The notes below the pieces were generated by a model. The model ran no database searches and was not told where the DNA came from. It was given only the letters and a program-made list of their open reading frames with translations. Shown one piece after another: positions 1 through 46,282 of a stretch of 46,282 nucleotides of DNA. The position numbers and the translations under genes are program-made. The stretch is from contig JACRNP010000077.1 in assembly GCA_016234845.1 (NCBI GenBank), forward strand, positions 1 to 46,282, read 5' to 3'. How positions within the stretch are numbered: the stretch's first letter is position 1; every line of letters starts with the position of its first letter. Source of the DNA: Deltaproteobacteria bacterium. GTDB lineage: Bacteria; Desulfobacterota; Deferrimicrobia; Deferrimicrobiales; Deferrimicrobiaceae.

Positions 1-694
1 CAGTGGCCCCCTCGTTGACGGAAGCGGCTCCGCTGACGGCGATCGAGGAGAGGGTGGGCGGCACGTTGACGATGGAGACGCTCTGGGAGGCGGTGCGGGT
101 GACGGACCCCGAGGTGTAGGAGGCGGACACCGTGACGGTCTGGGTGGCGGAGACGGTCGCCGCGGTGAGGAGTCCGGAACTGCTGATGGTGGCGTACGCG
201 GTGGTGACGGACCAGGTAGGCGTTACGGCGGAGGTGGATCCGTCGCTCCAGGTGGCGGTGGCGGTGTAGGTGGCGGTGGCTCCCTCGTTGACGGAAGCGG
301 CCCCGCTGACGGCGATCGAGGAGAGGGTCGGCGCAGTCACGATCGGGACGATCCACGAAATCGCGGGCGAGAGCGCGGACTCCTCGCCGGTGCCGAGGAC
401 GGTTTTGCCGGTGAAGTAGACGGTGCCGCCCCGGGTCATCCCCTGGAGCCCCGGATCGAAGGTGGTGGAGGTCGTCGTGAGCCCGGATGCGATCTGGCGG
501 AGGGACGCCGCGGGAAGCGCCGGGTCCGTGCTCCAGTACATCGTGTAGGTGACGGTTTTCCCGGCTTCGATCGCCGGGGTGTCGGTATAGGTGGGCACCG
601 GGTCCCACGAGACGATCCGGATTTCCGCGGACGCGCTACCGATGGCGAGCAGCAGGACCCCGAGCGTCAGAAGGCAGCATCCGGATCTACGCAT
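1..694 (-). CDS. Secreted Ig-like (BIG2-type) repeat protein, C-terminus cut by window edge
   Basis: The frame is open from 694 to the window edge, so only the N-terminal 231 codons are present. It begins with a clear Sec signal peptide (hydrophobic core CLLTLGVLLLAIG, cleavage near ASA-E). Residues about 24-115 form a fibronectin-III-like beta domain that resembles the body of the upstream lipoprotein. From about residue 118 on there are tandem bacterial Ig-like repeats with the hallmark segments SSIAVSGAASVNEGAT and TATATWSDGST; the repeat period is 91 codons. The ATG at 694 was preferred over the in-frame ATG at 700 because the G-rich ribosome site is then about 8 bases away. It lies 21 bases after the lipoprotein gene and is probably in the same operon. 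A role as cell-surface adhesin or structural protein is inferred from fold type only. Confidence 0.85.
   Translation of the reverse strand, partial: MRRSGCCLLTLGVLLLAIGSASAEIRIVSWDPVPTYTDTPAIEAGKTVTYTMYWSTDPALPAASLRQIASGLTTTSTTFDPGLQGMTRGGTVYFTGKTVLGTGEESALSPAISWIVPIVTAPTLSSIAVSGAASVNEGATATYTATATWSDGSTSAVTPTWSVTTAYATISSSGLLTAATVSATQTVTVSASYTSGSVTRTASQSVSIVNVPPTLSSIAVSGAASVNEGAT
9..340 (-). repeat. 91-codon in-frame tandem repeat in the Ig-like protein gene
   Basis: The block at about 9-60 recurs at 282-333 with only one or two substitutions, an offset of 273 bases, or exactly 91 codons. The repeats encode Ig-like domains. The near-identity at the DNA level suggests recent duplication or gene conversion. 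Further copies probably lie beyond the left edge. Confidence 0.85.
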
Positions 695-715
695 GGTCAT
701 CGCCCCCTCGAAATG

Positions 716-1159
716 CTACAGCCGGTCCCAGGTGACCGGGGCCATGAATGCGGATCTCTGCCGGTCGATTCCGACCGCTTTCATCGATACGTAGACGCGG
801 CTTCCGGCCGGCACGCCCGGAATCAGCTCCAGCGCGAATTCCGTGACCAGCGCCTTTGCCACCGAAAGTCTGTCCGGCGAAGGAACCTCGGCGACGGCCG
901 CGACCTCGGCGATCGGCAGGTCGCTGTCGCTGAAGTTCGTGTCCGTCCGCACGTACAACTCATAGTACTCAAGATCGCTGTAGGGGTCCATCGCGACATT
1001 GTCGGCGAAGGTCGCCGGGGGAGCCCAGGAAAGCATGGAAACGGGCCCGGCCGGAGGAACGGACGGGCTCTCGGACGATCCGCCGCCGCCCCCGCACCCG
1101 AAGAGAAGGACTGCTCCGAAAATCGCCAGGAGGAAACCCGTTGGGATCTTCCGTATCAT
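716..1159 (-). CDS. Small fibronectin-III-like lipoprotein
   Basis: A 147-residue protein. The N-terminus carries a hydrophobic stretch ending in the lipobox LFGC, followed by a Gly/Ser linker (GGGGGSSES), so it should be lipidated and membrane-anchored in the periplasm or on the surface. The rest looks like one fibronectin-III-type beta sandwich, with segments SMLSWAPP, YELYVRTD and RVYVSMKAVG. The gene stops 21 bases before the Ig-like repeat protein, whose own N-terminal domain looks similar, so the two are likely co-transcribed and may act together at the surface. No enzymatic motif is visible. No specific function can be assigned. Confidence 0.75.
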   Translation of the reverse strand: MIRKIPTGFLLAIFGAVLLFGCGGGGGSSESPSVPPAGPVSMLSWAPPATFADNVAMDPYSDLEYYELYVRTDTNFSDSDLPIAEVAAVAEVPSPDRLSVAKALVTEFALELIPGVPAGSRVYVSMKAVGIDRQRSAFMAPVTWDRL

Positions 1160-1563
1160 GGCTGCCCCTCCCGGTCCCGTGGAGTTCCTTTTTTTGGACC
1201 GTTAACCTTGCATGTCTCAAGTTGCGTGCCGTGGAGGAAGGCGTTGAGGTGGGTGTGAAAAACCGATTGAAATATAATTGGTTAAGTATCTATCAAGAGT
1301 TTTTCCCGTCGCCTTTTTCCCGTGGATTCAGCCGGGATCTTTCATCGGCGAAAGGGTGATTGCAATATCGTAATGATTCGGTCCGGGAGATTGCCGCCCG
1401 CTTGGCGATTTCGGATTCCACCCGCGCCGGGGCGGAGGAAATGCCGTTTTCGGGCCGGTTTTTGACCTGGATCAAGGCGGGCCCGGTGGTTCCCATGGAG
1501 AATCGCGAGTGTATACTGTATCCAGTTCGCCGGGGGCGAAGAACCCCGAGGAGGAGGGGAAGG
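1160..1563. promoter_or_regulatory. Divergent intergenic region with weak promoter candidates
   Basis: This 404-base stretch separates the minus-strand lipoprotein gene from the plus-strand octaheme reductase. No convincing gene is seen; an open frame runs through part of it, but its codons lack a start with a ribosome site. An AT-rich segment at about 1263-1300 contains TATAAT at 1273-1278 without a good -35 box. TATACT at 1512-1517, about 50 bases before the reductase start, is a second weak -10 candidate. No GG-N10-GC sigma-54 signature was found. Confidence 0.35.
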
Positions 1564-3279
1564 ATGAAGCGGTCTGCATGGGTCGTGGTCGTCCTGGTGG
1601 GCGCCCTGTCTGCGTACCTGTTGTCCGGCAGCGCGATGGGGGAACCGAAAGGGAGCTCCGACGTCGGCAGCGAGGCGGAGATCTACGGGCCGATGACGGT
1701 CCGCGCGGTCCCGAAGGCCGCGAAGCCGGCGGATCCTCCCGTCAAGGAGGAGAAGTGCTTCGAGTGCCACGACGAGATCCAGGCGCTGAAGAAGGACGGC
1801 AAGCACGCGAAGGTCAACTGCGCCGGGTGCCACGACGGGACGGCCGACCACCTGAAGGACAGCGACAAGCGGCCGGTCACGCGCGTGGATCTCGAGACGT
1901 GCGGCGGCTGCCACCCGGACCAGTACGCCAGCTTCGGCACCTTGAACCTGAAGAAGACGGCCCGGACCGAGAAGTCGCTCCTCACCGAGCGGTCCCCGAA
2001 CCCGTACTGGGACAAGCTGATGATGGGGCACGGCTTCACCAAGGAGCACGCCAACCCCCGCAGCCACGCCTACATGCTCGTCGACCACCTGATCGTCGAC
2101 CGGGCGTACGGCGGGAGGTTCCAGGCGAAGGACGGCTGGGGATACGTGTCGCAGCCGGGGCCGGTCGCGGCGTGGGACGTCCTGGTGGATAAATACCCGG
2201 ATAGCAAGGAGCACAAGGCGTTCCTTCCCGAGAGCGCCCCCGCCGCCAACCCCACCTGCCTGCAGTGCAAGACGCAGGACCAGATCCTCAAGTGGAAATA
2301 CATGGGGGACAAGGACGAGAAGGCGAAGTGGGACCGCTCGTCCAACGTGGTGGAGTTCGTAAAGGACCTGAACCATTCGCTCAACTGCTTCATGTGCCAC
2401 GACCCGCACGCGGCGAAGCCGCGGATCGTGCGCGACGGCCTGATCCAGGCGCTGACCCGCCCGGAGAAGGACACGCTCTGGCACAAGGACCCCAAGGCCA
2501 CGAAGATCGACGTGAAGGAGTTCCGCGGCGGTTTCCGCAAGATCGCGCTGCTTTCGAAGTACGACGCGAAGCTGCAGTGCGGGCAGTGCCACGTGGAATA
2601 CAACTGCAACCCGGGGTTCGACCCGAAGACCGGCGAATACTCCATCAAGGCCCCGGATCAGCGAACGAACCACTTCCCGTTCAAGAACGTCCTCTCGATC
2701 TACGACCATTACAACGACCTGGGATTCCGGGATTTCAAGCACGGGCTGACGGGGGGTCTGCTATGGAAGGCGCAGCACCCGGAGGCGGAGACGTTCTGGG
2801 GGTCGACGCACGACAGGGCGGGGGCGAGCTGCGACAGCTGCCACATGCCGAAGGTCCGCAACGCCGCGGGGAAGGTGTACACCTCGCACTGGCAGACGAG
2901 TCCGAGGAACTACCTGAAGCAGACGTGCCTGACCTCGAAATGCCACCCGAAGCTCACGGAGCTGCAGGCGGCGTACGAGATCGATTCGATCCGCAACTTC
3001 ACCAAGGGGAAGATGCGGAAGGCCGAGTACTGGCTCTCCGCGCTGATCGACAAGATCGTGGAGGGGAAGAAGGCGGGGATCCCGGCCGAGGCGCTCCGGG
3101 AGGCGCAGGAGCAGCACCAGAAGGCGCACATCCTGTGGGAGTGGTGGACGGCGGAGAACTCCGACGGCTTCCACAACCCGTCGCTCGCGCGGGAGTCGCT
3201 GACCCGTTCGGTCGAGGAGTCGAAGAGGGGGATCAAGGTCGTAAGCGACGCGATGGAGAAGAAGACGGCGTCGAAGTAG
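1564..3279 (+). CDS. Octaheme cytochrome c nitrite reductase (ONR/TvNiR type)
   Basis: A 571-residue exported protein with an N-terminal signal (VVVVLVGALSAYLLSG). Eight heme sites are visible in order: CFECH (from residue 65), CAGCH, CGGCH, CLQCK (232-236), CFMCH, CGQCH, CDSCH and CLTSKCH, the last being CX4CH. The CXXCK site is the catalytic lysine-ligated heme of NrfA-type enzymes, and the C-terminal five-heme part follows NrfA (HVEY, KAQHPE with His405, CHMPKV). Three extra N-terminal hemes and Tyr346-Asn-Cys348 match octaheme reductases such as Thioalkalivibrio TvNiR, where the equivalent Tyr and Cys are covalently linked. The expected reaction is six-electron reduction of nitrite to ammonia in the periplasm, possibly also of hydroxylamine or sulfite. 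The ATG at 1564 follows GAGGAGGGG and starts the signal peptide; a longer frame upstream is unlikely to be translated. It is followed by its own terminator, so it is probably monocistronic. Confidence 0.9.
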   Translation: MKRSAWVVVVLVGALSAYLLSGSAMGEPKGSSDVGSEAEIYGPMTVRAVPKAAKPADPPVKEEKCFECHDEIQALKKDGKHAKVNCAGCHDGTADHLKDSDKRPVTRVDLETCGGCHPDQYASFGTLNLKKTARTEKSLLTERSPNPYWDKLMMGHGFTKEHANPRSHAYMLVDHLIVDRAYGGRFQAKDGWGYVSQPGPVAAWDVLVDKYPDSKEHKAFLPESAPAANPTCLQCKTQDQILKWKYMGDKDEKAKWDRSSNVVEFVKDLNHSLNCFMCHDPHAAKPRIVRDGLIQALTRPEKDTLWHKDPKATKIDVKEFRGGFRKIALLSKYDAKLQCGQCHVEYNCNPGFDPKTGEYSIKAPDQRTNHFPFKNVLSIYDHYNDLGFRDFKHGLTGGLLWKAQHPEAETFWGSTHDRAGASCDSCHMPKVRNAAGKVYTSHWQTSPRNYLKQTCLTSKCHPKLTELQAAYEIDSIRNFTKGKMRKAEYWLSALIDKIVEGKKAGIPAEALREAQEQHQKAHILWEWWTAENSDGFHNPSLARESLTRSVEESKRGIKVVSDAMEKKTASK

Positions 3280-3300
3280 CCTCGGCGGCTTCGCTCCTTC

Positions 3301-3342
3301 CCGGGGGTGCGGGTTTCAAAGCCCGCGCCCCCGGTTTCATTT
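3301..3342 (+). terminator. Rho-independent terminator after the octaheme reductase
   Basis: A 13-base-pair stem (3301-3313 with 3322-3334, one G-T pair) closes an 8-base loop and is followed by TTTCATTT. It lies 21 bases after the reductase stop and separates it from the aldo/keto reductase operon. Confidence 0.75.
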
Positions 3343-3367
3343 CCGGTATAGTGAAGGGAACATCGCC

Positions 3368-4561
3368 ATGGAGGCGTACGTGACGCGAACCCCTCCCCCC
3401 TGCGCCACACGAAGGGATTTCCTGAAAATGGTCGTCGCCGCGGGCGCGGTCGCCGCCGCGCCTCCGTTGCCGTCCGCGGCGGAATCCCTTCCCCCCGCCA
3501 CGGAGGAGAAGCGGCCCCTCGGGAAGACCGGCTTCCGCGTGTCGACCGTCGGGTTCGGCGCGATGATCACCCGCGACCCGGAGGTGATCCGCGCCGCCAT
3601 CGACCGCGGAGTGGATTACATCGACACGGCCGACTGCTACATGGGGGGAGAGAACGAGCGGATCGTCGGGCGCGCGATCGCGGGCGTCCGCGACAAGGTG
3701 GTGCTGGCGACCAAGGTCCACATCGCCCCTCCGGCCGAGATGATCCGGTCGGCGGAGAACAGCCTCCGGTCGCTCAAGGTCGACGTCATCGACGTCCTGC
3801 AGCTCCACGGGATTTCGACCGAGGAGGAGGTGACCGACCCCCGCGCCCGCGAAGCGCTCCGGATGCTCATCGACCAAGGGAAGATCCGCGTCGCCGGGGT
3901 GACGACCCACTCCGGACAGGAGACCGTGCTCCGGGCCGTCCGGAAGCACGGCTTCTACAAGACGGTCCTCGTGGCGTACAACTTCCGCTCCGACTCCGGT
4001 GTGACCGCCGCGGTCAAGGGAGCGCTGGGGTTGAGCGAAGGATTGTCCAACGCGATACGGTCGGTCGGCGCGTCGGGGGTCGGGGTCGTCGCGATGAAGA
4101 CGCAGGCGGGGGGGTACCCGTCGCCCCCCGGCGGGGCGAGCCCGCACCAGGCCGCGCTGGCGTGGGTTCTTTCGAATCCCGGCGTCGCCACGACGATCCC
4201 GAGCATGACGACGTACGCGCAGCTTACCGACAATCTCGGCGCGCGGGGGAGGCGGCTTACGTTTTCCGACCGGGTCGCCCTCCGCCGCTACGCGATGGAG
4301 ATCGGGGACCGGCACTGCTCCCTGTGCGGCGCGTGCGACGGCGCCTGCCCCAACGGCGTCGACGTGCCGTCGGTCCTCCGGACGCTCGCGTACCGCGACG
4401 GATACCGCCAGGAAGCGTTCGCGCGCGCCTCGTACGCCGCTCTTCCCCCCGGCCGGAACGCCGCGGCGTGCGGGGAGTGCTCGTCGTGCGCGGTCTCCTG
4501 CCCGCTGCGCCTGCCGGTGGCGCGCTTATCCCGCCGGGCCCACACCGCGTTGTCCGGGTGA
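3368..4561 (+). CDS. Tat-exported aldo/keto reductase with C-terminal 4Fe-4S domain
   Basis: A 397-residue protein. A twin-arginine signal (TRRDFLKMVVAAGAVAAA) predicts folded export with cofactors. The next 270 residues are an aldo/keto reductase barrel opening with RPLGKTGFRVSTVGFG. The catalytic tetrad is visible as Asp86, Tyr91, Lys116 and His147. The C-terminal part has Cys clusters CSLCGACDGACP and CGECSSCAVSCP, a ferredoxin-like region for two iron-sulfur clusters. The family reduces carbonyls with NADPH, but a Tat-exported form cannot rely on cytoplasmic NADPH, so an electron-transfer partner is more likely (inference). The stop overlaps the GTG of the next gene (GTGA), marking translational coupling. 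The true substrate is unknown. Confidence 0.85.
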   Translation: MEAYVTRTPPPCATRRDFLKMVVAAGAVAAAPPLPSAAESLPPATEEKRPLGKTGFRVSTVGFGAMITRDPEVIRAAIDRGVDYIDTADCYMGGENERIVGRAIAGVRDKVVLATKVHIAPPAEMIRSAENSLRSLKVDVIDVLQLHGISTEEEVTDPRAREALRMLIDQGKIRVAGVTTHSGQETVLRAVRKHGFYKTVLVAYNFRSDSGVTAAVKGALGLSEGLSNAIRSVGASGVGVVAMKTQAGGYPSPPGGASPHQAALAWVLSNPGVATTIPSMTTYAQLTDNLGARGRRLTFSDRVALRRYAMEIGDRHCSLCGACDGACPNGVDVPSVLRTLAYRDGYRQEAFARASYAALPPGRNAAACGECSSCAVSCPLRLPVARLSRRAHTALSG

Positions 4562-5508
4562 GGGACGACTTGCCTCCCCCCCCTCTCCGCCCCCCGCTAC
4601 TCCCCGTTCTCCTGTTCGGTATCGCCCTCCTCGTTCCGTTGCCCGACTCCGGGAATTGCGCGGAGGCCATGCCTCACCCAGCGATTTCCGTCCTCGGCGC
4701 CGCCGGCGTCTGGGAGCGGATCGGGTCGGTGCGGACGTTCGGGCCGGAACGGCTGTACGAGGAGATCGACGGGGAGGCGGAGCTGTTCCTCCCGTACGGG
4801 ATGCGGCGGCTGACGGTGGCGGTCGTGGGCGACCGGTCGCTGCCCGGATCGGAAGTCCGGCTGGAGCTGTTCCGGATGGGCTCCGCGAGGGACGCGTTCG
4901 GGATCTGGTCCCAGCACCGGTATCCGGACCAGGAGGCCGTCTCCGTGCCTCCTTCCGAGGTCGTGGTTTCCGACACGTCGGCGGATTTCTACCGGGGGGA
5001 CACGTTCGTCCGGCTGCGGGCGAAGCCGGGCGAGGATTCCCGCCGCCTCGTGCTGGATCTCGCGAAGGCGGTCGTCGATGCTCTCCACGGAGAAGGCGCC
5101 CCGCCGGAGGAGGCCCGCATCCTCGACCGGTTCCCGGGCCGGATTCCCGGGACCGTCCTCTACCAGAAGAAGGCCATGATGGGGTACGAGTGCCTCGCTC
5201 CCGGTTTCGAGGCGAAGTTCGCCGGCCCGTCGTCCTCCGGACGACTCGCGCTGCTGCCGCCGCCGGTCGGGCCGGCCGGGGGGGATCGCCGTCTCGAGCG
5301 GATCGGGAAGGAGCTTCCCGGCTTCTCCGCGGCCGCCCCCAACCTCTTCAGGGCGTCGCTCCCGTCCGGAATTCTTTGGCTGGCGCGGGCCGGCGGATGC
5401 GTCGTGGGGGTCGCCGGGGACCTCTCGCGGTCGGCGGCGGATCCGCTGCTGGCGGCCCTCGCCGCCTCGTCGATCGCGCTTTGCGACCCGGAGGGCGGGA
5501 ACCGGTGA
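4558..5508 (+). CDS. Exported DUF6599-like protein
   Basis: A 316-residue protein starting at a GTG that overlaps the previous stop. The N-terminus has a hydrophobic signal (LLPVLLFGIALLVP). The mature part contains segments such as ERLYEEIDGEAELFLPYGM and ELFRMGSARDAFGIW, which I associate with the uncharacterised DUF6599 family; this match is from memory and should be checked. No catalytic motif is evident. It is translationally coupled to the aldo/keto reductase before it and the sensor kinase after it, so it could be a periplasmic partner of the reductase or part of the signal the kinase senses. Function is otherwise unknown. Confidence 0.7.
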   Translation: MRDDLPPPPLRPPLLPVLLFGIALLVPLPDSGNCAEAMPHPAISVLGAAGVWERIGSVRTFGPERLYEEIDGEAELFLPYGMRRLTVAVVGDRSLPGSEVRLELFRMGSARDAFGIWSQHRYPDQEAVSVPPSEVVVSDTSADFYRGDTFVRLRAKPGEDSRRLVLDLAKAVVDALHGEGAPPEEARILDRFPGRIPGTVLYQKKAMMGYECLAPGFEAKFAGPSSSGRLALLPPPVGPAGGDRRLERIGKELPGFSAAAPNLFRASLPSGILWLARAGGCVVGVAGDLSRSAADPLLAALAASSIALCDPEGGNR

Positions 5509-8111
5509 ACGAATCCGCGGTCGAACGGACCGTCTTCCCGCGGGAACAGTGGATCCGGTTTGGCGTCGTGGGGCTGCTGGTCCCCGCGATCCTCTACGCG
5601 GCGTACAGGAACAACCCGGTCCTTTCCCACGACATCACCGAGATGTTCAGCGTGATCGTGGCGTGCGGCATCTTCATGCTGACGTGGAACGCCCGGGAAT
5701 TGATCGACAACCACTACTTCGTCTTCCTCGGGATCGCCTACCTGTTCGTAGGGGCGATCGACTACCTGCACACCCTTTCCTTCGCCGGCACCATCTCGCG
5801 GGAGAGCCACGGCGTCTCGATAGAGCTGTGGTTCGCCGCGCGATACCTCCAGAGCTTCGCCCTCGTCGCCGCTCCCGTGTTCGCGTACCGGAAGACCCGC
5901 CCGGGGATCGTCCTGGCCGGCTTCGCGACGGCGGCCGTCCTGCTGGTCGCCGCGGTGCATCAGGGGGTTCTCCAGGACTTCTACGTGCCCGACAAGGGAT
6001 TGACGTCCGCCAAGGCGCTGAGCGACCACATCGTGTCCGCCATCCAGCTGCTCTCGATCGGCACCCTCTGGCTGGCGCGCGAAAAATTCGACCGGAAGGT
6101 GCTGCGCCTCCTTGTCCTCTCCGTACTCTTCTCGATTGCCGCGGAGATGTCGGCCGACCTGTACCGCGACGCCTACATCTACAACAGCGTGATCGGGCAC
6201 TATCTCAAGGTGGTCTCTTTCTACCTGGTCTACCTCGCGGTCGTCACCACCGGTCTCATCCGTCCCTACGGGCTGCTGTTCCGGAACTTGAAGAGGAGCG
6301 AGGAGGAGCTTCGCGCCGCGAGGGACGGTCTGGAGACGAGGGTCTCGGAGCGGACGGCGGAGCTGCGCGCCGTGAACGAGCGGCTGGAGAAGGAGCTGGC
6401 CGAGCGGCAGCGGGCGGTGGAGATGCGGGAGCTGATCCTGGACCTCCACCACCTCACCCACTCCAAGGAGTCGGTCCGGGATTTCCTCTCGTCCGTCTCG
6501 GTGTTCCTCCAGGAGCGGTTCGGGTTCAAGGCGATCGGGATCCGGTACCGCCGGGGCGCCGACTACCCGTACTTCGAGGCGCGCGGCTTCCCGCAGGAAT
6601 TCGTCGAGGCCGAGATGAGCCTTTGTGCCGGGGACCGGGGCGCGGCATCCGGGGGGGGAAACGGGGAGAATCCGCCGTACGAATGCGCCTGCGGGGCGGT
6701 CATCGCCGGGAAGGGAGATCCGTGCCGTGCGTTCTTCACCCCTTACGGGACGTTCTGGACCAACGGCGCCTCGGACCTCGTCGCCGGGAACGAGGCGGCG
6801 AGAGCGCTCGTCACCCGCGGCCGGTGCGTCCGGCAAGGGTACGAGTCGATCGCGCTGGTCCCCTTGCGCCTGGGCGACGTCGCCTTCGGGCTGCTGCAGT
6901 TCAACGACCGGCGGAAGGGGGTGTTCCACCCGCACCTGCTGTCCCAGCTCGAGCGGGTCGCCGAGAACATCGGCGCCGCGCTGTCCCGCCTGCTGGCCCT
7001 GGAGGCGCTCCAGGAAAGCGAGGACCGTTTCCGCTCCCTGGTGGAGAACTCCATGGTCGGCATCCTGATCGTCGCCGACGGGCGGATCGTCTTCCACAAC
7101 CCGCGGCAGGAGAGGATTACAGGGAAAATTCCCGACGGGATCCCTTTCCGCGAGCTCGGGCAGGTCCACCCGGACGACGCCGGGGAGTTCGAACGGCTCT
7201 GCGCCGCCGCCGCGCACCCCGGGCCGGAACGGCTGGAGGTGGACGTCCGCCTCCTCGTCCCGGAAGGGGGCGGGGGGCGCGGGTCGGTCCGGTGGCTCCA
7301 TTGCCAGGCGAACCCGGTCGTCTTCCGGGGGGTCGCGTCGCTCCTGGTCGACACGGTGGACATCACCCGGGTGAAGGAGCTGGAGCAAGCCGTGACCGCG
7401 CGCGAGAAGCTCGCCTCGATCGGGCAGCTCGCGGCGGGGATCGCCCACGAGATCCGAAACCCCCTCTCCGGGATCAACATCAACATCTCAACGCTCGAGC
7501 TGCTCTGCCGGAGGGCGGAAGGGCTGGAACCGGATGAACGGGAGAAGATCGAGACGGTCGTCGCGCAGGCGAAGGCGGCTTCGGAGAAGATCTCCTCCGT
7601 CATCCGGCGCGTGATGGAGTTCTCGAAGCCGGCGCCGCCGCGGATGGACCGGGTGGATATCAACCGGGTCGTCCGGGAAGCGCTCTCCATCTCGGAAATG
7701 ACGCGTCGCAAGGGGAAGGTGGAGTTCCGCGAGGCCCTGTCCCCGGAGCCGCTTCCGTGCCATGGGGACCCCGCCCTCCTCGAGCAGGTCGTCCTGAACC
7801 TGATCACGAACGCCATGCAGGCGATGGAGTCAATGGACGGAAAGGGGACGATCACCGTCGGGGCGGAGCGGGTGGGGGACAAGGCGGTCATCCGGGTGGC
7901 CGATACGGGGCCCGGCGTTCCCGAACATCTGCGGGAAAGGATCTTCGAGCCGTTCTACACGACCCGGAGGGAAGGGCACGGGATCGGCCTCTCCTTCAGC
8001 AACCGGATCGTCTCCGACCACGGCGGCCGGCTGTCGGTGCGTCCCGCGGAGGGGGGCGGCGCGGAGTTCCGCATCGAACTTCCGCTGAAAGAGGAAAGGA
8101 GCCCGACATAG
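5505..8111 (+). CDS. MASE3-type membrane sensor histidine kinase with GAF and PAS domains
   Basis: An 868-residue kinase starting at a GTG that overlaps the previous stop (GTGA). Residues about 20-260 form a multi-pass membrane sensor resembling MASE3 (for example YFVFLGIAYLFVGAIDYLH). A coiled coil (about 265-310) follows, then a GAF-like domain with several Cys residues (CACGAVIAGKGDPC and nearby), a PAS domain (about 505-625), and HisKA with the phospho-acceptor His648 in GIAHEIRNPLSG. The C-terminal ATPase domain shows NLITNAMQAM, DTGPGVPEHL and GHGIGLSFS. It should phosphorylate the NtrC-type regulator encoded immediately after it. The signal is unknown; the Cys-rich GAF insert could bind metal or sense redox (inference). 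It is the third gene of the coupled reductase operon. Confidence 0.88.
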   Translation: MNESAVERTVFPREQWIRFGVVGLLVPAILYAAYRNNPVLSHDITEMFSVIVACGIFMLTWNARELIDNHYFVFLGIAYLFVGAIDYLHTLSFAGTISRESHGVSIELWFAARYLQSFALVAAPVFAYRKTRPGIVLAGFATAAVLLVAAVHQGVLQDFYVPDKGLTSAKALSDHIVSAIQLLSIGTLWLAREKFDRKVLRLLVLSVLFSIAAEMSADLYRDAYIYNSVIGHYLKVVSFYLVYLAVVTTGLIRPYGLLFRNLKRSEEELRAARDGLETRVSERTAELRAVNERLEKELAERQRAVEMRELILDLHHLTHSKESVRDFLSSVSVFLQERFGFKAIGIRYRRGADYPYFEARGFPQEFVEAEMSLCAGDRGAASGGGNGENPPYECACGAVIAGKGDPCRAFFTPYGTFWTNGASDLVAGNEAARALVTRGRCVRQGYESIALVPLRLGDVAFGLLQFNDRRKGVFHPHLLSQLERVAENIGAALSRLLALEALQESEDRFRSLVENSMVGILIVADGRIVFHNPRQERITGKIPDGIPFRELGQVHPDDAGEFERLCAAAAHPGPERLEVDVRLLVPEGGGGRGSVRWLHCQANPVVFRGVASLLVDTVDITRVKELEQAVTAREKLASIGQLAAGIAHEIRNPLSGININISTLELLCRRAEGLEPDEREKIETVVAQAKAASEKISSVIRRVMEFSKPAPPRMDRVDINRVVREALSISEMTRRKGKVEFREALSPEPLPCHGDPALLEQVVLNLITNAMQAMESMDGKGTITVGAERVGDKAVIRVADTGPGVPEHLRERIFEPFYTTRREGHGIGLSFSNRIVSDHGGRLSVRPAEGGGAEFRIELPLKEERSPT

Positions 8112-9493
8112 AACCCTGGAAGGTATTCGTCGTCGACGACGAGGAGAGCGTGCGGGAGGGAATCCGGATCGCGCTGGAGCCGCGGTACCGCGTGCGGGCG
8201 TTCGGCGATGCGGAATCCGCCGTGGAGGGCGTGAAGGAGGATCCGCCCGACCTGGTCCTGATGGACATCGGGCTGCCCGGCATGAGCGGGATCGAGGGGC
8301 TCCGCGCGGTCAAGTCCCTGCGCCCGGAGATCCTGGTGATCGTGATCACCGCGTACGAGGACGTGCAGACGGTCGTGGCGGCGATGAAGGGTGGCGCGTT
8401 CGACTACGTCGTGAAGCCGCTGCACGCGGAAACGGTGGAGGCGTCGGTCGAAAAGGCGCTGGAGACGGTCCGCCTCCAGAAAGAGGTGCGGGAGCTGCAG
8501 GAGCGGTGCCTCCGGGACAACGTCCCCCTCTTTATCGGGGAGAGCCACGCGATCCGCGATGTGATGGAGTTCGTCGAATCCGTCGCGAAGAGCCCCGACA
8601 CCCCGGTCCTCATTCTCGGGCCCACGGGAACGGGGAAGGAGCTGGTCGCGGCCGCCATCCATTACCGGAGCCCGAACTTCCGCGGACCGCTGGTGAGCGT
8701 CAACTGCGCGGCCATCCCGAGGGAGCTGCTGGAAAGCGAGCTCTTCGGGTACGAGAAGGGCGCTTTCACCGGCGCCGCGCACACCGGGAAGAAGGGGCTG
8801 GTGGAGGAGGCGTCGGGCGGGACGCTGTTCCTCGACGAGGTCGGGGACCTGAGCCCCGAGGCCCAGTCGAAACTGCTCCGCTTCCTGGAGGACGGGGAGT
8901 TCTACCGCGTCGGAGGGACGCGCCGCTTCCGCGCCTCCGCCCGGGTGGTTTCGGCCACGAACAAGGCGATCGAGGAGCTGATGGAGAAGGGTTCTTTCCG
9001 CGAGGATCTGTACTACCGCCTCGCTGTCGTGCGGGTCGCCGTCCCCGCCCTTGCGCAACGGCCGGACGACATCCTGCCGATCGCACGCCACTTCCTCGTC
9101 GAGTTCTCCGGGAAGTTCGGGAGGGCCGTCGCCGGTTTCTCCCCCGAGGCCGAGGAGTCGCTCCTGTCCCACGCGTGGGAGGGGAACGTGCGGGAGCTCC
9201 GCAACGTAGTGGAGCGGGCGGTCCTGACCGGGAAGGGAACCCAAGTGTCGGCTGCGGACCTTCGGCTCGGTCCGGGAGGGGCTGGAGCGCGGCCCGCCGG
9301 AACCGGAAACGGGATCCCGGCGCCGCCCCTTTCGTCCTCCGGGGTGAACCTTGCGTCGATACTCGAATCGATCGAAAAGCGATATATCGGCGATGCGCTT
9401 CGGCTCGCCGGGGGGAACGAGACCAGGGCGGCCCAGCTGCTGGCCATCAACTACCACACGTTCCGTTACCGAAGGAGGAAGCTTGGCCTCTGA
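8108..9493 (+). CDS. NtrC-type sigma-54 response regulator, apparent ATA start
   Basis: A 461-residue activator: receiver domain with phospho-acceptor Asp53 (LVLMDIGLPGMSG), AAA+ domain with Walker A GPTGTGKE, the sigma-54 contact loop GAFTGA and Walker B GGTLFLDEVGD, and a Fis-type helix-turn-helix at the C-terminus (AAQLLAINYHTFRYRRRKLG). The only position that preserves the full receiver is ATA at 8108, which overlaps the kinase stop as ATAG and lies 7 bases after an AAGGA ribosome site. No ATG, GTG, TTG or CTG is available between this site and the first beta strand. It is the probable partner of the upstream kinase. The 202 bases that follow contain no evident gene. Confidence 0.85.
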   Translation: MEPWKVFVVDDEESVREGIRIALEPRYRVRAFGDAESAVEGVKEDPPDLVLMDIGLPGMSGIEGLRAVKSLRPEILVIVITAYEDVQTVVAAMKGGAFDYVVKPLHAETVEASVEKALETVRLQKEVRELQERCLRDNVPLFIGESHAIRDVMEFVESVAKSPDTPVLILGPTGTGKELVAAAIHYRSPNFRGPLVSVNCAAIPRELLESELFGYEKGAFTGAAHTGKKGLVEEASGGTLFLDEVGDLSPEAQSKLLRFLEDGEFYRVGGTRRFRASARVVSATNKAIEELMEKGSFREDLYYRLAVVRVAVPALAQRPDDILPIARHFLVEFSGKFGRAVAGFSPEAEESLLSHAWEGNVRELRNVVERAVLTGKGTQVSAADLRLGPGGAGARPAGTGNGIPAPPLSSSGVNLASILESIEKRYIGDALRLAGGNETRAAQLLAINYHTFRYRRRKLGL

Positions 9494-9695
9494 CCTTGCC
9501 CCGGGAATTGACGATTCTTCGAAATTGCGAGTGAGATTTCTTAGAGTTCCTCCATCCCCTGTTTTTCCGAGGCGCCCGATTGGTAGCGTATCTTCATGTA
9601 AAATATACGGAAAACGTTTCATTCGGCGGGGATACCCTACGGCACGTTCCATGCTCGTATCTGTCGTTGGAGGAATTTGAACGGAGGGATGGCGG

Positions 9696-10109
9696 ATGCC
9701 GGGACGATTGGCCGGGGCAAGGATAGCGATCATCGAGGACGACACGCTGCTTCGGGAATCCCTGGCGCTCTTCCTGCGGGTCAGGGGTGGGCATGTGGAG
9801 ACGTACGGCAGCGCCGAGGAAGCCGGTGAGGCGGTAACGCAAGGCAGGTTCGACGCGGTGATCAGCGACTACCTGCTCCCTGGGGAAAACGGGCTCTCGT
9901 TCCTCCGCAAGGTCCTGAAGTCTTCGGAAAGCGCGGGAACCGTCCTGATCACCGCGCACGCCGGGAAGGACATGTCGAAAGAGGCGTTGGCCGCGGGGAT
10001 CCACACCTTCCTCACGAAGCCGTTTTCCACGAAGGAACTCGAAGCGGCCCTGGAGCGGATCCTCGAACGGAGGGGGGCGGGACGGGATGGGGCCATTGAG
10101 GCGACATGA
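9696..10109 (+). CDS. Single-domain response regulator
   Basis: A 137-residue stand-alone receiver with acidic pair Asp15-Asp16, phospho-acceptor Asp58 (AVISDYLLPG), conserved Thr (VLITAH) and Lys (FLTKPFS). No output domain is present. The ATG at 9696 follows GGAGGGATGG. It lies 34 bases before gspE and probably heads the secretion operon or is read into it. It may relay phosphate or act by protein contact; a link to the upstream kinase is possible but unproven. Confidence 0.85.
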   Translation: MPGRLAGARIAIIEDDTLLRESLALFLRVRGGHVETYGSAEEAGEAVTQGRFDAVISDYLLPGENGLSFLRKVLKSSESAGTVLITAHAGKDMSKEALAAGIHTFLTKPFSTKELEAALERILERRGAGRDGAIEAT

Positions 10110-10143
10110 GGATCGCATGGCGTTCTTGAGGTAGGATAGCGTC

Positions 10144-11847
10144 ATGGGAGCTCCCGTGATCGGCAGAAAGGTTTTCAACGAACGTTTGCTCTCCTCGCTC
10201 TCCGTCCCCTCGGCGGAGCAGCCGCAGCTGACCGGGCTCGCGCGGACGGAAGGGGCGGCGTTTCCCCGCCTTCTCGTGGCCCGCGGCCTCGTCTCTCCCG
10301 AACGACTGCGCAGCGCCTACCAGGAGCTTTGCGGCATCCCGGCCTTCCGGAACGATCCCGAAGCGGAGCGTCCCGCCACGGGCGACGCCCTCCCGCTTTC
10401 CTTCCTGCGCGCAAGGATGCTTTTTCCCCTGTCGCTGGACGACGGCACGCTCACCGTCGCAATGGCCGATCCGCTGGACGCGGACGCAAGGGAGGCCGTG
10501 GCCAAGGCCACGGGGAAGCGCGTGGAGGTCGTGGCCGGGACCGAGGAGGAGATCCGCGAGGCGATCGAGAAGGCGTACGGGGAGGCCGGCTCCTCGATGG
10601 GGAGTCTGGTCGAGCAGGTCGGGGACGAATCGCCCGGGACGACCGGCGACGAACGGGTGGAGCAGCTGATCGGCGTCGCCTCCGAGGCGCCCATCATCCG
10701 GCTGGTGAACTTCGTCATGGCGCGGGCGATCGAGCGCGGCGCGAGCGACATCCACCTGGAGCCGTACGAGAAGGTGCTCCGCGTCCGCTACCGCATCGAC
10801 GGGATCCTGGAGGACGTGGAGTCCCCGCCGCGGCGCCTGCAGACGGCCATCATCTCCCGCGTGAAGATCATGTCGCGGCTCAACATCGCGGAGAGCCGGC
10901 TCCCGCAGGACGGGCGCGTGAAACTGCGCATCGGGGGCAAGGAGATCGATTTCCGCGTCTCGACCATTCCCACGCTCCACGGGGAGAGCGTGGTCATCCG
11001 CATCCTCGACCAGGCTTCCGTGCCGCTCGACATGGGGACGCTCGGCTTCTTCCCCGACACGCTCTCGGCGTTCCGTCCGATGGTGTCGGCCCCGTACGGG
11101 ATGATCCTGGTCACCGGTCCCACCGGCAGCGGGAAGACGACCACCCTCTACGCGGCCCTCCAGGAGATCAAGTCTCCGGGGCGAAAGATCATCACCATCG
11201 AGGACCCGGTCGAATACCAGATTCCCGGGGTGGTCCAGATCCAGGTGAAGCCGCAGATCGGGCTGACCTTCGCATCGGGGCTCCGGTCGATCGTCCGGCA
11301 GGACCCCGACGTCATACTGGTCGGAGAGATCCGCGACCGCGAGACCGCGGAAATCGCGATCCACTCGGCCCTCACGGGTCACATGGTCCTTTCCACATTG
11401 CACACCAACGACGCCCCCGGGGCGGTTACCCGGCTCCTCGAGATGGGGGTCGAGGAGTACCTCCTGCCGTCGTGCCTGGTCGGCGTCCTCGCGCAGCGGC
11501 TCGTACGCACGGTCTGCGGCGGCTGCTCGGCCCCCCGGGAAGTTTCGGCCGCGCTCCGGGAGGATCTGCTCCGGGAGGCCGGATTCGTTCCGGAGGGGGA
11601 GCTGCGGCAAGGCGCAGGGTGCGAGGCGTGCGCCGGCACCGGCTACCGCGGCCGGTCGGGGATCTTCGAGCTGCTCCCGGTGACCGGGGAGATCCGGGAC
11701 CTCATTCTCTCCCGGGCGGACTCCGGAACGTTGCGCGCGAAGGCGGTCGCCGCCGGGATGCGGCAGCTGCGGGAAGACGGCTGGGAGAAGGTGAAGCGCG
11801 GCATCACCACGATCGAGGAAGTCCTCCGGGTCACCCGCGCGGGCTAG
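10144..11847 (+). CDS. gspE: Type II secretion ATPase GspE
   Basis: A 567-residue cytoplasmic ATPase that powers pseudopilus assembly. The N-terminal GspE/PilB domain spans about residues 50-150. The ATPase core has Walker A at 325-333 (GPTGSGKTT), an Asp box (TIEDPVEYQIPG), Walker B-like VGEIRDRETAEIA and a His box (GHMVLSTLHTND). A tetracysteine zinc site (CGGC and CEAC) sits near the C-terminus, as in GspE and PilB. Length and motif order are normal. It is followed 33 bases later by gspF. The downstream gspK, gspC and gspD genes argue for secretion rather than a type IV pilus. Confidence 0.93.
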   Translation: MGAPVIGRKVFNERLLSSLSVPSAEQPQLTGLARTEGAAFPRLLVARGLVSPERLRSAYQELCGIPAFRNDPEAERPATGDALPLSFLRARMLFPLSLDDGTLTVAMADPLDADAREAVAKATGKRVEVVAGTEEEIREAIEKAYGEAGSSMGSLVEQVGDESPGTTGDERVEQLIGVASEAPIIRLVNFVMARAIERGASDIHLEPYEKVLRVRYRIDGILEDVESPPRRLQTAIISRVKIMSRLNIAESRLPQDGRVKLRIGGKEIDFRVSTIPTLHGESVVIRILDQASVPLDMGTLGFFPDTLSAFRPMVSAPYGMILVTGPTGSGKTTTLYAALQEIKSPGRKIITIEDPVEYQIPGVVQIQVKPQIGLTFASGLRSIVRQDPDVILVGEIRDRETAEIAIHSALTGHMVLSTLHTNDAPGAVTRLLEMGVEEYLLPSCLVGVLAQRLVRTVCGGCSAPREVSAALREDLLREAGFVPEGELRQGAGCEACAGTGYRGRSGIFELLPVTGEIRDLILSRADSGTLRAKAVAAGMRQLREDGWEKVKRGITTIEEVLRVTRAG

Positions 11848-11880
11848 GCGGCCCGTTTCCCGGGTAGATAGGACCACGCG

Positions 11881-13101
11881 ATGGCCGTCTTCGGATACAG
11901 GGTCACCGATGTCGTGGGGAAGGTGACGGAAGGGGTGATCGAGGCGGCCGGGGAGCGCGCCGCCAGGGATCGCCTCCGGGAGATGAACCTCGTCCCGATC
12001 CGCGTCTGGGCCGCATCGGCGGGCGTGGAGCGGAGGGACGGCTCCGCCCCCGCTGCCGGGATCCGCGGCCCGAGGAAGGACCTTCTCCCGTTCCTTCACG
12101 GTTTCCGGACCCTGCTGGTCGCCGGCGTGCCGATCGACCGCGCGCTCGAGATGATGGCCGACCTGTACCGCGGCGGGCCGATGGGCGCGGTGGCGGTCTT
12201 CCTCCTCCGGGAGGTCCGCTCCGGAAGCTCCCTCTCCGACGCGATGCGGAAAAGCCCCGGCGCCCCCTTCAGCCGCTTCCTCGTGCAGATGGTCCAGGCG
12301 GGGCAGTCGACCGGCCGGCTCGAGGAGGCGCTCGACCAGGCGTACCGGTTCATGGAGCGGGCGCGGGATTTCCGATCCAACCTGCTCGGGTCGCTCCTCT
12401 ATCCGGCGATCCTGCTGGCCGCTTCCGTCGTCTCGGTGATCCTCCTGGTCGTCTTTGTCGTTCCCCGGTTCGCCGGGGTGTTCGCCTCCTCGGGGGTTCT
12501 CCTTCCGCTCCCGACGCGGGCGCTCCTCGCGTTCAGCTCGTTCCTCTCCGGGAACATCCTCTACCTTCTCGCGGCGTCGGCCGCCCTCGTCGCGCTGTTC
12601 CGTTCCTGGCTCGCCCGCCCCGAATCGCGCAGGGAATGGGACCGGGGGATGATGAAGTGGCCGCTCGTCGGCGCCACCGTCACCGCGCTGGAAACCTCCC
12701 GCGTCATGCGCTCCCTGTCGTCGCTGCTGTCGGGCGGGGTCCCGATCCTTCCCGCCTTCGTCATCGCGCGCGAAGTCAGCGGAAACGCGGCGATCCGGGA
12801 GGGGATGGAGGCGGCGAGGGTGCGCGTGCAGGGCGGCGCCAAGGTGGCCCGGGCGCTCGAGGAGACGACCCCCTTCCCCCCGATGGCGCTCCAGATGATC
12901 GCCGTGGGGGAGGAGACGGGACGTCTCGAGGAGATGCTGGCGTCGGTCGCCGACGCCTTCGAGGACCAGGCCCGGCGGAGCCTGAAGAACTTCCTCACCA
13001 TCCTCGAGCCGGCCGTGATCCTGGCGATGGGGCTCCTCGTCGGGTTCATCGTCTTCTCGATGTTCCTGGCGATCTTCCGGCTGAACGAGGTGCCGTTCTG
13101 A
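11881..13101 (+). CDS. gspF: Type II secretion inner-membrane platform protein GspF
   Basis: A 406-residue membrane protein with two T2SSF repeats, each followed by membrane segments (LLYPAILLAASVVSVILLVV, and a C-terminal VILAMGLLVGFIVFSMFLAI). The first repeat contains FLHGFRTLLVAGVPIDRALE and the second SSLLSGGVPILPAFVIA, both typical. It forms the inner-membrane platform that couples GspE to the pseudopilus. Its stop shares one base with the start of the next gene. Confidence 0.92.
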   Translation: MAVFGYRVTDVVGKVTEGVIEAAGERAARDRLREMNLVPIRVWAASAGVERRDGSAPAAGIRGPRKDLLPFLHGFRTLLVAGVPIDRALEMMADLYRGGPMGAVAVFLLREVRSGSSLSDAMRKSPGAPFSRFLVQMVQAGQSTGRLEEALDQAYRFMERARDFRSNLLGSLLYPAILLAASVVSVILLVVFVVPRFAGVFASSGVLLPLPTRALLAFSSFLSGNILYLLAASAALVALFRSWLARPESRREWDRGMMKWPLVGATVTALETSRVMRSLSSLLSGGVPILPAFVIAREVSGNAAIREGMEAARVRVQGGAKVARALEETTPFPPMALQMIAVGEETGRLEEMLASVADAFEDQARRSLKNFLTILEPAVILAMGLLVGFIVFSMFLAIFRLNEVPF

Positions 13102-13541
13102 TGCCGTGGCGGAAGGCGTTCACGCTGCTCGAGATGGTCGTGGTGCTTGCGCTGGTCGGAATCCTGGCCGCGCTGGTCGCCCCTTCCTTCTCCCGCACGA
13201 TCGCGTCCTCCCGGCTGCGCTCCGCGGCCTCCGGCGTGCGGGGGACCTTCACGAAGGCCCGCGCGATGGCGGTCGCCGGGGCGCGGGAGCGGGCGGTGAC
13301 GTTCGACCGCGAGAGCGGGGAGTACGGGATCGACAACGACGCGGTCCGCCGTCTTCCGGAGACGATCCGGTTCGCGGAACCAGACGGCGCGGGGGAGGGG
13401 GACGGCGGCGGGCCCGTGAAGGTGCGGTTCTTCGCCGACGGCAGCGCGGAGGAGGCGGAGATCCGGGTGGTGGCGGAAGACGGCGGCGGCCTGAAGGTCA
13501 CGGTCGAACCGCTGACCGGGATCGCGGAGGCGGGATCGTGA
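13101..13541 (+). CDS. gspH: GspH/FimT-type minor pseudopilin
   Basis: A 146-residue pseudopilin with the N-terminal methylation/helix motif FTLLEMVVVLALVGILAALV. The body (RLRSAASGVRGTFTKARAMA, then RAVTFDRESGEYGID) fits GspH/FimT better than GspG. The residue before the predicted cleavage site is Ala (RKA-FTLLE) instead of the near-invariant Gly seen in the neighbouring pseudopilins. It directly follows gspF, the place where gspG is usually found. Confidence 0.83.
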   Translation: MPWRKAFTLLEMVVVLALVGILAALVAPSFSRTIASSRLRSAASGVRGTFTKARAMAVAGARERAVTFDRESGEYGIDNDAVRRLPETIRFAEPDGAGEGDGGGPVKVRFFADGSAEEAEIRVVAEDGGGLKVTVEPLTGIAEAGS

Positions 13542-13933
13542 ACGCGAGGAAGGTTTCCGCCGCGGGGTTCACGCTCCTGGAGGTCGTCGTGGCGATGGCG
13601 ATCTTCGCCGCCGGGATCGTGGCGGTGACCCGCCTCTTCTCCGGGGCGCTGCGGCTGTCCGCGGGATCCCGCGACGCCTCCGCGGCGTCGATCTACGCGC
13701 GCCAGAGGATGGAGGAAGCGCTCCTTTCCCCCAGTCCGGCCGAGGGGACCGAGCAGGGGGCGTTCGGCGAGGGGTACCGGTGGAAGCTGACGACCGTGTT
13801 CGTCCCGCGGGAGGAGGAGGCGTACGACGAGGTCCGGTTCCGGGTCACGGTTACGTGGGACGACGGCGGGAGGGAGCGCGCGATGGACCTCGCGGCATCC
13901 CGCTGGCGACGGAAGGTGCCGGATGGCGGGTGA
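13538..13933 (+). CDS. gspI: Minor pseudopilin GspI
   Basis: A 131-residue pseudopilin starting at a GTG that overlaps the gspH stop. It has a prepilin peptidase site AAG-FTLLEVVVAMAIF and a short globular domain (RWKLTTVFVPREEE). Size and position between gspH and gspJ identify it as GspI, part of the GspI-J-K tip complex of the pseudopilus. Confidence 0.85.
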   Translation: MNARKVSAAGFTLLEVVVAMAIFAAGIVAVTRLFSGALRLSAGSRDASAASIYARQRMEEALLSPSPAEGTEQGAFGEGYRWKLTTVFVPREEEAYDEVRFRVTVTWDDGGRERAMDLAASRWRRKVPDGG

Positions 13934-14573
13934 TCCGGGGCGGCGCCGCCGCGGATTCACGCTCCTCGAGCTGCTGGTCGCCCTCGTGATCCTGTCGGCG
14001 ATCGCGGGCGGCGTCGCGGTGGGGATCCGGCTCGCCTCGGGATCGATCGAGCGGGGGGAAGCCGTGGCGAGGGAATCCGCGCGGCTGCGCGCGGCGGTAG
14101 GGATCGTGGAGCGGGCGATCCGGTCGCTCGACCCGCTGCCCGTCGCGGTCGAGGACAACACGACCTTCTACTTCGTCGGCGAGGAGAAGCGGCTCCGGTT
14201 CCTGTCCGGGGCGGTCCCCGAGACGATCCGCGGGGGGGGGTTGCGGCTGGTGTCGTTCTTCGAGCTTCGCGACGCCCCGGGGGCGGGGCTGGCGATCGCG
14301 ACGGCGTCCCCGTTCCGGCCGGAAGGGGTGGGCGGCTGGGATGGCGACGATTCCCCGCGCCTCCTGGTGCCGGGAGCCGGGGAGCTCGCGTTCGCCTACT
14401 CGATCGGCCCGGACGAAAATGGCGCATGGGAGTGGCGTCCCGCGTGGGACACGAGGGAGGAGGGGAGACTGCCCGCCGCCGTGCGCGTGGAGTTCTCCGT
14501 TCCCGCCGCGGCCGGGCCGCGAAAGACCGCGTTCGTCGTGCCGATTCCCGTCGCGGGGGGGGGCGGGGGATGA
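13923..14573 (+). CDS. gspJ: Minor pseudopilin GspJ
   Basis: A 216-residue pseudopilin with the leader GRRRRG-FTLLELLVALVILS. The body shows the longer beta-rich domain of GspJ (VEDNTTFYFVGEEKRLRFLS). It overlaps gspI by 11 bases and its stop overlaps the gspK start as ATGA. It is expected in the pseudopilus tip with GspI and GspK. Confidence 0.87.
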   Translation: MAGDPGRRRRGFTLLELLVALVILSAIAGGVAVGIRLASGSIERGEAVARESARLRAAVGIVERAIRSLDPLPVAVEDNTTFYFVGEEKRLRFLSGAVPETIRGGGLRLVSFFELRDAPGAGLAIATASPFRPEGVGGWDGDDSPRLLVPGAGELAFAYSIGPDENGAWEWRPAWDTREEGRLPAAVRVEFSVPAAAGPRKTAFVVPIPVAGGGGG

Positions 14574-15466
14574 GGGGGAGGCGGGGGTTCGCGCAGCTTC
14601 TTGTCCTTTGGGCCCTGGCCCTTCTGGGGACGCTGGCGCTGGGGTTCTCGTTCACCATGCGCACGGAGGCGCTCGCCGCCCGGAACGGCATCGACGGGAC
14701 GCGCGCCTATTTCCAGGCGCGCACCGGAGTGGACCGGGCGCTGATGCTCATCGCCACCGTGCCGGCGGACAACCTGGCGCGGATGGAGATCGCGGGGGAG
14801 GACGACGACGCGTCGTACGTCGTGCGGTTGGACCGGGAGAGCGGAAAGGTCGACATCAACTTCGTGCCGGAGGAGATGCTGCTGGGGGTCCTTGCGGGAG
14901 GGGGGCTTCCGGACGACGACGCGGAACGGCTGCGGGACGCGATCCTGGACTGGAGGGACGAGGACGACGTCGCCCGGCCGGCAGGCGCCGAGGCGGGCGA
15001 CTACGCGAACCTCGCGGAGCCGGTCATGCCCCGCAACAGCCGCTTCCAGTCCGTCGAGGAGCTCCGGTACGTGATGGGCGTTACTCCGGAATTCTACCGT
15101 CGCTTCCTCTCGCGGGTGTTCACCGTGCACGGGAACTCCCCCCAGCTGAGCTTCCGGCACGCTCCGGAGATCGTCCTCCGGTCGCTGCCGGGCATCTCCC
15201 CGGGCGCGGTCGAAAGCATCCTGGCCGGTCGGTCGCAGGATCCTCCGATATCGGCTGCCGACCTCGCGGCGATGGCGGGAGCGGGGGAGATCGGCGCCCA
15301 GTCGCTGGCGCTCCTGTCCGGCGGAGACGGATCGAACGTCTGGACGGTCACGGCGACCGGGAAGGCGGGCGATGGCGTCACGCGGGTGGTGCGGTGTCTT
15401 GCGGAATACCGGGGCGGCGGGGAAAAAGAGGTTAAGATACTCGGGTGGCTGGAGGTGGACGGGTGA
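14570..15466 (+). CDS. gspK: Minor pseudopilin GspK
   Basis: A 298-residue protein with leader RGRRG-FAQLLVLWALALLG. As is usual for GspK, it lacks the Glu at position 5 of the mature helix. The large inserted alpha-helical domain is present (VDINFVPEEMLLGVL, LRDAILDWRDEDD, SRFQSVEELRYVMGV), followed by a helix-hairpin-helix-like segment (LPGISPGAVESILAG). GspK caps the pseudopilus. Its presence supports a type II secretion system rather than a type IV pilus. Confidence 0.9.
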   Translation: MRGRRGFAQLLVLWALALLGTLALGFSFTMRTEALAARNGIDGTRAYFQARTGVDRALMLIATVPADNLARMEIAGEDDDASYVVRLDRESGKVDINFVPEEMLLGVLAGGGLPDDDAERLRDAILDWRDEDDVARPAGAEAGDYANLAEPVMPRNSRFQSVEELRYVMGVTPEFYRRFLSRVFTVHGNSPQLSFRHAPEIVLRSLPGISPGAVESILAGRSQDPPISAADLAAMAGAGEIGAQSLALLSGGDGSNVWTVTATGKAGDGVTRVVRCLAEYRGGGEKEVKILGWLEVDG

Positions 15467-16923
15467 AGCTGTTCCGGACGGTCCTCGGGATCGATCCGTC
15501 GGGCGGGCGGCTGGCGATCGTCGCGGTGCGCCGCGGCGTCGGAGGCGTGTCCCCTGCCTGCGCTCCTCTTTTTCACGAGTCGAAGGGGGAGAGGGAGGGG
15601 CTCCGTCTCGAGGAGGCCGAGGGGGGCCTCGGGGAGTTCGTCGCGCGGAACGGGCTGGTCGGGTGCGAGGCCGTCCTCGTCCTCCCCGCCGACCGCGTCT
15701 TCCTGGCGCGCGCCTCCTTCCCTCCGCTCAAGGGGAAGGATCTGCGGGACGCCGTCGGAATGGAGCTGGAGCGGCTGTTCCCCGTCCCCCCGTCCGAGCT
15801 GTGCTACTCCTTCCGTCGTCTCCCCGCGTCCTCCGGAGGAAAAGTCCCGCTCGTCGTCGCCGCCGCGCGGTCCGACTACATCGACCGGTGGGAGGAGACC
15901 GTCGCCCGCGTGGGGTTGTCCCTTGCCGCCGCCGTTCCCGTCGCGTGGGCGGTCGGCGCCGCGGTCGCGCGGATCTCCGGCGCGCAGGCCGGGGCGGGAA
16001 ACGCGGCCGCCGTGATCCGCGGTTCCGGCGCCGCGGTGGAGTGCACGCTCTTCGCCCACGGCGAGCCGTTCTTCTCGGCCTCCCGTCCGTGCGCCGCGGG
16101 CGGCGCCGCCGCGGAGGGGCTCTCGCTCGCCGCCGCGGGCCTTTCGGACCCGCCGGCGTCGCTCGGGGAGGGGCCGCTCCGGCTGTTCGCTCCGGACGGA
16201 TGGTACGGCGCAGGGGGGAGAGGCGTCGAGGCCGGCGGGATCCCGCTGGCTCCCCAGGGAGGTTTCGCGGCGGCGGCGGCGACCGCGATGTCCGGAGCGG
16301 GAGCGGGGGAGGGCGGCGCGATCGCCGATCCGATGGCCCTGGTCGCCGCGCACGGAGCGGCGGTCGGAGGGGAGCGGCTGGACCTGTTCGCCCCGGAGCG
16401 GGAGGGCGCCCCGTCGGGGGCCGCCCGCGCGGCCGTCGGTGCCGCGGCCGCGGCGGCGCTCGCGCTCGGGCTCGCCTGGCCTTCCGCCGTGGCGTGGAAG
16501 GCGAAGGACGATGTCCGGCGGCTCGACGCGCAGCTCGCCGCACTGCGCCCTTCCGTGGAGCGGTTCGAGGAGAGCCTGGCGGATCTCGACGAGGCGCAGG
16601 TGAAGATCACCACGCTGCGCGAGGAGGCGTCCGCGTCCCCCGAGACGCTGATCGTCCTGCGCGAGCTGACGGATCGGCTGCCCAACGGCACCTGGCTCCT
16701 TTCGCTGCGGGTGGAAGGGCGGAAAGTGGACATCGAGGGGCTCTCCCTCTCCGCGAGCGAGATCTTCCCCGCCCTCACGCGCGACGGCCGGTTCCGGACC
16801 GTGGAGTTCGCCGCCCCGATCACGCGCCAGGCCGACAACATCGAGCGGTTCAAGATCCGCGGGGAGTACGTCCCGAACGTTCCCGCGGCCGGGACGCCGA
16901 CGGCGGCGGGAGCGGAGCGGTGA
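15463..16923 (+). CDS. gspL: GspL-like assembly protein (PilM/PilN-type architecture)
   Basis: A 486-residue protein starting at a GTG overlapping the gspK stop, with GGAGG six bases upstream. Residues 1-320 are an actin-like PilM/GspL cytoplasmic domain (VLGIDPSGGRLAIVAV near the start). One membrane helix lies at about 327-347 (AAAAALALGLAWPSAVAW), followed by a periplasmic coiled coil and a PilN/GspL ferredoxin-like fold (LRELTDRLPNGTWLLSLRVE). GspL recruits GspE to the membrane and pairs with GspM. Confidence 0.85.
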   Translation: MKLFRTVLGIDPSGGRLAIVAVRRGVGGVSPACAPLFHESKGEREGLRLEEAEGGLGEFVARNGLVGCEAVLVLPADRVFLARASFPPLKGKDLRDAVGMELERLFPVPPSELCYSFRRLPASSGGKVPLVVAAARSDYIDRWEETVARVGLSLAAAVPVAWAVGAAVARISGAQAGAGNAAAVIRGSGAAVECTLFAHGEPFFSASRPCAAGGAAAEGLSLAAAGLSDPPASLGEGPLRLFAPDGWYGAGGRGVEAGGIPLAPQGGFAAAAATAMSGAGAGEGGAIADPMALVAAHGAAVGGERLDLFAPEREGAPSGAARAAVGAAAAAALALGLAWPSAVAWKAKDDVRRLDAQLAALRPSVERFEESLADLDEAQVKITTLREEASASPETLIVLRELTDRLPNGTWLLSLRVEGRKVDIEGLSLSASEIFPALTRDGRFRTVEFAAPITRQADNIERFKIRGEYVPNVPAAGTPTAAGAER

Positions 16924-17552
16924 GCGCGATGAACGCGTTGTCGGCCCGGTTCGCCTCCCTTTCGTCGAGGGAGAAGACTCTGATGTCGGCGTGCCTGCTG
17001 TGCGTGGCGGCGTTTGTCGCCGTGAAGTGGGTCGTCCTGCCGGCGAGGGAGGGGTACGTGAGGGATCGCGCCGCGATTCCCCATCGCCAGGCCACAATCG
17101 CCCGGTACGATGCGATGCGCCAGGGACAGGAGCGCGCGGACGAGGAGCTGTTCCTGCAGGTGCAGCAGCTCGAGAAATGGGAAGAGGGGCTTCTCGCGGG
17201 AGAGACCGCCTCCGCCGCCGGCGTCTTCCTGCAGGGAGTGCTGAAGCCGCTCACCAACCGGCCGGAGATCCGGGTCACGTCGATCCGCTCGCTCCCGCCG
17301 GTCCGGAAAGGGGCATACGCGGAGATCGCCGTCCAGATGGAGATACAGGCTTCGACCGAGGGGCTGGCCCTCCTGCTCTCGGACATATCCCGGCAACCGA
17401 AGATTCTCCGGGTCCGGAAACTCTCGGCGTCGACGGGATCGTACTACGCCGCTCAGCCGCAGCGGAAGGAGGCGGTCGTCGTTTCGATGGTGGTGGCGGG
17501 ACTCTCGCAGACGGCGGTGGACGAAAAAGGGCAAGGGGGAGGCGAGGAGTGA
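16920..17552 (+). CDS. gspM: GspM-like assembly protein
   Basis: A 210-residue bitopic protein with a short cytoplasmic N-terminus, one membrane helix (MSACLLCVAAFVAVKWVVLP), a coiled-coil stretch and a ferredoxin-like periplasmic domain (YAEIAVQMEIQASTEGLALL). The GTG at 16920 overlaps the gspL stop as GTGA, as elsewhere in this operon; ATG at 16929 is the alternative start. Position between gspL and gspC supports the GspM assignment. Confidence 0.83.
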   Translation: MSAMNALSARFASLSSREKTLMSACLLCVAAFVAVKWVVLPAREGYVRDRAAIPHRQATIARYDAMRQGQERADEELFLQVQQLEKWEEGLLAGETASAAGVFLQGVLKPLTNRPEIRVTSIRSLPPVRKGAYAEIAVQMEIQASTEGLALLLSDISRQPKILRVRKLSASTGSYYAAQPQRKEAVVVSMVVAGLSQTAVDEKGQGGGEE

Positions 17553-18298
17553 AACGGCCGGCTCTCTTGACTCTCGCCCTGTTGCTCCTGGCGGCCTTCT
17601 TCGGATGGGAAACCCGCAAGGCGCTCGTATCCGGCGCCGGCGGGCAGGGGGAAGCGGGGGGAGCGCGGCAGGACGCCTGGAAGCCGGGCGCCCCGTCGCC
17701 GGATCCCGCGTCCCCGCCCGACCTGTCGCCGGTCGCGGCCGCCGTGGCCGCGCGCCCGTTGTTCCGGCAGGACCGCCAGCCGTTCCGGGAGCAGTCCGCT
17801 TCCGCGGCGCCTGCGCGCAACTACGATGCGGAGCTTTCCCGTTTCTCGCTCCTGGGCGTTCTCGACTTCGGCGACGGTTTGCGGGGCGTGGTGGTGAACA
17901 AGGCAGGGACGCGGACCGACCGGTGGGAATTGCGGGCGGGCGACACGATCCCGGGATTTACCGTCAAGGAAGTGCGGATGGATGTCCTTCTCCTTTCCGC
18001 CGACGGCCAGGATCTGACGTTGCCGCTGTACGCGGGTCCGCCGGCGGCGTCGGGCACCTCGCTTCGCACCGAGTCCACCCGGCGGGAATCCGCCCCGGCG
18101 AAGGCGGACGCGGTCTCCGCGGCGCCTACGGCACCGGCTCCGCCTCCGGCGGCGACTCCCCCGCGGGCGAATCCGTTGGCGAGAAGGGCGATCCGGCCTC
18201 CGCCGGTATCTTCCGCGGACGCCCCGGCCCCGACCCCCGCCCCCGTGAACCGGCCGGCGCCGGCCGTCGCGCCGAGATACATCCCGGGAAGACGATGA
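17549..18298 (+). CDS. gspC: GspC-like coupling protein without PDZ domain
   Basis: A 249-residue protein starting at a GTG overlapping the gspM stop. It has one N-terminal membrane helix (LLTLALLLLAAFFGWE), a linker and a GspC homology region (FSLLGVLDFGDGLRGVVVN, ELRAGDTIPGFTVKEVRMD). The C-terminal 75 residues are Pro/Ala-rich and appear disordered, where many GspC proteins carry a PDZ domain. GspC links the inner-membrane platform to the secretin encoded next. Confidence 0.8.
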   Translation: MKRPALLTLALLLLAAFFGWETRKALVSGAGGQGEAGGARQDAWKPGAPSPDPASPPDLSPVAAAVAARPLFRQDRQPFREQSASAAPARNYDAELSRFSLLGVLDFGDGLRGVVVNKAGTRTDRWELRAGDTIPGFTVKEVRMDVLLLSADGQDLTLPLYAGPPAASGTSLRTESTRRESAPAKADAVSAAPTAPAPPPAATPPRANPLARRAIRPPPVSSADAPAPTPAPVNRPAPAVAPRYIPGRR

Positions 18299-18336
18299 AT
18301 CCGCCTCGCGAAAACGATGGACGGGAGAGAAAACCG

Positions 18337-20583
18337 ATGAGACGCCTCTGCTGGCTTTTCCTGGCGGTGACGCTGCTGTTCGGGAGCGCGTGCCACGCCG
18401 CGGACGATCCGCCGCACGATCCCCCGGCGGCGCCGGAGATCCCCGCACCGGCCGGGCTTCCCGCGCCGCCGGAGGCGGCATCCCCCGTGGCGCCCCCGCT
18501 ACCGTCGCCGCCCGCGCCGCCCGCACCGCCCGCACCGCCCGCACCGGCTCCCGCCGTCGCGATCCCGCCCTCCCCGCCGGTACCGGTGGCCGCGCCCCCC
18601 TCCGCCGCGCCCGTACAGCGGACCGCGCCGCCGGCTCCTTCCTCCGCCGGCTTCTTCGTCAAGTTCAACAACGCGGACATCTACGAGGTCATCCACACGC
18701 TGGGCCGGACCGCCGGGATCAACTACCTGATCGACCCGCGGGTCCGCGGCGTGGTGAACGTCCACACGAACGGGGTGCTCCGGAAAGACGCCGCGCTCGA
18801 CCTGCTCTTCGCCATCCTGCGGGTGAACGGCGCCACTGCGGTCAAGGAAGGGGACACGTACCACATTCTCCCGATGTCCGAGGCGAAGATGGAGCCGCTC
18901 CTCCCGTCGTTCCAGGGAGACAGGGCGTCGAAGGGACCGGCCAACCAGGTCGTCATGCGGGCGTTCCCGCTGCAGTACATCGGGGTAGGGGAGATGGCCA
19001 AGGTGATCAAGCCGTTCCTGTCCCCGGGCGGCGAGGCGGCCGAGGTCCTCCGGGCGAACGTCCTCCTCGTGATCGACACGGAGGGGAACATCGAGAAGAC
19101 CGCGCGGCTGGTCGAGCTGTTCGACTCCGAGGTGTTCCGGTCGTCGGGGATGAAGCTGTTCCGGCTCAAGTACCTGGACCCCGAGGAGATGGCGAAGAAC
19201 CTCGACAACATCTACGGGGCGCTCGACTTCTCCGCCAGGGGGGCGAAGCCGTCCGGCATCAACTTCGTGGCGATCCCCCGCCTCAACTCCCTGCTGGTCG
19301 TGAGCGCGGCGCCGAAGACGATGGAGGACGTCGAGAAGTGGATCGGGGAACTGGACCGTGAAGGGTACGGGGCATCCCGGACCGTCCACCGGTACCGGGT
19401 GAAGCACGGGAAAGTGAGGGACATCGTCGCGGTCCTCGAGAAACTGTACCCGAGGCGGACCGCCTCGCTCCCGGACCGGACCACCGAGTTCAAGCCCGCG
19501 GTGGGGCACTCCTCCATGGCCGGCCCCTCGACCTCCCCGACCGTCGCGACGACGCAACCCGCGCCGGCCGCCACGACCGCTCCGGCGAAGACGCAATCCG
19601 CGAAGGACTCGAAGGACGCCAAGGAAGGCGAGGGGTTCGACATTATCCCCGACGAGCCGACGAATTCGTTGATCATCCGCGCCAGCCTGTCGGAGTACGC
19701 GGACATCCTCGAGAACCTGAAGACGGTCGACGTGTACCCGCAGCAGGTGCTGCTCGAGGTGCTGGTGGGGGAGGTGACGTTGACCGACGAGCTGAAGCTG
19801 GGGATCGACTGGTCGTTCACCAACGCGTTCGGCCCCGGGGGCGCGTACAAGGGCACCGCGACGCTCGCGTCCGGGGTGGCGTCGAACAACTTCGACTACC
19901 TCGTCGAGAAGACCGGCAAGCTCACCGCGGCGTTCCGGTCGCTGGCGCAGGACGGCAAGGCGTCGGTCCTCTCCTCCCCCAGCGTCATCGCGACGAACGG
20001 GAAAAAGGCGCGGATCAACGTGGCCGACCAGGTGCCCGTGGTCACTTCCACGCTGCAAAGCAACACGAACCCGCCGGTGACGACCACCACGGTCGAATAC
20101 CGGGACGTGGGGGTGATCCTTTCGTTCACGCCGTACATCAACGACTCGGGGCTCGTGACGCTCGAGATCGAGCAGGAGGTGAGCGAGGTCAACACCACCG
20201 CCTCCGGCACCAACCCGACCTTCTTCAAGCGGAGCATCTCCACGAACCTGGTGGCGGCGCAGGACCAGAGCATCGTCCTCGGGGGGCTCGTGAAGGAGCG
20301 GAAGTCGCTCGACCGCGCCGGCCTGCCGTGGTTCTACAAGATCCCCGTCTTCGGCTGGATCTTCGGCTCCCGGTCGGACAGCATCACCCGGAACGAGCTG
20401 CTGATCTTCATCACGCCGCGGGTGGTCCGGAGCGTGGAGGAGGGGATCCTGCTCAGCAGGGACTTCGAGGAGCGGGTCCAGCAGCTGAAAGGCCGGATGA
20501 GCGAGGCGCAGGGGATCCGCCTGCGGGGCCAGCCGGTCCCGCAGGCTCCGGCTCCGCCGGAGCGCACCCCGCCGGTTCGATGA
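18337..20583 (+). CDS. gspD: Type II secretion secretin GspD
   Basis: A 748-residue outer-membrane channel. Signal peptide core CWLFLAVTLLFGSA is followed by a long Pro/Ala linker (about residues 27-100, including a 9-base PAP repeat near 18510-18545). Next come the N0 domain (FFVKFNNADIYEVIHTLG), the N1-N3 repeats with a Thr/Ala/Lys-rich insert around 390-430, and the secretin core (VLSSPSVIATNGKKARI, VPVVTSTLQ, YRDVGVILSFTPYI, IVLGGLVKE, ELLIFITPRVV). ATG 18337 follows GGGAGAG and starts the signal peptide directly; ATG 18295, overlapping the gspC stop, is an equally coupled alternative adding 14 residues. It ends the operon, convergent with tlpA. Confidence 0.92.
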   Translation: MRRLCWLFLAVTLLFGSACHAADDPPHDPPAAPEIPAPAGLPAPPEAASPVAPPLPSPPAPPAPPAPPAPAPAVAIPPSPPVPVAAPPSAAPVQRTAPPAPSSAGFFVKFNNADIYEVIHTLGRTAGINYLIDPRVRGVVNVHTNGVLRKDAALDLLFAILRVNGATAVKEGDTYHILPMSEAKMEPLLPSFQGDRASKGPANQVVMRAFPLQYIGVGEMAKVIKPFLSPGGEAAEVLRANVLLVIDTEGNIEKTARLVELFDSEVFRSSGMKLFRLKYLDPEEMAKNLDNIYGALDFSARGAKPSGINFVAIPRLNSLLVVSAAPKTMEDVEKWIGELDREGYGASRTVHRYRVKHGKVRDIVAVLEKLYPRRTASLPDRTTEFKPAVGHSSMAGPSTSPTVATTQPAPAATTAPAKTQSAKDSKDAKEGEGFDIIPDEPTNSLIIRASLSEYADILENLKTVDVYPQQVLLEVLVGEVTLTDELKLGIDWSFTNAFGPGGAYKGTATLASGVASNNFDYLVEKTGKLTAAFRSLAQDGKASVLSSPSVIATNGKKARINVADQVPVVTSTLQSNTNPPVTTTTVEYRDVGVILSFTPYINDSGLVTLEIEQEVSEVNTTASGTNPTFFKRSISTNLVAAQDQSIVLGGLVKERKSLDRAGLPWFYKIPVFGWIFGSRSDSITRNELLIFITPRVVRSVEEGILLSRDFEERVQQLKGRMSEAQGIRLRGQPVPQAPAPPERTPPVR

Positions 20584-20599
20584 CGATGGGCCGCCCGGG

Positions 20600-21109
20600 T
20601 CAGATCCAGGGGGAGAAATCGCCGGGGAGCGCGTGCGACCGGTACGCGATGGCGCCGTCCCGTCCGATGAGCACGAAGGTGGGGATCCCGACCACGCCGT
20701 ACGCCCGGGCCACCTTCCCCTTCTCGTCCAGGAGCACGGGGTAGCGGATGTCGCGCGCCTTGACGGTGGCCGACACCTTCTCCCGGGACTCGCGGAAGTC
20801 GAGCCCCAGGATCTGCACCTTCTTCCCCACCGGTCCGGCGTGCAGGGCGTTGATCGACGGGATGGCCGCCCGGCACTCCGGGCACCACGTGGCCCAGAAC
20901 ACGAGCAGCACCGGCTTCTTCCCGAGGAACTGGTTCAGCGAGACCGGTTCCCCGTCGAGCGACGGAAGGGCGAAATCCGCGGGGCGGCTCTCCTCCCCCG
21001 CGCCCTCCGCCCGGGACACCGCGTTCCCGGCCGGCAGCCGGTCGGGGCCCGCGAGCCCGGCTCCGCACAAAAGGAACAGCAGCGCGGCGATGGCGTTCCG
21101 GCGGTTCAT
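20600..21109 (-). CDS. TlpA/ResA-like membrane-anchored thioredoxin
   Basis: A 169-residue periplasmic thiol-disulfide protein with an N-terminal membrane anchor or signal (AIAALLFLLCGAGLAG) and a thioredoxin fold with active site WCPEC (Cys76-Cys79) and cis-Pro loop GIPTFVLIG. It lies 66 bases downstream of ccdA on the same strand. The pair fits the pathway in which CcdA passes electrons to a thioredoxin that keeps apocytochrome CXXCH cysteines reduced for heme attachment. This suits a window dense in c-type cytochromes. The two genes end only 16 bases from the gspD stop. Confidence 0.88.
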   Translation of the reverse strand: MNRRNAIAALLFLLCGAGLAGPDRLPAGNAVSRAEGAGEESRPADFALPSLDGEPVSLNQFLGKKPVLLVFWATWCPECRAAIPSINALHAGPVGKKVQILGLDFRESREKVSATVKARDIRYPVLLDEKGKVARAYGVVGIPTFVLIGRDGAIAYRSHALPGDFSPWI

Positions 21110-21175
21110 CCCTTCCTCCGTCGGGCGGATACGCCCGGCACTATTCGATGGTCCCCCCGGGCGGGGCGTTTCGGG

Positions 21176-21886
21176 TCAGACCAGCCGCCTGCCCGCCTCG
21201 AGCAGCAGGTATTCTCCGGCGAGGAGCAGCAGGACGCCGAACGCCCGTTGGACCCGGGTCATCCACGCCCCCGATTTCGGCAGCGCCGCCAGGAGCCCGG
21301 CGGACGCCCCGAGGGCGACCACCGGAAGGCCCATCCCCAGGGCGAAGGTGAAAAACAGCGACGCCCCGAACAGGGGGTTTCCGCTCGCGCCGACGTACAG
21401 GAGAAGCCCCCCCAGCACGGGCGCGGTGCACGGCCCGACGATCACCCCGGAGCAGATCCCGACCAGGAGCGCCCCTGCGGTCCCGCCGCCGGCCCCTCCC
21501 GCGGATCCGGCCCGGGAGAGGAACGCCGGGAGGGGCAGGCGGACCAGATCGAACATCGAGAGCGCCAGGACGAGGCAGACGTTCGCCATCGCCAGGTAGG
21601 AGAGGGGGTGGGCGGTGACCTCCCCGAAGACCTGCCCCGTGAGCCCCGCGGCCATCCCGAGGGCGGCGTAGGTCAGGGCCATGCCGACCGCGTACGCCCC
21701 CGAGAGGAGGATGGTGCGGCGGCGCGTCCCTCCGCCACGACTTCCGAGGTACCCGACGGTGACCGGGAGGATCGGGTAGGTGCACGGGGTGAAGCTGACG
21801 AGGATACCCCCGAGGAACGCCGCGACGTACGCGAGCGGGGATCCCGCCTGCAGGTACGCTTGGAACGAGGTGAGGAACGCATGCAT
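21176..21886 (-). CDS. ccdA: CcdA-family cytochrome c biogenesis / thiol reductant transporter
   Basis: A 236-residue protein with six membrane segments. The two redox cysteines are in paired P-C-T-x-P motifs: SFTPCTYPILP (Cys35) and VGPCTAPVLGG (Cys153), the signature of CcdA/DsbD-beta. It moves reducing equivalents from cytoplasmic thioredoxin across the membrane, probably to the adjacent TlpA-like protein. The ATG at 21886 gives the normal family length; the ribosome site is weak. It is divergent from the PAS kinase gene at 22004 across a 117-base gap. Confidence 0.9.
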   Translation of the reverse strand: MHAFLTSFQAYLQAGSPLAYVAAFLGGILVSFTPCTYPILPVTVGYLGSRGGGTRRRTILLSGAYAVGMALTYAALGMAAGLTGQVFGEVTAHPLSYLAMANVCLVLALSMFDLVRLPLPAFLSRAGSAGGAGGGTAGALLVGICSGVIVGPCTAPVLGGLLLYVGASGNPLFGASLFFTFALGMGLPVVALGASAGLLAALPKSGAWMTRVQRAFGVLLLLAGEYLLLEAGRRLV

Positions 21887-22003
21887 CGGGTGTGCGCTTT
21901 CCGTCCCGGGTGGGGGACCGGATGTTGATGGAACCAGTGTACTTCCCGGAATCCGCCGAATCAAATCGCGTATCAAAGAAGGGAACAGGAGGGAGGGGGA
22001 CCG

Positions 22004-24241
22004 GTGACCCGCACGGGACGTTGGCGATATCCTCTCCTTGAGCGCGGGAGCGGGTGGCTGGGGGGGAATCGATTCCCCGAGAAGGTCGCCGCGGCGTACA
22101 TATTGTGCGGCGTCTTCCTCCTCGCCCTGACGGAGCGGTACATCCATCCGGTATTCCCGGGGTACGTCGATGACGCGATCTACATCGCCTGCACATCGGT
22201 CATCCTCTTCCTGATCGTCCGGAGCGGCGTGAACGCCTTGAGCGCGAAGGAGGCCGCCCTCCGGGAGAGCGAGGACCGGCTGGCCCGGATCCTGGAGACC
22301 AACGCGGGAGGGATCGTCGTCTTCGACGCGAAAGGGGTCATCACGTTCGCCAACCACGCGGCGGAGAAGATCCTGTCCGTCGAGCGTTCGCGCCTCATCG
22401 GCCTTCGGCACGACGACCCGGCGTGGGACATGACCGACGCGGACGGCGCGCCGATCGGGCACGAGGAGCTCCCCGTGGCGAAGGTCCGGACGACCCGGAT
22501 GCCGGTGTACGACATCCAGTTCGGGGTCCGGCACCGGGCCGGGGCCAACGTCATCCTGTCCGTCAACGCCGCCCCGCTCCTCGACTCGTCGAACGAGATG
22601 GTCGGAACCGTGGCCTCCTTCACGGACATCACGGCGCGGAAGAAGGGGGAGGACCTCCGGATCCGGAAGCTCCTCCTGGCCGTGGAGCAGAGCCCATCCG
22701 CCATCGTCATCACCGACCTCGAGGGGAACGTGGAGTACGCGAACCACCGGTACGCCCTGATGACCGGGTGCCCCGTGAAGGAGGCCATCGGCGGGAAGAT
22801 GCCCCACCCGTGTCTGACCTCCAGCCGCCGCCTGGAGGAGATGTGGTCGGCCATCCGGTCGGGGAAGGCGTGCCACGGCGAGTTCGAGTGCACCCGGAAC
22901 GGCGGCGAGGCGTACTGGGAATCGACCACGATGACGCCGATTCGCACCGCGGAGGGGGAGATCGCGAATCTCCTGTGGGTGCGGGAGGACATCACCGACC
23001 GGAAGCTGGTGGAGGAGGGGCTTCGCCGGAGCGAGGCGAACTACCGGACGGTCCAGGAGAAGTTCCGCCAGATCTTCGAGCAGAACGAGGAGCCGCTGTT
23101 CCTCTTCCGGCAGGGGACCGGCGAGATCCTGGACGCGAATCCCGCGGCCGCGCTCCTGTACGGGTGCGACCGGGAGGAGCTTCGGAGGGAAGGCGTATCC
23201 CTTTTCGTCCCGCCGGCGGACCTGCACGAATTCCGGTCGGCCATCGCGGCGGTCCGCCCCGGGGCGGGGCTGTCCATCGATTGCGCGCGCCACCTCCGGA
23301 AGGACGGGGTGCGGATCGTGGTGTCCATCCGGGCGAATTCGATCCGGACCGGGGACGAGGAGGTGGTCTACGGCTCCTTCCGGGACATCACCGCCCGCAT
23401 CCGGATGGAGGACGAGGCGAAGCACCACCAGGCCCAGCTCATCCACGCGAACCGGATGACCTCCCTGGGGACGATCGTCTCCGGGGTCGCCCACGAGGTG
23501 AACAACCCGAACAACCTCATCATGTTCAACGCGCCGATGATCCTCGCCGCCTGGGAGGACGCCGCGCCGATCCTGGACGCGTACCACCGGGAGAACGGCG
23601 ATTTCCACCTGGGAGGGCTGCCGTACTCCGAGATGCGGTCGGTGGTCCCCAGGCTCGCCGCGGGGATATCGGACGCCTCGGTCCGGATCAAGACGATCGT
23701 GGCCAACCTCAAGGATTACGCACGCCAGGAAGGGCCCCGGAGGGTCGCGGCGATCGACGTGAACGACGTCGTCCGGACCGCCATCGCCATTCTCAACCAC
23801 GAGATCATCAAGGCCACCCACCGGTTCGAGCTGATCCTCGAGGAGGGGCTCCCGCCGGTGAACGGCTCCGCCCAGCAGCTGGAGCAGGTCGTCATCAACC
23901 TGGTGAACAACTCCCTGCAGGCGCTCCCGTCGAACCGCCGGGGCCTCCGGGTCTCCACGCGGAACGTTCCGGACACCGGAGAGATCGAGGTGACGGTCGA
24001 GGACGAGGGGGCCGGGATGCCGCCGGATGTGCTGGCACGGGTGGCCGAGCCGTTCTTCTCCACGCGGACGGACAGCGGCGGGCTGGGGCTTGGGCTGTCG
24101 ATCTGCCGATCCATCGTGGACAAGCACAAAGGCTCCCTCTCCTTCGAGTCCGAGGTGGGATCGGGGACCCGTGCGGTCATCCGCCTTCCCGCCGTAGGGG
24201 CGGGCGCGGTGCGGGACGCGCTGGCGTCCCGGAAGGGGTGA
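22004..24241 (+). CDS. Multi-PAS membrane sensor histidine kinase
   Basis: A 745-residue kinase starting at a GTG 8 bases after GGAGGGAGG. Two membrane helices lie near the N-terminus (AAAYILCGVFLLAL and AIYIACTSVILFLIV), followed by three PAS domains (about 85-220, 225-340 and 345-465). HisKA has phospho-acceptor His497 in SGVAHEVNNPNNL, with an insertion (about 515-545) between the two helices, and the ATPase domain follows (NLVNNSLQAL, DEGAGMPPDV, GLGLGLSIC). The sigma-54 activator gene starts 3 bases after its stop, so the two are almost certainly a pair. The ligand is unknown. Confidence 0.9.
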   Translation: MTRTGRWRYPLLERGSGWLGGNRFPEKVAAAYILCGVFLLALTERYIHPVFPGYVDDAIYIACTSVILFLIVRSGVNALSAKEAALRESEDRLARILETNAGGIVVFDAKGVITFANHAAEKILSVERSRLIGLRHDDPAWDMTDADGAPIGHEELPVAKVRTTRMPVYDIQFGVRHRAGANVILSVNAAPLLDSSNEMVGTVASFTDITARKKGEDLRIRKLLLAVEQSPSAIVITDLEGNVEYANHRYALMTGCPVKEAIGGKMPHPCLTSSRRLEEMWSAIRSGKACHGEFECTRNGGEAYWESTTMTPIRTAEGEIANLLWVREDITDRKLVEEGLRRSEANYRTVQEKFRQIFEQNEEPLFLFRQGTGEILDANPAAALLYGCDREELRREGVSLFVPPADLHEFRSAIAAVRPGAGLSIDCARHLRKDGVRIVVSIRANSIRTGDEEVVYGSFRDITARIRMEDEAKHHQAQLIHANRMTSLGTIVSGVAHEVNNPNNLIMFNAPMILAAWEDAAPILDAYHRENGDFHLGGLPYSEMRSVVPRLAAGISDASVRIKTIVANLKDYARQEGPRRVAAIDVNDVVRTAIAILNHEIIKATHRFELILEEGLPPVNGSAQQLEQVVINLVNNSLQALPSNRRGLRVSTRNVPDTGEIEVTVEDEGAGMPPDVLARVAEPFFSTRTDSGGLGLGLSICRSIVDKHKGSLSFESEVGSGTRAVIRLPAVGAGAVRDALASRKG

Positions 24242-24244
24242 CCG

Positions 24245-25705
24245 ATGCCCGGGATTTCCGAGGGCGGGAGCCCGATCCTCCTGGTCGACGACGATCCGCA
24301 CTTTCTCGTCTCCTCCGGCGTCACGCTCCGCTCCGCCGGCATCTCCCCCGTCGTCACGATCGAAGACAGCCGCCAGGTGGTCCCGTTCCTCGAGGAGCGG
24401 CCGGCCGCCGCGGTGGTGATCGACCTGTCGATGCCCCACCTCTCCGGAAGGGAGCTGCTCGCGCTGCTCCGGGAACGCCACCCGGAACTTCCCGTGATCG
24501 TCATGACCGGCCACAACGAGGTCGAGGTCGCGGTGGAGTGCATGAAGGCGGGCGCGTTCGACTACCTGGTGAAACCGGTCGAGCGTTCGCGCTTCGTCTC
24601 CTCCATCCGGCGGGCGCGCGAGGTGAGGTCCCTCCGGGAGGAGGTCGATTCCCTGAAGGCCCACTTCCTCTCCGGCAAGATCCGGAACGAGGCCGCGTTC
24701 GAGGAGATCGTCACCGGCAGCCGGAAGATGGTCGCCGCCTTCCAGTACATCGAGGCGATCGCGGCGTCGCGCCACCCGGTCCTGCTCACGGGCGAGACCG
24801 GGACCGGGAAGGAGCTGTTCGCCCGGGCGATCCATGCCGTAAGCGGGCGGAGAGGGGAGATGGTCCCGGTGAACGTGGCGGGGCTGGAGGACGCGATGTT
24901 CTCCGACACCCTCTTCGGCCACCGGAAGGGGGCGTACACGGGCGCCGACCACCCCCGGGAGGGGCTGATTTCACGGGCGGCCGGGGGGACACTGTTCCTG
25001 GACGAGATCGGCGATCTGGGCGAGGCGTCCCAGGTGAAGCTCCTCCGCCTGATCGAGGAGCGGAAATATTACCCGCTCGGCTCGGACGTCCCGAAGGAGA
25101 GCGACGCCCGCGTCGTCTGCGCCACCCACCGCCCGGTCGAGTCCCTCTTGAAGAAGGGGGGGTTCCGGAGGGACCTCTACTACCGCCTGTCCGCGCACCA
25201 CGTTCACCTGCCGCCGCTGCGCGACCGCAAGGAGGACATCCCGCTCCTGGTGGACGTGTTTCTGGAAGAAGCCGCGTCGGAAGAGGGGAAGAAGCGGCCG
25301 ACCCCGCCCGCGGAGCTGTACACGCTGCTGTCCACCTACGATTTTCCCGGGAACGTCCGGGAGCTCCGGATGCTGGTGTTCGACGCGGTCCTCCGGCACA
25401 GGGGGGGGGTCCTCTCCCTCGACAGCTTTCGATCCGCGATCGGACCCAGGAGCGTTCCGGCGACGGCCGACGCGTCCGGAACGTCCTCGACGGATCCGGG
25501 GGCGTCCGGCACCTTCCCCGCCCTGTCCCGGCTTCCCACCCTGCGGGAGGCCGAGGAGCAGCTCGTGGCGGAAGCCCTCCGGCGCGCCCGGAACAACCAG
25601 GGGATCGCGGCGTCCCTCCTCGGGATCACCCGGCAGGCGCTCAACAAGCGGCTGGTGAGGGAAGCCAGGAACCACCCCCGGCCGGAAGACGCCCCCGGAG
25701 AGTAG
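24245..25705 (+). CDS. Sigma-54-dependent NtrC-type response regulator
   Basis: A 486-residue activator. The receiver has Asp15-Asp16-Asp17 and phospho-acceptor Asp60 (VVIDLSMPHLSG). The AAA+ domain has Walker A GETGTGKE, sigma-54 contact loop GAYTGA (Phe replaced by Tyr, a tolerated variant) and GGTLFLDEIGD. A Fis-type helix-turn-helix (GIAASLLGITRQALNKRL) lies near the C-terminus. It is 3 bases after its kinase and 3 bases before a stand-alone receiver. Likely targets are the sigma-54-like promoters found downstream at 26320, 26940 and 27620 (inference). Confidence 0.9.
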   Translation: MPGISEGGSPILLVDDDPHFLVSSGVTLRSAGISPVVTIEDSRQVVPFLEERPAAAVVIDLSMPHLSGRELLALLRERHPELPVIVMTGHNEVEVAVECMKAGAFDYLVKPVERSRFVSSIRRAREVRSLREEVDSLKAHFLSGKIRNEAAFEEIVTGSRKMVAAFQYIEAIAASRHPVLLTGETGTGKELFARAIHAVSGRRGEMVPVNVAGLEDAMFSDTLFGHRKGAYTGADHPREGLISRAAGGTLFLDEIGDLGEASQVKLLRLIEERKYYPLGSDVPKESDARVVCATHRPVESLLKKGGFRRDLYYRLSAHHVHLPPLRDRKEDIPLLVDVFLEEAASEEGKKRPTPPAELYTLLSTYDFPGNVRELRMLVFDAVLRHRGGVLSLDSFRSAIGPRSVPATADASGTSSTDPGASGTFPALSRLPTLREAEEQLVAEALRRARNNQGIAASLLGITRQALNKRLVREARNHPRPEDAPGE

Positions 25706-25708
25706 CCG

Positions 25709-26101
25709 GTGGGCGACACCCCGCGAATCCTGATCGTGGACGACGAGGCGCCGTTCCGGTTCTCGGCGACGGTTGCGCTGCGGCAATCCGGTTTCCGGGT
25801 CGCGGAGGCGCGGGACGGCGCGGAGGCGATCGTGAAGATCCTCGAGGCCCGCGACGCGGGCGACCCGTTCCGCCTCGTCGTGACCGACATCCGGATGCCC
25901 ACGATGTCCGGCTCGGAGCTGATCGACGCGCTCGCCGCCCGCGAGATCGGGACTCCCGTGTGCGCGATCACCTGTTTCGGGGACCGGGGCCTTGTGACGG
26001 ATCTCGCCGCCAAGGGGTGCACGGAGTACCTGGAGAAGCCGTTCTCGCCGGAAGAGCTCGTAGCGTGGATCACCCGCGTCCTCTCTTCCGGCCCTCGCTG
26101 A
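25709..26101 (+). CDS. Stand-alone receiver, phospho-acceptor intact (paralog 1 of 3)
   Basis: A 130-residue receiver starting at GTG, 3 bases after the activator stop. It keeps Asp11-Asp12, the phospho-acceptor Asp60 (VVTDIRMPTMSG), Thr (AITCF) and Lys (YLEKPFS). It shares the segment FRFSATVALR with the next two receivers, which defines a local paralog family. With no output domain it may act as a phosphate sink or relay for the adjacent kinase. Confidence 0.88.
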   Translation: MGDTPRILIVDDEAPFRFSATVALRQSGFRVAEARDGAEAIVKILEARDAGDPFRLVVTDIRMPTMSGSELIDALAAREIGTPVCAITCFGDRGLVTDLAAKGCTEYLEKPFSPEELVAWITRVLSSGPR

Positions 26102-26138
26102 ATCCCGGCGATTCCCTTCGGTGCTCCGCCGACTTGGG

Positions 26139-26172
26139 TGCAACGCAGGTTGCAGGCCGCATTGCGGTTGCA
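26139..26172 (+). promoter_or_regulatory. Candidate activator-binding palindrome (TGCAAC-N4-GTTGCA plus extra half-site)
   Basis: A perfect palindrome TGCAAC-N4-GTTGCA spans 26139-26154, with another GTTGCA at 26167-26172. It lies about 150-190 bases upstream of the sigma-54-like promoter at 26320, the usual distance for an enhancer bound by an NtrC-type activator. The binding protein is not proven; the nearby activator at 24245 is the obvious candidate. Confidence 0.4.
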
Positions 26173-26319
26173 TCCCCGCATAACCGTTACTTTTTCAATA
26201 GATACGCCGATCGATCCGTTCCCCTTGGGGTTTCACGCGCAGCCGGCGCTTCGCCTCCGACTGAGGGGAGTGGCGACATATGTGATCGGTTTATAAAGTA
26301 AATATACCGGCGGGCCGTT

Positions 26320-26335
26320 TGGCACCGCTCTTGAA
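26320..26335 (+). promoter_or_regulatory. Sigma-54-like promoter before receiver paralog 2
   Basis: TGGCAC-N5-TTGAA, with GG at 26321-26322 and ten bases between GG and the -12 element. It matches the TGGCAC-N5-TTGCW consensus with one change (TTGAA). It lies about 50 bases before the GTG of the receiver at 26385. The 283-base gap 26102-26384 contains no gene. Confidence 0.6.
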
Positions 26336-26384
26336 GTACAAGGGGCCCAAGGCAGGATCCGAAGAGATCAGGGGGGGCGGGCGG

Positions 26385-26777
26385 GTGACCAACGACAAGC
26401 ACATCCTGATCGCGGACCCGGAAGCGGGGTTCCGCTTTTCCGCGACGGTCGCCCTTCGGAAGGCCGGGTACCGGATTTCGGAGGCGTTGAGCGGCCTGGA
26501 CGCCCTCGCGCAGATCATCCGCCTGCACGAGGATGATATGACTCCGGACCTGCTGATCACAAACTGCGGGATGCCGGACCTGTCCGGCGCGGATCTGGTA
26601 CTTGCTCTTCGCCGGCTCGATGTTTCGGTCCCGGTGTTCGCGATCGCGGAAAACCTGGACGCCACGCTCCTGGGCGACCTCGCCGTTGCGGAGTGCGTCG
26701 GGCTGATAGAAAAACCGTTCCCGCCGGACGAACTGGTCCGCAGCGTGGATCGCGTCCTCGGGATGGACGCGGCATGA
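26385..26777 (+). CDS. Degenerate stand-alone receiver, Asn at phospho-site (paralog 2 of 3)
   Basis: A 130-residue receiver, the same length as paralog 1. It aligns without gaps: FRFSATVALR is identical, but the phospho-acceptor is Asn60 (LLITNCGMPDLSG), the second acidic-pocket residue is Pro12 (LIADPEAG) and the conserved Thr is replaced by Ala (FAIAEN). The Lys is kept (LIEKPFP). It is therefore unlikely to be phosphorylated in the usual way and may act as a phosphorylation-independent or constitutive protein. The GTG at 26385 aligns with its paralogs; an in-frame start at 26319 would overlap the sigma-54 promoter. Confidence 0.85.
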   Translation: MTNDKHILIADPEAGFRFSATVALRKAGYRISEALSGLDALAQIIRLHEDDMTPDLLITNCGMPDLSGADLVLALRRLDVSVPVFAIAENLDATLLGDLAVAECVGLIEKPFPPDELVRSVDRVLGMDAA

Positions 26778-26796
26778 TCCGGAAAACCCCGCTACC

Positions 26797-26820
26797 GGAG
26801 GCCGGAATCGTCCGGCCTCC
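26797..26820 (+). terminator. Stem-loop after receiver paralog 2
   Basis: A perfect 9-base-pair stem (26797-26805 with 26812-26820) with a 6-base loop lies 19 bases after the stop. There is no T-run directly after it, so it may be an attenuator or an RNA-stabilising hairpin rather than an intrinsic terminator. Confidence 0.45.
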
Positions 26821-26837
26821 CGCTCGTCCCGCCCCAC

Positions 26838-26884
26838 GGGCCGGTCCCCGGGAGAAGACCCCGAGGGCCGGCCCCCTTCTTTTC
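26838..26884 (+). terminator. Second GC-rich hairpin with T-rich tail
   Basis: GGGCCGG at 26838-26844 pairs with CCGGCCC at 26868-26874, enclosing a further GC-rich segment, and is followed by a T-rich stretch ending near 26884. Together with the stem at 26797 it may end transcription before the third receiver gene. Confidence 0.45.
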
Positions 26885-26939
26885 CGGCGGGGACTCGCCG
26901 GCGCTTGACATGGCGATGGATCGGTTCGAAGGGTGATAT

Positions 26940-26955
26940 CGGACCCGGCATTGTG
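26940..26955 (+). promoter_or_regulatory. Weak sigma-54-like promoter before receiver paralog 3
   Basis: CGGACC-N5-ATTGT-type site with GG at 26941-26942, ten bases, then GT at 26953. The spacing is right but the match is poor. It would start transcription about 35-40 bases before the GTG at 27001. Confidence 0.3.
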
Positions 26956-27000
26956 CGGGGGGCGGCGGCGGGATAAGATTCCGGGGGAGGGGGGAGCGGC

Positions 27001-27402
27001 GTGGAACACGGGAAGCACATTCTCCTGGTCGACGAGGATCCTTCGTTCCGGTTCTCGGCCGGAATCGTCCTGAGGAATGCCGGGCTCCGCGTGAGCGAGG
27101 CCGGGGACGGCGAGGAGGCGCTTCGCCGCTTTCGGGATGCCCGTTTCGGGAGGAACCCGGTCGACCTTCTCCTCGCGAATGTCCGGACGCCGGGGATGTC
27201 GGCGCTGGAGCTCATAGACGAGATCCGCCGGCTCGGCGACGACGTTCCCTTCGCCGTGATGACCTGCTGCGACGAGCCGTGCGTCTCGGAGGAGATCCGG
27301 AAGCGCGGGTGCCGCGATGCGATCGCCAAGCCGTTCGACCCCGCGGAATTCGTCCGCCGGGTTCGCCGTGCCTTGGAGGACTCTTCGGAACCGGTGTGCT
27401 GA
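27001..27402 (+). CDS. Degenerate stand-alone receiver, Asn at phospho-site (paralog 3 of 3)
   Basis: A 133-residue receiver related to the previous two (HILLVDEDPSFRFSAG, then GLRVSEAGDGEEAL). The phospho-acceptor position is again Asn60 (LLLANVRTPGMSA). Asp11-Glu12-Asp13, Thr (AVMTCC) and Lys (AIAKPFD) are kept. The GTG at 27001 follows GGAGGGGGGAG. It lies 320 bases before the giant multicopper oxidase and is the nearest regulator gene to it. Confidence 0.85.
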   Translation: MEHGKHILLVDEDPSFRFSAGIVLRNAGLRVSEAGDGEEALRRFRDARFGRNPVDLLLANVRTPGMSALELIDEIRRLGDDVPFAVMTCCDEPCVSEEIRKRGCRDAIAKPFDPAEFVRRVRRALEDSSEPVC

Positions 27403-27722
27403 AACGGGCGTAGTTCCGGGAACCCCGCGGAACACCGGGGTGAGACGGAAGTTGCCCCCCTCGGCGGCAGGTCCATTTTAACCGTTCGGAATATCAGGAA
27501 AAATTGGTGGTAGCCCAATCCATCCGCAAGAAAAGTCGCACCCCTCCCACCCTCCATGGCGTCACGGGATAATCCAGTAACCACCTGATTGCGCTAGCCA
27601 AATACCCCTTCGGGTTCCGCGGCACAAACCTTGTATTGATTGCCGTCAAAGGTTTCGTTTCAGGCGCGCGGGAATCCATCCATAGGTCAGGACAGTCGGT
27701 TGACAAGGAAAGGAGAAGCGAT
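27403..27722 (+). promoter_or_regulatory. Leader and promoter region of the giant multicopper oxidase
   Basis: A 320-base gap without a convincing gene. A short inverted repeat near 27414-27440 may end the receiver transcript. A sigma-54-like promoter is at 27620-27635 (given separately). The ribosome site AAGGAG is 8 bases before the oxidase ATG. If transcription starts about 12 bases after the -12 element, the leader is about 75 bases long. Confidence 0.5.
27620..27635 (+). promoter_or_regulatory. Sigma-54-like promoter of the giant multicopper oxidase
   Basis: CGGCAC-N5-TTGTA with ten bases between GG (27621-27622) and G (27633). It has two changes from TGGCAC-N5-TTGCA and correct spacing. 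It lies 88 bases before the start codon. The sigma-54 activator encoded at 24245 is the plausible regulator. Confidence 0.5.
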
Positions 27723-30700
27723 ATGAAAAAGCAGAGGCTCTCCAACCGGATGTTCGTTGCGGTCCTCATGCTCTCCACCGTAATCGGAGCGTACCCCGTC
27801 GGCGGTGCGTCCGCGGCGATCACCTGCGAGCGGGAGGTGACCGCGGACGTCGTCGCCTTCGACAAGCCGATCATGTACAACCGGCTCGGCGCGGGCAACG
27901 TGAACGGGATGATGTACGCCCTGTCGCGGGACGTGGTCAACGTGGGGACCCTTGCCCCGCTCACCGTCGCGCCGGGAGGGGCCGTTGCCGGGGAGGTCGA
28001 CCTCCGCCCGGACAAGCGGCAGCGGCCGCTGATCCTCCGGGTCCGCGTCGGCGACTGCCTCACGGTCAACCTGACAAACCTCCTGACCCCGGCGGCGAAC
28101 CCGTTCAAGTTCAACACGGCTCTCGAGGATGTCGTCACGGTCGCCGGTCAGGTGTTTCCCGCCTCCATCGACGAGCAGGTCGCCTCTCGGGTGGTCGGGT
28201 TTCACGTCTCCGGGATGCAGCTGGTGAACGGCATCGACGACGACAGCAGCATGGTGGGGAGGAACCACCTGGGCCTGCCCGGCAGCCAGGGAACGCCCGA
28301 TGCGGTCAACGGAAGCATGGCGGGGATCGGCCAGACCCGCTCCTACAAGCTGTACGCGGAGAAGGAGGGGGCGTTCCCGGTGAAGAGCGACGGCGCGACC
28401 TTCGGCTCCGACGCCAACCAGGGGCAATCCTCCACCGGCCTCTTCGGCCAGGTCATCGTGGGGCCCAGGGGTTCGGCGGCGTACCGCGGACAGGTCTTCG
28501 AGGAGGAGATGCGGCTTTCGGCCGACGCGAACCGAGACGGGGTCCTCACCGGCGCGGAGAAGACCGCCCAGGGGCACCCGGTCCTCGACTACGAGGCGGT
28601 CTATCCCGCGACGTCCCCGTGGACCCTCGAAGGGAAGGCCGGGCTCCCGGTCCTGAACATGATGAAGGCGACCGGGACGTTCACGGGCGCCGTTCCGAAC
28701 GTGGAGATCGTCCACTCCGAGATCAACGCCGTGGTCGCGTACGGCCCGAACGGGGCGACGACCGCGGACGGGATCTTCCCGCCCTCCACCTATCCGCTGG
28801 AGAGCGTGGGCAAGCGGAACCCGTCGATTCCGAACCGGCTGGAACCGTTCCGCGAGTTCGCCCAGGTCTGGCACGACGAGCCCGCCACGGCGCAGGCGTT
28901 CCCGGCGTTCTACGTCGGGAACCCCATCTGGAAATACGTGCTGGCGGGGGTCAAGGACGGCTTCATGATCAACTACGGCTCCGGCGGGATCGGGTCGGAG
29001 ATCATCGCGAACCGCCTGGGCGTCGGGCCGATGCACGACTGCCTCACGTGCGCCTACGAGGAGTTCTTCCTCACCTCCTTCACCGTGGGGGATCCGGCGA
29101 TCACGGTCGACGTCCCGGCGAACGTCGGGCTGGAGACGTGCGTTGTGAACCCGGTGTCCGGCGCGCTGGAGGGCGACTGCGCAGGCGCCGGCCAGCGGAA
29201 GGCGAACTACGTCATCGGGGGGGAGGACCCGGCGAACATCCACCACAGCTACACGGGGGACTTCGCCAAGTTCCGCAACACCCACATCGGGAAGGAGCAG
29301 CACGTCTTCCACCTGCACAACCACCAGTGGCTGTACAACCCCAACGACGACGGCAGCAACTACCTCGACGCCCAGGGGGTCGGGCCGGGGGTCGGGTACA
29401 CGTACGAGATCAACTTCGGCGGCTCGGGCAACAGGAACAAGAGCGCCGGGGACGCGATCTTCCATTGCCACTTCTACCCGCACTTCGCGCAGGGGATGTG
29501 GTACCACTGGCGGCACAACGACGTGTTCCAGTCCGGGACCCTTCTCGCCGTCACGCCGAACGACGGCGCGGGGAACCCGACCGGATACCACCTCGTCCCC
29601 TGGGATCTGAAGGTCACTATCCCCGCTCCGGTCACCTTGACGGTCGGCGGAGTCACCGTGACCGGCCGCGCGCGCGCGTACCCGGACGGGGAGATCGAGA
29701 CCGGGACGGCCATCCCGGCGGTGGTTCCGCTTCCCGGGAAGCCGATGGCCGTGATGCCGGGCCCCGTCCCGGCGGCCACCGTGCTGGTCGTCCCGAAGCT
29801 CGCCGCCGACAACGTGACGGTCGTCGGCTCCAACGCGAAGGTGATCGACCGGGCGAGCAACCCCGGCTTCCCGTTCTGGGTCGCGGGGATCGAGGACGTC
29901 GTGGGGCAGCGTCCGCCGACGCCCCCGCTCGACATGCTGACCCCTGCCAAGGCGACGGCCCTCAAGGCCTCCGGCGGACTCTGGGCGAATATCGACAGCG
30001 CCCAGGCGGACGGATGGGACGGCGGGCTTCCGCGGCACGCGCTGCAGGGATTCTCGGATAACGGGGCGGCGACGACCGTCACCCTCGCGGCCGATTTCAG
30101 CAAGGTCGTCCACGCGGCCAAGCCGGTCTACTTCCCCGAGGAGGGGACCGACCTCGAGCAGGCGGCCATGGCGTTCCACGCGAAGAAGTTCCACGCCACG
30201 TACCTCCCGAACGGAACGCCGCTTTCCGGAGTGGACAACGGATTCCGCACCAACGGCGGGGGCGGGCCCGTGGTGGGCGCGCCGTACCACAACCCGTGCA
30301 TCGACGACGAGGCGACCGTCCTGGGCGCGGGCGTCCTCGGGAAGTTCTTCAGCGGGGAGACCGCCGGCAACCCGATGAGCGTCCGGGGCCGGAGCGTCTT
30401 CAACTCCGACACCCCCCGGATCTACAAGGGGACCAACCTCCAGTTCGACGTGGTCCTGAACAAGGTGGGGTACCATTACCCGCAGCAACGGATCGTGGCC
30501 CTGTGGGAGGACGTGGCGCCGATCATCCGGAAGAACAAGGCGCCGGAGCCGCTCGTCATGCGGCTGAACACCTTCGACTGCGGCATCTACCACCATTCCA
30601 ACCTCGTTCCGGAAGTGTACGAGATGGACGACTACCAGGTCCGGACGCCGACCGACATCATCGGCCAGCACATCCACCTCCCGAAGTGGGACCTGACCAC

Positions 30701-33700
30701 GACGGACGGCGCGGCGAACGGGTGGAACTACGAGGACGGGACGCTTTCGCCGGGCGCGGTCCAGGAGCGGATCCACGCGATCAACGCCTACAACACGACT
30801 CCCGGGATCGCCCCGGTCGCCGCGCTTGCGGGGGGCGGGCCCGTGGTCACCTCCGCGGGGCACACCGTCCCGTCGACCGGAATCCTGCACGAGGAGGCCC
30901 ATCCGTACTTCGGGCCGGTGGCCGCCGCGTTGGGCGGCGCGTTCCCCGAGCGTTGGGCGGGCGCCCGCACGACGACCCAGCGCTGGTTCGCCGACCCGGT
31001 GGTGAACGCGGAGGGAGTGGACCGGGGCCTCGGGATCATCTTCACCCACGACCATTACGGGCCGTCCACCCACCAGCAGATCGGCCTCTACGCGACCGTG
31101 CTGGCGGAGCCGGCGAATTCCCTCTGGAAGCACAACGAAACCGGCGTCCAGCTCGCGTGCGCGGACGCCGTCAACCCGAACTTGCCGGGCCCGTCTCTTG
31201 CGGAGAACAAGATCCCGTGCCGCTGGGACGGCGGCCCCACGAGCTGGCAGGCGCAGATCGTTCCGCGGGCGCCCCTGGGGGGCGTGAACGTCCTGGCGGA
31301 GACGATCGAGCCGTTCCGCGAATTCTACTTCGAGTACACCGACTTCCAGCACGCCTACGAGGCCGGAATCTACGTGGGAGCCGACCAGGACGGGCTGGCG
31401 CTCCCCGGGACGGGCCCCGGGCTCCCGGCTCAATTCGCCAACCTGGGCAATCCGGCGTTCCCGGCGGCCGGTACCGCGGCCGACCTCTTCCGGTTCGCCA
31501 TCAATCCCCCGGCGCGGTTCCAGGCCGCACAGGTCTTCCCCGATCTGGTGGTGGAGGCGAACGATTGCGTCCTGGATCCGCTGAATCCGTCATTGGTCCT
31601 GCTGTCCCGCCCCTGCCCGCAGGCGATCGACGTGCAGGACCCCGGCCTGTTCGTCGTGAACTACCGGAACGAGCCGGTTGGGCTGCGCGTCTTCGACCCG
31701 AACAAGATCGGCCCGGACGGCAAGCCGGGGATGCAGGCGGACGGCGCGGCCGGGGATCTCGCCCTGGCGCTGTCGTCGAACGTCAATCGCAGGATGCCGC
31801 AGCTGAACGTGCAGCCGACGGCGGCGACGGTGATCAACGGCACGAAATTCCCGCCGCCCATCAACTCGGGCGGGGTCGCCGCCCGGGATCCGTTCACGCC
31901 GATGGCGCGGGCGTACATGGGCGACCGGATCCGCGTCAAGGTGCAGGCCGGCGGGGACGAGGAAGAGCACAACGTCATGATCCACGGCATGAAGTGGCTG
32001 CAGGCGGGCTCCGGACACGGCCGGGCGCCGAACTCCGGGTGGCGCAACTCCCAGGCGGCGGGGATTTCCGAGCAGTTCACGCTGAACACCCCGGTCACCC
32101 CCCTGATCCGGAGCTCGAACCGGGCGGACTACCTCTACACCATGGACGCCTCCAACGACGGCTTCTGGAGCGGGATGTGGGGCGTGATCCGTTCCCACTC
32201 CAACTTCCAGAACACGCTGAGCCTCCTCCCGGGGAGCCTGGTCACGCCGACCCGGCCTCTCACGCTCTCCAACCAGTCGCAGTTCAACGGGTCGTGCCCC
32301 GTTGGCGCTCCGACGAGGAGATTCGACGTCACGGCCGTGCTGGCCAACCGGGTGCTCCCGAACGCGTTCGGGGTTCCCATTCCGGCGAAGGGGCAGGGCG
32401 ATCCGATCGCGGACAACTCGGTCGGAGCGGGGCTGAACCCCCTCGGAGGAACGCTGGTGTACAACCCCCGGGCCGACGTGGTCGGCGGACAAACCATCGT
32501 CGATCCGGAAACCAGCGTCCAGATCACCCTTCCGGCCAACCGGGGACCGATCCACGACCCGACGGCGATGATGTACGTCCTCACGTCCGACCTCGAGGTG
32601 AGGCCGGCGGCGGAGCTTTCTCCGGCGCAGAAGCTTTTGTGCGCCGCAGGCGGCGTCAACAATCCGCTCTGCCCCGTGCGGCTCAAGGCCACCGCTCCCG
32701 TGGAGCCGCTGGTGCTGCGGGCGAAGGCGGGGGAGTGCGTCAACGTGACGCTGCGAAGCCGGCTGGAAGCGGTCGCCCCCGATCTCGCGTCGTACTCCTC
32801 GATGATGGGGGTGGTGAAGCGCGACCGGTTCGATCCGGAAGGGTCGACCACGTTCCAGCCCAACCTCATCCGGCCCTCGTCGCTCGCAGGGCTGCACCCG
32901 CAACTGGTGGCCCACGACGTCACGCGGGACGACGGGGTGGTCGTCGGCCTGAACCCGACCTTGACCCAGGTGTCGGCCCTGGGTCTCCCGGTGTCGTACC
33001 GCTGGTACATGGGGGACGTCTCCGGGGTGCCGGCCGGCAGCAACCTCCAGCTCGTGGCGACGCCCGTGGAGTTCGGCGGGTTCAGCCTTGCGCCGGCGGA
33101 CAAGATCAAGCAGGGCGCCAAGTCGCTGGTGGGCGCGATGGTGGTCGAGCCCTCGAACACCGTCACGATCACCCAGAACACCCAGGTGCCCAACCGGCAG
33201 GGGGATTTCCCCGGCGTAACCCCGCGACCCACCCGCCTGACCCGGACGCAGGCCACGATCACGGCGCCGGCCGGCTCGGACGGGAGCGGGGGGACGTTCC
33301 GCGACTTCTCCCTGGTCCTGACGAAGGCGCTGACGCAGTACTACACCGACAACGCGACGGGGCGGCTCACCCCCGTCGAGCACATGAACGGCGAGGGGGA
33401 TGGCATCCCGGAGGACAGCCAGGAGGCGAGCGGCATGGCCCTCAACTACGGGATCGAGCCGATGTGGTTCCGGTTCGGCATCCTTCCGCAGGCGCCGTTC
33501 GGCGGAGCGGGGACGCCCGCCAGCTACGGGTCGATCCCCAACGCCCACCAGGCGTTCAGCAACGTCCTCACGGCGGGCCAGGACCCGGTCACGCCGGTGT
33601 TCCAGGCCACGGCCGGACAGCAGGCCCGGATCCGGATCACCAATCCGTTCGGGACCAGCCGCGGATCCACCTTCGCGCTTCACGGGCACGTCTGGCAACG

Positions 33701-33995
33701 CGATCCGTACGTGTGCGACGACGACCAGTACGGCCTGGACGGCAGGTGTATCACCCCCCCGACCGGCTCCTCCGTCTGGCTGGGGGCGCCGCTGGTCGGT
33801 TCACGGGCCATCGGCAACAACCCGCAGGGGTTCGCCCAGGGCGGCCAGGAGAGCTGGACGCCGATGAGCCACTTCGACATCGTCCTGCCGAGCGCCGGCG
33901 GCGGGAACGATCGGCCGGGCGACTACCTGTTCCGGGACCAGGCATCCTTCGGCAGCGCCAGCGGGCTCTGGGGCATCCTTCGGGTGAACCCGTGA
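27723..33995 (+). CDS. Giant multicopper oxidase (MofA/OmpB-like), candidate metal oxidase
   Basis: A 2090-residue secreted protein, far longer than ordinary three-domain multicopper oxidases (about 500 residues). The signal peptide is MFVAVLMLSTVIGAYPVGG, cleaved near ASA-A. Copper-site motifs are visible: HVFHLHNHQW at 527-536, HCHFYPHFAQGM at 581-592 (the complete HCHx3Hx4M pattern), QHIHL at 982-986, THDHYGPSTHQQ at 1108-1118, HNVMIHGM at 1416-1423 and LHGHVW at 1986-1991. Two regions resemble each other (about 35-120 and 1530-1680; GDCLTVNLTNLL versus GECVNVTLRSRL), suggesting internal duplication. The closest known types are the large Mn(II) oxidase MofA and Geobacter OmpB. The substrate could be Mn(II), Fe(II) or another extracellular reductant; this is inference. 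The ATG at 27723 starts the signal peptide after AAGGAG. A strong terminator follows. Confidence 0.88.
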   Translation: MKKQRLSNRMFVAVLMLSTVIGAYPVGGASAAITCEREVTADVVAFDKPIMYNRLGAGNVNGMMYALSRDVVNVGTLAPLTVAPGGAVAGEVDLRPDKRQRPLILRVRVGDCLTVNLTNLLTPAANPFKFNTALEDVVTVAGQVFPASIDEQVASRVVGFHVSGMQLVNGIDDDSSMVGRNHLGLPGSQGTPDAVNGSMAGIGQTRSYKLYAEKEGAFPVKSDGATFGSDANQGQSSTGLFGQVIVGPRGSAAYRGQVFEEEMRLSADANRDGVLTGAEKTAQGHPVLDYEAVYPATSPWTLEGKAGLPVLNMMKATGTFTGAVPNVEIVHSEINAVVAYGPNGATTADGIFPPSTYPLESVGKRNPSIPNRLEPFREFAQVWHDEPATAQAFPAFYVGNPIWKYVLAGVKDGFMINYGSGGIGSEIIANRLGVGPMHDCLTCAYEEFFLTSFTVGDPAITVDVPANVGLETCVVNPVSGALEGDCAGAGQRKANYVIGGEDPANIHHSYTGDFAKFRNTHIGKEQHVFHLHNHQWLYNPNDDGSNYLDAQGVGPGVGYTYEINFGGSGNRNKSAGDAIFHCHFYPHFAQGMWYHWRHNDVFQSGTLLAVTPNDGAGNPTGYHLVPWDLKVTIPAPVTLTVGGVTVTGRARAYPDGEIETGTAIPAVVPLPGKPMAVMPGPVPAATVLVVPKLAADNVTVVGSNAKVIDRASNPGFPFWVAGIEDVVGQRPPTPPLDMLTPAKATALKASGGLWANIDSAQADGWDGGLPRHALQGFSDNGAATTVTLAADFSKVVHAAKPVYFPEEGTDLEQAAMAFHAKKFHATYLPNGTPLSGVDNGFRTNGGGGPVVGAPYHNPCIDDEATVLGAGVLGKFFSGETAGNPMSVRGRSVFNSDTPRIYKGTNLQFDVVLNKVGYHYPQQRIVALWEDVAPIIRKNKAPEPLVMRLNTFDCGIYHHSNLVPEVYEMDDYQVRTPTDIIGQHIHLPKWDLTTTDGAANGWNYEDGTLSPGAVQERIHAINAYNTTPGIAPVAALAGGGPVVTSAGHTVPSTGILHEEAHPYFGPVAAALGGAFPERWAGARTTTQRWFADPVVNAEGVDRGLGIIFTHDHYGPSTHQQIGLYATVLAEPANSLWKHNETGVQLACADAVNPNLPGPSLAENKIPCRWDGGPTSWQAQIVPRAPLGGVNVLAETIEPFREFYFEYTDFQHAYEAGIYVGADQDGLALPGTGPGLPAQFANLGNPAFPAAGTAADLFRFAINPPARFQAAQVFPDLVVEANDCVLDPLNPSLVLLSRPCPQAIDVQDPGLFVVNYRNEPVGLRVFDPNKIGPDGKPGMQADGAAGDLALALSSNVNRRMPQLNVQPTAATVINGTKFPPPINSGGVAARDPFTPMARAYMGDRIRVKVQAGGDEEEHNVMIHGMKWLQAGSGHGRAPNSGWRNSQAAGISEQFTLNTPVTPLIRSSNRADYLYTMDASNDGFWSGMWGVIRSHSNFQNTLSLLPGSLVTPTRPLTLSNQSQFNGSCPVGAPTRRFDVTAVLANRVLPNAFGVPIPAKGQGDPIADNSVGAGLNPLGGTLVYNPRADVVGGQTIVDPETSVQITLPANRGPIHDPTAMMYVLTSDLEVRPAAELSPAQKLLCAAGGVNNPLCPVRLKATAPVEPLVLRAKAGECVNVTLRSRLEAVAPDLASYSSMMGVVKRDRFDPEGSTTFQPNLIRPSSLAGLHPQLVAHDVTRDDGVVVGLNPTLTQVSALGLPVSYRWYMGDVSGVPAGSNLQLVATPVEFGGFSLAPADKIKQGAKSLVGAMVVEPSNTVTITQNTQVPNRQGDFPGVTPRPTRLTRTQATITAPAGSDGSGGTFRDFSLVLTKALTQYYTDNATGRLTPVEHMNGEGDGIPEDSQEASGMALNYGIEPMWFRFGILPQAPFGGAGTPASYGSIPNAHQAFSNVLTAGQDPVTPVFQATAGQQARIRITNPFGTSRGSTFALHGHVWQRDPYVCDDDQYGLDGRCITPPTGSSVWLGAPLVGSRAIGNNPQGFAQGGQESWTPMSHFDIVLPSAGGGNDRPGDYLFRDQASFGSASGLWGILRVNP

Positions 33996-34033
33996 AGTAG
34001 GAAGGACGATGCCGCCATCAACCTCCCGACGAA

Positions 34034-34067
34034 CGGGTGCGGTCTTGAGGGCCGCACCCGTTTTTTT
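34034..34067 (+). terminator. Strong rho-independent terminator after the multicopper oxidase
   Basis: A 9-base-pair GC stem (34034-34042 with 34052-34060) with a 9-base loop is followed by seven Ts at 34061-34067. It lies 39 bases after the stop and separates the oxidase from the beta-propeller operon. Confidence 0.92.
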
Positions 34068-34166
34068 CGCCTCATCGGGGGCGGACGGTGGAAGTAGAAT
34101 GGGAAACGCAACCGCATTGGGCGCGCGCCGCCGCGGCCCGGAACGATTTTCCGGGAGGTCCGGACC

Positions 34167-36128
34167 GTGAAACGGGATAACCGCCGCACCGGGATGCTCC
34201 TCGCACTGGCGATTTCGATCCCGCTCCTGTTCGTGTGCTCCCCGTTTCCCGCCGGGTCGGCCGATTCTGCCGCCCCGGCGTCGTCGCAGGCCATTCCCGG
34301 CACCGACAACGTCGCGCGGGAGGGGGTCCGGGTGGAGTTCTCCTACTCCCCCGCGGGGAAGCGCGACGGCGGGGTGATCGAGGGGGAGTTCGCCGAACTC
34401 CGGTTCCGGGTGACCGAGGAGGCGAAGGGGAAACCGGTCCGCTCCCTGCGGCCCGGGGCATGGATGGATATCAGCCGCCCCATGGACGCGAGGCCGGGGC
34501 AGGACCGTCCCGATTGCCGGAAAAAGGTGGGCCTGTACCTGCAGGGGATCGTCGGAATCCGGCCGATGGTCGACCTGAACGGCTACTACATCGTGGTGCT
34601 GAACCAGGAGCCGAACCTCTACGTGATCGACCCGTTCGTCGGCATGGCCGGGAAGACGAACCTGCTGACCACCGTGCGCCTTCGGGAGCCCGGGACGGAT
34701 TGGGTGAAATCCGCGGACGAGAAGCGGCTCTACGTGACCCTCAATCGCGCCGGCAAGGTGGCCGTCGTCGACGCCGAGGCGTTCAAGATCGTATCGGAGG
34801 TCGACGCCGGGAAGAGCCCTGTGCGGCCCGCGCTCCAGCCCGACGGCCAGCTCCTGTGGGTCGGCAACGACGCTCCGGAAGGGGTGGAGGGCGGAGTGAC
34901 GCTGATCGACACCGCGTCCCTTTCGAAGGTCGCGGAGATCCCGACGGGAAAGGGGCACCACGAGCTCGCCTTCACCGACGACAGCCGCTACGCCTACGTA
35001 TCGAACCGGGGGAGCGGCACGGTGTCGGTGATCGACGTCCGGGAGCGGAAAAAGGTCCGGGACGTGCCCGTCGGCCCACAGCCGATCTCGCTTTCGTACT
35101 CTTCCACCGCCCGTGCGCTCTACGCGGCGGACGGGCAGGAGGGGACGGTCTCCGTCGTGGACGGGAAGAGCCACGAGGTGACGGCCAGGATCCAGGCGAA
35201 GCCCGGGCTGGGGCCGATGCGGTTCACGCCGGACGGCCGGTGGGGGCTGATCCTGAACTCGCGGGAGAACGCCGTCCACATCGTCGACGCGTCGAACAAC
35301 CGGGTGGCGCACACCGTGGCCGTGGGGGAGACCCCGTACCAGATCGCGCTCACCCGCGGTTTCGCCCACGTGCGCTGCCTCGGCACGGAGCGGGTCTTCA
35401 TGGTCAACCTGGACCTGCTGGGGAAGGACTCCCCGCCGCCGGTTCAGAGCTACGGAGCGGGATCGGAGGCGCCGAAGGACGCGCCGGGGCTCGGGATCGC
35501 GAACGGGATCGTCGGCGTGACCGGCCAGTCCGAGGTCCTGATCGTGAACCCGGCGAGCAACACGATCTTCTTCTACATGGACGGGATGAATTTCACCTCG
35601 GGGAGCTTCCCCGGGTACCGGCAGCATCCCCGCGGCGTGGAAACGATCAACCGGAGCGTGGTGGAAACGGAGCCCGGCGTCTACACCGCGAGGGCCCGGG
35701 TCCCCGTGGCGGGAGAGTACGACGTGGCGCTGTTCATGGACTCCCCGAGGTTCGTGCAATGCTTCACCCTTTCGGCGGGTTTGAACCCGGATCTCCGGAA
35801 GGGTCCCGCGTACGAGGTGGAATACCTCCGGGAGGACGGCGGCGCCGCCCTGGAAGAGGAGTACCGGTTCCGGTTCCGCCTGAAGGATTCCCTGACCGGG
35901 TGGCCGGTGAAGGGGGTTGCGGACGCCCGGCTGCTGTACTACCTCTCCCCGGGGAGATACCGGTCCGAGGTTCCCGCCCCGGAGGTGGAGGAGGGGGTCT
36001 ACGAGGGCACTCTCCGGTTCCGGGAGCCCGGCGCGTACCACGTCCACGTCGGCGTGCCGTCGCGGAACATCGGGTACCGGACCTTCATCCACCGCTCCCT
36101 GCTGGTGAAGTCGAACAGATCGAAGTGA
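34167..36128 (+). CDS. Exported YVTN/YncE-type beta-propeller protein
   Basis: A 653-residue exported protein starting at GTG after GGGAGG, with a signal segment (MLLALAISIPLLFVCSPF). Residues about 145-400 contain repeated beta-propeller blades of the YVTN type (RLYVTLNRAGKVAVVD, YAYVSNRGSGTVSVIDV, ALYAADGQEGTVSVVDG, AVHIVDASNNRVAHTV). The C-terminal 200 residues are beta-rich and Ig-like (VYTARARVPVAGEYDVALFM, and a closing GAYHVHVGVP). Such propellers are often found beside multicopper oxidases, denitrification enzymes and cytochromes, where they may act as scaffolds or bind a cofactor. It is the first gene of a four-gene operon with the cytochrome fusion and two SCO proteins. Confidence 0.82.
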   Translation: MKRDNRRTGMLLALAISIPLLFVCSPFPAGSADSAAPASSQAIPGTDNVAREGVRVEFSYSPAGKRDGGVIEGEFAELRFRVTEEAKGKPVRSLRPGAWMDISRPMDARPGQDRPDCRKKVGLYLQGIVGIRPMVDLNGYYIVVLNQEPNLYVIDPFVGMAGKTNLLTTVRLREPGTDWVKSADEKRLYVTLNRAGKVAVVDAEAFKIVSEVDAGKSPVRPALQPDGQLLWVGNDAPEGVEGGVTLIDTASLSKVAEIPTGKGHHELAFTDDSRYAYVSNRGSGTVSVIDVRERKKVRDVPVGPQPISLSYSSTARALYAADGQEGTVSVVDGKSHEVTARIQAKPGLGPMRFTPDGRWGLILNSRENAVHIVDASNNRVAHTVAVGETPYQIALTRGFAHVRCLGTERVFMVNLDLLGKDSPPPVQSYGAGSEAPKDAPGLGIANGIVGVTGQSEVLIVNPASNTIFFYMDGMNFTSGSFPGYRQHPRGVETINRSVVETEPGVYTARARVPVAGEYDVALFMDSPRFVQCFTLSAGLNPDLRKGPAYEVEYLREDGGAALEEEYRFRFRLKDSLTGWPVKGVADARLLYYLSPGRYRSEVPAPEVEEGVYEGTLRFREPGAYHVHVGVPSRNIGYRTFIHRSLLVKSNRSK

Positions 36129-37699
36129 CCGTGCGCCGGCCCCTTTCCGCCGCCGTGGCCCTCTGCCTTCTCTCCGTCGCCGTCGCGGCGTCGGCGGAGG
36201 GTCTGACCGAGGCGCAGCGGAGGGGGAAGCGGATCTACATGGAGGGGAAGGGCCGGGGGAGGATCGCCGCCTTCCTCGCCGGGGCGGGGATCAGCGCCCC
36301 CGGCAAGGGATTCCCGTGCGTCAACTGCCACCTCGCGGGCGGGGAGGGCCAGCGGGAGGGCGGCGTCCGGTCGGCCGACATCACGTGGTTCCACCTCACC
36401 AAGGAGTATTCCGGCCGGCGCGCGACGGGCAGGGCACACCCCGCGTACACCGAGGAAACGGTCCGGGCGGCGATCACCAAGGGGGTCGATCCCGCCGGCA
36501 ACGCGCTGGATCCCGCCCACCCGCGGTACACGATCTCCCGGGAAGACCTCGAAGACCTCGTGGCGTACCTCCGGGCGATGGACCGGGAGCCGGTTCCCGG
36601 CGTGACGGACAACGAGGTCCGCGTGGGGGTGCTCCTTCCGGAGCGGGGGCCCGTCGCGGAGGCGGGGACCGAGGTCCGCGCGCTCCTTGCCGGCTGCTTC
36701 GCGGAGGTGAACGGACGCGGAGGGATCTTCGGGCGGTCCCTCGTGCTGGTTCCCGTGCCGTACGACCCCGCCGCGGAAGGGTCCGCCCTCGCCGCGGCGA
36801 AACGGGTGGTCGGCGGGGAGTCCGTGTTCTGTTTCCTCGCCAACGTCGGCGTCGCGCCGGGGAGCCCGGCCGCCCTGTACCTCGCGGACGAGAGGGTGCC
36901 CGTGATCGTGCCGCTCCTGTCCCCGTCCGAGGGCGGCTACCGGGCGGACCGGTACACGTTCCACGTGTTCGCCGGCATCCGGGAGCAGGCGCGCGTGCTG
37001 GTCGATTTCCTCGCGGAGCGCTCGAAGGGGGCGGTCGCGAAGGCGGGAATCCTCCGCTCCGGGGACCGTTCCGGGGAGGGGGGCGCCGAAGGGGTCCGGG
37101 AGCAGGCGGAGAAGAACGGCCTCGCCGTGTCCGCGGAAGTGACGTTCGAGCCGGGGAAGCTGGACGCGGCGGAAGCGGTTGCGCGATTGCGGGAGTCCGG
37201 GGCGGGCGCCGTCTTCTACTTCGGGGGCCCCTCGGAAGCGCTCTCCTTCGCCGCCGAGTCGGCGCGGCTGGGATGGGAGCCGTGGTTCCTCGCGCCGGCG
37301 CCGATGATCGGGAGCGCCCTGCAGTCGTCGGCTCCCGCGCGCTTCCTCGATACCGTGTACCTCGCATCGCCGCTTACCGTCCCGGAGCCGGAGCGGATGG
37401 CGGAATTTCTTCGGATCGGAAAACGGTACGGCTCGGGGGAACGGCACCGGACGTTCCAGTTCCTCGCCTACGCCGGGTCGCTCCTGCTGGAGGAAGGGCT
37501 CCGGCGGGCGGGGAAAGGGGTGACCCGCGAGAGTTTCGTCGCGGGCATCGGGAACGTGTGGAGGCTCGAGACGGGTGTGACGCCGCCGCTGACGTACACG
37601 GCGAACCAGCGGGTCGGCGCCCTCGGGGCCGTCGTCATGAAGGTGGATCCCGGCAGCCGGCGGCTCGTGCCCATGACGAAGTGGCGGGAGCCCAGGTAG
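36125..37699 (+). CDS. Cytochrome c fused to a LivK-type periplasmic binding protein
   Basis: A 524-residue exported fusion starting at a GTG overlapping the previous stop (GTGA); an alternative GTG is at 36131. After the signal peptide (LSAAVALCLLSVAVAASA) a class I-type c domain of about 110 residues has one heme site, CVNCH at 65-69, with YTEETVRAAITKGVDPAGN and ISREDLEDLVAYLRAMD typical of small cytochromes. From about residue 165 the protein is a type 1 periplasmic binding fold of the Leu/Ile/Val family (EVRVGVLLPERGPVAEAG, GRGGIFGRSLVLVPV, AVFYFGGPSEALSFAAE). No ABC permease or ATPase is nearby, so the binding domain probably senses or presents a ligand rather than feeding a transporter. 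The arrangement is unusual. Confidence 0.85.
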   Translation: MTVRRPLSAAVALCLLSVAVAASAEGLTEAQRRGKRIYMEGKGRGRIAAFLAGAGISAPGKGFPCVNCHLAGGEGQREGGVRSADITWFHLTKEYSGRRATGRAHPAYTEETVRAAITKGVDPAGNALDPAHPRYTISREDLEDLVAYLRAMDREPVPGVTDNEVRVGVLLPERGPVAEAGTEVRALLAGCFAEVNGRGGIFGRSLVLVPVPYDPAAEGSALAAAKRVVGGESVFCFLANVGVAPGSPAALYLADERVPVIVPLLSPSEGGYRADRYTFHVFAGIREQARVLVDFLAERSKGAVAKAGILRSGDRSGEGGAEGVREQAEKNGLAVSAEVTFEPGKLDAAEAVARLRESGAGAVFYFGGPSEALSFAAESARLGWEPWFLAPAPMIGSALQSSAPARFLDTVYLASPLTVPEPERMAEFLRIGKRYGSGERHRTFQFLAYAGSLLLEEGLRRAGKGVTRESFVAGIGNVWRLETGVTPPLTYTANQRVGALGAVVMKVDPGSRRLVPMTKWREPR

Positions 37700-37755
37700 G
37701 CCGTCCGGCATCCTATCGACGGCGGGATTCCGCGGAATCGCGGGAAGGAGGCGGA

Positions 37756-38391
37756 ATGGGGATGCCCCGGACGTGGAAGGTACCGGCGCTGGCCTGTGCC
37801 GCATCGGTCCTCGTGGCCTGCCTGCCGCCGCCGGCGTTTCCGGATGCCGGCGGGAAGGCGGGCGGGGAGGAGAAGGTCGAATCGCGGCCCGTGCAGGTGA
37901 AGCTGGTCGACCGGACGCTGCTTACCCAGGACGGGAAGCCGGTGCGGTTCCGGACCGACGTGGTCGGCGACCGGATCGTGGTGATCGACACCTTCTTCAC
38001 CACCTGCGGCCTCATCTGCCCCATCCTGGGCGCCATCCTGATGGAGCTGCAGGAGAAGGTCGGCGACCGTCTCGGCGGAGAAGTGGCGCTGGTCTCGATC
38101 TCCGTGGACCCGGGGACCGACATCCCTCCCCGGCTGAAGGCGTACGCGGAACAGTGGGAAGCCCGCCCGGGGTGGATCTTCCTTACGGGGGGGAAGCCGG
38201 ACGTGGACCAGGTGCTGTCCGGGCTGGGGCTCTACGCGGCGAATTTCGCGGAACACCCCTCGACGTTCCTCGTGGGGGACGGGAAAACGGGCGAGTGGAC
38301 CCGCTTCTACGGTTTCGCCACCCCGGAGCAGTTGATGGAAAAGGTCACGGAGCTGACCGGAAAACGGAAGGCGGGAGGGAAGGCGTCATGA
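37756..38391 (+). CDS. SCO1/SenC-family copper chaperone lipoprotein
   Basis: A 211-residue thioredoxin-fold protein with lipobox LVAC (Cys22), so probably membrane-anchored. The SCO copper site is complete: Cys84 and Cys88 in CGLIC (CX3C) and His167 (AEHPSTF). SCO proteins deliver copper to, or reduce the cysteines of, CuA oxidase sites and other copper enzymes. In this context the giant multicopper oxidase upstream is a possible client. The ATG at 37756 follows GGAGG. Its stop overlaps the start of a second SCO gene. Confidence 0.9.
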   Translation: MGMPRTWKVPALACAASVLVACLPPPAFPDAGGKAGGEEKVESRPVQVKLVDRTLLTQDGKPVRFRTDVVGDRIVVIDTFFTTCGLICPILGAILMELQEKVGDRLGGEVALVSISVDPGTDIPPRLKAYAEQWEARPGWIFLTGGKPDVDQVLSGLGLYAANFAEHPSTFLVGDGKTGEWTRFYGFATPEQLMEKVTELTGKRKAGGKAS

Positions 38392-39083
38392 GGAGAATAT
38401 CGGTTGCGGCGGCCGCGGCCGTCGTGATGGCCGCCCTGGCGTTCCCCCTCCCGGTTCCCCCGGCGGTCGCCCACGACGAACACGCCCACTCCCCGAAGGC
38501 GACTCCGCCGCCGGGGGCGCAGGACGTACCCAGGCCCGCCGTCCCGAAGCGGCTGGACGAGAACGAGCAGCGGAAATATTTCACCGACCTGCCGCTCCAG
38601 GACCAGGACGGCAGGGCGGTTCGTTTCTACACGGACATGCTGAGGGGCCGGATGGTCCTCATCAGCTTCATCTACACCAACTGCACGGACATCTGCCCGA
38701 CCCTGATGCACAACCTGGTCGACGTCCAGGAGAGCCTGGGGGACCGGTTCGGGAAGGACGTGTTCTTCGTGTCGATCAGCGTCGATCCGGAGGACGACAC
38801 CCCCGAGGAGCTGAAGAAGTACGCGGAGCGGTACGAGGCGAAGCCCGGCTGGACCTTCCTAACCGGGAAGAAGGAGAATATCGACTGGGTGGTCTACAAG
38901 CTCGGGCAGTACACGCCGGACTTCGAGGACCACTCGATGCTGTTCCTGCTCGGGGACGTGAAGAACGCGCGCTGGGCGAAGCTGAAAGGGGACGCGGATC
39001 CCGGAGTGGCGATCGCGAAGATCCGGGAGTTCCTGCAATACCGGGATTCCGGCCCGGGCTCCCTGCTGCTGTCCCCGAAGTGA
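38388..39083 (+). CDS. Second SCO1/SenC-family copper chaperone
   Basis: A 231-residue exported protein with a signal peptide (VAAAAAVVMAALAFPLPV), coupled to the previous gene by an ATGA overlap. After the signal comes a His-rich start to the mature chain (AHDEHAHS), a possible extra metal site. The core site is Cys99 and Cys103 in CTDIC and His182 (EDHSMLF), all intact. The two adjacent SCO proteins differ in sequence and anchoring, which suggests distinct roles such as copper delivery and thiol reduction. Confidence 0.9.
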   Translation: MRRISVAAAAAVVMAALAFPLPVPPAVAHDEHAHSPKATPPPGAQDVPRPAVPKRLDENEQRKYFTDLPLQDQDGRAVRFYTDMLRGRMVLISFIYTNCTDICPTLMHNLVDVQESLGDRFGKDVFFVSISVDPEDDTPEELKKYAERYEAKPGWTFLTGKKENIDWVVYKLGQYTPDFEDHSMLFLLGDVKNARWAKLKGDADPGVAIAKIREFLQYRDSGPGSLLLSPK

Positions 39084-39267
39084 GGCGCTTCCCTTTTTCG
39101 AAAGGGGTGCGAAAGGTTTCTCAGGGGTTTCATACGGGCGGGATCCAGTAGGAAATACTTTCCCCTCTTTTCCTTCTTATTGCTCCATTCTTTTCGGAAT
39201 GAATCCGGGTTCCATGGAAAATGTCATTAAAAACAGATAGCCACGTGATATCGCCATGGGGTGGGAT

Positions 39268-39283
39268 TGGAACATGGATTGCA
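39268..39283 (+). promoter_or_regulatory. Sigma-54 promoter of the PEP-CTERM gene
   Basis: TGGAAC-N5-TTGCA with ten bases between GG and GC, one change from consensus. It lies 60 bases before the GTG at 39343. PEP-CTERM genes in other bacteria are commonly driven by sigma-54 with the PrsK/PrsR pair, which supports this call. It is the best sigma-54 match in the window. Confidence 0.7.
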
Positions 39284-39342
39284 GAATTTAACGGCAGCTG
39301 TGCAGGCAATTCAGTATCGCGGACGGAAAACGGAGGTGCGGC

Positions 39343-40002
39343 GTGAAGCGGATAGTGACGATTCTCCTGGCGGGGTTGATATTCCTTGCGCCGGTGGCTG
39401 CCGGTGCGTCGGCGGTCACATTTACGGGAGCGAACCTCGGCTTCGAGGCGTTGATCACCGATCTGGGGGGAGGAGGTTTGCAGTGGAATTTTGATAGCAC
39501 ATTCGCCTCCTCGTTTTCCATCACCGCGAGTCACGGCGCGACTTCCATCCAACTGAATTCTGACGATGATCCCATTTTGTTCGGTGGAGGAGGGTTCAGC
39601 TATGTTCCGTTTTTTGGATTGTTTTCGGTGACATCTTCATCGGGCGGTCTGGTTTCCTCCTCTTTCGATGATACCTTTGGTGGAAACATCAGTTTCGACT
39701 TCACATATCATACGCTGGCGGTCAACAAAGGAATCGGGATCCTGTCGGATTCCCTCCTTGATTCTCTTTCATTTGTTCCACCGCAAAACTTCTCTGGAGC
39801 ATTCTTTATCTCCGCCATGTTTGACTTTTCCTTTGAAGGGTTGGAATTTGATAATTTTATTGATAGCGGGGAGGAATTCTTGGGCACGATGGAGTCTTTC
39901 ACTCTCACCGCCTCCCCCGTCCCCGAGCCGGGGACGATGATGCTCCTCGGGTCCGGGCTGGTTGGCCTCGTCGCCTGGGGGAGGAAGCGGATCCGCGGGT
40001 AA
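39343..40002 (+). CDS. PEP-CTERM surface/exosortase-sorted protein, AT-rich passenger
   Basis: A 219-residue exported protein starting at GTG after GGAGGTG. The signal peptide is IVTILLAGLIFLAPVAAGASA. The C-terminus is a textbook PEP-CTERM sorting signal: VPEPGTMMLLG, a hydrophobic helix and an Arg-rich end (RKRIRG), for cleavage by exosortase (EpsH). The passenger is Ser/Phe/Gly-rich with no known domain or catalytic motif. Base composition is unusual: sample lines within the body are about 40-43 percent GC, while the flanking genes and the sorting-signal codons are GC-rich. This suggests acquisition of the passenger by transfer or recombination. No exosortase gene is in the window. Confidence 0.88.
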   Translation: MKRIVTILLAGLIFLAPVAAGASAVTFTGANLGFEALITDLGGGGLQWNFDSTFASSFSITASHGATSIQLNSDDDPILFGGGGFSYVPFFGLFSVTSSSGGLVSSSFDDTFGGNISFDFTYHTLAVNKGIGILSDSLLDSLSFVPPQNFSGAFFISAMFDFSFEGLEFDNFIDSGEEFLGTMESFTLTASPVPEPGTMMLLGSGLVGLVAWGRKRIRG

Positions 40003-40035
40003 CGATCGTCGAGTCCGTCGAACGATTGAACGAAT

Positions 40036-40072
40036 AAAAAAAGGGGCGACCGGTGCACCCCGGCCGCCCCTT
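40036..40072 (-). terminator. Terminator for the heme-DsbC gene
   Basis: Reading on the minus strand, a near-perfect 11-base-pair stem (one mismatch, between 40043-40053 and 40060-40070) with a 6-base loop is followed by seven Ts (plus-strand A-run 40036-40042). It lies 24 bases after the heme-DsbC stop. The stem could also serve the PEP-CTERM gene from the other side. Confidence 0.88.
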
Positions 40073-40095
40073 CGAATTGGCGCGATTTCCGCGGT

Positions 40096-40977
40096 CTACT
40101 TTTTCGTCGCCTCCGCGGGCGCTTTCCCCGACGCCTTCTCCGCCTTTTTCCCCTGCTCCTTTCCGCCCCCCGGGGCCGCCCCTTTCGCGCTGCCGCCGTC
40201 GTCGGCGAGCAGCGTGAGGATCATATCCGCATCCAGCGCGCCCGGCACCACGCGGCCGTCGGGGAAGACCATCGTCGGGGTCGACCGGATCTTCAGGCGG
40301 TCCGCGACCTGCGACGTCTCCTTCACCGCCTTCGACCCGCACTCTCCCTTCGGGAGCGGCTTCCCCGCGAAGGCGTCCTCCAGCGCCTGTACGGTGCCGG
40401 CGCAGACGATCGACAACGCCTTCTCGTAGGTCTGCGCATCGTTGCCGTTGCGGGGGAACGGCTTCACGTAGAAGGCGATGTCCGGGTGCTTCGCGACGAT
40501 CTCCTTCGCCGTCTGGTGCAGCTTGGCGCAGTGGGGGCAGTTCGGATCGTCGAACACGATGATCCGCCGCTTCGCGTCCTTCTTCCCCACGACGATCGCC
40601 CCGGAGAGTGGAATCTGCGCCACGTCGACCCGGTTCATGGAGAGCATCCGGTTGCCGGTCAGGTTGAGCTTCGAACTCACCTGGAAAATCTGCCCCGAGA
40701 CGATGTAATCCTTCGAGAAGTCGATGTAGACGGGCCACTTCTGGCCGTCCCGCTCCACGTCGACCTCCCACAGCCCCTTCACGGGACTCATTTCGACGCC
40801 GAGGATCTGCTCCTGCCGCAATCCGAGGATTTTGGCCGCTTCCTCGGAGTTCAGGCTGTGGCAATCCGTGCAGGCTCCTTCCCCGCACCCGCCCGCCGTG
40901 AAGGCGGCGGAATCGGACGGATTCATGACGATCGACATGCTTATGAGGACCAGGGCCGCCAGGATCGCTCGCTTCAT
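40096..40977 (-). CDS. DsbC-type thiol isomerase/reductase with N-terminal heme motif
   Basis: A 293-residue exported protein. After the signal peptide there is CGEGACTDCH with a c-type heme site at 36-40, directly followed by a short helix (SEEAAKIL), a DsbC-like N-terminal dimerisation region and a thioredoxin domain with active site NCPHC (Cys147-Cys150) and cis-Pro loop STPTMVFPDG. The C-terminus is Lys/Ala/Gly-rich and flexible. It may isomerise disulfides or reduce cytochrome cysteines in the periplasm, with the heme providing electron input (inference). It is transcribed away from the porin operon and has its own terminator. Confidence 0.87.
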   Translation of the reverse strand: MKRAILAALVLISMSIVMNPSDSAAFTAGGCGEGACTDCHSLNSEEAAKILGLRQEQILGVEMSPVKGLWEVDVERDGQKWPVYIDFSKDYIVSGQIFQVSSKLNLTGNRMLSMNRVDVAQIPLSGAIVVGKKDAKRRIIVFDDPNCPHCAKLHQTAKEIVAKHPDIAFYVKPFPRNGNDAQTYEKALSIVCAGTVQALEDAFAGKPLPKGECGSKAVKETSQVADRLKIRSTPTMVFPDGRVVPGALDADMILTLLADDGGSAKGAAPGGGKEQGKKAEKASGKAPAEATKK

Positions 40978-41352
40978 TTTGTCCCCCGGGATTTTATTGC
41001 GGACACCTGAAAATCTTACACCGGAACCGGCGCCAACCCCCGGATTTTTTTTACGGCTTCCGGATTACGGTTTCGTTTGTTTTTTCGCGGATGTGCCAAG
41101 GAAATTTCATAATCGTAAGAAACATCCCCGAACCCTTTCCCAATTTATTTTCTCTTATACGTGCAACTGTTTGATTACCTGAGGTTTATCGATAAATAGT
41201 ACAAATAGCATTATTTGGCACGAAGAATGATTATCGAATTACGGTTATCTCCTTTCGCAGTGATAGGATCGGGCCATTAATAGGATTCATTGACATTAAC
41301 GCGGCATTTTGAAATAATGCCGGCATCCCAAAAATCGACCTCGGGGGTAAGA
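40978..41352. promoter_or_regulatory. AT-rich divergent intergenic region
   Basis: A 375-base gap between heme-dsbC and the porin, distinctly richer in A and T than its surroundings. No gene or known riboswitch motif was recognised. It holds a good sigma-70 promoter for the porin operon (41290-41318). A TGGCAC at 41216-41221 lacks a matching -12 element. Confidence 0.6.
41290..41318 (+). promoter_or_regulatory. Sigma-70 promoter of the porin-cytochrome operon
   Basis: TTGACA (41290-41295), 17-base spacer, AATAAT (41313-41318): eleven of twelve consensus positions at the ideal spacing. It lies about 35 bases before the porin ATG at 41353. Confidence 0.75.
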
Positions 41353-42672
41353 ATGGGACCTACCACCGCCGGAGCGCCACTCCGGAAGAGGCTGACCGTA
41401 ACCTTTGTCGCCGCCTCGCTGCTGCTTCCCGCGCTTTTCGCGGTCTCATCGCCCGCCGCCGATCTTTCCCTCTCCTCCAGGAGCTACTTCCTGTATTACG
41501 AGAGAGAGCTCGCCGGGGGGAACAAGGAGCAGTTCGCACCGCTGTACGAGTACCTTTCGGCGGACGCGGCGAACCTTGCGGGAACCTCCTTCTCCTTCCA
41601 TTTCTACGGGTGGGGGAGGGTGGACCTCTCCGACGCGAGCGGTTCGGGAAAGGAGTCGGGCGACCTGGGCAGCGCGTACCTCGAGTATCTCCACCCGCAG
41701 GGAAACGCGCAGATGAAGCTCGGCCGGTTCTTCTTCTCGGAGGGCGCGGCGGTCGAAACGCTCGACGGCGGCTTCGTCAAGATGACCACGCCGTTGGGAA
41801 TCGGATTCTCGGCGTTCGGCGGCGTGCCGGTGGAGCATTCGATCCTGGACAACACGAAGGGCGGCGATTCCCTCTACGGCGGGCGTCTCTTCTTCGCGCG
41901 GACCGGAAGGGTCGAGATCGGGGCGTCCTACCTGAAGGAGGCGGGGCCGTTCCAGGGAAAGGACCGGGAGCTGTACGGCGGCGACCTCTGGCTGCGCGTC
42001 GCCGCTCCGGTGGAGCTGACCGGGCAGGCGGCGTACAACCGGTCGACCCGGGAGATGGCGTCCCAACGGTACGCGGCCCGCATCCTGCCCGGCGCCCGCG
42101 TCGACATCTCCGCCGGGTACGAGTCGTACTCCTACAAAAGCCTCTTCCAAACCACGCTGAATCCCGCGTTCTTCCCCCCGTCGATCGATAACGACGACAA
42201 GGTGCAGGTGATCTTCGGCGTCGTGGACTGGGAGATCGTTCCGGGATGGACGATCGAGGTGGCGGGGAAGAACATCCGGCACGACAAGTCGAACCCGGGG
42301 AACGCCAACCGCGGGGAGATCGGCGTCCGCCACGCGTACAACGAGAAGAAGGACGCTGCGGGAATTTCCGGGGCCGTCGTGACGGCGGACCGCGAGGAAA
42401 ACGAATACAGCGAGATCCGCGGATTCGCCACGTATTCCCCGGGGAAGTTCCGCCTCTCCCTCGACGCTCTGAACCAGCAATACAAAAGGCCGATCAACGG
42501 GAAGAAGAACGCATCCCAGATCGTCGTCTCCGCCGGGTACCGGTTCTTCCCGTCGTTCCTGCTCTCCGGCGACTTCCAGTGGACGCAGAGCCCCACTTTC
42601 AGCAGCGATTACGCCGGGCTGGTCCGGGCGACCCTCGACCTCGCCACCGGCATGGGAGGAAAGAAGAAATGA
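41353..42672 (+). CDS. Outer-membrane beta-barrel porin of a porin-cytochrome conduit
   Basis: A 439-residue exported protein with signal peptide (FVAASLLLPALFAVSSPAA) and alternating hydrophobic beta strands typical of a barrel (AGTSFSFHFYGWGRVDLSD, KFRLSLDALNQQ). The chain ends shortly after strand-like LVRATLDLATG. No plug or TonB box is visible. It is followed with an ATGA overlap by a pentaheme lipoprotein and then a many-heme lipoprotein, the gene order of porin-cytochrome complexes that carry electrons across the outer membrane in metal reducers. The ATG at 41353 gives the full signal peptide; the frame is open further upstream into the promoter. Confidence 0.82.
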   Translation: MGPTTAGAPLRKRLTVTFVAASLLLPALFAVSSPAADLSLSSRSYFLYYERELAGGNKEQFAPLYEYLSADAANLAGTSFSFHFYGWGRVDLSDASGSGKESGDLGSAYLEYLHPQGNAQMKLGRFFFSEGAAVETLDGGFVKMTTPLGIGFSAFGGVPVEHSILDNTKGGDSLYGGRLFFARTGRVEIGASYLKEAGPFQGKDRELYGGDLWLRVAAPVELTGQAAYNRSTREMASQRYAARILPGARVDISAGYESYSYKSLFQTTLNPAFFPPSIDNDDKVQVIFGVVDWEIVPGWTIEVAGKNIRHDKSNPGNANRGEIGVRHAYNEKKDAAGISGAVVTADREENEYSEIRGFATYSPGKFRLSLDALNQQYKRPINGKKNASQIVVSAGYRFFPSFLLSGDFQWTQSPTFSSDYAGLVRATLDLATGMGGKKK

Positions 42673-43139
42673 CGCGGCGCGCGGTCGTGATGAACGTCAT
42701 CCTGGCGGTGCTCCTCGCCCTTTCGTTCGGGTGCTCCGCCGTGTCGAAGACCCCTTCCGTACCGCCGAAGCACCCGGAAGAGCTCCCCACGGGGCGGGCG
42801 GACTGCCTCGAATGCCACAAGGATGTGTCTTCGGGCGCGCTGAAGCCGTACGCATCGTTCCGGCACTCCCGGGTGTTCGTCGATTCGCACGGCGTGTACG
42901 CGCGCCAGGGGCAGAACCTCTGTTCCGCCTGCCACGCGCCGGCGTTCTGCCAGACGTGCCACGCGGCCAAGGGGGAGCTGAAGCCGAACACGCTCCTGGG
43001 CGACCGTCCGGACCGGATGGCGCCGCACCGGGGGGACTACCTCGTGACCCACCGGATCGACGGCCGGCTCGACCCGGGATCGTGCTTCCGGTGCCACGGG
43101 AACCGGAACGACATCAAGTGCCGGCAGTGCCACAAGTAG
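42669..43139 (+). CDS. Pentaheme c-type cytochrome lipoprotein
   Basis: A 156-residue protein overlapping the porin stop (ATGA). The signal ends in a lipobox-like SFGC (Cys22). Five heme sites are seen: CLECH, CSACH, CQTCH, CFRCH and CRQCH, with additional His residues available as distal ligands (FRHSRVF, DSHGVY, PHRGDYLVTHR). Size and position suggest the periplasmic-side cytochrome of the conduit, sitting at or inside the porin. It resembles NapC/NrfH-scale cytochromes only in size. Confidence 0.9.
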   Translation: MTRRAVVMNVILAVLLALSFGCSAVSKTPSVPPKHPEELPTGRADCLECHKDVSSGALKPYASFRHSRVFVDSHGVYARQGQNLCSACHAPAFCQTCHAAKGELKPNTLLGDRPDRMAPHRGDYLVTHRIDGRLDPGSCFRCHGNRNDIKCRQCHK

Positions 43140-43152
43140 GACGGGAGGACAG

Positions 43153-45402
43153 ATGATGCGAGGGAAGGGATCTCTCCGGCCGTTCGCCGGATGGCTGTTT
43201 CTTACGGCGGTCGCGTTCGCGGCCGGATGCTCGAGCGCGAATTCCACGGGCGGGAGCGTTTCCGTGAGCCACCTCACCGGTTCCGGCGTCTCCGTCTCCG
43301 GTTGGGTCTCCGCCTCCGGAACGTCGCTTCACTCCCGCACGTCCACCGACGCCTACATGAGCCAGGGAAACATGGGCGCGTGCACCGAGTGCCACGGGGC
43401 GGACCTCCTCGGGGGGATCTCGCGCGTATCGTGCATGGACAACCCGGCCGCGTGCCACCATGGGACGGTCGCGAACTGGGTGGCCGCCGGGGCCGCGACG
43501 CAGGAGCACGGCGCCGCGGCGAAGCGGGGCCCCGGCAGTTCCAGCATGCACGCCTGCCGGATCTGCCACGGAAACGACTTCCGGACCGACCGCGGAAGCC
43601 AGACCTGCTTCACGTGCCACACGCTGGCGCCGCACCCGAACCGGCCGTGGCGCACCACCGGCACGGACAACACGCACACCGACGTGAACGCCGCGAACGC
43701 CCCGATCTGTTACGGGTGCCACGCCGACTCCGCCGCGGGGAACCCGAACAACCCCCACCGGCCGCCATCGCCCGCGGCGTCCGGCACCGCTCCGGGCTGC
43801 TTCAACGGGACGATGTGCCACAACGCCGCGGCGGCGCCGCATGCCACGGGCGCCGCGTGGCTGGCGGCGGGAACGGGTTTCCACGGCACCGGCGCCAAGG
43901 CGGATCTGACGTTCTGCCAGGGGTGCCACGGAACGCCGGGAACGATCAACTTCAACGGAGGCAGCGCCCCGACATCCTGTTCCACCGGCTCCTGCCACCC
44001 GGCCGCCAAGGCGCACCCGACCGATTGGCAGGGATTGCGGACGATCAACGGGGTGACGGTCTCCCACCGGACGTCGGGAAACCGGGACGTCGCCTGCGCG
44101 ATCTGCCACAGGACGACCGGCACGGGGGCGGGGCCGGATCCGTCCGCACCGAGCTGCTTCTCCGCGAACTTCACCAACGCGTTGGGTCAGGCGCGGGCGT
44201 GCCACTCCGGAGGCCCCGGGGCGGCGCCGCACGCGCTGGGCGCCACGTGGAACGATCCCGCCGCGGGCGGCTCGGCGTTCCACGGGACGACGGCGAAGGC
44301 GGACCTGCTCTTCTGCCGGACGTGCCACGGGACGGCGCCGCGGTCGTTCGCCGGGGGCACGGCGACCACCGCGTGCACGACCTGCCACACGACGGCGGAG
44401 GCGCACCCCACCGACTGGCAGGGGATCCGCGCGATCTCCACCGCGTCGATCTCCCACCGGACCTCCGGGAACCGGACGGCGGCGTGCGGCATCTGCCACA
44501 ACGTGACGGCCGCCGGGGCGGGACCGCACCCGACGGCCCCCAGCTGCTTCTCGGCGAACCACACCAACGGGATCGGGCAGGCCCGGGCGTGCCACGCGGG
44601 CGGCCCCGGAGCGGCGAGCCACCCGGTTCCGTTCAACGACAACACGACGCACACGCAGGCGACCACCGCCACCTTCACGGCGGATTGCGGGACCTGCCAT
44701 GCGGTGACCGGGACTTCGCCGGTCTCGGCCGCGCCGATCTGCGTCTCCTGCCACATCTCCGATCCGCGGAGCGTGACGAACTGCGCCTCGTGCCACGCGA
44801 ACCCGCCGAACGGCGCCGCGACGGCGTATCCGAACGTGGCGGGGGCGCACGCCGCGCACCTGGCCCTGAACGGCGCGGGAACTCCGGTGACCTGCGCCAC
44901 CTGCCACAACGGGCTGGGGAGCGGCACCCTGTCGCACTACAACCGCACGCGGCCGACCCGGGTCTCCCCGGCGAGCGTCGCGTTCCTCACGACGTACAAC
45001 GCGGAGAGCGGGGCCTCCGCGTTCGACAACTCCTCCCTGCTGCGGTGCGGAAACATAAGCTGCCACGGCGGGCAGAACACCCCGAACTGGCGGACGGGGA
45101 CGATCGATATCGTCAACGCCTGCACCAGCTGCCACATCTCGGGGACGACGCAGTTCAACAGCTATTTCTCCGGCCGGCACTCGCTGCACCTCAGCCGGTT
45201 CGGAACGAGCGCGACGACGTGCAAGCGGTGCCACGACGCGACCAAGGTGAACGTGACCGGCCACCTGACGAACCTCGCGACCCCGACGGTGTTCGAGCAG
45301 ACCGCCCGGAGCACGGTACTCACCGCCGTTCAGTTCAACGGCACGTCGTGCAACCCGAGCGCGGGGGGCCTATCGGGGTGCCACGGCTCGGAAAACTGGT
45401 GA
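43153..45402 (+). CDS. Many-heme lipoprotein (GSu CX4CH/CXXCH type), up to 22 heme sites
   Basis: A 749-residue protein with a lipobox-like AAGC (Cys26). It has 15 CXXCH sites plus seven longer motifs: one CX6CH, one CX5CH, two CX4CH, two CX14CH (CFSAN...ARACH) and one CX9CH. This mixture matches the CxxxxCH/CXXCH cytochrome family described in Geobacter. If all are occupied, it carries 22 hemes. A 133-codon internal repeat covers much of the centre, each copy containing CxxCH, a short or long variant, the segment AHPTDWQG, and a CX14CH site. It is probably the outer-surface electron-transfer protein of the conduit. The ATG follows GGGAGGA. Variant motifs need confirmation by heme counting. 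Confidence 0.9.
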   Translation: MMRGKGSLRPFAGWLFLTAVAFAAGCSSANSTGGSVSVSHLTGSGVSVSGWVSASGTSLHSRTSTDAYMSQGNMGACTECHGADLLGGISRVSCMDNPAACHHGTVANWVAAGAATQEHGAAAKRGPGSSSMHACRICHGNDFRTDRGSQTCFTCHTLAPHPNRPWRTTGTDNTHTDVNAANAPICYGCHADSAAGNPNNPHRPPSPAASGTAPGCFNGTMCHNAAAAPHATGAAWLAAGTGFHGTGAKADLTFCQGCHGTPGTINFNGGSAPTSCSTGSCHPAAKAHPTDWQGLRTINGVTVSHRTSGNRDVACAICHRTTGTGAGPDPSAPSCFSANFTNALGQARACHSGGPGAAPHALGATWNDPAAGGSAFHGTTAKADLLFCRTCHGTAPRSFAGGTATTACTTCHTTAEAHPTDWQGIRAISTASISHRTSGNRTAACGICHNVTAAGAGPHPTAPSCFSANHTNGIGQARACHAGGPGAASHPVPFNDNTTHTQATTATFTADCGTCHAVTGTSPVSAAPICVSCHISDPRSVTNCASCHANPPNGAATAYPNVAGAHAAHLALNGAGTPVTCATCHNGLGSGTLSHYNRTRPTRVSPASVAFLTTYNAESGASAFDNSSLLRCGNISCHGGQNTPNWRTGTIDIVNACTSCHISGTTQFNSYFSGRHSLHLSRFGTSATTCKRCHDATKVNVTGHLTNLATPTVFEQTARSTVLTAVQFNGTSCNPSAGGLSGCHGSENW
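43894..44625 (+). repeat. Internal 133-codon duplication in the many-heme cytochrome
   Basis: The block starting at 43894 recurs at 44293, an offset of 399 bases (133 codons). Matching landmarks are AKADLxFCxxCH, AHPTDWQG, SHRTSGNR, CAICH or CGICH, and the CX14CH motif. A shorter related segment precedes the first copy. The duplication explains how the heme number grew. Confidence 0.85.
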
Positions 45403-45416
45403 CGCGGTAACCGGCG

Positions 45417-45442
45417 TCCCCGGATGGTGTATAGTCCGGGGA
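45417..45442 (+). repeat. Inverted repeat over the EamA start region
   Basis: TCCCCGGA (45417-45424) and TCCGGGGA (45435-45442) form an 8-base-pair stem with a 10-base loop just upstream of and touching the EamA ATG. It could end the cytochrome transcript or hide the start codon. TATAGT at 45430-45435 is a weak -10 candidate within the loop. Confidence 0.45.
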
Positions 45443-46282
45443 TGCCGGGAAAGAGCGGGGAAGGCGGAACCCGAACCCACGGGCGGGTCTACGCGGGGCT
45501 CGTGCTCACGATGATGTTCTGGGGGAGCGCCTTCGCCACGTCGAAGATGCTCGTCCTCGAAGTGGAACCCGAGGTCGGCGCGGTCCTCCGGTTCGGGCTC
45601 GGCTCCCTCCTGCTGCTCGCGGTCCTCTTCCGCCGTTCGGCGAACCCGATTCCCGAACGGGGCGCGTGGGGCCGGCTGATCCTCGTCGGCCTGGTGGGCG
45701 TCACGGCGTTCAACACCCTCTTCTTCCGCGGGCTGGCGATGGCGCCGGCCTCCGACGCCGGCATGATCATCCCGACCATGTCCCCCGTGTTCACCGCGCT
45801 GGCCGGGATGCTGTTCCTGGGCGAGCCGGTCCGCCTGTCGCGGTTCGCCGGGCTTGCCCTGTCCCTCCTCGGGGCCGTCCTCTTCTTCTGGACGGTCATC
45901 ACCCATTCCGGGGGGCCTTCCACCCGTGCGTGGGGGGACGTCGCGCTGGTGGGGGCCGCCGGGTGCTGGGCGGCGGCCTCGATCCTCTCGCGGCCGCTCT
46001 CGGTCCGGATCGGGGCGATGCCGTCCGCCGTCTGGACGAGCTGCCGCGGAAGCGTGGTGCTGCTCCTCATCTCGTCGCCGAAGCTCGCCTCGGTGCCGTG
46101 GGCGGGGCTGTCGGGCCGCTTCTGGGTCGTGCTCGGCTACTTCGCGGTGTTTCCCACGGTGATCGCGTACATCCTCTGGATGGAGGGGATCCGCGTCATC
46201 GGCTCGGGACCGACGACGTCGTTCATGTTCCTGGCGCCGGTGTTCGCCCTGCTGATCGCCGCCGCGCTCCTGGGCGAGCGGC
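45442..46282 (+). CDS. EamA/DMT-family membrane transporter, C-terminus cut by window edge
   Basis: The frame is open from the ATG at 45442 to the window end, giving 280 codons. It has repeated hydrophobic helices with the family pattern: AGLVLTMMFWGSAFATSKM near the start, TLFFRGLAMAPASDAGMI, then PVFTALAGMLFLGEPVRLS, and the second EamA repeat beginning WGDVALVGAAGCWAAASIL and reaching PVFALLIAAALLGER. It probably exports metabolites or amino acids; the substrate is unknown. No ribosome site of normal spacing is seen because an inverted repeat lies immediately upstream. It seems unrelated to the electron-transfer genes. Confidence 0.85.
   Translation, partial: MPGKSGEGGTRTHGRVYAGLVLTMMFWGSAFATSKMLVLEVEPEVGAVLRFGLGSLLLLAVLFRRSANPIPERGAWGRLILVGLVGVTAFNTLFFRGLAMAPASDAGMIIPTMSPVFTALAGMLFLGEPVRLSRFAGLALSLLGAVLFFWTVITHSGGPSTRAWGDVALVGAAGCWAAASILSRPLSVRIGAMPSAVWTSCRGSVVLLLISSPKLASVPWAGLSGRFWVVLGYFAVFPTVIAYILWMEGIRVIGSGPTTSFMFLAPVFALLIAAALLGER

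Follow-up and report, generated by a model that had tools for sequence, protein, structure and literature searches.

An intact open reading frame on the forward strand of the window (the whole 46,282-nucleotide stretch of DNA analysed) runs from an ATG at 27723 to a stop at 33995 and encodes a protein of 2090 residues. GC content by codon position (0.65/0.49/0.92) shows the strong bias of coding sequence. A Sec-type signal peptide, MKKQRLSNRMFVAVLMLSTVIGAYPVGGASAA, was read from the N-terminus (approximately residues 1–32), and matches to profiles, a structure and alignments mark the gene as that of an mnxG-type giant multicopper oxidase. Upstream on the same strand lie genes for a PAS sensor histidine kinase (22004–24241), a sigma-54-activating response regulator analogous to MnxR (24245–25705) and three single-domain response regulators (25709–26101, 26319–26777 and 27001–27402, spanning 25709–27402). 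The kinase and the sigma-54 regulator are of the same kind as MnxS/MnxR, and homologues of the two (42% and 51%, respectively) adjoin mnxG in genome G050, while one homologue of the single-domain regulators (at most 54%) is found just upstream of an mnxG paralogue in genome G015. A scan for sigma-54 promoters returned 23 sites against 25.5 expected, with no convincing site among them, and an Rfam search of the window gave no match, hence no manganese riboswitch was seen.

Downstream, again on the forward strand, the oxidase gene is followed by genes for a beta-propeller of the cytochrome d1/YncE/lactonase-like type with a YtkA-like C-terminus (34167–36128), a fusion of a cytochrome c domain (CVNCH) with a periplasmic binding protein of the Peripla_BP_6 type (cytc/PBP; 36131–37699), two SCO1/SenC copper chaperones (37753–38391 and 38412–39083, both starts approximate) and a PEP-CTERM surface protein (39343–40002), the last having no homologue in the best 80 of at least 560 related loci. 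The published mnxG operon of P. putida GB-1 and Pseudomonas OF001 contains lactonase, SCO, ABC and SurA genes (PMC8218464). The propeller corresponds to the lactonase-family gene of the P. putida operon and the cytc/PBP fusion is probably its ‘ABC’ gene; the SurA gene was not found in the window. Among the best 80 of at least 560 related loci, the order mnxG–propeller–SCO–SCO–cytc/PBP occurs in 63, and CxxCH is kept in every cytc/PBP protein detected there (67 of 67). All four partners are present in the window, with cytc/PBP shifted forward, as it is in two further genomes of the family. The SCO chaperones, which the first-pass annotation had picked out as meaningful neighbours, are accordingly members of the mnxG operon.

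The NCBIfam model for the manganese-oxidizing multicopper oxidase MnxG (NF041487) aligns with the 2090-residue protein from position 1 to 1893 of 1894 (E = 0, 2211.9 bits). This score lies below the equivalog cut-off of 3100 bits that delimits strict MnxG, which a P. putida homologue (3893 bits) and that of Aromatoleum (3155) pass; the homologues from Ramlibacter (2452), Anaeromyxobacter (2344) and a betaproteobacterial MAG (2281) also fall short of it. The window protein therefore belongs to the wider MnxG clade, outside the strict Pseudomonas-like equivalog, and we know of no member of the window protein's own sub-clade that has been assayed. Over aligned positions it is 55% identical to a P. 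putida MnxG (L053), 61–66% to its nearest Burkholderiales homologues and 67% to one gene of a genome from its own family, and it is colinear along the whole chain with the Bacillus MnxG of solved structure (9BXA). At least 560 relatives were recovered in a scan of genome contigs, and full-length Pseudomonas proteins predominate among the best 80 of them.

The Pfam multicopper-oxidase models gave sub-threshold matches only, which explains the exotic look of the protein. Its size, which had been put forward as exceptional, is not unusual, since around 1,950 residues is normal for MnxG-type proteins of the Pseudomonas kind (the NF041487 model has 1894 positions and the open frames of relatives run to ∼1920–2090 residues). 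That the gene might belong to a widespread, already annotated family whose function is known had been named by the first-pass annotation itself as counting against its reading, and this is in essence what we found, the family being MnxG.

Twelve predicted copper ligands are invariant across 32 aligned sequences (H527, H530, H532, H581, C582, H583, H587, M592, H983, H985, H1109 and H1111) and together make up, by sequence, a complete type 1 plus trinuclear set. Motif L3 (H527xxH530xH532; 29301–29318) and motif L4 (H581-C582-H583xxxH587xxxxM592; 29463–29498), both in cupredoxin domain 2, would supply type 1 and type 2/3 ligands and type 1 and type 3 ligands, respectively, the roles in L3 being taken from the canonical multicopper-oxidase motif. 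Motifs L1 (H983-I-H985; 30669–30677) and L2 (H1109-D-H1111; 31047–31055) lie in domain 3. Residue 340 of Bacillus MnxG, which is mutated in 9BXA (H340A), aligns with H587. Position 1987, on the other hand, holds H, Q, D, N, A or Y in the same 32 sequences; the identity of the twelve ligands set against this variation indicates a ligand pattern beyond chance.

The motifs listed on first reading are present as given, namely HCHFYPHFAQGM (HCHx3Hx4M) at 581–592, HLHNHQW at 530–536, HIH at 983–985, HDH at 1109–1111 and HGH at 1987–1989, whereas the supposed histidine pair at 1416 is a single histidine (EEHNVMIH) with no HxH. Copper motifs do occur along the chain, but to have them spread over its whole length was an overstatement: there is one full ligand set (527–1111), and the rest are degenerate domain repeats. 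Profile comparison showed that residues ∼33–330 resemble 1640–1860 (probability 98%) and that 1380–1520 resemble 1860–2090 (95%), and the N- and C-terminal halves of the protein align as profiles. Together with the ligand pattern, these repeats suggest six cupredoxin-like domains arranged as three repeated two-domain units. The predicted complete copper centre is in domains 2 and 3 only, and the sites near 1416 and 1987 are putative L3 equivalents that lack the Cys-bearing L4. Because the later histidine motifs have no cysteine, the presence of several copper centres was rejected.

Structure prediction, which had been proposed as a means of counting domains and copper centres, was useful for one half of the protein. 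The model of residues 1180–2090 (pLDDT 68.6, pTM 0.78) found its best PDB match in 9BXA, and the predicted fold of this C-terminal half is like that of MnxG and, more weakly, that of ceruloplasmin. However, the model of residues 33–1200, the half that carries the copper centre, was set aside as too poor (25 sequences, pLDDT 43.5, pTM 0.37), so that the trinuclear geometry is argued from homology. A search of a viral fold library was uninformative.

The kinase–regulator–mnxG block (22004 to ∼40090, ∼18 kb) sits between a CcdA-like gene (∼21141–22000, reverse strand), which adjoins a TlpA/thioredoxin-like gene (20600–21109, reverse strand), and a DsbC/thioredoxin-like gene (40096–40977, reverse strand). 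Outside it, on the forward strand, lie a type II secretion operon (10144–20583; GspE, F, pseudopilins, K, L/PilN-like and secretin D) and an Mtr-like conduit (41290–45402) composed of a putative outer-membrane barrel (41290–42672), a cytochrome with five CxxCH motifs (∼42654–43139) and another with fifteen (43153–45402); the conduit belongs to the core of the family and elsewhere is not linked to mnxG. Four other genomes (G008, G010, G012 and G014) have TlpA–CcdA–DsbC with nothing between CcdA and DsbC. In G004, of the same family, the gene order is that of the window (MASE3 kinase, secretion genes and PAS kinase, followed immediately by DsbC, barrel, cytochromes and EamA) with mnxG absent and a homologue of the window's kinase retained. 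The flanking genes of the window (secretion system, DsbC, barrel, cytochromes and EamA) are colinear with those of G004 at 46–77% identity, the 15-heme cytochrome at 39%. The two boundaries of the block share no 13-base words, direct or inverted. The ∼18-kb mnxG block is best read as an insertion, with loss in the relatives as the alternative.

The host family, which we take to be Deferrimicrobiaceae (MBNT15), contains mnxG in the window's own genome and in 2 of 23 others; across the sample of the phylum the gene was found in 9 of 395 genomes, the window's own included. The MBNT15 group has been described as iron-reducing and O2-respiring (PMC9386147), so that the host family is probably iron-reducing if this assignment is right. 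Three COX1-type O2 reductases are encoded in the window genome, making the use of O2 plausible. Earlier work had come across putative manganese-oxidising genes in MAGs of anaerobes, Desulfobacterota among them, and described their presence as enigmatic (PMC9224936); the host is thus a mild surprise rather than a new one.

Gene trees (quick, one substitution model) gave discordant pictures. The tree of mnxG places the window gene, and likewise one G015 gene, inside Burkholderiales (support 100). The G014 gene clusters with those of two MAGs, one acidobacterial and one betaproteobacterial, and the second G015 gene branches deep; holding the family's four mnxG genes together as one group was rejected (p-AU 7e-7). 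For cytc/PBP, the three family genomes concerned (window, G014 and G015) do group as a single clade (100), and the propeller tree shows a third picture. Such discordance makes the operon a mosaic. On these sequence trees, mnxG is exchanged between phyla, with the operon swapped in part gene by gene, and horizontal transfer accounts for at least part of the mnxG block of the window.

The place of the window gene within a Burkholderiales clade could also be produced by a contig foreign to the genome, but the colinearity of the flanking genes with G004 and the grouping of cytc/PBP with the two other family genomes make such a binning artefact extremely improbable. The proximity of oxidase and conduit genes (no more than ∼8 kb apart on a single contig) invites a different reading, in which both serve one extracellular electron pathway, and the first-pass annotation had taken the SCO, secretion and conduit genes as a joint clue. 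Extracellular metal oxidation, as suggested there, is supported by the MnxG family assignment and by the SCO neighbours in its operon; the link to conduit and secretion genes is not, for these genes occur in relatives that lack mnxG, and finding them next to it therefore does not argue for one common pathway. Of the 23 other genomes of the family, 18 carry the conduit barrel whereas mnxG was found in 2, and in both G014 and G015 mnxG and barrel lie on different contigs. As the two are unlinked in those genomes and the conduit persists in genomes such as G004 where mnxG is absent, a functional link was rejected, and we regard a common pathway as very unlikely. Nothing was found in favour of the ‘structural redox matrix’ also proposed.

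We also considered whether the protein, while of the MnxG clade, might act mainly on a substrate other than Mn(II), such as Fe(II), Cu(I) or an organic reductant. Its position outside the strict NCBI group, the probable iron-reducing habit of the host family and the enigmatic standing of such genes in anaerobic Desulfobacterota would suit this view; yet the accessory genes and all of the ligands are those common to proven manganese oxidase operons, and an ordinary Cu-oxidase_3 protein encoded elsewhere in the window genome is available for other roles, so that we consider another main substrate unlikely. A search for heme-peroxidase manganese oxidases gave no match, but none in the control genomes either, so that its blank result is no sign of absence. 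MofA, also a large manganese oxidase of beta-proteobacteria, comes to mind given that Burkholderiales supply the nearest sequences here. However, the genes around the window oxidase are those of the mnxG operon rather than mofB/mofC, no Mip/FKBP-type mofB was found beside the gene, and the best NCBIfam model is that of MnxG; on operon and model, which are what set the two apart here, a MofA-type oxidase is highly improbable.

The 2090-residue protein is thus very probably an MnxG-type manganese oxidase, a giant multicopper oxidase of the Pseudomonas type in its usual operon, and the system is mostly an ordinary one, of a known kind and well explained, with the host lineage as the sole surprise. 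Manganese oxidation is an established activity of the MnxG proteins of P. putida and Bacillus (PMC5906577, PMC5622069), and genetics bear this out for P. putida, where a mutant left with MnxG as the sole manganese oxidase oxidises both Mn(II) and Mn(III) (PMC5906577). By homology, the most likely function of the window protein is the secreted oxidation of Mn(II) to Mn(III/IV) with O2. The signal peptide would direct the chain to the periplasm, where the SCO proteins may help in copper loading, and export would probably proceed via a type II secretion system. Domain 2 would carry the type 1 copper together with one half of the trinuclear centre, domain 3 contributing the other four histidines. 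Mn(II), and then Mn(III), would give up electrons to the type 1 copper, from which they would pass to the trinuclear centre and reduce O2 to water, with Mn(III/IV) oxide being deposited outside the cell. The upstream sensor kinase and sigma-54 regulator probably turn the operon on, to judge from the analogous MnxS/MnxR. All of this would take place from a block seated between CcdA and DsbC genes, in bacteria of a family that probably reduces iron and respires O2. One may conjecture, though we think it unlikely, that the bacterium makes its own solid electron acceptor, MnxG depositing a surface Mn(III/IV) oxide when O2 is present and the Mtr-like conduit respiring that oxide when it is not, in the manner of a rechargeable battery.

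With these findings, the range of the MnxG operon takes in a deltaproteobacterial family with relatives predicted to reduce iron and also to respire O2. They indicate, too, that the operon passes between phyla and that part of it is exchanged one gene at a time. Metagenome surveys in which mnxG counts as an indicator of Mn(II) oxidation should accordingly be prepared to meet the gene in metal reducers. The role of the conserved accessory set (cytc/PBP fusion, propeller and SCO proteins) is open to testing in laboratory Pseudomonas.

Among known systems, the MnxG operon of P. putida GB-1 (NF041487) is shared in its full-length homology (55% to a P. putida homologue), ligands, propeller, two SCO proteins and cytc/PBP fusion. 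The window differs in a score below the strict cut-off, in the order propeller–cytc/PBP–SCO–SCO rather than propeller–SCO–SCO–cytc/PBP, in having no SurA gene found, in the direct adjacency of the histidine kinase and response regulator genes, and in phylum. MnxG of Bacillus sp. PL-12 (MnxEFG complex, 9BXA) has colinear cupredoxin-like repeats, the same L3–L4–L1–L2 order and H340 as the counterpart of H587; it has 1227 residues in place of 2090 and needs MnxE and MnxF, neither of which could be recognised among the open reading frames of the window. MofA of Leptothrix discophora is likewise a large putative Mn(II)-oxidising multicopper oxidase, whereas its operon, on which the comparison is based in place of sequence, contains mofB (Mip-type) and mofC (cytochrome c). 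Finally, ceruloplasmin resembles the predicted fold of the C-terminal half and has a similar multi-domain cupredoxin architecture, but its copper centre lies between the chain ends, whereas that of the window protein would lie between domains 2 and 3.

The gene at 36131-37699 (+) of the window joins a cytochrome c domain to a LivJ-type periplasmic binding protein. Across the related mnxG loci (the best 80 of at least 560 relatives), the CxxCH motif is kept in all homologues of this fusion (67 of 67), which is a constant partner of mnxG. A published figure of the mnxG operon names one gene merely 'ABC transporter' (PMC8218464). A ligand-binding redox protein linked to Mn oxidation may merit study.

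In the operons of the window and of two further mnxG loci, L019 and L020, the fusion gene is monophyletic within the family, whereas mnxG (27723-33995, +) and the beta-propeller gene (34167-36128, +) originate in different clades, which suggests a conserved operon whose members were replaced gene by gene.

The PEP-CTERM gene (39343-40002, +), which closes the mnxG block on its right side, falls within a segment (39084-40096) whose GC content is unusually low, at 53% versus 68% in the window. Elsewhere, at 1360-3279, a multiheme cytochrome with six CxxCH motifs combines a Cytochrom_C552 (NrfA-like) domain with an N-terminal c3/c7-type region.

A gammaproteobacterial MAG carries a tandem pair of mnxG-like genes (locus L095, 3595-9345 and 10001-15667). 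G015, another genome of the window's family, has a window-like mnxG and, on contig 82, a deep-branching second paralogue (L021), preceded by a response regulator. This paralogue lies downstream of a secretin gene, in a position resembling that of mnxG in the window.
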